Shown piece by piece: positions 1 to 64,000 of a stretch of DNA of 64,000 nucleotides. A program made the translations under genes and the position numbers. Source of the DNA: Tubulanus polymorphus (taxonomy: Eukaryota; Nemertea; Palaeonemertea; Tubulaniformes; Tubulanidae); assembly GCF_964204645.1 (NCBI RefSeq), contig NC_134028.1, positions 24,278,153 to 24,342,152 of the forward strand. The letters are read 5' to 3'. The notes under the pieces were generated by a model, which was not told where the DNA came from, did not search any database, and worked only from the letters and a program-made list of their open reading frames with translations. Every line of letters begins with the position of its first letter. Position 1 is the first letter of the stretch.

Positions 1-3000
1 ATATTTTTGAAATTTTAACATGCTTCACATAGCATATGCCCAGGGTGAATTTTGTCAGCAATCTTTCTTGAAAATCACCTTTATCGACAACTTGTCCCCA
101 TTAAAATGTTGACATCCCTGTAGTATGATCCTATCTGGCCTACTAGGGCTAGTTTCGTGAAAGGTCAAATTCAAATTTTCTGGTGTAGGCCTATTGGTTT
201 CTTCACATTTTCGATTCGGAAAACAATTCAAACTTAACTATTTTGAGCTTGAACTTTTTCCAGAAACTGATTTTTAAATCCATCGTATTTCATATTTACA
301 GGACATTCAAGATATTCAAGCAATTATCGAAAAAACGTCGTCTTGCGAAAATGTGTTTTTCATCGTGAATAAGATCGACCCTCAGCCGAAACGCGGGACA
401 AGTTCTTCCGACGAGACCGATTCCGATGAAACGGACGACGACAGCGAATCCGAAGACGACATCATCAAACGAGAGCAAGGCATCAAAGCAAAAATATTCA
501 ATAAGCTCGTCCGTGCCAAATTCATCAACAAAAAATATGAAAATAAAATGGATGATTGTCCGAATTTCCACGCTTTATCGTCATGGGAAGTGAAGACATA
601 CCGAAGAACCTACCAAAAAAATCCAGCGATGGCTGAAAAAACACGTTACGTAGATCATTTCTACCGATTTCAGAAATGTTTGAATGACTACATCAAAGAA
701 CAATTGGATCGAAAGATTAAGACAGCAATTGACGGCATTTTGATGTCCCACTGCAGATGTTTAGATTTTTTCATTCTGACCGCGAACGATATCAGCAAAA
801 CGCAACGATCCGTCGAGAAGGATATGCTCGATTTCGCTAAACAAGAACAGAGTCTGTACAGGAATGCTACCGAAATGATTGACCAGCAAGCTTCGGATTT
901 TAATAAGCTCCTGGTTGAAAGGATGGCCTTGAAAAACAACGATATTATCAGCGCAGTTGGGCAGTACGAATACCAAGAGGAAGAGCTGAAGGTGACGATT
1001 ACCAGAGATAAAAGAATTAAAGATTCAGAGTTTGTAGACCGCTGTAAACGTAAGATCGTTGAAGTAACGCAAAGATATCTCAGCGAAGAGATCACCAATC
1101 TTTTAGTAGAAAAGTTTAATCAAGGGGACATGCTATTGTCGGAATTAGCTTCACGCGTAGAGGCACTAGGGAGTGACGATGGGTATCAAGGCGCGGCTCG
1201 AGTCCTGAGGAAAACGCTCATAGAGTGTTACCAGTTCGATTTAGTTGGCAGAGAGTTTAAAAAGAATATATTGCAAAAAGCGTGGAGTGCCGTGGTACGA
1301 TTTTTCAGCAGTATAGCGAGTTTATTCTCCCGAAGTGTTGCTGTTGGGGAGCCACGTTGGAAAGAATCAGTCGCGTCTGCAACTTTGAGTGAAGTCGACC
1401 ACGCACAACTTACGAAATTTGTTCTCGAAGGAGTCAAGGAACATGTCACATTCGGACATAGTAAGTTTGAAAATGAAATGGCCAATCTGCAGCAGATTCA
1501 TGAATCGAATTGCGCAATGGGTGAAGCGGAAAGGAAGAAGTTGACCAATCAAGCACCAACAGTTGCTCAGTTGCAGCTCGACGCTTTTGATCTGAATGAT
1601 CGATTCACATACAACAATATCGTATTGTTAGAAACTATTGGAAAAGGCAGGTGTTTTCAAAGCATTCATATATAGAATTACTGCCCTATACTGCACTACA
1701 CTTGAAGTTAATGATAATATTCCTTATCGTTCCGCGATTTTAGGGGCACAAGGCGTTGTATATGGTACCACAGTCAAAGGACCTGATGGCGAAGATTGCG
1801 CCGTGAAAGTCATCAAGTACCAAAGTAATCAAGATTTAGGCGATTTGGCACTTGAAATTCATTACACCAGGTAATATAGCAGAATCACTTGAATTACAAT
1901 GTATCATTGTTTTTTTGTAGCAGTTTCTAATTGTTTGCATGAATTTTCAGACAATTCAAGCACGAGAATATCATGCCTTTATATGCGTCAGTGCTGATGC
2001 CTAGAACGTCAGAGTTATACCTACTATCACCGCATATGGATGGCGATTTGATGCAGATGATACCAGGAATCAAAAGCCTTCGAGAACGGTTAGGAATCGC
2101 ACTTCAAACAGCTAATGCGCTGAGCTATTTGCACAGCAGAGATATGAGCCACAGAGACATCAAATCATCGAACATCTTAGTAAGTATATCGAATTCAGTA
2201 GATACCTTTTGTCAGTAACCGAACAATATGGTTTAGTTAGGCTAAAAAAAATTGATACCTTGTTTCTCCACTCTGCTGAGCTTAAATGTTGACCCGGCCA
2301 GCCGCCTATCTACCCTATACATTACTTTTTAAAAAATTGTGATCAATTTTACCATAACAGACCCGGCCGCTATAGAAATGAACTGTTTACAAATTTTATC
2401 ATATTTTACAAAAATGACCCGGCCGCTGCGGAGAAACAAGGTATCATTTTTGTATAGCCTTATACAATATTTTCACGAATCATCGACTTATCTTTCACTC
2501 ATCTCAGACCTATTCTGCTCATCATGGTTTGTCCGAGTTAGACGGAGTTTATTACCGCACTTATGCAGATACGATATTGATTAGATTATAACCATTTTAA
2601 AAATTTCCACCACTCTAATACTAATAGCTAAAGTCCACTCTCTGTCTCCACTGTATTCCGGAAGTCTGAATAAATACTACAAAATATTTCAGATTGCTAA
2701 ACGGAGTAAGGGCTACAAGGCAATTATAACGGATTTCGGTTTGATGAAACCGGTCGGTTTACAGCAACATTCATTTGTTGGAACGCCGATTCACATAGCT
2801 CCCGAAATCTTACAAGGAAAACATTACGATACGTCGGTCGACATCTTCTCGTTCGGGATATTGTTGTGGTATATCTGCGAAGGTAACGGTAACAGACATC
2901 CCGAGTATGCCGATTATTGCCAAGGCGTTGGACCGATATTGATCGTGTCCGCCCAAGGTAAACGACCCGAAAGGAAAGATTATTTCACCGAAGATTGCTG

Positions 3001-3106
3001 GAGATTAATGACGAAATGCTGGGATCACAATCCGGTTGCTCGACCGAAAGCTGATGATGTCGTCACTGAGCTGAAAATGATTCGTGCCAAGCCATTACCA
3101 TCTTAA
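1..3106 (+). CDS. DSTYK: DSTYK-like dual-specificity kinase, copy A (5' part outside window)
   Basis: Partial gene; the first exons lie left of the window. Visible coding exons are 302-1646, 1744-1870, 1951-2179 and 2693-3106. They encode the end of a dynamin-like GTPase domain (G4 motif NKID), an acidic Ser/Asp/Glu stretch, a long helical middle region and a C-terminal protein kinase domain with glycine loop (GKGAQGVVYG), VAIK-type Lys (CAVKVIKY), HRD (SHRDIKSSN), DFG and APE. This order matches the DSTYK (RIP5) family, which in vertebrates acts in FGF/ERK signalling and cell death. All exons are open and every catalytic motif is intact, so the copy looks functional. It differs from copy B by scattered substitutions, several of them missense (for example ILQGK versus IIQGE after APE). 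The first intron uses a GC donor at 1647. Its 3' flank runs into a broken RNF2 fragment. Confidence 0.85.
1647..1743 (+). other. GC-AG intron in DSTYK copy A
   Basis: The exon ends ...GGA AAA G and the next begins GG GCA CAA, giving the canonical kinase loop GKGAQG only if the donor is GC (AAAG|GCAGGT). The nearest GT, four bases downstream, puts the next exon out of frame. The acceptor is TTTTAG. The identical arrangement in copy B is at 11119-11215. Confidence 0.75.
2254..2445. repeat. Fold-back element in DSTYK-A intron
   Basis: Perfect 16-bp terminal inverted repeats GATACCTTGTTTCTCC (2254-2269) and its complement (2430-2445) enclose about 190 bp with three copies of GACCCGGCC. The same element sits at 11726-11917 in copy B, so it was inserted before the duplication. 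Probably a small non-autonomous DNA transposon. Confidence 0.7.
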
Positions 3107-4390
3107 TTATATTAAGACTAATGTGTTATTAGGACTAATGAGTATTACAAATGATTCCAGATAATATGAGGGAATGATTTCAAATGGGGCCAGCCATTTA
3201 TTAACTTTTTCCTACAATGAAACTTGTTATAACGTCTTCGGATTTTACTATTTATAGGTAAGCACAAACCTAGCGTTTTGACCTGAATACAACAAATTTA
3301 GTAATTTCATACTGGATATAAAATGAACATATTTTCTGGGCCTCTGAAGTTCATTGTGATGAAGTTTCACTGTAGTGCCAAGGATGTGTATTGCATTCTT
3401 TATGTTAGAAAATAACTGCTGCTGAATTTACTATCAAAGTGCTGAAAATATTGAAGGACTGAATATGCTCATATTGTTTTACTAAAATATCCTAAGTCAA
3501 AGAAATAGTGTTGAATACATTCAATGTCATTGATTTTTATTGTTTGATAATGAAAAATACACAAGAAGTTAATATTTCTACAGTTTTTAGCAAGTTTAAT
3601 TAGTACAGCATACTCCGCTCGAATCGGACCTGATCAACTCAGATAACCACACAACTTAGGATGTTTGTTGAAATATTATCTTAAAAACTATTTACGAAAT
3701 ACATAACATCCAAGTCGGATGGAACTCAAGTCGGATACATTTTTACCAGAAGGTCCTACTTGCGCGGAGTCTACTGTAGAAATCATGTACATTTTATTTT
3801 TGGTTACCGTACATCGATAATGAAAAATAAATTATTTTCATAAATCAGTTCTTCACGAGTGACACAATTAATGATGGGTTTTGTGCCATTGAGAGGATGA
3901 ACAGATCTTTTAATGGTGAAAAACGCTCATGAAATTCATATGCGAATTATGGTTCACCGCAGTAATGTACATGATTTATTTCTGAAACAACGTAAAATAC
4001 AACACAAAAGAAATTACTCGACGATAACAATTTATAGTAAAACGGACACATCTTCAACCTACGAGATGAAACACTGAAAATTAAATGCAATCTGGTCGTC
4101 CATTCTCGAATTCAAAGACTATTTTAGGCCTCGTTTGATGAAATATGATATATATTTTTCATCACGATGGTGACTTTAAGAAGGCGTTATTCGAAAATGT
4201 TTTGCGCGAAATATAGTTGAGACAGGCACATCATCCATTTGTTACAATTCGGTAAAATTTTCTGTTCATCTCCTTCCCTACCACACAGACATTTACAATC
4301 ATTAGAACTTTCATGCCTACTTTTAAAGGAAGGAACCTTAAAAAACCCGAATCTCATGAACTTTGAACTGTCCCTCACGAGCTGAAAAAT
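3107..4390. other. 3' flanks of DSTYK-A and of the RNF2 fragment
   Basis: Non-coding stretch between two convergent 3' ends. It is duplicated at 12579-13862. AT-rich with no supported open frame; short frames in it are not conserved families. It probably holds the DSTYK 3' UTR on the plus strand and the former RNF2 3' UTR on the minus strand. Confidence 0.5.
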
Positions 4391-4727
4391 TTATTGTAAA
4401 TTTTTGCTATCCTTCGTTGAATTTGTGGATTTTTGTTTTTCGTCGCTGTCTTTTTGTAACGAATAGAACATTTCGAGCGGTTTATTGACGCGCCAGTATT
4501 TCTCGTTGACCTGTTCGAGTTGTTTGTTTCCATTCAACGGCACGAAGGTTCCAGGGGATGTGGCTATAGCTATCGTATACTTCTGATCATCTGCTCGCGC
4601 GGTTCCTATAAGATACAATACGAATAATGACTGATTGAAGAACTGCCGGTAGATACCAATCTGGCTTGAGAAAATATTTGAATACCTGGTTCTCCTGATC
4701 TTTGGGCTTCTAAGGAAAGGCGCATTG
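4391..4727 (-). pseudogene. Truncated RNF2 3' fragment (RAWUL tail only)
   Basis: Duplicate of the last two RNF2 coding exons. The final exon (4391-4605) is intact, with the same reading frame and stop as the real gene. The preceding exon (4686-4727) keeps its donor but only 42 of 66 bp, because the duplication ends inside it and the satellite begins at 4728. It lacks the RING domain, the linker, the acceptor and any promoter in view, so it cannot make RNF2 protein. It could still be transcribed antisense to DSTYK-A. Confidence 0.9.
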
Positions 4728-7700
4728 GTTTGTCAATCATTTAGACTTAGAAAAAAGGCAAATATTGTTTCAAAAAGCTCCTAAAATCACGCTGTCTTCT
4801 ACATGGCGTGTCAAGCCCCAAACGGTCTGCAGAATAACTTCAATTGAGACATGGCGTGAGAGGACCCGATCGATTTTCCGTACAAACAAATGAATAATTG
4901 TCATTAATTATCATAAATATTCAAAGATTTATCATTCGCCGTGGATTGTCAGTCATTTAGACTCAGAAAAAAGGCAAATATTGTTTCAAAAATAGCTCCT
5001 CAAATCACGCTGTCTTTCACATGGCGTGTCAGGCCCCAAATGTTCTGCAGCCAATATGGCGTGTCAGGCCCCAAACGGTCTGCAGAATAGCTTCAATTGA
5101 GACATGGCGTGAGAAGACCCGAACGATTTTCCGTACAAATAAATGAATAATTGTCATTGATTATCATAAATATTCAAAGATTTATCATTCTACGTGGATT
5201 GTCAATCATTTAGACTCAGAACAAAAGGCAAATATTGTTTCAAAAAGCTCCTAAAATCACGCTGTCTTCTACATGGCGTGTCAAGCCCCAAACGGTCTGC
5301 AGTCAATATGGCGTGTCAGGCCCCAAACGATTTTCCGTACAAACAAATGAATAATTGTCATTAATTATCATAAATATTCAAAGATTTATCAGTTTGTCAA
5401 TCATTTAGACTTAGAAAAAAGGCAAATATTGTTTCAAAAAGCTCCTCGAATCACGCTGTCTTCTACATGGCGTGTCAGGCCCCAAATGTTCTGCAGTCAA
5501 TATGGCGTGTCAGGCCCCAAACGGTCTGCAGAATAGCTTCAATTGAGACATGGCGTGAGAAGACCCGAATGATTTTCCGTACAAACTAATGAATAATTGT
5601 CATTAATTATCATAAATATTCAAAGATTTATCATTATACATGGTTTGTCAATCATTTAGACTTAGAAAAAAAGGCAAATATTGTTTCAAAAAGCTCCTCA
5701 AATCACGCTGTCTTTCACATGGCGTGTCAGGCCCCAAATGTTCTGCAGTCAATATGGCGTGTCAGGCCCCAAACGGTCTGCAGAATAGCTTCAATTGAGA
5801 CATGGCGTGAGAAGACCCGAACGATTTTCCGTACAAACAAATGAATAATTGTCACTAATTATCATAAATATTCAAAGATTTATCATTCTACATGGTTTGT
5901 CAATCATTTAGACTTAGAAAAAAGGCAAATATTGTTTCAAAAAGCTCCTAAAATCACGCTGTCTTCTACATGGCGTGTCAAGCCCCAAACGGTCTGCAGA
6001 ATAACTTCAATTGAGACATGGCGTGAGAGGACCCGATCGATTTTCCGTACAAACAAATGAATAATTGTCACTAATTATCATAAATATTCAAAGATTTATC
6101 ATTCTACATGGTTTGTCAATCATTTAGACTTAGAAAAAAGGCAAATATTGTTTCAAAAAGCTCCTAAAATCACGCTGTCTTCTACATGGCGTGTCAAGCC
6201 CCAAACGGTCTGCAGAATAACTTCAATTGAGACATGGCGTGAGAGGACCCGATCGATTTTCCGTACAAACAAATGAATAATTGTCATTGATTATCATAAA
6301 TATTCAAAGATTTATCATTCTCCGTGGATTGTCAGTCATTTAGACTCAGAAAAAAGGCAAATATTGTTTCAAAAATAGCTCCTCAAATCACGCTGTCTTT
6401 CACATGGCGTGTCAGGCCCCAAATGTTCTGCAGCCAATATGGCGTGTCAGGCCCCAAACGGTCTGCAGAATAGCTTCAATTGAGACATGGCGTGAGAAGA
6501 CCCGAACGATTTTCCGTACAAATAAATGAATAATTGTCATTGATTATCATAAATATTCAAAGATTTATCATTCTACGTGGATTGTCAATCATTTAGACTC
6601 AGAACAAAAGGCAAATATTGTTTCAAAAAGCTCCTAAAATCACGCTGTCTTCTACATGGCGTGTCAAGCCCCAAACGGTCTGCAGTCAATATGGCGTGTC
6701 AGGCCCCAAACGATTTTCCGTACAAACAAATGAATAATTGTCATTAATTATCATAAATATTCAAAGATTTATCAGTTTGTCAATCATTTAGACTTAGAAA
6801 AAAGGCAAATATTGTTTCAAAAAGCTCCTCGAATCACGCTGTCTTCTACATGGCGTGTCAGGCCCCAAATGTTCTGCAGTCAATATGGCGTGTCAGGCCC
6901 CAAACGGTCTGCAGAATAGCTTCAATTGAAACATGGCGTGAGAAGACCCGAATGATTTTCCGTACAAACTAATGAATAATTGTCATTAATTATCATAAAT
7001 ATTCAAAGATTTATCATTATACGTGGATTGTCAATCATTTAGACTTAGAAAAAAAGGCAAATATTGTTTCAAAAAGCTCCTCAAATCACGCTGTCTTCTA
7101 CATGGCGTGTCAGGCCCCAAATGTTCTGCAGTCAATATGGCGTGTCAGGCCCCAAACGGTCTGCAGAATAGCTTCAATTGAGACATGGCGTGAGAAGACC
7201 CGAACGATTTTCCGTACAAACAAATGAATAATTGTCATTGATTATCATAAATATTCAAAGATTTATCATTCTACGTGGATTGTCAATCATTTAGACTCAG
7301 AACAAAAGGCAAATATTGTTTCAAAAAGCTCCTAAAATTACGCTGTCTTCTACATGGCGTGTCAGGCCCCAAACGGTCTGCAGAATAGCTTCAATTGAGA
7401 CATGGCGTGAGAAGACCCGAACGATTTTTCCGTACAAACAAATGAATAATTGTCACTAATTGTCTTAAATGTTCAAAGATTAATCCTTCTATATGATTTG
7501 TCAATTATTTAGTCTTAGAAAAAAAGCAAATACTGTTACAAAAAGCTCCTAAAACCACGCTGTCTTCTACATGGCGTGTCAGGCCCCAAAGTGTTCTGCC
7601 GCCAATATGGCGTGAGAGTACGCGATCAGTTTTCTATGGAAGCAATTAATTGTCACTAATCATATCTTTAGTTTCAATTAGTTATATATTGTTCATAATC

Positions 7701-7880
7701 ATAAAGTCTAAGAAAAAAAAACAAATACTGCTAGAAAAATCGCGATTTGTCTTCTATATGGCGTGTCAGGCCCCAAACGGTCTACAGAATATAGCTTCAA
7801 TTTACATGGCGTGAGAGGACCCGATCAGTTTTCCGTAGAAATAAATGAAAAATTGTGACTGATTATCTTAAATTAGTACA
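4728..7880. repeat. Satellite array with higher-order structure
   Basis: About twelve regular units plus two or three degenerate ones at the right end. Unit lengths follow the order of about 216, 255, 190, 255, 256 and 210 bp, and this six-unit series then repeats, giving a higher-order period of about 1383 bp (GATTGTCAGTCATTTAG at 4944 and 6327). Each unit has an AT-rich part (TCATTTAGACTTAGAAA, AGGCAAATATTG) and one to three copies of an ATGGCGTG motif: ATGGCGTGTCAGGCCCC, followed by CTGCAG, or ATGGCGTGAGA followed by CCCGA. No coding potential. It starts exactly where the RNF2 fragment is cut. Confidence 0.95.
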
Positions 7881-8521
7881 ATAATCATTAAGTCTTAGAA
7901 ATAGGTTTATAAATCGTTGTTTCTATTTTGTTCATATGTAAAAATATACAAAATCGCTTATGTAAATGTAGCTGATGATCTCCTGATCGTCTCGCACCAT
8001 AACGGAAACCTGTAAAAAACATATTCGAAGAATTTTACATAAAAATCTTTCGATATATATGCATCTGAATATAGTTATGAAGTAAAAACGGGATATAATT
8101 TTCTTTCAAAGTGGTTGCACTGAACGGAATACTACAATATAACGTATAAGTACATATTATATTTAGACAATATTTAGTAAGTATATATTTAGACAATAAG
8201 TAAAGAAAAAATAGAAATTCATTACACATTGACATACCGGTACTTGAAATTATCTCATTCAGGTTTTACACGTCGTATCGGACTTAAAAACGTGGTCCGT
8301 TCGACGCGAACATATATCTTCGTTCCGCGTGAATTATATATAGTCCGCATTTTACTCGGGGCTTGTGACGCCATGTCAGATATGGCGTGACAAGCCCCGG
8401 GGCTTGTGACGCCATGTTCTGCTGATTCTTAAGATTGACTTCACTCAATAAATTTAATAGGGGCGGGGTATACTACAAAGAGGAGCTTTTCTACTTTTGT
8501 GGCTGATGTAACAAGCGGAAA
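7881..8521. promoter_or_regulatory. Upstream region of DSTYK-B with satellite-like palindrome
   Basis: Mostly AT-rich unique sequence. At 8357-8416 three copies of a GGGGCTTGTGACGCCAT-type motif lie in alternating orientation; the first two form a hairpin and the motif is the complement of the satellite core ATGGCGTG...AAGCCCC. The region lies 100-165 bp before the DSTYK-B start codon, so it is probably part of the promoter or 5' UTR. No TATA box can be assigned with confidence. Confidence 0.5.
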
Positions 8522-11500
8522 ATGGCAGGTTTTCAACGAGGCCAATCGATTTCTAGCAGTGAGGACACTTTGGAGAAAGGTTACGAAGAAATAAAATCTA
8601 CTTTCACTTTCTTCCGGGAAAATGGGCGTAAACTGGAAAAACTTTGTCGTGATACTAAGTGTATCTATGAAGAAATCGAAAAAGATCTAAGGGGGGTTAG
8701 CTTTCGGAAATCCCTTTCAAATTACCTTTTACTGGAAGGAGAGGAGAAAAAAGTTGAGCAACTCAAACATAATCCGAGTCTGATTTTTGTCGGTAAGATT
8801 CTTCTTTCGCTTTCTTGACTAATATTAACAGGCTTTATTTCCTTCATTGGGCTCTTGGTTTGTTTACGATTTACACGACATTCCTGTTTTAGGGCAAACC
8901 AAGGCTGGTAAAAGTTCGCTGATCAACGAACTGCTCGGCAAATCGCTGGTAACTTCGGATCAACGACCGTGCACCGCGCGACTCGTCAGGCTGACTTACG
9001 GCGATGTTGCGTTTCCGAAAATCACGATACTAAACCCCGATTCATCGGTGCACACACCGGCTGAACAGATAAAAACCTCCCACGTTCCGACGGAATTCGT
9101 TAATTTACCGTTTGAAGAACGCGATAACGAGACGACCGTTCAAACTAGCGTACAAGTTGAAGTCAAACATCAGTTGCTGGAAGCCGGCGTAGATATCATC
9201 GATTCTCCGGGGAGGAATGAAAATAAAACGTTGGATAACCTCGTTACGCAACAGATGGATTCAATACTGCCGTTAGTGATGTATGTAATTGATGGCAGAA
9301 ACTGCTTGACAAGTTCGGTAAAATATCAGTTACATTTTCATTTACATCACTGGATAATTGTACAATAGAACCAATAACAGCAACTGTTGACTCCAACAGT
9401 AGTCAGAAAATTTTTAAAAAACTGGGGAATTGGAAATTTGTGAATTTGATAGATTTTTCATTAAGCTGGAGGATATTTTTGAAATTTAAACATGCTTCAC
9501 ATAGCATATGCCCAGGGTGAATTTTGTCAGCAATCTTTCTTGAAAATCACCTTTATCGACAACTTGTCCCCATTAAAATGTTGACATCCCTGTAGTATGA
9601 TCCTATCTGGCCTACTAGGGCTAGTTTCGTGAAAGGTCAAATTCAAATTTTCTGGTGTAGGCCTATTGGTTTCTTCACATTTTCGATTCGGAAAACAATT
9701 CAAACTTAACTATTTTGAGCTTGAACTTTTTCCAGAAACTGATTTGTAAATCCATCGTATTTCATATTTACAGGACATTCAAGATATTCAAGCAATTATC
9801 GAAAAAACGTCGTCTTGCGAAAATGTGTTTTTCATCGTGAATAAGATCGACCCTCAGCCGAAACGCGGGACAAGTTCTTCCGACGAGACCGATTCCGATG
9901 AAACGGACGACGACAGCGAATCCGAAGACGACATCATCAAACGAGAGCAAGGCATCAAAGCAAAAATATTCAATAAGCTCGTCCGTGCCAAATTCATCAA
10001 CAAAAAATATGAAAATAAAATGGATGATTGTCCGAATTTCCACGCTTTATCGTCATGGGAAGTGAAGACATACCGAAGAACCTACCAAAAAAATCCAGCG
10101 ATGGCTGAAAAAACACGTTACGTAGATCATTTCTACCGATTTCAGAAATGTTTGAATGACTACATCAAAGAACAATTGGATCGAAAGATTAAGACAGCAA
10201 TTGACGGCATTTTGATGTCCCACTGCAGATGTTTAGATTTTTTCATTCTGACCGCGAACGATATCAGCAAAACGCAACGATCCGTCGAGAAGGATATGCT
10301 CGATTTCGCTAAACAAGAACAGAGTCTGTACAGGAATGCTGCCAAAATGATTGACCAGCAAGCTTCGGATTTTAATAAGCTCCTGGTTGAAAGGATGGCC
10401 TTGAAAAACAACGATATTATCAGCGCAGTTGGGCAGTACGAATACCAAGAGGAAGAGCTGAAGGTGACGATTACCAGAGATAAAAGAATTAAAGATTCAG
10501 AGTTTGTAGACCGCTGTAAACGTAAGATCGTTGAAGTAACGCAAAGATATCTCAGCGAAGAGATCACCAGTCTTTTAGTAGAAAAGTTTAATCAAGGGGA
10601 CATGCTATTGTCGGAATTAGCTTCACGCGTAGAGGCACTAGGGAGTGACGAAGGGTATCAAGGCGCTGCTCGAGTCCTGAGGAAAACGCTCATAGAGTGT
10701 TACCAGTTCGATTTAGTTGGCAGAGAGTTTAAAAAGAATATATTCCAAAAAGCGTGGAGTGCCGTGGTACGATTTTTCAGCAGTATAGCGAGTTTATTCT
10801 CCGGAAGTGTTGCTGTTGGGGAGCCACGTTGGAAAGAATCAGTCGCGTCTGCAACTTTGAGTGAAGTCGATCACGCACAACTTACGAAATTTGTTCTCGA
10901 AGGAGTCAAGGAACATGTCACATTCGGACATAGTAAGTTTGAAGATGAAATGGCCAATCTGCAGCAGATTCATGAATCGAATTGCGCAATGGGTGAAGCG
11001 GAAAGGAAGAAGTTGACCAATCAAGCACCAACAGTTGCTCAGTTGCAGCTCGACGCTTTTGATCTGAATGATCGATTCACATACAACAATATCGTATTGT
11101 TAGAAACTATTGGAAAAGGCAGGTGTTTTCAAAGCATTCATATGTAGAATTACTGCCCTATACTGCACTACACTTGAAGTTAATGATAATATTCCTTATC
11201 GTTCCGCGATTTTAGGGGCACAAGGCGTTGTATATGGTACCACAGTCAAAGGACCTGATGGCGAAGATTGCGCCGTGAAAGTCATCAAGTACCAAAGTAA
11301 TCAAGATTTAGGCGATTTGGCACTTGAAATTCATTACACCAGGTAATATAGCAGAATCACTTGAATTACAATGTATCATTGTTTTTTTGTAGCAGTTTCT
11401 AATTGTTTGCATGAATTTTCAGACAATTCAAGCACGAGAATATCATGCCTTTATATGCGTCAGTGCTGATGCCTAGAACGTCAGAGTTATACCTACTATC

Positions 11501-12578
11501 ACCGCATATGGATGGCGATTTGATGCAGATGATACCAGGAATCAAAAGCCTTCGAGAACGGTTAGGAATCGCACATCAAACAGCTAATGCGCTGAGCTAT
11601 TTGCACAGCAGAGATATGAGCCACAGAGACATCAAATCATCGAACATCTTAGTAAGTATATCGAATTCAGTAGATACCTTTTGTCAGTAACCGAACAATA
11701 TGGTTTAGTTAGGCTAAAAAAAATTGATACCTTGTTTCTCCACTCTGCTGAGCTTAAATGTTGACCCGGCCAGCCGCCTATCTACCCTATACATTACTTT
11801 TTTAAAAATTGTGATCAATTTTACCATAACAGACCCGGCCGCTATAGAAATGAACTGTTTACAAATTTTATCATATTTTACAAAAATGACCCGGCCGCTG
11901 CGGAGAAACAAGGTATCATTTTTGTTTAGCCTTATACGATATTTTCACGAATCATCGACTTATCTTTCACTCATCTCAGACCTATTCTGCTCATCATGGT
12001 TTGTCCGAGTTAGACGGAGTTTACTACCGCACTTATGCAGATACGATATTGATTAGATTATAACCATTTTAAAAATTTCCACCACTCTAATACTAATAGC
12101 TAAAGTCCACTCTCTGTCTCCACTGTATTCCGGAAGTCTGAATAAATACTACAAAATATTTCAGATTGCTAAACGGAGTAAGGGCTACAAGGCAATTATA
12201 ACGGATTTCGGTTTGATGAAACCGGTCGGTTTACAGCAACATTCATTTGTTGGAACGCCGATTCACATAGCTCCCGAAATCATACAAGGAGAACATTACG
12301 ATACGTCGGTCGACATCTTCTCGTTCGGGATATTGTTGTGGTATATCTGCGAAGGTAACGGTAACAGACATCCCGAGTATGCCGATTATTGCCAAGGCGT
12401 CGGACCGATATTGATCGTGTCCGCCCTAGGTAAACGACCCGAAAGGAAAGATTATTTCACCGAAGATTGCTGGAGATTAATGACGAAATGCTGGGATCAC
12501 AATCCGGTTGCTCGACCGAAAGCTGATGATGTCGTCACTGAGCTGAAAATGATTCGTGCCAAGCCATTACCATCTTAA
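8522..12578 (+). CDS. DSTYK: DSTYK-like dual-specificity kinase, copy B (complete)
   Basis: Complete gene in six exons: 8522-8792, 8893-9317, 9774-11118, 11216-11342, 11423-11651 and 12165-12578. They join to 2811 nt, 936 residues, close to the roughly 930 of vertebrate DSTYK. The start ATG is in AAAATGG context. Residues about 1-90 are helical and charged. A GTPase-like domain follows, with P-loop GQTKAGKS (about 91), DSPG as G3 and NKID as G4 (about 254), then an acidic insert, a helical stalk and a kinase domain from about 675 (Lys about 702, HRD about 790, DFG about 813, APE). The intron after exon 3 must use a GC donor at 11119 to keep the glycine loop in frame; the GT four bases on would shift it. 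The gene converges with RNF2 and is the downstream member of a recent duplication. Family assignment rests on domain order and motifs. Confidence 0.9.
11119..11215 (+). other. GC-AG intron in DSTYK copy B
   Basis: Same non-canonical donor AAAG|GCAGGT as in copy A. Exon phases (1 before, completed by GG after) give an open frame through the glycine-rich loop and a total coding length divisible by three. Confidence 0.75.
11726..11917. repeat. Fold-back element in DSTYK-B intron
   Basis: Copy of the element at 2254-2445, with the same 16-bp inverted ends and three GACCCGGCC motifs, located in the intron before the last DSTYK exon. Confidence 0.7.
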
Positions 12579-13862
12579 TTATATTAAGACTAATGTGTTA
12601 TTAGGACTAATGAGTATTATATATGATTCCAGATAATATGAGGGAATGATTTCAAATGGGGCCAGCCATTTATTAACTTTTTCCTACAATGAAACTTGTT
12701 ATAACGTCTTCGGATTTTACTATTTATAGGTAAGCACAAACCTAGCGTTTTGACCTGAATACAACAAATTTAGTAATTTCATACTGGATATAAAATGAAC
12801 ATATTTTCTGGGCCTCTGAAGTTCATTGTGATGAAGTTTCACTGTAGTGCCAAGGATGTGTATTGCATTCTTTATGTTAGAAAATAACTGCTGCTGAATT
12901 TACTATCAAAGTGCTGAAAATATTGAAGGACTGAATATGCTCATATTGTTTTACTAAAATATCCTAAGTCAAAGAAATAGTGTTGAATACATTCAGTGTC
13001 ATTGATATTTATTGTTTGATAATGAAAAATACACAAGAAGTTAATATTTCTACAGTTTTTAGCAAGTTTAATTAGTACAGCATACTCCGCTCGAATCGGA
13101 CCTGATCAACTCAGATAACCACACAACTTAGGATGTTTGTTGAAATATTATCTTAAAAACTATTTACGAAATACATAACATCCAAGTCGGATGGAGCTCA
13201 AGTCGGATACATTTTTACCAGAAGGTCCTACTTGCGCGGAGTCTACTGTAGAAATCATGTACATTTTATTTTTGGTTACCGTACATCGATAATGAAAAAT
13301 AAATTATTTTCATAAATCAGTTCTCCACGAGTGACACAATTAATGATGGGTTTTGTGCCATTGAGAGGATGAACAGATCTTTTAATGGTGAAAAACGCTC
13401 ATGAAATTCATATGCGAATTATGGTTCACCGCAGTAATGTACATGATTTATTTCTGAAACAACGTAAAATACAACACAAAAGAAATTACTCGACGATAAC
13501 AATTTATAGTAAAACGGACACATCTTCAACCTACGAGATGAAACACTGAAAATTAAATGCAATCTGGTCGTCCATTCTCGAATTCAAAGACTATTTTAGG
13601 CCTCGTTTGATGAAATATGATATATATTTTTCATCACGATGGTGACTTTAAGAAGGCGTTATTCGAAAATGTTTTGCGCGAAATATAGTTGAGACAGGCA
13701 CATCATCCATTTGTTACAATTCGGTAAAATTTTCTGTTCATCTCCTTCCCTACCACACAGACATTTACAATCATTAGAACTTTCATGCCTACTTTTAAAG
13801 GAAGGAACCTTAAAAAACCCGAATCTCATGAACTTTGAACTGTCCCTCACGAGCTGAAAAAT
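12579..13862. other. Convergent 3' flanks of DSTYK-B and RNF2
   Basis: Right-hand duplicate of 3107-4390. Probably contains both 3' UTRs; no supported coding sequence. Confidence 0.5.
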
Positions 13863-16096
13863 TTATTGTAAATTTTTGCTATCCTTCGTTGAATTTGTGG
13901 ATTTTTGTTTTTCGTCGCTGTCTTTTTGTAACGAATAGAACATTTCGAGCGGTTTATTGACGCGCCAGTATTTCTCGTTGACCTGTTCGAGTTGTTTGTT
14001 TCCATTCAACGGCACGAAGGTTCCAGGGGATGTGGCTATAGCTATCGTATACTTCTGATCATCTGCTCGCGCGGTTCCTATAAGATACAATACGAATAAT
14101 GACTGATTGAAGAACTGCCGGTAGATACCAATCTGGCTTGAGAAAATATTTGAATACCTGGTTCTCCTGATCTTTGGGCTTCTAAGGAAAGGCGCATTGC
14201 TAGATATTTTGCCAGATGATCCACTGGAATAGAAAACAATTTTTTTTTCAACACTTGCATCGTAGAATTCAGCATATTATCTTGGTTCTTGACTGGGTCC
14301 CTACAGATCAGTCATCCCTGGATATAAGGAGTTTCAAGGAGAAAATTTCAAAGAAGTGTCTGCATCACATTCACATAATAATTACTGTACACTCCTATCT
14401 CGGTGGTTTTGTAGGCAAATTTTTATCCTTTACACTACTACTACTTAAACTCTGTTTCTAATTTGTTAACCACCTAACTGGGTAAAAACAAATCCTGGTC
14501 CCCTGTACCGATTTAGGCATAGTTTACTGTACAACTACAAACTCATCCTCCCTCGGCACTGGATTCGAACCTGATGGCATCGCTACACTCAGCCACAGCA
14601 CGAACCCTGCCACAGTAGACCGGGTGCGCAGGTACATGCGCAGCTTTACCCCATAAAAACTTGCGGCACCAATCAGATCGCTCGTTGTATAATCGCTGAG
14701 GTAAATTTTGCGGAAGAACTATAAATGGGAAAACGGGGTTTAAATGAAACTGAATATCTGATTGGCTAATAATGACATCTTTTAAGCTGCGCACTCGGTC
14801 AAGTGTGGCAGGGTTTTGTACTTTGGCGAGTCTCGATGCCATCAGGTTCGAATCCCTGCCGGGGGAGGATGCTACAAACTAGACAAAAATTCAAAATTGC
14901 CTATTTCTCAACATTGAAAGAGTTTCAGGCATTTTGCTCAAATTAGAGGAGTTTTAAGCAACTTTAAGAACATTTTCTTCTTAGGAGGAATTTTTTAAGG
15001 AATCAAGGAGTTGTAGAGACCCTGTTGCACCACCCCTCACCAGCAAATAAAATTCCCCGACTTCTCTGTTATTCAAGAAGTGTCAGAATTTCCTGATCCT
15101 GCCGAGAAAACTAATCTGGATTTCCCCAATTTTCTCAGATCTGTAAGAACCCTGGAACCTGCTCAGCTCGGTCACTCACTCACCTGTAGCATTAGCGGTT
15201 GTTTTAATGTATCTAGTCTGCGATGGATCGTTCAAATCGGCCGGTTCTTCGCCCGGGTTCGGCTGCGGTCGAAATACCAACTCGATCTCGCTCAACCCGG
15301 TCAGAGCCGACGACGGTTCGGCGACCGTATCTTGAGACGATATTTCGGAACTCGCTTCTTCGTGATCGCCGTGAACGGACGAATTCGTCTCGGCGCCCGA
15401 TTCGCTGTTCGTACGCGGTCGTTTCGACGGTAAACTCGGACTGCACGAGCCGCTAGGGGGCAGCGTAGGCGTCGCGCGATCCGAATGACAGGCGTCCGAC
15501 TGCGATCCGGTGATCGTGTTATCCATGCTGTTCTCGTTACAGTTATCGAGCGAACCGGTCGTGCTGTTATTATCGTTCGATTCGGGCGCCGTTCCCGCCG
15601 GGAGAAGCGACGGATGTTTGCGTACTCTCTGCGCTCGATTCATCGCCTGTAAACGTAATCCCTCCTCGATACTCGACGTTAACGCCGACGTGCTGTGATG
15701 TTTATTCAGTTTGGCGAGAACGCGTTCCTGATGCGCTTCGTATTCGTCGCGACTCGGGTAGATCTTCGATATCAACGCGTCGAAGTTCGGATCGGGACGC
15801 AACGATCGCTTAGACACGAGTTTCTTACGACACGTCGGACACTCTTTGTTGCCGCTGCGCAAAGCGGTGATGATACAATCTTGACAGAATCGGTGCAAAC
15901 ATTCTTTAGTTGTCATCGTAGTTTTTAACATATCAAGACAAATCGGGCACATCAACTCACTGTGTAAACTACGAGGCGATACTGCTATTTCAGTGCTATC
16001 TGTTATAGCTTCTTGAGGCGTCCTGTGAAGCTCGTAAAGGCTTAATTCCCAAGTTTTATTGGGAGGTGGAATTTCGCTCGACATTTTGGTGATCAT
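13863..16096 (-). CDS. RNF2: RNF2/RING1-type Polycomb E3 ubiquitin ligase
   Basis: Three coding exons on the minus strand: 16096-15184, 14223-14158 and 14077-13863, joining to 1194 nt, 397 residues. The N-terminus carries the family signature [10 protein letters not shown], then a C3HC4 RING at about 50-89 (CPICLDML ... CPTCRKKL) and the [20 protein letters not shown] block. A Ser/Asn-rich low-complexity linker (about 150-280) follows, then the C-terminal RAWUL ubiquitin-like domain ([32 protein letters not shown]). RING1/RNF2 proteins are the catalytic subunits of PRC1 that mono-ubiquitinate histone H2A in the nucleus. The start could be the first ATG or MSSE four codons on. Intron 1 (14224-15183) contains a fold-back element. 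The promoter is shared head-to-head with HAP40. RNF2 is preferred over RING1 only because single invertebrate homologues are usually named so. Confidence 0.95.
14544..14871. mobile_element. Fold-back element with tRNA B-box-like termini, copy 1
   Basis: Terminal inverted repeats of about 39 bp begin CATCCTCCC at 14544 and end GGGAGGATG at 14871. Each arm contains GGTTCGAATCC or its complement, matching the Pol III B-box consensus GGTTCGANTCC, next to GATGGCATCG. Other copies are at 30541-30716 and 59226-59564. It sits in RNF2 intron 1. Confidence 0.8.
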
Positions 16097-16432
16097 CCAG
16101 CTTCCGGTGGCATCTTAAGGAACGCCATCTATGGGCGATCATTAAAATCTTTTCTTTCTCCGATTTGTAAAAAATGTTGTCGGTTCGAAAATCTATTAAT
16201 TCATATGTTCACTTCTCATTTTACCTAAAAGAAACTGCACACTCGCAACCTATGTAAAAATCTGTCAAGCGCTACAGCCTACATTGGAGCCACCCCAACC
16301 TACTCATACAAATTGTTACAGCCGTTATAAACAAATTAATGAATAAATGTCAATTTATTTACACTTCCGGGTTTTCAGAAATAAGGTAAATAGATATCGA
16401 AAATAAATAAATCGGATACAAACAGCTTCCTC
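16097..16432. promoter_or_regulatory. Bidirectional promoter region, RNF2 / HAP40
   Basis: Only 336 bp separate the start codons of two divergent genes, so both promoters and 5' UTRs must lie here or in the first exons. A GCCATCT motif stands at about 16129. No clear TATA box for either side. Confidence 0.6.
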
Positions 16433-18420
16433 ATGGACAAAGATGCCGATGTTCTCGGTAAATACAGACACATTTCCGACAAACTGAAAAAGTAAGATTT
16501 TGTTTTCGCTCGTGATAATTTTGTTGTGTATTTGATTTGTTGGTGCAGTGCATTATTATTACTTTTAAACATTATTTATTCATTTTCAGGAGATTTTTGA
16601 AAAAACCGAATGTTTCTGAAGGGAGTGAACAATTTGGTAAGTATTGTATATCTTTAATTTTCTGTTGTTTTATTATTTGTAGCTCTTAGTAAAAAAAAGA
16701 AAAATCATTAATTATAATTAATTAATTAATTGCATGATTAATTATTGTGACCTATTTTTTAAATATATTGTGAAACCCTAAATTTTCAGCTTCTTTGGCC
16801 AAAATATTGAAGCAACAAGAGAGTCCTCAGTATGCTGGATTTTGTTGTCTAGCACAGGCTCGGTAAGACTGTATTTCTCACTGAATAGAACTCAAAAGGA
16901 AAATGGCTGGTTTCTTGTACAGTATATATTTCCTGCTATTGTATTTCTAGTTGTGAACACAGTTTATCTAACCCAGCTGGTGAAGCGCAGGCGCTTGTGA
17001 ATGCAGCCAGGAATTTCCTAGAAGCAGATATCGCTTTGCGCGACTTGAAATGTCCGAACTTCGACGAACACATAAGCGCAGCAGTGAACTGTTATAGTCA
17101 CGCAATTCGGGTAAATAATATATTCTGAATAATTGACTTTCTTTTCGGAAATTGATCTGTTAATTTCGATCGATTTGTGCGTTGATTGTAAATTATCCTT
17201 TCTAGGTTCATCTTGAAAACAAGCAGACTGCCCTAGCAGCAGCGCTTTCAATTGAATTAGGAAATGCATTGCGAGTAAGTCAAATGGTGACTGCACTGCA
17301 CATTGGTCCTGAAAATAGTGGTTGAATCAGTTTTGAATGATATCCTATGTTTATTTCAGGATATCGGTAAAACTAGTGAAGCCATAGTTCACTATCAGAA
17401 GGCAGCTGATCTGCAAATAATTGTAAGTACCGCATAATCATTTCTATTTTAGCAAATTTTCTAATAAACCTTTTCTCCAACCAATTCTTCTTTGTAGAGT
17501 CCGTTGGATTGTTTAGATTCAATGCAATATGCTGCGTCAGGAAAAATAGAGACAAGTAAGTGATCGATTTCTGAGACTGTTTATCCAATTTTGATTGTGG
17601 CGTACAATGATTTTGAAATGCGAATGTTTTACATAAATAACAGAGGATTATGATGGTGCTCTCAATACTCTGACCGAGATGGTCCAAATAATCCACGATA
17701 AAGGAGGTGAGTAGAATAAATTCATGTTATGTGATGTTTACGTGTATCTTACTCGGAAGAAAATACCTCTCTGCGACAGTGATTTTATTTTGTCTCGCTT
17801 AAAGTGAAATTCATTATTATTCATAGGAGTTACCGATGGTGGAAAACCAATGGGTGCGTTTTGTGACTTTTTGGCTAGGGCTGAAATCACCAGAGTGCTT
17901 CTTTTAATGCTATTACAGGTATGCGAGTACATTTTACATCTTTTTCTTTGAAACGCGTAATATCAGTTGCTGTTCAATATGGTGTTTATTACAGCCTACG
18001 CCACAGAGAATTCGACCCGAACACGCGCAAACACTAGAGAAATACGCTTGGGAATCGACAGAAAATAATACCCCAGGTTCGTTCATCCGCTAAGCTGCTT
18101 TTCCTTTAGATGTTTTGCAAGTTTTTAAATTGATTTTGTGTCTTTAATTTTCAGTAAATTATATGAGTGAAGATCTGTTTCTACTTCTACAATCAGTTGT
18201 GGTAAGTATTTAGCTTTTCGGAAATCACCCAAAATTATTTCCATTCAAACACCCGTCCTTTCTTATCTTTAATATTCTGTAGATGGCTTGTCAAGTGAAA
18301 GATTTCGAATCATTGAAGGCGCTTCAAGTTGAACTGTGGCCTATGTTGCAGACAGAACAAAATCAACTGCTACATCTTGTGATACAGGAGCTTGAGCACC
18401 CATCAGGAGAGGGTCTCTGA
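16433..18420 (+). CDS. F8A1: HAP40 / F8A, 40-kDa huntingtin-associated protein
   Basis: Twelve small exons: 16433-16491, 16590-16636, 16790-16862, 16951-17110, 17206-17274, 17360-17422, 17498-17555, 17644-17706, 17827-17918, 17995-18076, 18155-18201 and 18283-18420, joining to 951 nt, 316 residues. Family blocks are clear: [19 protein letters not shown] at the N-terminus, [43 protein letters not shown] and [19 protein letters not shown] at the C-terminus. HAP40 is an all-helical TPR-like protein that binds and stabilises huntingtin and links it to Rab5 endosomes. It lacks the Pro/Ala-rich stretch of the human protein (371 residues). The human gene is intronless, whereas this copy keeps many introns. 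Head-to-head with RNF2, convergent with MBOAT7. Confidence 0.93.
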
Positions 18421-19048
18421 AGCACTGTGCCGAGTGGGTTAAAAGACAGTACAAGGGTTGTGAATATAATGAATGGAATATCTAGTCAACAACAAGAATG
18501 GAATATTATGATTATTTCGATTAAAATCTTTATTTCTGACATATTATTTCATGTAAAATTCGACTACACTTTTGATCGTTTGTTAGAAAATAAAATCTAC
18601 ATTAAGTGTCATACAAATATATTCGTTTATTTAGTTAATGATTAAAAACGGTGGGCTTCCATTTTTTAATTCTACTTTTAAACAAGATTTGAAATAAAAC
18701 GACAGAATCGACTTGAAAACTGCCATCCCCAGACACATGATTAGGTTTAGGTTTCTGAAAGTGGAGAACAAAGCTGACAAGTACTTACAAAATGGTACAT
18801 TCATCCTCGCTTGCCAGGGTTTGATTGCCTCACACCAACATTAAACCCTGGCTGCAGACCCTTCATTGGTCTATTACACTCCCAAGATTTCTTGGGCAGG
18901 CAGGCTGCTACTCGGCAGCCACCAGTCTATATTTCTAGCCAATGGGATGCGTTCGATTGTATCTGATTGGCTTAATAGAGAGAATGGTTGCTGCTGAGCT
19001 GCAATGAACGAACTGCGGCAAGCGAGGATGCATTAAAGCAATGGTGCA
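18421..19048. other. Convergent region between HAP40 and MBOAT7
   Basis: HAP40 3' UTR with a possible AATAAA poly(A) signal near 18590, then a fold-back element (18802-19030) directly before the MBOAT7 stop codon. No coding sequence supported. Confidence 0.5.
18802..19030. mobile_element. Fold-back element with CATCCTC termini
   Basis: Inverted ends CATCCTCGCTTGCC (18802-18815) and GGCAAGCGAGGATG (19017-19030) enclose about 200 bp. The outer CATCCTC/GAGGATG is shared with the B-box fold-back elements elsewhere in the window, but the inner sequence differs, so it may be a related subfamily. It lies between two convergent 3' ends. Confidence 0.65.
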
Positions 19049-22000
19049 TTAAGTTTCCTTCGGTTTTCGTTCTTTCACGAAAAAGAATTTGATCGCGAAA
19101 ACAAAAATTCCGCACACGACCATGTAAATATGCATAAAAAATCGTAAACTGCTCCAGTAATTAAGCGTATCCTCGAGCGTTAACAGAAGAAATCCAACTG
19201 ACAAATATTCGAATACTCGCATGCGAAATATACAAGATATGAAATCAAATATTTTCTGTCCTCTTTCCGAAGCCGGTTCGCGGAATACTTTGATCAACGC
19301 GCTTTCGACCATTAAGTACGGCGGCACCGACAGGAAAGACAGATAGTATCCGGGATGTACGCCGTGCCAAAACGCGCTAACCGCCATCGTTAATGTCACC
19401 CTAAAAACAAACAAAAATATGTAACAAATTGCATTCGATTCGATATGGAAATAACTACATTAGGACCAGACCGGTAGACTGATACATTCTCAGTTTAGTC
19501 ACTCGGTTGATGAGCAATATTCACTGTGGATGACATACAGATTTGTTTTTGTAAGATTTTTAACTAAACATCGTCACAAAAACGATAAGAACCAATTTCA
19601 TCTGGTTTATATGAGAAATCCGTATATCAAACATGTTTTACATACCATGGGCCAGTTGCACAAAAGTTTATGGCTAGAGTTAACTGGTTGCCAAATACCA
19701 TTGTAACAATGCAAATTCAATTGTCACTATGGCAACTGTCCTGGTTAGCTCTAAGTAACTTAAGAGCAACTACTGACCCCAGGTGGACTGTAAATAACAT
19801 CCTGGATCCAGTTCCACAGTTCTGAGTTAAATTTGACCCTTTGAGTTAAAACATCGAAAAAGAGGTAATTTTAACTCAGAGTTAACATTAATTCACAACT
19901 GTGGATCCAGGCCGTGGCAGCTTCAAAATCTGGATTAAACTGATCTGAATTAAGTGGGTTTGACTGAATGAATTGCGTTTTTGTACCTTAGTGACTTAAT
20001 GGGAATTCTTTTGTAAACATAATTAGCCAGCCACCACTGCACGCTCATATTCCACGCTTTCATCGCCCCGCGAAGCGTCGGTCTGAATTCGCAGCTGTAC
20101 GGATCGATGTTACGAATCGTCTCAAAATCATAAACAATCTGATTCGACGGTAATTTCTCACTGCAAGATAAGTTTGAAATACAATGTTTCAACACTGCCG
20201 TGATTGAAGATTCCACTTATTGAAGTTGCACTTATTCCGGGTTCAATTTCTCCTGCCTTCCAGTTAATGAACTTTTTAAAAATCAATTATAAATCAAAAC
20301 TTTAGCAAACCACCGCATAGAAAATGAATTCATATGTATGTTTGACCACAGCTACTATTCACCCCCACACTTCAAATATGAGCCCCTGTGTATTTGACAG
20401 GTCCTGTGATGGTTTAGGGAGCCTAAAAATTCAGTTTAAAGTTGATTGTTGATGAAGTAGTTTTCACAATGTAAGACTGAGTGCTCTTCACACCATCTGG
20501 GACAATAGCTGGTGTTGCAGTTTCCCATTCCTTCGCCAATTCATTAGAAAACAAAATTTTACCTATCTTTCAAGACTTGTAGATTGGTCGGGCCACCGCC
20601 ATTTTTCGGCTTACTCAAGGTCGGATAACAGCCGATCCCGGCCACGATACAGATACACTCCGATAATTGCCATGCCGTGTAGATACGCATGCGTAGTTGA
20701 AAGAACAACAGGACTGTATACCATAAATGATACCACGCTGAATGTTTGGTGTAGAATTCATCGGTAAATGCATACTGAAACCAGATACACGTACAAGTTA
20801 AAATATTTATGAAATGCACATTTAATACCTTCTAATTTATTATGATTTATCCAGTCAGTTGTTAATGATATACGATTTGAGAGGAATAATATTCAGTAAA
20901 TTGATGTTAAAATATTGTATTAGATTCTTTTCATATCAATATCCTATTCCCAGTTTGCTCTAAAATTCAATCATATTATTCATCTTTATCCTGCCATTTC
21001 ATTTTTCTAATAATCAAGATTCATTTCTTGTTTAGTTCTCCTGTGGGGTGTATGGTTCCCTCATTGGGTCCACAACCGATAATAGCAAATATACTCACAT
21101 CTGTAGGGAAATAATGTGACACCAAAACAAATGCCATCGCATAAAATGGTAGCGTTTTCAATCTCTCCATTAAAAACATCAGCATCGGAATTTTCTTAGA
21201 TGATTTAAGCCACATAGCATCCTGATAAGTGCGATATTTATAATAAGGACCTGCGAGATAAGTTTTAAATACGTGAATCATCGAACAAGTGAACTAGATC
21301 TCACTATTTCGTGATGTAAGATTTTACCCGTAAATATTCCGACGTAACAATAGCAATACATGATTGTATCCCAAACACTGGGAGATATAGATTCATACTC
21401 CAACCTTAACTGAGCTTGAACGTCATCCGGTTTATCATGGAACTCTTTACGAATCTTAAAGCTGTCGTGTATTTCAAAAGCCAATCCAACAAGCTGCAAT
21501 AGAAGAAGATTTTGGCCTACCTAATATGGGTAGTGAGGACAAGGAAATATTCTATAATGTAGCTTACATTAGCCTGGTGTTTAGGGTTTGAATTTGGCAG
21601 TATCAAGGTCCCAAGGGTATAATAGATTTACGGAAAATTGATACGGAAAATTGAAATAAAAAATTTCAGATTTTACCATTTAAATAATTAATAATTCTTT
21701 CCTGCAATTTTTTAATTAGAGACCTAAATCAAAGGCAAACTGGCCAGATTGTAAAATTAGTCACGGCGGAGGATCTCGTATCCTTGGTGTTCGTTGTAAC
21801 GTACTTTAAGGGTCATGAGAAGCTGAACAGCGTTGCAGTGAGAAGGAACCTTCGGAAGTCCCAAATAATGAGTCGTTCGAAAAAACACGAGGTACCCAAA
21901 ACACCAGATGAAACTCGCTATATGACATTTCCTGAAAAGAAAAATAAAGATACACGTGCAGTTTTTTTAATTTGAATTAAGTTTAAGGTTCATGTCTGTC

Positions 22001-22336
22001 TAATAATTGCTTAAATCTTAACGCTGAAATTATACTGTTGTTATCACAAATGTAACTAGGCCTAGAATCATCATGACAAATAGAAAGAAAATATTCTAAT
22101 GGCATTATTACAAATAATAGTCACCTAGTTGAAATGAATTTTATGATTAGAATGTTTCCAGCTATGGTAATAACTGAATGTAGAGTGTGCCAGCCACAAA
22201 TATACAGGACGAAACATAACCCCAGACAACCAGCTACAGCTTGCTTTAATCGGGGATGCTTTAATCTTTTCAGTAACAACCCGAAAAGAATAGAAATAGC
22301 TAACAAAATCGCGTAAATCAGATCATCCGATGTCAT
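19049..22336 (-). CDS. MBOAT7: MBOAT7 / LPIAT1 lysophosphatidylinositol acyltransferase
   Basis: Seven exons on the minus strand: 22336-22125, 21931-21805, 21493-21328, 21250-21099, 20774-20563, 20160-19987 and 19400-19049, joining to 1395 nt, 464 residues (human 472). Several hydrophobic segments mark a multi-pass ER membrane protein. Conserved MBOAT7 blocks include YCYVGIFTGPYYKYRTYQD, RMRIYTAWQLSECI, DFETIRNIDPYS, the catalytic-Asn region AWNMSVQWWLANY and the catalytic-His block SAFWHGVHPGYYLSFL. The enzyme re-acylates lysophosphatidylinositol, in known cases with arachidonate, in the Lands cycle. The start codon lies 72 bp from the E4F1 start on the opposite strand. Introns carry small fold-back repeats (19648-19911). 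Confidence 0.95.
19648..19781. repeat. Small fold-back element (GGGCCAGTTGC ends)
   Basis: Starts TGGGCCAGTTGCAC and ends AGCAACTACTGACCCC, imperfect inverted ends around about 130 bp in an MBOAT7 intron. A better preserved relative is at 31233-31372. Confidence 0.55.
19801..19911. repeat. Small fold-back element (CCTGGATCCAG ends)
   Basis: CCTGGATCCAGTTCCACAGTT at the left and AACTGTGGATCCAGG at the right form inverted ends. A related pair is at 50112-50235 and single arms occur near 48948 and 49340. Confidence 0.55.
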
Positions 22337-22408
22337 TTTGAGATCAACAACAACAACGACTATTTCGCCATCTATCGAAATTCGCCGGAACTAGAGAAAT
22401 GTCGCAAA
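22337..22408. promoter_or_regulatory. Very short bidirectional promoter, MBOAT7 / E4F1
   Basis: Just 72 bp between divergent start codons. It holds an ACAACAACAAC run and a GCCATCT motif. Transcription start sites of the two genes probably overlap or lie in each other's 5' sequence. Confidence 0.65.
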
Positions 22409-25400
22409 ATGGAAGTCGCTATTAACGACAAATCTAAACGACCAGAAGTCGGCAATGGTTTGTCTTTTATCTTGAAATGCAGACGAATTTTATATTAAAA
22501 ATGTTAATCGTGAATCATCCGAGCAATTAGATGGTCATTAATTAATTAGTTTAAACTCGTTGATCCCTTTACGCGTTTTCTACTTAGATTAACGAATCTC
22601 ACTCTCTAGAGAAACCATTTACAGCAACAATAGCCATGAGATGAGTGATCTGACCCTGCTCTCCGCTCCACTCAGAATCCAATGATTTTCCTGCACCCAA
22701 AGAATCAAAATTCCACCCCATGATATGCTTCGCGATGATGGGACCAATTCAACCCAAAGAATTTAGACCCTCAGGCCCCAATAAGATGACTTCCTTCACA
22801 ATCCATCTCCTCTGCAATCTATTACCTAAAAAAAAGAATAAATGAGTGAATTTACTGCATCAACCCTGCTCCTCTCCAACCAAGACTCTTCTTCAACAAA
22901 ATCCAATGATTGTCCTGCACCTGGCCCTAAGTGGGGCCTATCAAAATTCCGCCCCATGAAATGCTTCGATAATGGGCCCCTAGGCCCAAATAAGATGACT
23001 TCCTTCACAATCCGGCCCGCATGCTAAAATGGTCCAAATATCTTTTTTAGAATTTGATGAAGAAGAACTCGAAGATGACAGTTTCAGATGCGGCCGATGT
23101 AAAGTCGAACATAAACATGTCGAAGAATTTCTGGAGCACAAGAAATTCTGCGCGGCAAGCAGACCCGCACTTCAGAGTCAAAGGCCTGAAACGGAAGACA
23201 AATCATCTCGCAGTTCGGCGAACGACTACTCGAGAAACCGCAAATCATCGAATTCACAAACTGATCGCTTGAGGGCGCCGAAGCCTACAGAGGATCACTC
23301 CGTACACCTGACTATAGAGGTCGCTGATCTTCCGAGAAATGTGTCACCGTCGACTTTAAGTTACACGCTCAAAGACTCCGGTCATCGAGTCAAAGTGATC
23401 AAGAAAGAATCGACTCAGTTTTCGGAATCGGAGATTCACGACGCGGAAGATACAGTAACGCGAGCCGCGTTAGAGACCCTCAGATTCGAGCAATCATTAC
23501 GCGATGAAAACAATGCCGATTATTCAGAATCGGATGTTATAAATTTAACGGCTGATGAACGACCTTATAAATGCGAAGTGTGCTTCAAGGGTTTCAAAGA
23601 GGTATTGGACAATAAAGCCTACTGTCTGAATATTCCCAGTCCTGAATGTAGCTGGTTTGTAGCAGATTAGCTTACTACGACTCGTGGTATGGGAACCACT
23701 AATATTTTAAGGTTCTTGGTGGCAATCTGTTTTCACCTCTCAGACAATCTGCTGTCTGTTTTCACCCCTTAGACAATCAGCTGTCTGTATCCTGCACCCC
23801 TTTCAGACAATCTGCTTGTCTGTACCCTGCTACCTGGTCAGACAATCTGCTGTCCGTTTTCGCCCGCTAAACCATCTACTGTCTGTATCCTGCACCCCTT
23901 TCAGACAATCTGCTGTCTGTACCCTGCACTCCCTCGGACAATCTGCTGTCCGTTTTCGCCCGCTAAACCATCTACTGTCTGTATCCTGCACCCCTTTCAG
24001 ACAATCTGCTGTCTGTACCCTGCACTCCCTCGGACAATCTGCTGTCCGTTTTCGCCCGCTAAACCATCTACTGTCTGTATCCTGCACCCCTTTCAGACAA
24101 TCTGCTGTCTGTACCCTGCACTCCCTCGGACAATCTGCTGTCTGTTTTCACCCCTTAGACAATCTGCTGTCCGTTTTCGCCCGCTAAACCATCTACTGTC
24201 TGTATCCTGCACCCCTTTCAGACAATCTGCTGTCTGTACCCTGCACTCCCTTGGACAATCTGCTGTCTGTACCCTGCACTCCCTCGGACAATCTGCTGTC
24301 TGTACCCTGCACTCCCTCGGACAATCTGCTGTCTGTACCCTGTGCTCCCTTAGACTTCACTTCTAGGTCTCCTGTCACGACACAAAGCATTATCAATTGA
24401 AAATGAATTACAGTTTTATCCTCGCCCCACAGCCATGGATGTAGACATTTTGTCACCGTATATGGAAAATCAGTTCATCAAACATTCACTTATCGAACTG
24501 TGACAGGTACAGGGTACAGGCAGTAGACTCATAAACTGTGCGTAAACTGGCGGCTTCCTCCATAAATCCTCTAATGACATGATTGTCTTATTTCTGTATT
24601 TTCAGATGGCCATACGACGAGCTCACATGTTAACGCACTCTTACGTGAGAAATTTCCCGTGTCCGTACGAAAACTGTGATCATTCGTTCAAAACGAAAGG
24701 ATCTTTGAAACGCCATATTAGGAGACACACAGGTCTGTTTAACTAGCCACGTGTCGTGATTGAAATATCAGTTCATTCGTTTCAGAGATTTCTCGTACGT
24801 AATTTCAGGTGAACGTCCGTTTAAATGTCGAGAATGCGGTCGCAGTTTTCGCGAATCCGGAGCTTTATTGAGACATAAAAAATCGAGGTGATTAATTTCC
24901 GCTGCCGAACCACAAGTGCACATCGGTGATTTAAGATTTTGGCTATATAGAGAGTTTAGCAGTACGATATATGAGGGGTTAATTTAACAAATTCCAAAGC
25001 AAGAATACGTACATGTATTCCATTCTCAGAAAAAAACCTGTTGTTGGCGTTGTTGGGCGCGTTTGGTGGTTTATATATAGGCGCAGTATATCAGTATGTT
25101 CCATAATACAGTAGAGTGACTAAAATTGCTGTTTTCACTTTCAGAACTCCCTGTATTGTTAAAGCTGATACTGATTTGCCGTTATACGGCGTAAATAGAG
25201 ATATCAACCCTTCGTCAAGCAGTCAAATAAAACTAGAAATCATCGATGATCAACCAACTGAAAGCTGCGAAGATTCATCTGAAGTAAGTTCTATTTACAG
25301 TAGCGTGAAAGTTTTTAAAATCTGCCGCATGATAAATCTAAACCCACTTATGCCTATATACAAAATCTAAACGATGAATAGCGAATTTGATTCATCAGAA

Positions 25401-28400
25401 ATTAGAATAAAAAACAGGCTGGAGTTAAAAATGTTGTGTCTTTGTCTGTTGTGATTTGAATATTTGTTACACAAAAATTCACTTGTAATCTTTTGAATTT
25501 TATGTAGTGGGTTTTAAACTAATAATCTCTAATTTTCTATGTCAGCGTGTATAGGCTACTATTCTACCGTCGGAAGATTTTTGTCCTAAATCAGGTTTCA
25601 CCATATTTTCAGCCAATGGAAACTGAGCCTGTGATTGATGATGTGGTTCCTGATGTTGGTGAACAGTTAGAAGTTAATAAACAGCCTTTATTGCAAATCA
25701 GATGTCTGGTGAGTCAATGAACCATTTAATATCAGTACAGCTAATTCAAGGTTCTCTTGAAATTTCTGGGAATCAGAACAAAGGAAATCTTTTAGCCCTC
25801 TTAACATTTGTATGAAATTTGTATGATATTTATTTGATATTTATTTGATATTATTTTAAAGGCTTGTAATAACTTGTTTGACAATAAATCTGACCTGTGC
25901 AGCCATCTACAAGAGCATGTTAAATCAATACCAGCACTTACGTGCGAAATCTGTAGCTTTACTGCCTGTTCAAACAAAGATCTACAAAATCACTTCATCG
26001 AACAGCATCAGGATCCGGTAAGCGTAAACCCGGTTTATATTCAACCACTACATTCATGTTCATACCTGATTGTAGCTAAAATTCTACATCGATCTTTTTC
26101 AGAGTGAAGATGAAAATGGCCAGAAAATTGTTGCTCATTCTGAAACGGACGCGGCTCTCGCAGGCATCAATATCGCGGATACAGATCGCGACTTGAACAA
26201 TTCAAATTTGACTCATCAACAAAAGAAGTATGTAGTGGGAGGCAGGAATATGAAATATTGTGAGAGAATTTTATTTCAATCTGTCCTGATTGTGATCACG
26301 GTTACCACTTTTATATTGTATCGTAACATGATGCGAAAAATTGCCGTGAATAAAGGATTTGTGTTAATTTACAGTGAAGCAGCCGTCGCTCTGACACAGT
26401 TATCAGATATGGGCTACACGGATAACGAATCGAACATCGCGACGGATTCCAGTTTGATGCCGAGAAATCATAAGTGTCCTTATTGTAATCGATTGTTTAG
26501 AGGACGCAGTTACCTTCGATTACATCTGCGTATACACACTGGTATGTAAGGCGAATTTAACTTGTCGAATCAGATTTGATTTTCCTAATCATAATTTGCT
26601 AGTCACGTGTAATCTAATCAAATTTAGATTTGCACAACAGGATGAATTTGACGCCTTGTTCCAAATGGCTGACAAGAAAATACTGTCCCACTTTATAAGA
26701 TATTGTTTCCTATGAATGAGTTTCAGGTTTCTCTTTCAGTTTTGACATTTATATCAGTTTTTCGAAAAAAAACGTATCTTCAAATCGTATCAAATCACCT
26801 CTGGGGTTTTGTAGTATTTCTACGGGGAGTGCTGGATGTATGTGAATAAAATGGAGGGAATTAGGTGGTACAGAAAACTTGTTTGAAGCAAGGGGCGTTC
26901 CTAAGGAAATTTGGTTTTAATGATTTGTCCCTTAATAAATAGGACTACTTCAATGTCCTGCATTGAAAATCCGAAAATATCTAGATCCAACTCTTTCAGT
27001 CAAGAAAGTGTCTGAAAGTTATTGGGTACTAGAAATTTTCAGGGGAGAAGGGGAGATATCTTCAGCCTGTGAACATTGTTCGTGAAGGTTAAAGCATTTT
27101 AACCATGAGAAAACTTGTTAACAATGAGAAGACCAGGGTCCTGACCCCTGAAGATATCGCTCTAGAATCACCCCTGCTTTTCAGGAAAATATTTGAAAGT
27201 TATCGGGAACTTTTAAGAAATAAACAGGGGGCATGAATCCTGTAACCTAGACTGTTGAAACACTGGCTCGAATTTTTACATTTTCATGTATTAATTTGTC
27301 AATCGCTGATTATTTGCAGGAGAAAGGCCGCATAAATGTCCGCATTGTCTGAAAGGATTCACAACTCGAGACGCGTTGAATAAACATCTGTTCGTACATA
27401 CTGAAGATCGTCAGTTTAAATGCGGCGAATGCGGCAAAATGTTCAAACGTATTTCACACGTGAAAGAACACCTGAAAATACATTCATCCGAACGACCGTA
27501 CGAGTGTAGCTGTTGTAATAAACGATTCAAAACTAGCGTGAGTTACACTTTACACACTATGAGTTACACATATCACACCTGAGCCATCATTAACCCTTTC
27601 AGTGCTGACTAGTTAATACCCTATAGTGCTAGAGATAATTTGAAAAATTTTAATAATTCCACCCTAGTGTGTTGAATAACAGGAACACCACTATAGTGGT
27701 CTACACAGCGGCGCGGTGTATCGTTAGTTACTAATATTTCACTGTTTGACAAGTGCTGCCATTTTTCAAGAGAGATAATTACTAATTACATCAATACACC
27801 GCAGTGCGGTGAACTAGCAAAATCCATCGCTGATTTATACATCGCACTGCAGTGTAGATGCACTGAAAGGGTTAAGATAACTTAGTTCTAACTGGTAGAC
27901 TGATATTAATCTCAGTATTTCAGAGTTTACCCTTTTAATGCTGACTAATTAATACCCTATAGTGCTGGAGATAATTTGAAAATTTTAAGAAATTCCACCC
28001 TAGTGTGTTGAATAACAGGAATACCACTATAGTGCGTCTACACCGCGGCGCGGTGTATCGTTAGTTACTAATATTTCACTATGTTTGACAAGTGCTGCCA
28101 TCTTTCAAGAGAGATGATTACTAATTACATCAATATACCGCAGTGCGGTGAACTAGCAAAATCCATCGCTGATTTATACACCGCACTGTAGTGTAGACGC
28201 CCTGAAAGGGTTAATGAACCTACTATTGTGACTTCACAGGGTTGCCACATACCTGGAAAACATCGAAATGATTTTCCTGCAGTATTCATCAGGCTTGATT
28301 TGTTCTTATTTTTCAGAACGCGTGTAAGGTACATATCCGTACTCATACGAGCACGGCGCCGTGGCAGTGCAGTTTCTGTTCGAAATCTTTTCGCGAGAAA

Positions 28401-31112
28401 GGTTCGCTCGAACGCCACTGGAGGAAACATACCGGTTCTAAACCGTACGAATGCAAGCATTGTAAACGACGTTTCTCCGAACACGGGACACTCAACAGAC
28501 ATCTTAGAGCTAAAGGTAAATCATAATCGGTTTTTAGATTGATTCATTTTCAGAGAGTCTTTGAATAAAGACCCCACGAGGAAGAATTTAAACCAACTGT
28601 ATACAAATTGAAGAGATTAGAAATGAAATTTATTCATCTACACGTGAAGTTAGAATGAAAAAGATTTAAGACACCGGGCTGGTTCCTCAGTTGAGACTTA
28701 AGTCCAAAAATGGTCTTAAATTTTTGGACTGGTCTTGTTAGAATGGTTATAGAGCTAAGATGGTCTTTAATTGGCATTAAGTCTAAGCCATGACTATGGA
28801 ACTGGGCCCTGATAGAGTTCAAAATATTGTCTTTTAATTTTTCCTTCTCACTCTTGATGAATAAATCTTTTAATTAAGTTGTTAATCTTTGTAAAATCTT
28901 TTAAATTTGTAAAGTGAGATAATTATCCCATTAATGTGCATTGGCTGCTATTCTGACTATAGACCAGGAGGTGCTGCCATCTAGCGGTGGATTAGCGAAG
29001 TGCATTTGGCATGAACAGGAAGCATTGAAATGGCATCAAGTTTGAACTGATTTTACTTCTGAACAGCTGAAAATGGGAATTATAAAGTGAAATCTATGAT
29101 TAAGTTAATCAGGAGCTTCATTACTGGGATTGTGTTAGTTTGAATAGTGAAGATGTATCGCCTAAATCAGTAGGAAATTTGGAATAAGTCATTGAATCCA
29201 CGTTTTTGAAACAAAATGGCTGCTGCGTCGAAAACGTTATCGATATTAGACAAATTACGTGCATTGACTCTAAAGTACGGGTTTATAACGTCGAGCAGTG
29301 CGCGTGAAGGGTTTACGCTGCATCACTACGGTCCGTGTGGCGCCGGTTTAAAACATAATCTCATCAACGAATGGACGAAAGCCGTTACGTTAGCGGAGAA
29401 TATCTCATTGATCGACGTGACCTCGGCGAGCGATGATCCCGAGGAAATCCGCAAGGCGGCGCTGTCGTATTATCCGCATTTGTTGCGATTGAATAACGAT
29501 CGTCTGCCGGTCGGGCTGATTTATCGCACAAACGAAAGACGCGACGATGACGAAATATCGAAGACGACCGGCGATGATCGATTTCTAATCGACAGTCGGT
29601 TTAGGGAGAGTTACGTGTTGTATCAGTTCGTGGCGCCGTTCACCGCCAGACGTTGGATCGATTACTGGGAACGACAGCGGATTCAGTGGTGGCGTCGATT
29701 CGCGAGGAATCCGTCGAATTTCACCGTCTCCGAGCGGAGCGGTAACGATTCATCGGATACGGCGGCGTCAGCTGGTCTTAATAATAATAATAATAATAAT
29801 AATAACGGAGGCGGAGGGAAGGATATTGTGAAAATCCGGTACGACTATCCGTGGGGACGAGATTGTATTGAAACGATCGCGAACTACGAACGAGAACCGC
29901 TCGACGAAGTCGGATTGAATTCGACGAAATTTCACGGAAAAGCCGGACGCAAAACGTATCTACCGTCGGTGCTCGAAATCAAGTTCAACGTCGAGCACGC
30001 GATACTCGTGAATTTATGCGACGCGTTCGCCGAGAAAAAACTCAAACGTAATCTACGCACCGTGCTACAGTTACATCGACGATTGGTACATTTTAAAGTC
30101 GCGGTGGCCGTGACTTACAGCGCAAGTTCGATGACCGAGGTACAAGAAGTCGCCGGGTACGTGACGAGGACTTTACTCGGCGCCGGAATCGTAACGCTGA
30201 ATTTGTGTAATCTGTCGAGTCAGTTGACGCAGAACGTGACGAAATGCGATCATATGGGTATACCGCACGTGTTGATCATCAACGAACAGTGTTTAACCGA
30301 CGGTCTCGTGCAACTACGCAATCGCGACACGACGCTAGAAGAACAAGTTCATCTCACGAAAATAGTCGAGAAATTGTTGAAATATAACCAAGCGTGAGGA
30401 GGGATGATGTAACGATAGAGATTAGTTTATAAGAAATCGTTAGGTATTAACTTCCAAAGCAATTTGATAAAGAGTAAACTCCGAATTGGTCCATCGGATT
30501 CTCCCTGCAAAATACTATCAAATTCGAATCAGTTCTTTCCCATCCTCCCCCGGCAGGGATTCGAACCTGATGGCATCGAGATTGCCACGGCACGAAACCC
30601 TGCCATAATCGACCGTGTGCGCATGTACCCGCGCACCCGGTCTACTGATGCAGGGGTTCGTGCCGTGGCTGAGTGAAGCGATGCCATCAGGTTCGAGTCC
30701 CTGCAGAGGGAGGATGTTCTTTCCTGATTTCCATCAATTATTTATAGTTGAAGGTTCTATTGTACTTAGAAATTTTCCCTACTCAAATTCATGACGAAGA
30801 TGACACATTGTTGTTGCTTCCAAGAATTCACTCAGACATGTGTTTTCTTCTGTTATTCTGTTATTCGAAGAATCGAAAACTACTTAAGCTCCGATCGAAA
30901 ACTGTAACGACAATTTGTAAGCAACTATATAGAAAAAAGGTTAAGTCGAATTCATCGACGTCACATTTGTATCGGCCGCATCCACCTAATAAAGCAACTC
31001 CAGTTGTAACGGAAATTAACATTCCAATTTCGAACTTAATATTTTGATTATAGGATTTTCTTTGATTTCATACATTGATTAGTGAGTTCTATAGAAACTC
31101 GTTAACTATACG

Positions 31113-31183
<71 letters not shown>

Positions 31184-32870
31184 CAAAATTCATTTCTGAA
31201 CGTATTTTATGTCAAGTGGGATTAATCTAGTCCTGGGGCCAGTTGCTCGAAGTTGGTTCAAGATAAACCGGCGGATAAATACCCTATTAGCCTAACAAAG
31301 AACTTTTAATTGTCGCTATATCAACTATCCTAAACTAACTTTCTAAACCATTTTTGAGCAACTGACCCCTGGCTCTAAAGGTAGACAGTAACCTGTCTGT
31401 GGTTGAGTTTCACGATCAGATATTTCTACAACCCGCAATTGGTAAAAGCCAATCCGATAATGAAAGCCAGTTACTATCAGCGATTGCGTTTCTAACCAGT
31501 TCTAGGGTCAACTCGGATAAAGATTGTCCGGACAAGGTTAATTATCCGATGTTTTTATCGAGGTGTTTTTCTCTTTGTATTTCTATAGTGCCTTGCTACA
31601 TGAATAAAAAGAGAACGAACACGGAAGACGATCACGAGATGAATCCTGAACCGAACGTTCTGGCGGAGTTTTCGTCAGTGGTAGCCGATACACAACGTTA
31701 CATCATCCCCGCGGATAATGATCATAATAATGAGGTAAAGTATGATTTATAATAAAGATCAGATATATTATAGAAACCAGGGTTCATAGCCTCCGCATGA
31801 CCGAATAACTCGAGGACCATTGATGAAACACACATCGTTTTGGAAAGGTAATATCAAAATCCCGTGCTAAGAAGGAAAACTTTTATGCTGCATATTACTA
31901 TTAGTTTGTATCACACCTCAGTGCTTCATTGGTCTCTTAGTTAAGGACTGATAAGATGCATTTCAATCTCACAAAAAACCAGTCCGTAACGATATCAAAA
32001 TGCCGCACTAAGAATGTCAACTGTTTGGTTGCTGTACATAACCCAAAGTTTGTATATCACGTCTTGTTGCTTTATTGCGTCTTTGTTCAGGACTCATAAA
32101 ATGCATTTCAAAATCTCAAAAATTAGTATTAAGGATGTAGTTGAAACTTTGAATATGTATAGCTTAAGGAATCTTTCGTGCCATTCTTAGTATAGGATTG
32201 TTAGTGCTACGTGTAATTCCATCAGTTTCGATTACTTTTTAAACCTTAGCCCAGTTTCATCGGTATATACACCAACTGTCTTGATTTTTAATCTCAACTA
32301 ATTAGTCAGCCGATCCGCAAACCGTATTTCCAACTGTCTCGCTGAAAAAAAAATTACCGATTGATTTTTTAGGCTGTACACACCGAGTTCGTGGTTGTGG
32401 ATGAAGACGCATCGATTAATACCGAAGACGGTTCATCTTCTTACGTGTTGGTGAATCAGGGAAATGATGAATACATTCTTATAGACGGTAACACCGGTAA
32501 AACTGTATCGGTCAATATGACGACCGATGATTCGCGAGGCGTTTCCGTTTTAGAACTGTCCGAACAAGCTAATCACGCGAGGAGCGACGACCGAGCCGTC
32601 ACTTACACGCTGGATCGTCAATGCGATGAAACCGTTACTTACACAACCGACGGTTTACAGCTAGCTGATATTCTCAATACGGCCGTGTTAGAACAGGTTT
32701 CCAGCAAAACACGTGACGGCAGTGATAATAATACGATAACAATAGTAACCGATTCAAACGTCGATGATTTACAGTTGAAAGCTATTGAACAAGTGGTGAA
32801 TGAAGCGACGTCTGTGAATTCTGTACAATATGTAGCCGTAACACCTACTACTGAAAACAATAAGAGTTGA
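22409..32870 (+). CDS. E4F1: E4F1-like C2H2 zinc-finger transcription factor
   Basis: Thirteen exons: 22409-22457, 23051-23601, 24606-24732, 24809-24887, 25145-25283, 25613-25708, 25862-26017, 26103-26227, 26375-26541, 27320-27537, 28317-28515, 31589-31734 and 32373-32870. They join to 2550 nt, 849 residues. An acidic N-terminus with CGRCKVEHKHVEEFLEHKKFC matches the E4F1 N-terminal Cys/His block. Three C2H2 fingers follow (CEVCFKGF... split by an intron, CPYENCDHSF, CRECGRSFRESGAL), then two central fingers and a C-terminal cluster (CPYCNRLF, CPHCLKGF, CGECGKMF, CSCCNKRF, CSFCSKSF, CKHCKRRF). After these comes EFSSVVADTQRYII, a near-exact E4F1 signature. E4F1 is a nuclear regulator of proliferation, p53 ubiquitylation and mitochondrial pyruvate-dehydrogenase genes. 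The first donor (G|GTTTGT) is weak. POLG2 is nested in the intron 28516-31588. Confidence 0.9.
22642..23017. repeat. Two-copy direct repeat in E4F1 intron 1
   Basis: About 175-bp segments at 22642-22815 and 22843-23017 share AATCCAATGATT, TCCTGCACC, CCCATGA.ATGCTTCG and AATAAGATGACTTCCTTCAC in the same order, with clear divergence. Direct orientation, about 200 bp apart. Confidence 0.7.
23740..24350. repeat. Minisatellite in E4F1 intron 2 with 96-bp higher-order period
   Basis: A 31-33-bp unit built on GACAATCTGCTGTCTGTACC is repeated through about 600 bp. In the middle three variants (…GTCCGTTTTCGCCCGC, …CTGTATCCTGCACCCC, …CTGTACCCTGCACTCC) cycle with a 96-bp period (CTCGGACA at about 23935, 24031 and 24127). 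Towards the right end a single 33-bp variant repeats. It splits a zinc finger at the genomic level, since the intron lies inside a C2H2 unit. Long frames across it are an effect of the repeat length. Confidence 0.9.
27590..27875. mobile_element. piggyBac-type MITE, copy 1
   Basis: Ends TTAA-CCCTTTCAGTGC and GCACTGAAAGGG-TTAA, that is, inverted repeats starting CCC with a TTAA target duplication, the hallmark of the piggyBac superfamily. No coding capacity. Internal CACCGCAGTGCGGTG-type palindromes. Located in an E4F1 intron; 286 bp. Confidence 0.85.
27926..28214. mobile_element. piggyBac-type MITE, copy 2
   Basis: Same orientation and structure as copy 1, only 50 bp further on in the same E4F1 intron. 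The left target site is TTTA rather than TTAA (one mutation); the right one is TTAA. The left end CCCTTTTAATGC has one or two changes. Confidence 0.85.
28676..28811. repeat. Small fold-back element (GGGCTGGTTCC ends)
   Basis: GGGCTGGTTCCTCAGT at the left and ACTATGGAACTGGGCCC at the right form imperfect inverted ends, with ACTTAAG-type inner repeats. In the E4F1 intron that also holds POLG2. Confidence 0.5.
29216..30397 (+). CDS. POLG2: POLG2, mitochondrial DNA polymerase gamma accessory subunit
   Basis: Single-exon gene of 393 residues, ATG in AAAATGG context. It matches the POLG2 family along its length: LHHYGPCGAGLKHNLINEW, RWIDYWERQRIQWWRRFARNPSNF, YPWGRDCIETI, KFHGKAGRKTYLPSVLEI and the C-terminal anticodon-binding-like domain ending DGLVQLRNRDTTLEEQVHL. 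The protein is related to class II aminoacyl-tRNA synthetases and raises the processivity of mitochondrial DNA polymerase. The segment that in human POLG2 forms the long dimerisation insert is nearly absent here. A run of nine Asn and four Gly (29783-29818) replaces part of the middle. A clear mitochondrial presequence is not obvious. The whole gene lies in one E4F1 intron on the same strand. Confidence 0.93.
   Translation: MAAASKTLSILDKLRALTLKYGFITSSSAREGFTLHHYGPCGAGLKHNLINEWTKAVTLAENISLIDVTSASDDPEEIRKAALSYYPHLLRLNNDRLPVGLIYRTNERRDDDEISKTTGDDRFLIDSRFRESYVLYQFVAPFTARRWIDYWERQRIQWWRRFARNPSNFTVSERSGNDSSDTAASAGLNNNNNNNNNGGGGKDIVKIRYDYPWGRDCIETIANYEREPLDEVGLNSTKFHGKAGRKTYLPSVLEIKFNVEHAILVNLCDAFAEKKLKRNLRTVLQLHRRLVHFKVAVAVTYSASSMTEVQEVAGYVTRTLLGAGIVTLNLCNLSSQLTQNVTKCDHMGIPHVLIINEQCLTDGLVQLRNRDTTLEEQVHLTKIVEKLLKYNQA
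30541..30716. mobile_element. Fold-back element with tRNA B-box-like termini, copy 2 (short)
   Basis: Starts CATCCTCCCCCGGCAGGGAT and ends CTGCAGAGGGAGGATG. The right arm contains GTGGCTGAGTG (A-box-like) and GGTTCGAGTCC (B-box). Only 176 bp, lacking the interior of the other copies. Lies 140 bp after POLG2. Confidence 0.8.
31114..31180. repeat. (TA)n microsatellite
   Basis: About 33 uninterrupted TA dinucleotides in the E4F1 intron downstream of POLG2. Confidence 0.98.
31233..31372. repeat. Small fold-back element (GGGGCCAGTTGCTC ends)
   Basis: CTGGGGCCAGTTGCTC at the left and GAGCAACTGACCCCTGG at the right; inner TAAACC/GGTTCA segments also pair. Same family as 19648-19781. Confidence 0.65.
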
Positions 32871-34079
32871 TTCAGGGTCCCTACGGCTCCTTGATACCTA
32901 AAAAAAACTACTTCTAAAGGGAAATGGTGTTTAAGGGTGCTTGAAACTCCTTTAATTTGAACTAAACTTCAATTTTGAGAAATAGGCAATGGAAAATGTT
33001 TGTAGTTGTACAGTAAACTACGTCTAAATACAAACAGTTGGGACCAGGATTTTCTCTTTTAGGCGGTTACTGAATTAGAGTTAAGATAGTGTAAAGGATG
33101 AAAGTTGGCCTTACAAAACGACCCAATTAATGATTCGATGTACTAATAATTTTCTATGAATTGACATAACTGTTAACATTTGGAAGACAATAAATGTTGA
33201 TATCAAATATTCAATTCTAATCCTCTCATCTCACTTGTCTTTTTGTCAGTCCGAATGTTTGAGGTAGAGGATGATAATCAGTTTCTTCGTGAATCAGACG
33301 CGAACAAAGACACAAGAAATTGAGTTCCGACAATTCACCCTGCATTTATTGCTTCATATACAAAGCTGTTGTAACGAACGAGCACTGTATTTGACATCAA
33401 ACATTTCTTAACACATTGAAGTTACATTTATTTCAAATATCTGTACCGGTTAATAAAAAATGAAGAGGTCGCAAGTTGATTAAACGCAGAGGCTACCAGT
33501 TCCCCTCAACAGTAATTGGAACCAACAAAATAGTAAATAAGATAGGAAATTAGAAAATTATTTCACTGTTGATAAGAAGTTGACCATGTTCGAGTTCAGT
33601 GAGGTTTATTAAGGTTTACTGTACATCGATATTTTCTACATGGTTACACGTATACATTATAGTTAAATCGAGACCAAAACGAATACAATAGCGATACTGG
33701 ATTGAATTATTGAATTTTTTGGACTAAATTCAATTTTTCGCCCCAAAAAGATGAATTACAACAATGAAGAGTTCACGGCACAAAAACGGAATTGTGCATT
33801 TACTACAAAAATTAGGAACGAACACTTACAGTAAATATTCTATGTATTTCGCGACAGAATTAGTTAATTACGTTCCGAAACAAAAAGCTGATTTCATTCA
33901 TCGAACTGATGAGTATCTCTCCTGTATCTTCCGTAATATAATGAGACAAGTCAATGGTGATTTCATCACAGTTCAATCAAATATTGTACTGATGATGACG
34001 TAGAGACCGATAGAGAGAGTTCAACAATGTATTGTTCAGCACACTTGCTATTTGAAGCAGCGTCACGTTATTGTCCTCA
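32871..34079. other. Convergent 3' region of E4F1 and UBE2I
   Basis: No supported coding sequence. Probable 3' UTRs of the two convergent genes; AATAAA-like signals occur (for example ACAATAAATG near 33190). Confidence 0.5.
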
Positions 34080-35805
34080 TCACAGCGCTGTATCCGGGAA
34101 TTTTTTTGCTTGAGCTCGTACGCGTCGTTCGTATTCGTTTTTGTCTTGACTGAAAAAGATTAAATTACGTGAATTCAGCCGAGAAAATACAACGTTCATC
34201 GATGTCCTATGATACAATACACACCAGTAAATAGTGTAAGCCTCGGCCTGAGCCGGATCTTTGATATTTGGGTCGTTTAAAAGATCCTGGATTCCCAACA
34301 AAATCTGAAATATTAAAAAACACCATTCGATAAAGATTTGTCCTTACTATTTTGACGCCGTAAAAACCGTTACAATAATGTTTAAATATCGTGAGTCGAT
34401 GTGCACTTCATCATCAATATCGTGAGTCGATGTGCACTGCATCATCAATATTGGTGTTTGAAAATAACGATAACTATCGTGAATTTTGGCGTTTATTTTG
34501 CAAAAATAATTTAGTTTTTCACTTATCTATTACCTGTTTTATAGTGACGGCTGGTCGCCAATCTTTATCCTCGTCCAACAACGACAGACAAACTGTCCCC
34601 GATGGATAAACATTCGGATGAAACAACGGCGGATCAAATTTACCTTTAAAGATAATCATCCAAAAAAAGAAAACCAGTGGATTTACATCCAATTTTCACC
34701 GAAAATTTCAACAAAACTCATATTCGTAACTCACATTTAGGTGGAGTTGTCGGATAATCATCTTTGAAAATCATTTTCAATTTGTACAGTCCGTTTTCCC
34801 AAGGCGTCTGCAAATATCAGATGGAAGAAAGACTTCATACTTAAAACATTCCTGCAACCATTAACCCTTTCAGTGCTGACTAATTAATACCCTATAGTGC
34901 TAGAGAAAATTTGAAAATTCTAAAAAATTCCACCCTAGTGTGTTATACAATGGGAATACCACTATAGTGCGTCTACACCGCAGTGCGGTGTATCGTTAGT
35001 TACTAGTATTTCACTATGCTTGACACTTGCTGCCATTTTTCAATAGAGATAATTACAAATTACATCAATACACCGCAGTGCAGTGTACTAGCAAAATCCA
35101 TCACTGATTTATACACCGCACTGCGGTGTAGACGCACTGAAAGGGTTAAACATAACAAACGAAGATGTACATACGCCTTTCTTTCCCGGGATAGCGCATT
35201 CCCACTCTTTATTATTCAGAGTGCCATCATCCTGCTTAGTCGGTCGAGCCACGAAGCCCTGTAAAAATTAGATCATTTAGGTTCATTAAATCGTAGTAAC
35301 ATTAAAACCCACTGTACTTTATACAAATTCAAAAGGTAAAACGCAAAATCTTTTTATCAAAAATTGAAAGCAGAGGACACCAGGTCTTTCCCTTGAGACC
35401 ATTGTCTTTCCCTTGAGACCATTGTCAGGTGCAAAGGAATGACTAATAACAGGGGTATATGTATATATACACTGGAGATTAATTGACTGATTAGACAATA
35501 AATGGTTCACAAGGCATGGGTAGTAATATACATGAAGAATATTACAATACTTGCTATAACAAGCACTAAAGAATTTGTGAATATTCAGCGAGTCAGGGAA
35601 AAATGATTATAACTGTATTATAGCATGAGTTCACTGGGGTTTGAAGCCACCACCTCTTGGTTGTGAGTCAAACATCCCAACCACTGAGCCATTTAAGACG
35701 GGACAGATTGCGGCTGAGGGTTGGGATTATATAACTTACAAATGGATGATCTTTTCTCCAACATTTTCTCTCTTCTATTAAACGTCCGACTGCTATTCCT
35801 GCCAT
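34080..35805 (-). CDS. UBE2I: UBE2I / UBC9 SUMO-conjugating enzyme
   Basis: Six exons on the minus strand: 35805-35740, 35258-35175, 34807-34735, 34643-34534, 34304-34225 and 34149-34080, joining to 483 nt, 160 residues (human 158). Family landmarks: MAGIAVGRL start, [30 protein letters not shown], the HPN motif and active-site Cys in [24 protein letters not shown] and [13 protein letters not shown]. The enzyme takes SUMO from the E1 and passes it to lysines of nuclear proteins. The last residues (KKFPDTAL) differ from the human KKFAPS. A piggyBac-type MITE occupies the second intron. Head-to-head with MINPP1. Confidence 0.97.
34861..35149. mobile_element. piggyBac-type MITE, copy 3
   Basis: Perfect TTAA on both sides, with CCCTTTCAGTGC and GCACTGAAAGGG ends; 289 bp. 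Lies in an intron of UBE2I. Confidence 0.9.
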
Positions 35806-36502
35806 AGTCTTCTGAAGAAGAAAATAAATATGTATTTAATTATTCGTTATTGCACCTGACCTGGCCTGAGTGCACCGCACCAAGATGTTGCCAACTAGTT
35901 ACACGGAAACTTGAATGGGCAGGGGACACCTCGACATGCCATATGCCTTGCGGCACATATTAGGGGGTTCTCCGCCATTTGTCTCTCCTTCCAAACGGCC
36001 CTAATATTGCAAAAATATCAGTCTAGTATAATATATAAAGCCTCCAAATAATAAGAGTTCATTCAAAACCTTTAATAAAAAAAATAAAGTAAAATTCAAA
36101 TCAATAAGCATTGTGGAGATTATGATCAATTATTACAACGTATTTAACTCAAACTCGATAATCTAAGCTCCCTCTTTACATCAATCAAATAATAAGCTTG
36201 AACTATAAAACTGGTGAAATCGTTGTTTTACGGATATTCACACATTTAAATACCTTTTTTGTACCGGGATTTATTGATCAACAGTGGGAAATCGCTCTCT
36301 ACGACAGTCCAGGTGGCGCTTCTTTACGGAACTGAAATTAAACAACGCGGGTTTACTTTTTCATTTTTATTTTCAATTTATAGAATTCTTTCATATGAAT
36401 CAAAATATAATAGTAGGCCTATCGTTTGAATTCAAAAAGAAAATAACAAGATCGAAATTAATATTTACTATTTAGCTAAAGGTCATATGACGTGTGGACA
36501 AA
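35806..36502. promoter_or_regulatory. Divergent intergenic region, UBE2I / MINPP1
   Basis: About 700 bp between two divergent start codons. The MINPP1 end carries AAAATGGCGGC (36501-36511), the consensus of a YY1 site, overlapping the start codon. The rest is AT-rich with no recognised element. Confidence 0.5.
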
Positions 36503-39500
36503 ATGGCGGCGCCCATAAAAGTTTGCAAAACGTCAAACTTCGACGTAAGAATGCCGAGAACGTGGCGATCGATGATTCTATTCGGCACTGTTTGTTTCTT
36601 ATTGATAAACTCGAGTGTAGAAGATGTATACGAGGAAGATGACGATTATAGGGATTTATATATAGCCATGGGAACGAAAACTAGTTACAAATTTATTCTA
36701 GAAAAACGAAAACGACGTCAACAGACTGATGATCACCGGCGATCAGACGAGAAAAGGTTTGAGACTGGTTCCAAGTGATTTTGTAGATCTTGCCCCAAAA
36801 TTTTTGGGTCTCACTGCAGTTTAGGTCACCTTTCCACTGAGTTAGCCTAACTGAGTGGCACTCCACTTGACTAAGTGTTATTAGAGAAGAGTGTTATGGT
36901 TAGGTTAGGGCAGGCATAGTCTGAATACCAGTCGTTGTTACGGTTCCCTTCAACCGTAAGTTGTACCGTACCTACCGTACCTGATTGTTTCAGGAACAAC
37001 GGCTAGGTACTAGACTAGGGCAGGCACTACATAACCTTAGGCCGGACATCTAAAGTGCAGTCGCTCTGTCCTGTCTCCTTTTTGTCCTGCGCAGTTGTTG
37101 TCAGTGCTTGGTTGCCTCACGTCAACGCATTGAGAAGCAACAGAGCACCGGGGCTCAAAATCCACATAATATCACACTCATTTCATTTTCAATGAGGCTG
37201 CTATTTTTGATATCGGATAATTCTCATTTTTGCAAAAACATCTACAACTGAAAATCTCTGGGTTAATCAGATGCTTTATCTATCAATATGTGATTCATTG
37301 AAAAATGAATAAATTGTATTTAAAACCTAAATTGTCTCCGATTCACAATGTAATGCGTTCTAATGCGTATTTATTTACACGTTTCTAAATATTTCAGTGA
37401 TTTGTATCGTGGAGGGATGTTATACGCGTCAAACCCGGCGGCCGATCTCCCGAAATTCTGTCGACCCGTTCACGTGAACGTCGTACTGCGACACGGAACG
37501 CGTTTCCCGAGCGCGAAAACCGGCCGCGTTCTACGTTCGTTCGTCGACGAATTCGGCGATAAAATCACGAACCCGATTTATAAAGTTTTCCGCAACTGGA
37601 CGCCGATGTACGCCGGCGATCAGGTGAAATTACTGAGCGGGGTCGGGCGCAAGGAAATGAAGGGACTCGGAAAACGATTATTCACGAAGTATCGATCGTT
37701 ATTCGAAACGCCCGACGGCGGCGGCGATGCGGAATACGACGATATCCGCGAGATCATCTCGTACGCGTCGAGCGACTTACCGCGTACGCAAAACAGCGCG
37801 AAATATTTCATGAAAGGGATGAAAGAAGCGCTGTATCTGCCGAACGATTTTAATTTCAACGTCGCAATCGAGAGCGACAGTCTGCGGTTCTACGATCGGT
37901 GCACGAAGTTCGTCGATTCGGTCGAAAGGAATAAAACGGCTTTCGCAGAGTTTAAAAAGTATAAATTCGGTGACGAAATGCGGAGTTTAGCTTTGAAAGT
38001 CGCGGAACGACTCGGAATCGACGCCGATCTATTTTTAGAAACTGGTAAGTCCATAAAAAGTCTAAAATGGATCTACTGTTGTACTGCATTTGAACTGGTC
38101 AGGGGCCCTTAAAGAATATTTGATTGTCAGCAAATAATCAGCATTATCAGCTAATGTCTATTTCAACCTGACTTGAGAGCATTCCGGATGGCCTAGCTCA
38201 CTCATTTTTGGCAGTACATACCTGATAAAGGTCTTAGTAGGACCAGAAAGGACTGGCAGTCGACCTAAATCAACATTTTTTAATCCATTTGAAACTGTAT
38301 TGAAGGATATATCCAAAAAATCTTTATTGAAAGGGGTTCATGAGTAAAAGTACTTTAGGCACGGGTTTTATCAGCGAACTCGAGCTCTCAAGTCAAGTTG
38401 AAATAGACATTAGAATAGAATTAGGTGCATTATGTACTATTGATATGTCATCAGCTCATTGAATACCTACACAATTATGAACCGCAATCACACAAGCCTT
38501 TTTGCTAAGTTTGTTCCGAGCAATCATTTTTAGCACGGGTCAAATTATTGCGTGTCAATTGCAATTGGTTACATGCCCTATGTTTTTAGACTTGAGAAAA
38601 TATTGTTAATAAAAGACTTTCATTTTCGATTGATGTTTTCAGATTTTGGAGTAACGTTATGGAATATGTTTGTGATGTGCAGCACTGAAGCGTCTGAGAT
38701 CGGGAGATCATTGTGGTGTGAATTGTTTGATGACGAAGATGCTCTAATCTTAGAATATAGATCTGATCTGAAGGTAAAAGAAGATAGTTTCATAAGGGGA
38801 TACAGGGTGGCCACTGACCGGGAAAAACTCAAAAGAATCAGAAAAATCAGACTTGGATGTGCGATTTGCCACTTGTTTCTTTATCAGTACGTGGATTCAC
38901 TGAAAAGTTAATAAATTGTAACATTTTAAACCATGAAATTCCTCGAATTCACTCAGATTCGAGTTTAGCGTTAGGAAAACTCATGGAATTTGTAAATTCA
39001 TCCTTGATATGATCTTCACATAGAATGTTTCATCTGTACTTTTAAATCGACATTTTGTTTCAGCATTACTATAAATGGTCTCACTATCCAGTTTCCTACA
39101 TGCAGAGCTGTCCACTGTTGAAAGACGTTATGACTAATCTCGATGAGGCCGTTATTGGTTCAGCTACCAATCACGTGTAAGTTAAACATTTTCTAATATT
39201 GGGTATCATTTTGCAGACCGGAACGTTCAGACATTCACTGTTGTAACATGAAATGTGGACGATCAGTTTTTGAAAGTTTGCTGATAAAATGTCTAATGTG
39301 TGTGGTTTTAGTTAGTTCAATTAGAAATGTGAAGTACTGATACGTGTGAAGTGCGCGGATGATCTGTTTTGGAAAGTTGACCCTAACCCCCTTCAGCCGT
39401 GAACCCACCCCTTTACGAATTTACTATTGTAGTAGGATGGCCACTGACCTGGAAAATTCAGTGAATCTGAAAAATCTAGTAAAAGATTTGTAAATGGATG

Positions 39501-40133
39501 GAAATTGGCGACCCTGTGTAGTGTGTATCTAATCTCTAATGTCTGGTGTTTGAAGTTCAGTTTCGATTAGAAATGTCAAAAACCGGAGTATTGATTGTCT
39601 GAGAGGATGCAGGGTCCAGGCAGCTGATTGATACTCGCATTATAACAAAAAAATTATATTGTGAGATTCTTGTTCATATTCTCAAGTCTTTATTTTCTAA
39701 TTTCAGTTATAAGAAAGCCGTGCTACGTTTCGGTCACGCTGAAACTCTCAATCCATTTTTTACTCTTCTCGGATTAGTAAACGATTCGAATATACCTCGC
39801 GCCGATAATTTAAAGTCCATTCCGGATAGACTTTTAAAAACGAGTAAAAACACTCCGTTCTCCGCTAATATCGGCGTGATTTTACACCGTTGCGATTCCC
39901 ATGACGAACTTCACCCTAAAGACATTCCGAAAGATGCAAGATGGCCGACAAAATTCGAACCGTACATGGTTGAATTTGTCCACAACGAGCGAAGACTTAA
40001 ACTTCCATTTTGTGATCACGATATTTGCCCTTACACGGTTATGAAGAAGTTCTATCGCGATATAACGATTAACTGTCAGTTTGAAAGTATTTGTGATATT
40101 AAAAAACCGGCTTCAGAAAAGGATGAATTATGA
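36503..40133 (+). CDS. MINPP1: MINPP1, multiple inositol polyphosphate phosphatase
   Basis: Five exons: 36503-36756, 37398-38044, 38643-38773, 39064-39176 and 39707-40133, joining to 1572 nt, 523 residues. A hydrophobic signal segment (SMILFGTVCFLLINSS) lies near residue 27; starting at the second ATG (36551, MPRTW) would give a more typical signal peptide. GTKTSYKF matches the family N-terminus. The histidine-acid-phosphatase motif RHGTRFPS and the distal catalytic HAE in RFGHAETL are intact. The protein ends in KDEL, an ER-retention signal (human ends SDEL). The enzyme removes phosphates from InsP6, InsP5 and related compounds in the ER lumen. Intron 1 and the 3' introns hold only diffuse repeats. 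Confidence 0.95.
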
Positions 40134-41365
40134 AAAGGGATAGGTTCTTCAAATTAGCATAATAACTTTGTACGGACCTTAAAGAACCTTCCAGTAAAGA
40201 TGACCGTTCTGGAAGGTTTTACTTAATATTCCAGTGATAATTTTTTGTACTTGAAGTGGTTATGTTCATTTTAGATTTCTTGATTTTTGATCTCTTATAT
40301 ACCATTATCCGTCAGCTTTAAATAAAGCATTTAAAAATCTATCGTAATGTAACCGTTTTTTATTCTTGTTTGACGATGTTTTTGGAATTTTATGAGCCGT
40401 TTCGTATACTTCTAATATATACTTGGTTTGAAAACTTGAATATTTTGAATGAAACTTATTTGAAGTAATCACGTATAGGAAAAACAATGCTGGGCTAGGC
40501 TAAATTAGTCCTACCATTCACCGCTTATTATATACACGGTGGCAGCACATAACAGTCAACATCTCACTTGGATCTAAGTTCCTTCTGTGGCACGCGACCT
40601 AAGCAAGTCGCCTCCCTGTGCGTGCAAATTCAATTCACCCTTGACGGATAGAAACAATGAAAAGCGTAATGGCTAATTCCCTGTGCCGCATTTCATTATT
40701 CGCTTCCAGTCTCTTGTTGTTTCAGCCTTACGGTTCAGACGACCAAAAGCATGAGGCAAATCTCAATAAATTTGGAATTGAAAATTGAATTGCCTGCCGT
40801 ACTCGCTTCTCTGTGCACGTCTCCAGTGTTGTTAGCGATTGGAGACATCCGGGTACGCGTGATTGTGACGTCACGTATCTAAACCCGGAAGTGAATACCA
40901 GGAATGTCATCAAAATAATGAGAAAAATATTATTAGCGTTTTTCTACGGATAACAACGAAGACGCCTTCTAAAACCGTAGCATTTCTCAACATGCGAACA
41001 ATAGACTCATATGAGGAATAACTGCTGGGTCGCACAGTGTCGTAATCTTAGCTGGCTTGAAATAATGTGTAGTCGACGCGGGCGGTCTTCAGATCCTCGA
41101 CCACCGCCGCGGCGAAAACCAAACCTGATGCTATAATAGAGCTGGAATTCATTTTCATCCTCATTTTTCGTACCTCATACCGATAATTTTTCTGCTGTTA
41201 TTTCATTTCTGTTGCTGACAGCGAAATGGTCAACTCTACCGGTGGTGGTCACGATTTATGTAAAAGAACCGGCTTTGTTGTTGTTCTTGGATTATATTCG
41301 GGATTTGGTTGGATTTTAGCGTAAAAATTGGAATAGATAAAACACAAAGAAACTGAATAAGCGTC
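40134..41365. other. MINPP1-ZFAND4 intergenic region
   Basis: MINPP1 3' UTR with a short hairpin (ACCTTCCAG ... CTGGAAGGT at about 40189-40219), then a 5' region for ZFAND4 that is less AT-rich around 40800-41100. No supported coding sequence. Confidence 0.45.
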
Positions 41366-44300
41366 ATGCCGATCATGGAGTTATTCATCGAAACTCTAAC
41401 GGGAACGGCGTTCGAACTGAGGGTTTCACCGTTCGAAACAATCATGTCGGTTAAAGCTAAAATTCAGCGTTTAGAAGGTTCGTATCTTATTGAATAATTT
41501 CCATAGTGATAGAAAGATAAGATTTTAAAAATTTATAGATTAGCGTCAGAGGGGTGATGTGAAAATGACAGGGATGGTCGCCTCTTTTTAAAGCTTTTGC
41601 CTGCGATGTGCAACTTTATATATTATTCGACCTTACAGGAATTCCGATTTCGCAGCAACACCTCATCTGGCAGTCGACTGAATTAGAAGACGATTACTGT
41701 TTACACGATTACAGCATACACGACGGTGCTACGTTAAAATTAGTTTTACAAATGAGAGGCGGTCCGATTAATACCAGGCGCAGTAAGTTCTTGTCTTAAG
41801 TCACAAACTCACAGTTTTAACAAAAAAGTTAAATTTAAAGTATTACTTGAAATAGTTTTCAACTCGTCGAGGATGATTTCAATGACTTTTTGGTTTTAAG
41901 TCCGGTTGTTGTTGTTTTTAGTTGCAGTTGATGACCCGGCGCTGCGAGAAATGGCCGAATACATGGAAGCGAATCGCGACGAAATATTCGAGAAATTACC
42001 GTCCGGAAATCGTCAGGTGACGCTTCTCGTCTTCCGCGAAGGAGATCAGTTAAACTTCTTCAGAGTCGTCGATCGCGGCGACGGAACTTTGACTCCTCTT
42101 TCCGAATCATTCAGGTACGTTCTTAATTCGTTCAAATCTATGCGGAGAGGGTCGGTAACGAAGTGGTCACTCAAGTCGACTAAGATCCGATCAGATCCAT
42201 CTGATTTTAAGCAGTCAAATCTGCGATTTTTTTTATAACTTATAGTTCTATTCCCTAGGACTGGCCGTAGCCAATCAATGACAAGTTTTGCGTCACGTGA
42301 TTTGGCATTCGTAATTGACAATTCTATTTAAGAGAGTTGAAACTTGTAAAATCTAATCTGAAAAACCTACCTTTTTAGACAGTAAATGACCCTTTTAATG
42401 TGGTAATGTCTGTTTTGTTTTTTTTATAACGTTAAATCCGGGAGGTATTATTTTAGTATAGTTGTGCATTATGATTATAAATGTTATATATGATAGTAAT
42501 AATTGTAGCGTTTTCCTTCGTGAAAATTCAGAATTAGTTTTCATCAATTTTCAGGGTATAATCATCATTATTTCGCTATCAATCTTCTTTTTTCCTATTT
42601 CAAACGAGTTCCATCAATTTCTTGTCACATCTTGAATTCTTATATTTATTTTCTACTTCGGTTTATTTAAAGTGGGACATCGGTTTATAATCTGTACGAT
42701 GAAGACGACGATGACGAATGTCCGACTAAAGAAAAACTAGAGGAGAACGATAAGCTGAAAGAGAAAATGATCTCACTTCGCAGTAAAATGGAAACTCTTA
42801 CTATTCAGAAAAAGGTAGAGAAAATGTTTGGAAAACTGGCCTTTTCATTGTTATTACAAAAAGTTTTTAGAATACAGGCTTCAGTAATGTGATGGTTGGG
42901 ACTAATGAGTTTAAATGAGTTCATTGCCTTTATTGTGTAAACTGTGTTGGATATTAGGGATCTTTGGCGCATTAGGTCTGAGTTGAGAATCAGGGAACTC
43001 GGTAGTGTTGAAACTGCTGTCTGTAAATATTTCACCGAGTTGAGAATCAGGGAAACAGAAGGTTTTATTCAATGAAGATTTCAGTAAAATTCACCGACTA
43101 GAGTCTAATCGAAAATTCTTTTTGCTCTTCTACGCGGTCCACGTTACAAAGAACATTCGGTGCGAACAAATTTGATAAGCTTTATCATTCTTAGAAGAAT
43201 TGCCGAAATATGGTGTTAATATTTCCAGGAAAAACAACTTTTCGTAATCGGGTCTCCTTGAATGAATTAAATTACCAATCCTTTGTCTGGTTTCGTTGAT
43301 TACTAGTTGAATGTAACTGCACCACTGAGCTGCTCCTGGTGGTGTTGTGATATACCGGTAATCTCTTTGTTCCAATCAAAGTCTTTTGTTTCGATGAATC
43401 CTTTGTTGTGACTGTCATTATGAACTGGGCGGAAGCTTTCATTAGTGGATTAATCTAAAGTATGCTAAGTAAACTCACCGCACAGTATTGTGTCACATGT
43501 TTTATAATTGAGGTCAATAACGCCGTTATAAAATACGCAGATAAAACTCCTGGATATATATCTAGCAAGTATTATATGAAAAGCAATTACGAAACCTTGT
43601 CATCTGACAGACGTCATTACAATGTTGAGGTTATTATTACTTTTATGTATTAGCGTATTCTAATTTCGTTATTGCAATTCAACCTCAAACTACTCTAATC
43701 AAAGACTATTTTTAGCCGATATCGGGAGTGATTTGATTACTTTTCATTTTCAAGGACTCGCCTCGCATCCCCTTGAAATGAATGATACATGAATATGGTA
43801 TAGTCTTACGTATGTACCATAAATTAGATGAATGGAGGATGGATGAAAATATTTCCCGCGTTGTTTAATACCTGTCACATCTGAAACACAGTTGTACGAA
43901 GTTTTGACTCGATAAAATGACAAAAACCGAACGAGCTCACTGCGAAACTGGGCGTACCCGGAAATTTGGAATCCCGGATTCACCGCTGTAGAACTGGGGC
44001 CCACGCTAGAAATATGAACAGGGTCCAAAAATTCATTCGATTCTAACTGAAATGTATAGTCAGAAATTTAAAAAGCGTTAACCCTTACAGTGCGTCTACA
44101 CCACAGTGCGGTGTACGAATCAGTGATGGATTTTGCTAGTTCACCGCACTGCGGTGTATTGATGTAATTAGTAATTATCTCTCTCGAAAGCACCTGTCAA
44201 ACATTGTGATGTGAATATTAGTAACTAACGATATACTGCGCCAGGGTGTAGACGCACTATAGTGCTATTCCCGTTATTCAACACACTAGGGTGGAATTTT

Positions 44301-47300
44301 TCAGAATTTTCAAATTATCTTCAGCACTATAGTGTATTAATTAGGCAGCACTGAAAGGGTTAATCAATCGTTCAGAACCATGGAAACCATGTTGTAATTG
44401 TTTAATTTGTCTAAGTGATTAGATTTGTAGATTTATTCATCACGTTTTGATCATTTCAGCCGAAGAAGAAAGTGCGACCGGTTTCGGGAAGTCGACCGAG
44501 TAGTCGCGGTCGGCTGCGTCATATACCGAGCGCGACCGCGTTAAACATGCAACAACCGTTGAATCCGAATCCGTGTTTACCTCCGGTCGGTAGCGTACTG
44601 TCGGGACTCGGGGGCGGCGGCGGGGCCGGTGGGGCTGTCGACGATACGCTGTCAGTATTACCCGCGAAATACTCATCACCGTCGACACCGGTCGATAAAC
44701 TAGCCGACGTTGACCAGTCGCCGGACGATCCGAGCGAACACGCCGGCGTGATGCTGCCAAAAATCATCGGCTCATCATCGGAGATTCCTTCGAAATATGG
44801 ACTATACAGCGTGAACGAGGACCGCACGGTGTCGCCATCTACCTCCGCGCATCGGACTCTACTACGAGCTAAAAATACGACGGAGGAGATCGCGCGAAAT
44901 AAACGTTTACTGCGACGTCCCGCATCGACGAACGAAGCGCCCCCTGCTGGTGATACGACGCAGAGCGCCGATCGTCGCGTTAAAGAGCTCAAAAACTCGA
45001 CATTCCCTCCTCCGCCGTCAGCGTCGTCGTCGTCGAGCTCGTCACGCCGCGGTAAAGATCTGACTTTAGAAAGCATCAAAGAGTCGTTGCGTACGGCGCG
45101 CGAACGCAACAAACGCGGAGCCGACCTTAATTTAGAATCGATACGCGAAGCTCTAGGTCGTCGTGGAGCGGGTGGCTCCACGGCGGCGTCGGCGGCTAGC
45201 GACAACGTCGACTCGACGACATCCGCCAAACAGAAGAAAGAATTCACGATCGAAAGTCTGTCGACGACCGAGGCTCGCGCGATGTCCGGACTGTTGCGTC
45301 AAGCGTCGATCGAACGGCTCGGCTCGTCTCGTATCAGCGGTAATTTCGTCGCGAGCGCGAACAAGTCGCGTTACGCGGCGACGGGGAACCGTGGCAACAC
45401 GGCGTCGACGTTGAAAGACGGCACACGTATCGTCACTCCTGACGCACGACTTATGGTGAGTCGAATTTTTTTCTATTTCGAATGATGAACATTTTTTGTT
45501 TATCTGACACTGAAAACAGTGAATTTTTAACAGCCTGCCCTTGACCCCACCCCCTTCAGATCTCGACACAACCCTTTCACTTAGTGTAGCCTAAAGTGCG
45601 GGAAATCAGTTGTTGAAACTGTGCTATTAAGATGTCTATTGTCTGGCATTTGTAGATTATACTCAATTATAATCAAGTCTCTGGACGATCGAAACTAGTG
45701 ATGAAGTATTGAAGTATTGAGTATTGGGTTCGGGATTCCGGCAGCAGAACGATACCTGCATAATTAATTCAATAATAATAAAAAACCTAAAAGGCTTCGG
45801 AGTTTGCTTATCATACCATATTTTGAAGCTAGCAATTGTTTTCTAATATATCTTTAGAATGACGAATTAGTTCCGTTTTATATGCGTTGAGAAACTGAGC
45901 ACGGATATTTACAAATGCTTTGTTCCTATTTTGAAACTATAATTCTTTTGTCAATTTCGAAATCTGTAATAGCCAAAATAATGAAACCGGCCCAGTTGTT
46001 TATTTCCGATCGAGGAATCGCGGTATTTAGAAACGCTCTGCTGTCCTCGTGAAATTATATTTAACGTCTTACGTGCCATAAATGAGAATATTTCATGTGA
46101 CAACTACCAGTTTCGACACAATATAGAACAACATTGTTTTGAAGTCATAGTTAACCACGGAGCGTAGAATACGTTTCATTCGTGACAACGCGATTTAATT
46201 TTCCCAAACTTTCCCTAAACCTAACTCACCAAACCATATACATACACCCCATAAACATATTCTAAACACTGATTACTTTTGTACATGGATCAGTGATTTT
46301 TTTGCGAATTTCGTTCACAGATTTCTTCGTATATGTCAATTTATGTTTCGTCCGGCTAGGGTCACTTGCGCAGCTGGTGTCTCTTTCTTTAGTATTTTGA
46401 TCATTTTCCCAACTTGTTTACTAATAATACTGTAGAACTATAGAAAAGTTAATACAAGGTTCAAGTGCTAATAACCCACGCCTGGCTAGTTTTATCTAGG
46501 CCTATAGTTTATTGAAGCCCTGTGAACATCTTCTGTCTTATGTATTCTAAGTATTGTCCATGACAAAATTTATTACAAAAGGTTCTCACTTCACAGATGC
46601 GTTCATTCAATAATCTAGATTTTAGTTTTATTTCGCAATCACTCCAGTTCGAAGTGTTTGGTTTCTTCTGTAAGATGTTCCAAAAGCCATAGTCAAGCAT
46701 TTTTGTCATTTGTTCCTTGAAGTGACTCCTCACCTCGCTTGCCACAGCATTGTTTTGCTAGCATTTTGATAAAGAGTTAGTGATTTGCGTGTGAACGCGT
46801 TTCTTACGCCCATTTTCTCATGAGTCCCAGCTGAGGGAGGATATCCCAAATAGAAAAAACTACCCGTTCTAGCAAACATACTTTCCAGTTACCTGATGTT
46901 CGTTGTAATGAGGTTCGACTAGTTGGTTGGAAAATTGCACTATCGATTTTTTCATTTAAACATGATTGACACAAAAAACCAATTTCAGGATGATATTTTG
47001 TTGTTACGATGTTTGTATGTTCACGGTTGATAAATCGGTATATTTCAGTCTGCCCACCTGCAGCGTTTATCAGCAAGTCGTGACGGTCGACTGCCTTCTC
47101 CTACGCGACGACTGCCACCCGTTAAAACGAAGAAGAAAAGTCACAAGCGGTGCTTTTTATGTGGCAAGAAAACCGGTCTGGCCACCTCCTATCAGTGCAG
47201 GTAGGTTTAAAACTAGGATTCCAGTTGTGGTGAAGTGAATATCCACCTGGTCGGTCTGATGAGTAAACACTCAGTTTTTGGTTTCAATCACATACACAGT

Positions 47301-47612
47301 CTATTTCTATCACATACAACTGAACTGATACTCACTGTATGTTAGCCACTGCGCTGTCATCATATTAGTTCAAAAGAAGTCTTAAATTTCAAGTCTAAAC
47401 TCTAGTTGTTAGATTTATGTAATTATTAAACTCGTTATTTGACTCACTATGAACTCATGTTATTATTGTTATTCAGGTGTGATAACAATTTCTGTGCTAA
47501 CCACCGCTACGCCGAGGCTCATGATTGTACGTTCGACTACAAGACAGAGGGTCGTAAACTACTAGAACAAGCTAACCCGGTGGTCAGCGCGCCGAAACTA
47601 CCGAAAATATAA
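41366..47612 (+). CDS. ZFAND4: ZFAND4-like protein (ubiquitin-like domain plus AN1 zinc finger)
   Basis: Seven exons: 41366-41477, 41639-41782, 41922-42114, 42673-42814, 44460-45455, 47049-47200 and 47477-47612, joining to 1875 nt, 624 residues. The N-terminus is a ubiquitin-like fold (MELFIETLTGTAFELRVSP ... LVLQMRGG). The family block VDDPALREMAEYMEANRDEIFEKL and VYNLYDEDDDDE follow. The 332-codon exon 5 is low complexity (Pro, Ser, Ala, Arg) with two related motifs LESIKESLRTARERNKR and LESIREALGRR. The C-terminus is an AN1 zinc finger (CFLCGKKTGL, CRC, CANHRYAEAHDC). The role of ZFAND4 is poorly known; AN1/UBL proteins generally act in ubiquitin-linked quality control. Exon 5 is much richer in GC than its surroundings, which creates long antisense open frames. 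The start could be the ATG at 41366 or 41375. Confidence 0.92.
44078..44363. mobile_element. piggyBac-type MITE, copy 4 (inverted)
   Basis: TTAA on both sides. The interior runs in reverse orientation to the other three copies; 286 bp. Lies in the ZFAND4 intron before its long exon. Confidence 0.85.
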
Positions 47613-50600
47613 CGATAGTCGAAATATATTAGGAATATCTCGAATTTAAAACACGTTCGAGAAAAAAAAAACTCCGATAATAATTTTTTGTATCTATTTT
47701 TTGAAATAGTCATTTAATATTTTATGTGATATATAGAAAATATTCATTAAACAATTTGTTAAAGTGTGTTACCCCTGGTTCTAGGTATATGCTGGAATTT
47801 CTATGTCCCTCCCAATAACAAACTCGCGTTCCCGTAAATGATAATGTCGTGATATTATGTTAAAGCTCGAGTCTAGTTCACACTTAGTCAAACTTTCGCT
47901 TTTTTCATAGGTTCCCTTTTTTTCTGTTGAAGATTAACTCGTTTATGCTTCCAGAAAGAGTATTTCCGAACTATGAAGAATATATATCAGTGGAATATAT
48001 GATTTCAGTTTGTATGCGTATGAAAAACAAGCTATTATTCATTACAAGAATATCTTGTTTTTGTCCATGATTTTTTCTCATCGCGACATAATTTTCTGTC
48101 TATTGAAAACTAGTATAGTAGATAATTAGCTTGTCAAAAAAATCTGTACTCGGGGGGAGGGGAGGGGCTTTTCTTCAATATTGCCGAGGGCTCCATAGAA
48201 TTATACCTGATGAGATAATATTTATGTCATGTATTCGATATTATTCTATGTTGTACTTAAAAATTTCGAATAATTTTTCGTGTTGGAAATCGCTTTGAAT
48301 CTGAAGTGTGGCAAAACCAATTGAAAGCGTTTACCCAATTAGTTCAGCAAGACCGTTTTGATTGAACGCAAAAGTTATTTTCAATCGCGAGAAAGAATCA
48401 TTTTCTCCGATGAAATCCGGTTTTACCCGATGAGCCGAAATACAAAACCATTTATGATTTGATGTTTAAGGCAAGATTTGTAGCGAGTCTGACAATTTCT
48501 GAAAATAGCTTATTTTTGGAAAAATTATGCTCTGATAAGTGCTTAATTTCAAGTAAAATCCTGAAAGCGTTGAAAAGTACTTTCTTTTCAGAGGCGATGT
48601 CATCGCAGAAAATTCTACTGACAAATTTTATCGCGGTCTATTTTGATTTAGAATGCTGGAAGCTCATAGAAAAATGGTGGGAACTCGTCTTTGTATTCGA
48701 GAAAAAGTCTCGATCCTACTTACTACTAAGAACCCCCCCCCTTTAAGGGCAGGAATTCCTTATGCTTCGACTTGTTGGAAAATATTTTTCCAAACTTTCC
48801 AGAAGTTCCCTTTTTATCCCTTATAGATGATTTACTCTTTTCGTTGAAACTCTACGTGTTTTGATTTGATTTTTACTTAGATAATTCTCTGATTTTCGTT
48901 AAGTATTGAGTGCAATTATAATTTGTAAGTTTGACGTCGGGACCCGGTTCCACAGTTCTCTTGGTTTAGTTTGACTCTAAATTTAAATCAGTTTCTATTG
49001 TTTTAGCCTTAGATTCAAGGGTCCCATATGCTGAAATTCTAAAGGGGCTGCATTCATTGTTAAATGTATGACATCATTGCTGCTATAGTAGTATGCTGAA
49101 GTAGTAAGGCTTTTGATCTTCCAAAAAATACAGAAAATTAAGCTTAATTTTGGTGTAAGCTTCTATTTTTCACATTAGCTCAATGTATTTCATAGCGATT
49201 ATCAGCATTGAAAGAATATTAACATCCTCTCTGGTTTGGGCAGAAGATATTCTATAAGTGGTGGCTGATTCTCAGAGGGGTGGATGTGAAAATGAAAGGG
49301 TAGGCTGCCCCTCTAAAAACCCAGAGAACATTGAACTGCGGAACTGGATCCAGTTTGTTGGAAATGTCCCCTGTAAATCCTCTTACGTTTGGTTTTGTTT
49401 GTTTGTGATGATTATGGCTTCTATACTTAAAAAAATACGAATGGGGCAAAATTTTAGAACAGAAGTTTTGGCTTTTTTTGAATGATTGAATAATGTGTAT
49501 TATTGTTGTTATATTGATTTGTAGCCAAATACTTCAGATAATTGAGTTACATACACTTCAGATCAGTTTGTTGCGTAGCAGGGGCAGATGCCTCCCAGAA
49601 ATTTTGGAAAAGTATCCCTTTTATTGTTATATACAATAACGATTTATGTATAGAATCGTTCACTTGGGACTTACAAACATTTTATTATAGGCCGAACAGA
49701 TTTTTTGTTATGGCAAATTAGAAGAATTATTATATCGGTTTAACTGCCCATTTTGGCTTTCTAATCCCAGGTATTATTTATGGCCCATCTTTGCGTAAAT
49801 AGATCGTAAAGTATGACCTAATACTGGGTTTCTTAATAATCTGTTTGATTTGATTGGTCCAAAATCATGCAAATTAAGCGGGTTCTGTTGTATCTTTGCG
49901 TTCAGGTTTTTTCCTCGTTTCGAAATAGATTTCAATTTGTTTAAGTGTTACTGTAATTACTAACTCGGTGTGTGAACGTTTTGTCACTCGAGTAAAAAGC
50001 GTATACAAGAGCTCATCGTCTTCAGAGTGTGAAATTGATTGATCCACTTAAAAAATCATGATTTCGATAAATGAGAATAAAATACGACTCTAATCTAGAG
50101 ATATTTGATATTCAGGATCCAGTTCTACAGTTGTCGGGGTTTAAGTTCGCCTCAGAAATTGTAATCAGTTCATTTTGAATGTTTTCAACTCTACGGTCTG
50201 ATATTTGATTTCGATAACTTTGGAACCGGGTCCAGCCTACCGCCCTCGCGGGGAAGAACGTTAGATTATTTTTTGAATATTTTTTTCGGCTTTGTTTTAT
50301 GATACTTTTCCTTTTTATAGATCTATCTCTGCACGCGAGAAATTGAACCTCGTTATAACGAACTCGGATATCTTCACTTATTCATTCGGAAAATTGATTA
50401 GGTTTTTTTTTACCGTAATAGCGAAATATCGGTTTTAATCCCCCAGTTCGACTGTTGTGGTTAAGAATACGAGTCTTTACAGTTGAATATTTGAAAGTTA
50501 ACTACATATAACTTTTAAATCGTTACCTCAATATTGTGCAACCGGATCCTGATATTCTGAGTTCGTTGTAACGGGGTTTCTTTATACTTTATTACCGTTT

Positions 50601-51940
50601 ATAAAAGTTTTTTTTTAAAGTCCAGATTTCTAGATTTTACCTTCGAAAACAAACTTTGTTTCTTCTTATGATTTTTACCATTGATGCGATGAATTTTAAG
50701 CGACTTTAATGCGAATGATGAGATTTTAGCGGTTTTTTTGTGCGAAATTATAATACTTACCAGACTGTTCCAGTGTATGCGTGCATTCTTATGTATGGAA
50801 TTTTTTAATACCTACTTATAAGATATAGAAGCAAAATTATACATTATATATATTTTTATATGAAGACAATTATATATATATATTATACGTGATGATGTAT
50901 GTGATTTGTTATAATCGACCTTGACCTTGAAACGCGTGCGGTGCAAAATCTTTCAGCGCGCTCTACTGGACGTAAATCACCTAGTTTAGATCGGGGATTG
51001 AAGATTTCCCAAAATAAATCTTAGTCAGATTTACTGACTTGAAACATGGACTCTAAAACGATTTTAGATTCGTTTTAGAGTTCATGCTTGAACGGTTTAC
51101 CGAGAAACTTCATCAGATTCCCAATTGAGAATCGGGCAACTCGCCCCGAGGCGTGGTTTACAGTTGTTGCGATCTCTGAACAATTCTTTTGAACATTTTG
51201 ACAAACAAATCTCAGAGCCGTGTTTCATTGTGGTTTGATAAAAGTAGGTATCATCAAATTCGCGTTTGAAGAGAAACTCGAATGTTTTTGAAATACATTA
51301 GTTTGGCACTGACACTGAGACAACAGTCGCTACTTGCCGATTTAACTTACGTATTACTTTATCTGCTTGGGATAGAAATCTGTAAAGTTTGTATTATTGC
51401 AAAACGGTTTGTCACGATTCAAATAAAATATTGGCACAAATAAAGTTTCGTTGTTTGTTTTTCTTTTTTTTTGAGGATGTGTCGCGATAACGGCATTATA
51501 CTACTTTTCCACCCGGCGGCAATCCAAATATTTGTTGGTTTGGGCTTCTTAACAATCTTGGTACCTCAAACCTCTCTTCCCTTGATTAAAGTGGCCCTGG
51601 CTCCCGGTCTATTACCCATTCATCGCGTGTGGACTTGCGTATTTACAAATCAGGGGATGGTGGACTTTCTACCTCATTGCTGGATTCATCCTCGATTATC
51701 TAGGGTGACGACGATAGACAATTAAGTCCCTGGATCGTGGATAGTCGGCAAGCAAATCCTCGGCTTAGACTTAAGACCAGTTATAAGATTTAAGACCACT
51801 TTTTGACGTACTTCTCGACTATGGAGCCAGCCCTCAGGTGACGTCACCCATCAATAAGTGATATTCTGAGAGGTGGTTGCGCTACGTTATTCTAAACGAA
51901 ATGCCGAAAAGCCTTTATGATTGTTTATTTTCTATTTAGT
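47613..51940. other. Gene-poor region downstream of ZFAND4
   Basis: About 4.3 kb without a supported gene. It is AT-rich, with a long run of T and AT patches and several relics of fold-back families (near 48948, 49262, 49340 and 50112). Part may be a long ZFAND4 3' UTR; the region near 51400 carries an AATAAA. Open frames here are short and resemble nothing recognised. Confidence 0.5.
50112..50235. repeat. Small fold-back element (GGATCCAGTTC / GGAACCGGGTCC ends)
   Basis: AGGATCCAGTTCTACAGTT at the left and TTTGGAACCGGGTCCAG at the right are imperfect inverted ends, related to 19801-19911. Confidence 0.5.
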
Positions 51941-52990
51941 TTATAAATTGGTTTCTTTTAGATGAACAGTTAAATCCTGTAATTCGTTTGCCAGACATGC
52001 CGCTGATAGAGGGCTATTCTTGCTAGTAGAATACCTAGACGTGCTCGACTTGATTATCTCCGTTAAATGGTCGTCGTTTATTTTCATGTGAACCCGTATC
52101 TTATTCAGGATGACTCCAATCGAGTATACGTCGAAACGACGACGATCAGTCAAACCAACGCTGAAGAATTCCGGTACCATGACAGACGACCTTGTTGCGC
52201 GATCCCCCATCACGTCAGCGCCCACTTGAAATCGCCATTCATTTTCCGGCGATGCGGCGCTTAAATTGATTAATCGCGGTATCATTTTGCCCCGTAGATC
52301 TCTCACAACGATATTTTCCATCCCGATGTTGTTGATTACGATTCCTTTCTTGTGGACCGAGTTAACGATAACGCTTACGCAATACATGACTTCCGTCCAG
52401 TCGGATAGTTTGTATTTCGTCGGTTGGTTTCTTCGCAGACGTTTTATTTCGCTGGTGAACATTGTTTTGAGGCTGATCCCGCCGTCTTTCATGGCCAGCG
52501 CCCAGTCGTGATATCCGTCCTGGCGATTATCAGGCATCAAAGGAACCAATCCTAACATTTGCGGCACCGCTGGGGTCGATTGAAGGTATTTGAGCATCGT
52601 CGCTTCCTCGAGAATATTATGAATTGAAGAGCGATTTTTCTGGAAGTATTTCAACACTATCGGAGTACCCTGATATATGGCGCGGTAAACATTACTTCCC
52701 GATCTACCTAGCTTTGAATTTGTACCTTCTTCATTCGTGTAAAGCCGTACCTTTCGGTGGGCACCATTCAAAAACAAAGATTTCCAATCTATCAATTCGT
52801 TGACGGCCTCGGATTTCCACAGGATTTTCGCTGCTCGAATCATTTCCTTTATTTGTTCGATGTTGACGGGAAGTGGGAAAACACGGGGCACGAAATCTAC
52901 GTCTGAAGTTGGGTCAATGAAAGTCACATTGAGCACGGATCGAGAGTGAGATTGACCGGGGTCATGGGCTGCTACATCATTGCCTTCCAT
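51941..52990 (-). CDS. Single-exon pseudokinase
   Basis: Uninterrupted frame of 349 residues with a protein-kinase fold. Seen: a glycine-loop-like LGRSGSNVYRAIYQG (about 94-108), beta-3 Lys114 in PIVLKYF, alpha-C Glu at 128-129, a hydrophobic alpha-E segment, and DVYSIGVIL (Asp287) as in subdomain IX. The catalytic loop reads VINNIGMENIVV, so HRD has become INN although the loop Asn is kept. The Mg-binding DFG reads NLS (about 242-244) and APE is VPE. Loss of both catalytic aspartates argues for a pseudokinase. The first 75 residues resemble nothing recognised. A TGTTGTTAG acceptor 3 bp before the ATG suggests an upstream non-coding exon. No family name can be given. Head-to-head with the glutamate receptor, 1040 bp apart. 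Confidence 0.75.
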   Translation of the reverse strand: MEGNDVAAHDPGQSHSRSVLNVTFIDPTSDVDFVPRVFPLPVNIEQIKEMIRAAKILWKSEAVNELIDWKSLFLNGAHRKVRLYTNEEGTNSKLGRSGSNVYRAIYQGTPIVLKYFQKNRSSIHNILEEATMLKYLQSTPAVPQMLGLVPLMPDNRQDGYHDWALAMKDGGISLKTMFTSEIKRLRRNQPTKYKLSDWTEVMYCVSVIVNSVHKKGIVINNIGMENIVVRDLRGKMIPRLINLSAASPENEWRFQVGADVMGDRATRSSVMVPEFFSVGLTDRRRFDVYSIGVILNKIRVHMKINDDHLTEIIKSSTSRYSTSKNSPLSAACLANELQDLTVHLKETNL

Positions 52991-54030
52991 AATCTAACAA
53001 CAGAAAAAAAAACAATAGTTCACTGTCAAAAGTGTATTCGAACAAAAATATGCTGGATTTTGCGCATAATGATTTGTTATTAGTACCGGCTTCTCTAGTG
53101 TTATCGAGGCTTCTCGAGCTTCAAACGAAGTGTTCTGTATCATTTCTTGATATCGTGCTCGTCCCGGTTCTGTACAACCACGAAATTCTGAGGCGAATAA
53201 ACGAAAATATTAGAAACCACATTCTATACGCAGCAGTCCTCGGAGCCAGGAATTACAAGGGGTACTTTATTCTTAATGGCATTCAGTTAGTATATCTTTA
53301 AAACAACTATTAAAAACAAAGTACGTTAAACCGCTCAGAAATAAAGCATCATCTGCAAACTGATGAAGGTCAGTGTATGGAAGAAGAAAACTCAAAATAA
53401 ATATTCTATTTAGGATTTTACCTCTTTTGGGTCTTTTCAAGCCCGGTGTAATCGGCAACTTCTCGTAATTTCGTATACCTAACAACGAATAATCCATCTT
53501 ATATATGATCCGCAACCCTGACCTGATCGGATGTGACGAGTTGCTAAGATAATATTACCAAGGTAACCAGGTGTTCCGGGCTGCCCTATAAGTCGATATC
53601 TAGGGAAATCGACGGTAACTAGGGCGCTCTTTAAATAAAAAAGGCTGATCATTTTTTAGTTTAAATCGTAATAAATGGAAACTTCATGATCAGAATTGAT
53701 GCATCGCATGTTGTGCTATTGAAAACAGTTTGACGTGGGATGGTTTGATTTATTCGTAATCAAATTAACGATATCATTCGTAGGCTGCGCATAATGTGTA
53801 TATTTTTTTTCATCGCTGATGGAAACAGCGAGCGCGAAATCATCATTCAACATCGAGCAACATTAACGCCAGTAGTGAACCGCAGCGCGGGGTACTGTTT
53901 GAATCCATTACGATAACGATGGATGTCATTTTGTGTAAAAAATGGAGTCATCAGAAATGGATTCATTAGACGGCGGATTTTCATTTAAAGCCTGATCGAA
54001 CTTCTATCAAGACGGGAATCAGTTACTGAA
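52991..54030. promoter_or_regulatory. Divergent region, pseudokinase / glutamate receptor
   Basis: About 1 kb between divergent starts, expected to hold both promoters and probably a 5' exon of the pseudokinase. A minus-strand stretch near 53420-53495 is open and ends in AG|GTAAAA, but its phase does not fit the pseudokinase frame. Otherwise nothing recognised. Confidence 0.4.
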
Positions 54031-57000
54031 ATGAAGACATCAAACATTTGTCTTGTTCTCGCGCTGTGTCAAGTAACCTTCGTCCTCGGGGCTAAAGTAA
54101 ATCGAATGAAAATTGGTAAGGATATGCATGCATAAAATTCTGATTTATCGAAGTACGTATCCAGCGTTTTTTTTTGAGTGACGCGCGCTAATCAGCTTTA
54201 GAAATGAATTTCAGGAATGGTTCTCGATAAAAAGTTTGCTTCGCTTGAGAATCTCACTCGGTTCGCTATAAACGAATGGAAAACGGTCGATAAAGATGTT
54301 AGTTTTGTGTTATCTATTATCAATGATGAGTCCGGTTTACTGGCAATCTTAAATAGCGGTAGGTTGATATCAACTTGATCCATTTTTCTCTTATGCGGCA
54401 TATAGAAAGCTATCCTTCATCCGACTAAGATTGGACGAAATTAGTTTTTGTTAATTCTATTCTTCAAGTTATTTTTTTGTGTTATTCTATCACGCATCTC
54501 ATTTGTGTATTTTTTTGTGGAGTAATAAACATCACCCGTTAGCGTGACTGAGTTTATGGGCAGTTCGTTTACGCGGAAATGCGGACCTTTTCTAACGGAC
54601 CCTTTTGTTAAGTCCCCGTAGTAGATAGGTCAAGCCTAGGATTTTATTCAATAATTCATTTACTGAAATTTCATTTTCTACAAAAGAGAACCTTTTTCGG
54701 ACACTGGTTGGTTCGTCGTAACCTCCTCAACCTCCCACGCCACGCGGGCCTAATAAACTCTATATCATATTTTTTCTGAACTTTGATTCGTTTGAATTTT
54801 TCTTCAGTTTGTAATATTCTGGCTAATGAGCTACACGTGTTGATAGCAGTAACTTCAAACAGTGTATCCCGCATAATCGCAGAACTGATCGCAAATTCCT
54901 CGATTCCATTACTGACCATTCCAACCGCGCCGTTGTCTTCACCCATCGCGTCTACGATCGACGTTTCTCCGACTATGGATGACACGATTTCGGTTGTATT
55001 GAGCATCGCTCAGCAAAAACAGTCGAAATCATTCTCCAGCGTCGTCGTCATCCACGATACTGAAAATACAGGTAAAAACGATCGGGAAAAGAGAGTTTCG
55101 AAACGGCTGTGAGATTTATGTAGAGCTCAACACCGAAACAGAAACACGGAAACAAATATGTTTGATCTCGGAGACTTTGTTCCCGAAACTTTGTTTCTCG
55201 TTCTCGTAAATGCACACATTAATACAGGAAACTCTCGCTAAGATATTTGTGCGTCGTTTTTTCTCTTTCTTAAAGTTATTTATGATCTTATTTTCCTTCT
55301 TATGTCGCGTTCGTAAACTTCAGAATGGGCCACAGAAATGATCGCTCGACTTACGAATCTAGAGATAGAATCTTCAGTTTACAAGATCGACGGCTCAAGT
55401 CTACGCGATCGAAAACTGTCCGCGAAAAAAGTCGTTAGGTTGATTGACGACTGCAAAGTATTATCGTACAGCAGTTTGTTCATCATTCGAACTGAAAACA
55501 ATCTAAGTGCTTACACGCTGACAGAGGTTAGTTTTAACAATAAGGTGATAGTGAAATTATGCGCACTCATTCATTTCGTTTACAGGGGCTCGTATTAGAG
55601 TTATAGGTCGTGTAAAAACGATAATCTGTTAACCCAGTGTCTATAATATACGTACTGTCTGGATTAACAGATTATCGTTTTTACACGACCTACAACTTTG
55701 ATACGAGCCATTTTGTGATTTCGTAATGTGTTATCTTTAAGAATTGTATAGCGGGTTCTAATTTCGTATTCTCTAATCGTAGGTTTGGGATTCGAACCTG
55801 CCTGTTCGGATCATGCGCTGGATCGTTGTAGCCGATGCCTCTTTTTCCCTCTCACACGTTGCTAATTACAGTAATTTAGCGGTAATCTACCCGGGTTTGA
55901 ATTGCGTCGAAGTCAAATCTTCAAATTCGAACGTAAGTCGGCCCAAAATCAAAGAGAATAGAATGTCATAGAATATGTTTTATCACTCGACAAAAATACA
56001 GTTGTTTTGAGCACCAAAAAAATCAAAACAGAAATTGTGAAAATTACAATGATTAATACGGTTTATGCATAAACAGATAGTTCACAAACGAACTACCTGA
56101 GAATATTTTTCAAATCATTTTCATAAATTCATTATCTTCTTACATTTATAATGCAATCGAATTTAAACCTAATCGGTGATTTTTTGAAAATGAAGACATT
56201 TTTTCTTTAATCGTTACAGTACGTAATGTGGTCACTGTTGGACACGCTTCACTACCTACGAAATACTATCGAATCTCGAATCTCGAATGTTGGATATCTG
56301 AATAACGGCTCCATCGCTCGCTGCTCGAATTCGTCGATTGCAATTAACGCCCCATCTGACGACGATGCTACCCTGAAATTGTTTGAGGTAATTCATTCAT
56401 GACATAGCAGCGCGTTCATTTGGTTTGTTTGCGTTACGAAGGTCAATCTAGGTGAACTGGGGCACAGCCCGAGGGAGAGACCTTGGTAAATTCCGAGAAT
56501 GATTGATTCCACGCAATAGCGCGTTCTTTGATGTTTAGCTTGTTTTTGTTTATAGTAGGTGAAATAGGTGAATTCAGGCACGGTGCGAGGGAAAAATTTG
56601 TAAAATTCGAAAATAATTCCACATTATTATCAATCCAGGCAGAATGTTTGGTTAAAATTAGCAGCCATGGAAACGTGGCGACCTACTTGACTGATAACGA
56701 ATGTTTGTTGTCGTTTATCCGCCTTCGTTTGAAAGTACATCAAGCATTTGTTCGTTTGACGGAAATTGATTTTGTTTGATCTATTTGTATCGGGTAAATA
56801 TTTTCCCGGTTGAGTTGCGCTTTTACGAGACGTGTTTTAGCGAAATGTTGATTAGGTATCATTGACATCGGGAGAAGGCTGCGAGTTATAGTATGAATCA
56901 TCACAAATCCAAAACCCAGGTCCTTTGAAATATCGATTCTAAAGTTCATCGTAGTTCATTTTTAATGTTTTTTTATCATGGTCGTTTCAAGTTGGTTTTC

Positions 57001-60000
57001 TTGTTAATATCAACCTGGAATAAACGTTTTCTTACAGCAGACAAACTCATCCAAACTGAATAACGAAACCGCGATGAAATTCAACGACAACCGAGTTCGA
57101 ATCGACGGCCGATTCTGCGTGATGAGCTGCCGGACTGACGTCACTGGTCGCGGTGAAATGTTGCCGGTTGCCGAATGGACGACTGTCGGACAATCCTTAA
57201 CCATGCTACACGATCATAAACAGATATTCCCGGAGAAATTTTCACAATTCAACGGAAAACAATTAATCGTAGCGGCCCTCGAGGTAGGTTTCCTCTCTAT
57301 AGAAATATTTGTTACAGTATCGGTACCTATTTTCACAGGCACTATTCTTTTCCACGCATATTCTACAGGCAAAACCGTTTAATATTCGAGTTGGTGAAAT
57401 GCCTGACGGATTCGTTAGATTCAAAGGGTTTTGTTTCGATATTCTGGATGAACTGGCCAATCAACTTAATTTCACGTGAGCTTGATTAAATTCGTAACTC
57501 TTTCTGGGGTTAGGATAAGCGTGAATGACTGAGAACGTTATGTGTTTTTTCAGGTATAAGATAATCGAACCGATTGATAAAAAGTGGGGTGCTCCGGTAA
57601 AGAATGGAACCTGGAACGGAATGGTCGGCATGGTTAAAAGAGGGGTAAGTGACGTACTCGTCGGACTTTGGCGGGATCTAGGGACGAATAGGGGGCCCGT
57701 ACTGAATGGACATATCATGATTTATAATCATATATAGCAGAGAGAGGTTCCGCAGATCCTTGGGTAGCAGTCAGCCACACTTGGGTAGCTGTCAGTCAGT
57801 CTTGGGTAGCAGTCAGTCAGTCTTGGGTAGCTGTCAGTCAGTCTTGGGTAGCAGTCAGTCAGTCTTGGGTAGCTGTCAGTCAGTCTTGGGTAGCAGTCAG
57901 TCAGTCTTGGGTAGCTGTCAGTCAGTCTTGGGTAGCAGTCAGTCAGTCTTGGGTAGCAGCCGGGTCCTCAGTGGCATATGAAAAAAAGAACCAATTTCAA
58001 AGTAACGACTGATCATTATTACCGCATTGTGTTTTCTTTTATTCTCTTTTACGCGCAAGGAATCGGATTTCGCCGTCGGGCCGTTTACAATAACCGCGAT
58101 TCGAGAATCAGTGATAGACTTCACAACGCCTTACATCGAAGACGGAGCCGGCATGATCATGAAAAAACCGACCGAGAAAAACAAAGCTTTCAAGATCTTC
58201 AAACCGTTGAATTACAACGTGTGGTTGTCGATTACCGCGACGATAGTCGTCTCAAGTTTGGTTCTATTCGTCGTGACGTTGCGCAGTCCTTTCGATAGGC
58301 GGCAGTTGGCGAAACGAATCGCCTCGAAATGTCCGAAGAAAGCTCGTAATAAGAGCAGTATACAGAACAGTATATGGCTCGCGTTTGGTTGTTTTATGGA
58401 ACAAGGTTAATCGATACATTACTAGCTCTTAATCTGCAATAATTCGTCACGATTCATTATGTATAACTGATAAAAACGTCGATTTGAAATCTATTTCACT
58501 AAAGCATTAAAAATCAAGAATTTCATCTTCAACGAAATTTCTATCACATGTCCGGGCGCTTTCTGCAGTGCACAAATAGATGACTAACTGTACAGTGAGG
58601 CCCGTGATCAGTTGCGTGGTTCACTATTCGGTATTACTATAAGTTCACAAATAGTCGACTAACTCCTATATCCGAAGTTCGCTCTCGCGTCATACTATGA
58701 ATAATGAACTTATTTCGTGCTGTTTGGAAAGGACCTCTGATTATTGTCATTTTCGTTGCAGGTTGTGATTTCTACCCGAAAGCGTTCTCAGGTCGAATTA
58801 TAGTCGTTTTCTGGTGGTTCTTCACTATCATTATCGTAGCGACTTACACGGCAGATTTAGCCGCCTATCTGACCGTGCCTGATATTCCTGTGCCGCTGCG
58901 GGATCTCGACCAACTCGTACGTCAGAAACAAATACTTCCGCTATTCAAACCGGGTTCGAACCTGTATACGTTATTTGAGGTATATTATGTTGCTCTTTGG
59001 ATTCGGTATCACCATGGACTCTTAAGTCTATGGTATTATGGATCAATTTCTTTTAACTTTTACCCCGGGGTTAACTTGATTGACTCTGTGGAGCCCGAGC
59101 ATACTTCTGGCAAATTCACGTTTTCTTGAATTTATTTTTTCAATTAATGAAAGTCATAGTAGGCACACACTGAAATAGTCTACATGGAGTACTTGATGCA
59201 GCTGTGGCTTGAGACCGTTTGATTCCATCCTCCCCCGGCAGGGATTCGAACCTGATGGCATCGAGATTGCCACGGCACGAAACCCTGCCATAATCGACCG
59301 TGTGCGCAGATACATGCGCAGTTCAGATGATGTGATTTTTAGCCAATCGGAAATCCCGTTTTATTTTAGCCCGGGTTTTCCCATTTATAGTTCTTCCTTG
59401 AAATTTGCCTCAACGATTATACAACGAGCAATCTGATTGGTGCCGCCAGTTTTCGTTCGGAAAGCTGCGCATGTATCTGCGCACCCGGTCTACTGATGCA
59501 GGGGTTCGTGCCGTGGCTGAGTGTAGCGATGCCATCAGGTTCGAGTCCCTGCAGAGGGAGGATGGTTTGATTCTCGCATGAATGTATTTCTAAATTGCGT
59601 TTCAATTAGGCCAATCAGATTTTTTCTTTAGGCTGATATCTTGAGTGCCAAAAACATTTATAAGAGGGGGGGGGGCAGTGTCCAGAGTGCCCTATATCCG
59701 CCCTCGTAGGCATATCAAAGTAATCGTGATACCACCAATTTGTTTTTGTCGTTGAATTAGATGAGCCTATTATTACTCGAATGTACTTTTTTTAATTTAC
59801 AGCAAGCTCGTGGTAGTTCAGTGTATTCTAAAGTTTGGATGATGGCGCAGAACATGCCGAGAGTGCTGAGCAACGTGCACGGATTTCAGCTCGTATTGAG
59901 GGACAAAACCTGGGCTTTCATGTCCGATTATCTGCAGCTCGAGTACGAACGCAATAAGAACTGCGGTCAGTACGTCCTGTCGACGGCTAAGTTCAATCAA

Positions 60001-60887
60001 GCCGGCTACGGATTCGTATTACCCGAATATTCCTATTTCCTAGATGCATTTAACGACAGGTATGAATAAATGGGGGTCGTTCGAAGAGAATCTACGCGCT
60101 TATTATCCATCCAAAGTTTCGTATTTTAAAGCGTAATAGATTTGATTGAAGAATGAGGAATACTTGAGTTTTGTAGTCATTTGACTCATTTTCAAGACTG
60201 GCCTGAAGATAATAGATTTTGAATAGGCTGTTGAACCATGGATTCAGAATATAGTCTTAGAATTAAGCATTGTCTACGCAGTCGGAACCCAGGGCTAGCT
60301 GCCGCCCGTTGCTTAGATTGGCGTCAGGCTTAGATTTTTAGTTTAATCTGGTCCACAGGGCTAATCTGGCTGTGAACGTCAAGGAATTGAGACATTTAAT
60401 TTTCCAGATTCAATTACTTTATAGAATTTCAAAGATGCAAGAAGCGGGTCTTATCCAGAGGTGGAAGAAAAAGTGGTGGGATTTAGAATTCAAATGTTTC
60501 GACACCGGCGGCTCTTCATCATCGACATCGTCTGACGTATCTACGTCCATCGATCTGGAAACGATAGTCGGTTTATTAATAATTCTGTGCAGCGCTGTGA
60601 CACTCGGCGGTTTAGTTCTCACTGTGGAGTTAATAACTACGAAATACGGTCTGAGATTGCGACAGTTTTTAGGCGAAGTTTTCAATAAGTCCGCGGGAGG
60701 TAGATTGACCAATAAAGTCAGACCGATTATTGTGCAACCGGCGACAAACAGTATTGACTTTCTGGAACGTTTCCCACCAATAAACAGAACCAATTCGACG
60801 TGTACTTTTAATGCTGGTGAAGGTTGTTATCTCAATTCAGGATCGAGCGAATTCAGAATGCGACAAAGATCGCACTCGATACACTGA
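54031..60887 (+). CDS. Ionotropic glutamate receptor subunit
   Basis: Thirteen exons: 54031-54115, 54215-54358, 54808-55071, 55324-55526, 55783-55932, 56220-56387, 57038-57283, 57369-57475, 57554-57644, 58060-58405, 58762-58979, 59803-60059 and 60425-60887, joining to 2742 nt, 913 residues. Signal peptide, then an amino-terminal domain (to about 420). The ligand-binding S1 keeps [10 protein letters not shown], so the Pro, Thr and Arg that hold glutamate are present. TM1, pore loop and TM3 follow, then S2 with GSS, and Asp (SDYLQ) at the amino-group-binding position, and TM4 ([18 protein letters not shown]). The Q/R-site residue is Glu (CFMEQGCD, about 600), and the gate motif reads [11 protein letters not shown] instead of SYTANLAAFLT. 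The last acceptor is TTTATAG at 60424, not the earlier TTCCAG, which would lead to a stop. The class (AMPA, kainate or other) cannot be settled here. Confidence 0.9.
55587..55709. repeat. Long palindrome in receptor intron 4
   Basis: Arms of about 46 bp (55587-55632 and 55664-55709) around a 31-bp loop. The inner 27 bp, from GGTCGTGTAAAAACG to GTTAA, pair perfectly, and the outer GGCTCGTAT/ATACGAGCC also pair. Either a young fold-back transposon or a recent local inversion-duplication. Confidence 0.85.
57752..57960. repeat. 21-bp minisatellite in receptor intron 9
   Basis: About ten copies of TTGGGTAGCAGTCAGTCAGTC, in which AGC-AGT and AGC-TGT variants alternate for much of the array. Being a multiple of three it stays open in some frames, but it lies between two receptor exons and outside the spliced frame. 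Confidence 0.92.
59226..59564. mobile_element. Fold-back element with tRNA B-box-like termini, copy 3
   Basis: Starts CATCCTCCCCCGGCAGGGAT and ends CTGCAGAGGGAGGATG, 339 bp, in receptor intron 11. The right arm reads GTGGCTGAGTG ... GGTTCGAGTCC; the left arm carries the complement of the B-box. The interior resembles that of 14544-14871 (ATTGGTGCCGC, GCGCACCCGGTCTAC). Confidence 0.85.
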
Positions 60888-60904
60888 TCACTAAGTTCTT
60901 TACA

Positions 60905-61713
60905 CCTGTGATCCTTGAATATGTATTACGAATATTGAAAAAGTGTTAGAATCACCAGAATTGTTCGTAGTAAGTTTGAAACCACAAATGTAAAAGATTT
61001 AAAACGTTATTCGTTCACTGGACGAAACGTCTTGTCTTTTGTCAATTCTTTAGTAATAGATTTCGCTTTTAGATTTATATATTGATGGTTTTAAACGCCA
61101 AAGTTTGGCTATTCTACTAAAAGTGTTCGCGTACTGTCATTCGCTGCTGTGTGAAACTGTTAAAGAAAAAGTGTTTTATTAGACTAAATCATGGAAAGAC
61201 GATGAAATGTTAAATTTGTTAAAGTATTGAGTATAGAAGTTATGTCTTTCGCACAAAACAATTTCAAAGCTTCACTCATTTTCACATATGCAAAATGAAT
61301 GTTGAACACGAATCGCTATTCAATCATTCAATTTTTCATACGATGCCATTGAATATTAAGTGATGCCAAACACACGTAGTATGAATATGCTTGTTCTACG
61401 CGCCTAATTCTTGAATAGGTATTACGATTATAGAAGGTGTTAGAACCATCATGATATTGTTCCGGATATATTAATCATTTACTGCGTGAAATTCTGTTAA
61501 AAATATGTTTTATAGAATAAAGTTATCATGGACAGAAGCGAAGATGTAAATTTGTTATAGCAGATGTAGAATTATTTCACGCAATAGTGTTCACAGCTTC
61601 GCTCATTTGCATATATGCAAATGAACAACAGATTCTGAACAACACGAATCGGCGTTTAATTTTTCATGCGATGGCAATGAATATTAAGTAATGTCCGACC
61701 ATCGCAAAATACG
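60905..61713. repeat. Diverged tandem duplication after the receptor gene
   Basis: Shared in order between 60905-61395 and 61405-61713: GTATTACGA, GTGTTAGAA, GTGAAA.TGTTAAA, ATCATGGA, GTTAAATTTGTTA-like, CACTCATTT, ATGAA, CACGAATCG and GAATATTAAGT. The second copy has a deletion early on. The copies start 18 bp after the receptor stop codon, so at least the first may be its 3' UTR. Confidence 0.75.
61604..61623. promoter_or_regulatory. Perfect 20-bp palindrome of two octamer motifs
   Basis: CATTTGCATATATGCAAATG contains ATTTGCAT and its complement, the POU-factor octamer. A decayed version (CATTTTCACATATGCAAAATG) stands at the matching place of the first tandem copy, near 61278. Confidence 0.5.
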
Positions 61714-64000
61714 TAGAACTCTCCCTTCGCGGTATTCAAGTGTTCCTTCATTGTATTTATCGCCAGATGGGAAGATATTCCATCAAAATGACAGAAATCT
61801 CCGTCGCATTCTTTGAGCAAATTCTATGGTCGCGGATGAATTAATGGACATCACGCTCAGAATTGCTCTTTACACCGCGATTTGTCATTGCATACATAAC
61901 TGATCGAGGAGATTTACGTGGCAGGCAGTCTAGAGAAATGACCACATTACTCCACTCAACACTAAAAAAAATCGCTCTCTTCGGAATCTTTCTTTTCGCA
62001 TTCTACCGCGAATGAGGAATCGTTGTATGCGTAGAATATGATACTGGAAGCCACTCAAGTTCCTTTCAACGAGTCGCAGTACGCATATGTCTTCACGAGG
62101 ATTATCCGTCTGAGAGTTTGACGATGGACCATATCATCATCTAGAAATGCTAGTTGGTGGGCATAGTTGTAGATAATCTATTCGCCGGTTCAGAGAAAAT
62201 TGACCTTATTTGTTCACGTAGATGATATATGTTCATCATCGAAACCAAGTGTGATATTGTTATATACATGCAAATAAGATATCTTATACACGTCGCAAAT
62301 GAAATACAGCAAATTGCAAATTTTTACAATGTTAGACATGTCCTGAATTCGATCAAAATCAGTAATGAAGCTGCACTGATAGGTTGCTGTTTGTTAACAC
62401 TGCTATTTCTGATGAATTCTTAATGAAATTCATGTCCGGAAGCGTGACGTGATGAGATTCAACCGTGGGTCCAAGTTTCAGCCGTCATTTCCGAATATTA
62501 AATATGGAGCGTGTCTTTCGACAGTTCAGAACATATTGTTAGACCATCTTATAGTCTAGTAGCCGATCTACCGGTTACAACTTCAGACTGGTATAAAGAG
62601 TTTAGGCAGTCACGCCTCAGATAACGCCTGACAGATTACTACGAACAGACTATACACCACAGTCTTACATCCCTTTCTTCCCTTTATTTGATCAGTGTAT
62701 TAGACAGCATAAGTAATTGTGAAATATATATATATCGATACTTTTTATGCCGTATAAACTCGAATCGCCAAGATTCTACTCGTCGTTTCATTGGGAAGTT
62801 CTCGTGTACAGAACAGCGCGCAAGGCCGTCATCGAGTGACAATAACGTAACCCAATGTCGTACATACCCAAAATCTTTTTCTTCGAGAATATTCAAAATC
62901 CGACCTATTTGGTCATTCTACAGATTGTGCATCAATGGTTTGCGGAAGGTTTGTTAACCGCCTCGACCCGAGCATGACCTCACAGACCATGCTCACATAA
63001 ATTGGTGATTATATACAACTAAAGAGGTGCCACGACCACGATCTTTTAAGTTTCACCTCATACAACATATGAGCATAGGAATGCGTTACCTAGTTTGATT
63101 CTAACTTCTGCCCGACAAAGATGCAAAACTCAAGCAAGTTCATAAATCCATGTTCGGAAAAGCTAGGTAGATAATGTTCTATGAATTTTGCGAGATAGAT
63201 TTCGCTAGTTTCGTCAAAGCGAAATACAGCTTTGATAAATAGTTACTAAAACACATCGTAATCCGCAAAAAAATAATCTAAAGGTTTATTGAAACCACAA
63301 CCGATCCATTAAACAGATGTTGACTTTCAGGAAACAGCTAGCTCATTGTAGATTGAACTGTTCAATTTTCAACTCTGAGTCTCCACTTGCGGGATTTGTC
63401 TTTGATTTGATTATGACTTTGGAGATTTAAATGATTTCCGTATAATATGTATATGCACGCACTGCATTAACAAGACTGTTCGTAGCTTCATTTCAAATAC
63501 TAGCGTCGTCGTCGCACACGAGATGCGACACTGCAACCACCACACTAGAACAACACCTAATACCTGCACCACCGACTGACTGTGTCAGCTTCATTTGCAT
63601 CGACACCGCGGTCGTTCGTGCGCAGAGTCGCAAATGTTGACGACCGAGTCACAAAACATTTAGGCGAATGAATCTACCTACCCCGTAAATACACATGCTG
63701 CCCGGACATGCTGCGGAGGGAATATCGTTAACGGTAAAAATTCGGTCGTATTTGAAAGATAAGATGAACTAGTCGTCGTCGTTTGCTGATGCAGATATTC
63801 CATTATTGAGGTAAGAACTAATTTTCAGCATGAATGAACGTGTACTGTATACAAATGAACATCGGTAATGATGATAGTAGGCTTAATTTGTTATTGCTAT
63901 TTGGGGTGTACACGGGATGGTAAGTTCAATTTTAGTTCGCTGTATGAAACATGAAAAATATTGGTAACTATTACTCATTTATCAATAAATTATGAGTTTC

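What the first reader, a model, noticed from the sequence alone, without database searches (positions are those of the whole stretch)
4686..4960. Satellite begins exactly at a duplication breakpoint inside an RNF2 exon
Left and right copies of the duplication match to 4727/14199. At that base, 42 bp into a 66-bp RNF2 exon, the left copy switches to the first satellite unit. The satellite may have been involved in the duplication or may have expanded at the new junction.
Basis: seen in the sequence. Interest (0 to 1): 0.75.

Follow-up and report, generated by a model that had tools for sequence, protein, structure and literature searches.

The report
Broken jumping gene at duplication join
The "satellite" that starts inside a copied gene exon is the repeat-filled middle of a jumping DNA element that lost its left half when a neighbouring kinase gene was duplicated; the element family is new here, but the kind of event is already known.

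Summary
The junction is real in the assembly. Left copy -1029..4727 matches right copy 8447..14199 at 99.43%. At 4727/4728, 42 bp into a 66-bp RNF2-like exon, the left copy switches to tandem repeats.

The repeats are not a stand-alone satellite. Window 4728-8446 is a 5'-truncated copy of a dispersed TIR DNA transposon ("B"), with about 35-40 copies found. B has fixed ends, 8-bp target duplications in 14 of 17 copies, and an internal array of about 190-250-bp units. The array is collinear with arrays elsewhere, so it was cut at the junction, not born there. B's right end is intact at 8446, next to target AATAAATT and 76 bp upstream of a dynamin-kinase start codon. The left copy carries AATAAATT-GAGT-AATAAATT there, which looks like an excision footprint.

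Best history: B stood upstream of the gene; a tandem duplication with 2 bp of microhomology joined RNF2 to B's array; the intact left B excised. Other B copies hold or abut host-gene duplicates: a 5.3-kb GPCR segment on C8 inside intact ends, a GPCR exon on C1, a C11 segment. Duplication breaks in B elements therefore recur. The kind is known (Pack-TIR, gap filling). Without reads, misassembly is not excluded.

The parts
1..4727 (+). Left copy of the duplication (continues upstream to -1029): complete dynamin-kinase gene (exons -954..3106) and a 3' fragment of the RNF2-like gene (minus strand)
   Evidence: 99.43% to 8447-14199; gene model open over 936 codons
4726..4728 (.). Duplication junction: RNF2 exon to array interior, 2-bp microhomology (TG)
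4728..8446 (+). Transposon B, 5'-truncated copy: array about 4728-7614, unique right part, intact right terminus ...GATTGACTTCACTC
8447..8454 (+). AATAAATT, right copy of B's 8-bp target duplication; first bases of the right duplication copy
   Evidence: the left copy has AATAAATT-GAGT-AATAAATT at -1041..-1022
8447..14199 (+). Right copy of the duplication: dynamin-kinase gene (exons 8522-12578) and the RNF2 3' part
14158..14223 (-). Intact 66-bp RNF2-like exon; the duplication ends at 14199 inside it

Best explanation
SHOWN: the 'satellite' is the internal tandem array of a mobile TIR DNA transposon family (B) with 8-bp target duplications. The window copy has lost its left end and keeps its right end, which abuts the dynamin-kinase gene at target AATAAATT. 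INFERRED: (1) B was inserted 76 bp upstream of the start codon of a single dynamin-kinase gene next to RNF2. (2) A break or stalled fork in B's array was joined, with 2 bp of microhomology, to a break in an RNF2 exon on a sister or homologous chromatid. This non-homologous unequal exchange or template switch made a tandem duplication of [part of B - gene - RNF2 3' end]. (3) The full-length B upstream of the left gene copy excised by cut and paste and left AATAAATT-GAGT-AATAAATT. The right B could not follow because its left terminus had been cut off. Excision may instead have preceded or triggered the duplication on one chromatid; the sequence does not decide the order.
For: Fixed element ends and perfect 8-bp target duplications in 14 of 17 two-ended copies. 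Window array collinear with L017 at 97.8% over 1.48 kb and 98.95% over 2.48 kb. No left end near the window, right end intact. The right duplication copy starts exactly at the target copy next to B's right end. The left copy holds two target copies 4 bp apart, as an excision would leave; among 12 AATAAATT sites in 84 kb it is the only one recurring within 28 bp. Only 2 bp of microhomology. Related events in other B copies: a captured 5.26-kb host segment on C8 inside intact ends, a GPCR exon on C1 and a host duplicate at a C11 right-end fragment.
Against: The footprint bases GAGT are the reverse complement of B's terminal ACTC, not its forward form. A chance 8-bp repeat beside the target is possible: the background for all-A/T 8-mers is about 4%. 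No reads, no other individuals and no related species were available. A causal role of B in the break is not shown; one break inside a 4-kb element could be chance.
Confidence: 0.66

Rival explanations
1. Unequal exchange between homologues: one homologue without B (empty or vacated site), broken in the RNF2 exon, was joined to the other homologue, broken inside its B array. The left copy never had B upstream after the duplication formed.
For: Explains B on one copy only. The 0.5-0.6% divergence could be allelic.
Against: With a never-occupied site the second AATAAATT next to the target would be chance. With a vacated site this merges with the best explanation.
Confidence: 0.17
2. Assembly artefact: two haplotypes (one without B, one with B) placed in tandem, or a chimeric read join, so that the duplication does not exist.
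For: The copies differ like alleles, with a transposon present or absent; no reads could be checked.
Against: No gap in 84 kb. The join has only 2 bp in common, so no overlap could have created it. A contig end inside unique exon sequence is unexpected.
Confidence: 0.12
3. Reversed-ends (alternative) transposition of B, as for maize Ac, made the tandem duplication directly.
For: Tandem direct duplication with an 8-bp-target element at the join and an excision-like footprint; duplications with fractured elements are discussed in PMC3744419.
Against: An intact element end should abut the distal breakpoint, but 4728 is array interior. The RNF2 site in the right copy shows no insertion or footprint.
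Confidence: 0.03
4. A true satellite seeded or expanded at the new junction.
For: The array begins at the breakpoint.
Against: Same array, same order, between transposon ends at many loci.
Confidence: 0.02

Closest known systems
Pack-TIRs and TIR-transposon-mediated duplication in animals (Tan et al. 2021, PMC8277862)
   Same: TIR element with host duplicate; breakpoints inside the element; microhomology of about 2 bp; nearby source. The C8 copy of B fits fully: host segment inside both ends with target duplications.
   Different: At the window locus the host segment is not enclosed by the element: the left half is missing and the result is a tandem duplication.
[quoted passage not shown]
   Same: Tandem direct duplication at an element with 8-bp target duplications; excision footprints.
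   Different: Here one breakpoint is in the element's interior, not at an end.
Transposons with internal satellite-like arrays (Tetris of Drosophila virilis, PMC4079207; Helitron/Helentron satellites of the oyster, PMC8268682)
   Same: Short tandem arrays dispersed as the middle of a mobile element.
   Different: B is a cut-and-paste-type element with inverted ends and 8-bp target duplications, not a Helitron; no sequence comparison with Tetris was made.

Membership tests
TIR (cut-and-paste) DNA transposon, 8-bp target group | Fixed ends, inverted repeats, 8-bp target duplications | tested here: met
   14 of 17 perfect 8-mers; imperfect inverted repeat of about 58 bp. The window copy itself has only the right end.
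TIR (cut-and-paste) DNA transposon, 8-bp target group | Transposase of a named superfamily (hAT, P, KDZ/Zisupton) | tested here: inconclusive
   C11 10.6-kb copy has long ORFs with only weak BED (E 0.005) and OTU (E 0.013) matches. KDZ hits in this genome lie outside B copies.
Pack-TIR | Host segment enclosed by both ends of one element | tested here: not met
   Window: no left end. C8 copy: met.
Reversed-ends transposition duplication | Element termini at the duplication breakpoints | tested here: not met
   Terminus only at 8446; 4728 is array interior.
Non-allelic homologous recombination duplication | Long homologous repeats at both breakpoints | tested here: not met
   2 bp in common; no array right of 14199 or at the left border, where element A is a different family.
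Classical satellite DNA | Stand-alone array not bounded by element ends | tested here: not met
   Arrays lie between B ends in all complete copies examined.
Cut-and-paste excision footprint | Two target copies separated by a few bases at a vacated site | tested here: met
   AATAAATT-GAGT-AATAAATT at -1041..-1022; chance about 0.3-4%. No independent B footprint was available for comparison.

The most novel reading that the evidence does not exclude
The arrays inside B are recurrent sites of template switching, so that one transposon family repeatedly copies host genes (GPCR genes, the dynamin-kinase gene). In the window, excision of B and the tandem duplication would be a single repair event: the right broken end copied B leftwards, switched to the RNF2 exon, and ran back through the gene into the already resealed site.
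Probability: 0.2. Interest if true: 0.6.

Novelty: new member of a known kind. Interest (0 to 1): 0.4.

Why it matters
It gives a clear, ordered and recent case (copies 99.4% identical, both genes open) in which a repeat-bearing DNA transposon marks one breakpoint of an animal gene duplication. It comes with a footprint that may time excision against duplication, and with sister cases of gene capture in the same genome. It also warns that tandem arrays at duplication borders can be transposon interiors, not satellites.

Tried and rejected
1. The simplest idea, that the satellite is the left border of the duplicated unit in both copies: rejected, because upstream of the left copy lies a different element A, not B.
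2. Element A as the border or recombination partner: rejected, because it has its own ends and 8-bp target duplication.
3. B as a complete insertion at the junction: rejected, because the left end is missing and there is no target copy at 4727.
4. C8 as a second truncated B: corrected; it is complete with a captured segment.
5. KDZ/Zisupton assignment: not supported. Other superfamily assignment left open.
6. L053-L057 as further duplication borders: L054-L057 flanks are single copy; L053 is a B/A array chimera.
7. First gene model of the kinase had a frame error after exon 3; corrected with a GC-AG intron, and only one search is used.

Full report
Setting. The window is C4:24278153-24342152 of a 267.8-Mb genome in 77 contigs; the species was not identified. 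Positions below are window coordinates, and positions of 0 and below lie upstream of the window (loci L011, L012).

Observation. The duplication is real as assembled. Left copy -1029..4727 and right copy 8447..14199 align over 5,757 columns with 29 substitutions and one 4-bp gap. Genome-wide the segment tested (12580-14230) exists only in these two places. The homology ends at 4727/14199, 42 bp into the 66-bp exon 14158-14223. That exon belongs to a RING/RAWUL gene, RNF2-like. In the right copy the exon continues intact; in the left copy the next base starts tandem repeats.

What the repeats are. DNA searches found the repeats on nearly all large contigs, together with a unique right-hand part. 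Fetching 14 loci showed an element with constant ends: left CATCTAGGGCAATCTTAAGACCTGC, right GATTCTTAAGATTGACTTCACTC. Fourteen of 17 two-ended copies have perfect 8-bp target duplications, and lengths run from 1.85 to 12.9 kb. The ends form an imperfect inverted repeat of about 58 bp starting at position 10. I call the family B. Its superfamily is open: a 10.6-kb relative on C11 carries long ORFs with weak BED-finger and OTU matches only, and the KDZ genes of this genome lie elsewhere.

The window copy. It spans 4728-8446, has the intact right end, and lacks the left end and the start of the array. Its array is collinear with that of L017: 97.8% over 1.48 kb at the junction side and 98.95% over 2.48 kb to the right end. 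The array therefore existed before the junction and was cut by it. All right ends compared stop at the base equivalent to 8446, and the right duplication copy starts at 8447 with AATAAATT, the expected target copy. The start codon of the right dynamin-kinase gene is 76 bp from the element's end.

The left copy's site. At the homologous place the left copy reads AATAAATT-GAGT-AATAAATT (-1041..-1022). This is what excision of an element with that target would leave. Among 12 AATAAATT sites in 84 kb it is the only one that recurs within 28 bp; any 8-mer recurs in 0.5% of cases, all-A/T 8-mers in about 4%. GAGT equals the reverse complement of B's last four bases, in the orientation opposite to the surviving B. 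That detail is unexplained. I take the footprint as probable, not proven.

Both genes. The dynamin-kinase gene (Dynamin_N plus protein kinase; the architecture recalls DSTYK, from my own knowledge) is open over 936 codons in both copies. Differences are 13 non-synonymous and 3 synonymous, pN 0.0059 against pS 0.0050. There is no sign of constraint between the copies, but numbers are small. The left RNF2 piece is a 3' fragment.

Recurrence. The C8 copy of B has both ends, target CAGAAATT on both sides, and a 5,263-bp insert 98.7% identical to C6. The insert contains GPCR-like reading frames (by eye) and ends in an exon joined to the array with 2 extra bases. A C1 copy holds a GPCR-like exon 96% identical to C7, against about 80% for the rest of that family. 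A right-end fragment on C11 abuts a segment 92% identical to one 1.7 Mb away. Other broken copies show array breaks without host duplicates: a B/A chimera (L053), truncations (L055, L057), and a copy cut in the array and joined directly to its own target copy (L056), as expected of aborted gap repair. Break positions in the repeat unit differ, so there is no fixed site.

Mechanism. The best account is a non-homologous joining of B's array to the RNF2 exon between chromatids, giving a tandem duplication, with loss of the complete left B by excision. Whether excision came before, after or as the trigger is not decided. NAHR and reversed-ends transposition fail their defining tests (for the latter compare PMC3744419). 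Exchange between homologues and a false haplotypic duplication remain possible.

Known or new. TIR elements that capture or flank host duplicates in animals, with breaks inside the element and about 2 bp of microhomology, are described by Tan et al. 2021 (PMC8277862). Transposons with satellite-like arrays are known (PMC4079207, PMC8268682). B is a further family of this kind. The window locus is a good but not unprecedented example.

Noticed in passing
L011, window -3194..-1059: Second repeat-bearing TIR element A (190-bp units, 8-bp target duplication GAAGTTCC), inserted just upstream of the left copy; at least 38 other hits in the genome, most ending at the same base.
   Followed up: partly
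L024 + L044 (C8:10803495-10812916): Complete B element carrying a 5.26-kb segment from C6 with GPCR-like reading frames, plus about 2 kb of further non-B sequence between the left part and that segment.
   Followed up: partly
L053 (C3:3994070): Chimera: left half of B joined inside its array to the array of element A.
   Followed up: no
L056 (C3:21833778, minus): B cut in its array and joined directly to its own 8-bp target copy CAATTCAA: looks like a product of aborted gap repair.
   Followed up: no
3854-4727 against 13326-14199: The last 874 bp of the duplication hold no difference between copies, although about 4 would be expected from the average; chance or later gene conversion.
   Followed up: no
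11119-11215: The kinase gene seems to use a GC-AG intron: the frame of the glycine loop only closes with a GC donor.
   Followed up: partly
14538-14871, 30540-30716, 59225-59565: Inverted and palindromic repeats related to one another (MITE- or foldback-like).
   Followed up: no
27590-28214, 34859-35149, 44078-44364: A dispersed repeat of about 290 bp, twice in tandem at 27.6-28.2 kb.
   Followed up: no
C1:8695833-8697636, minus: A B left end lies about 16 bp beyond the right end of another B in the same orientation: near-tandem elements.
   Followed up: no
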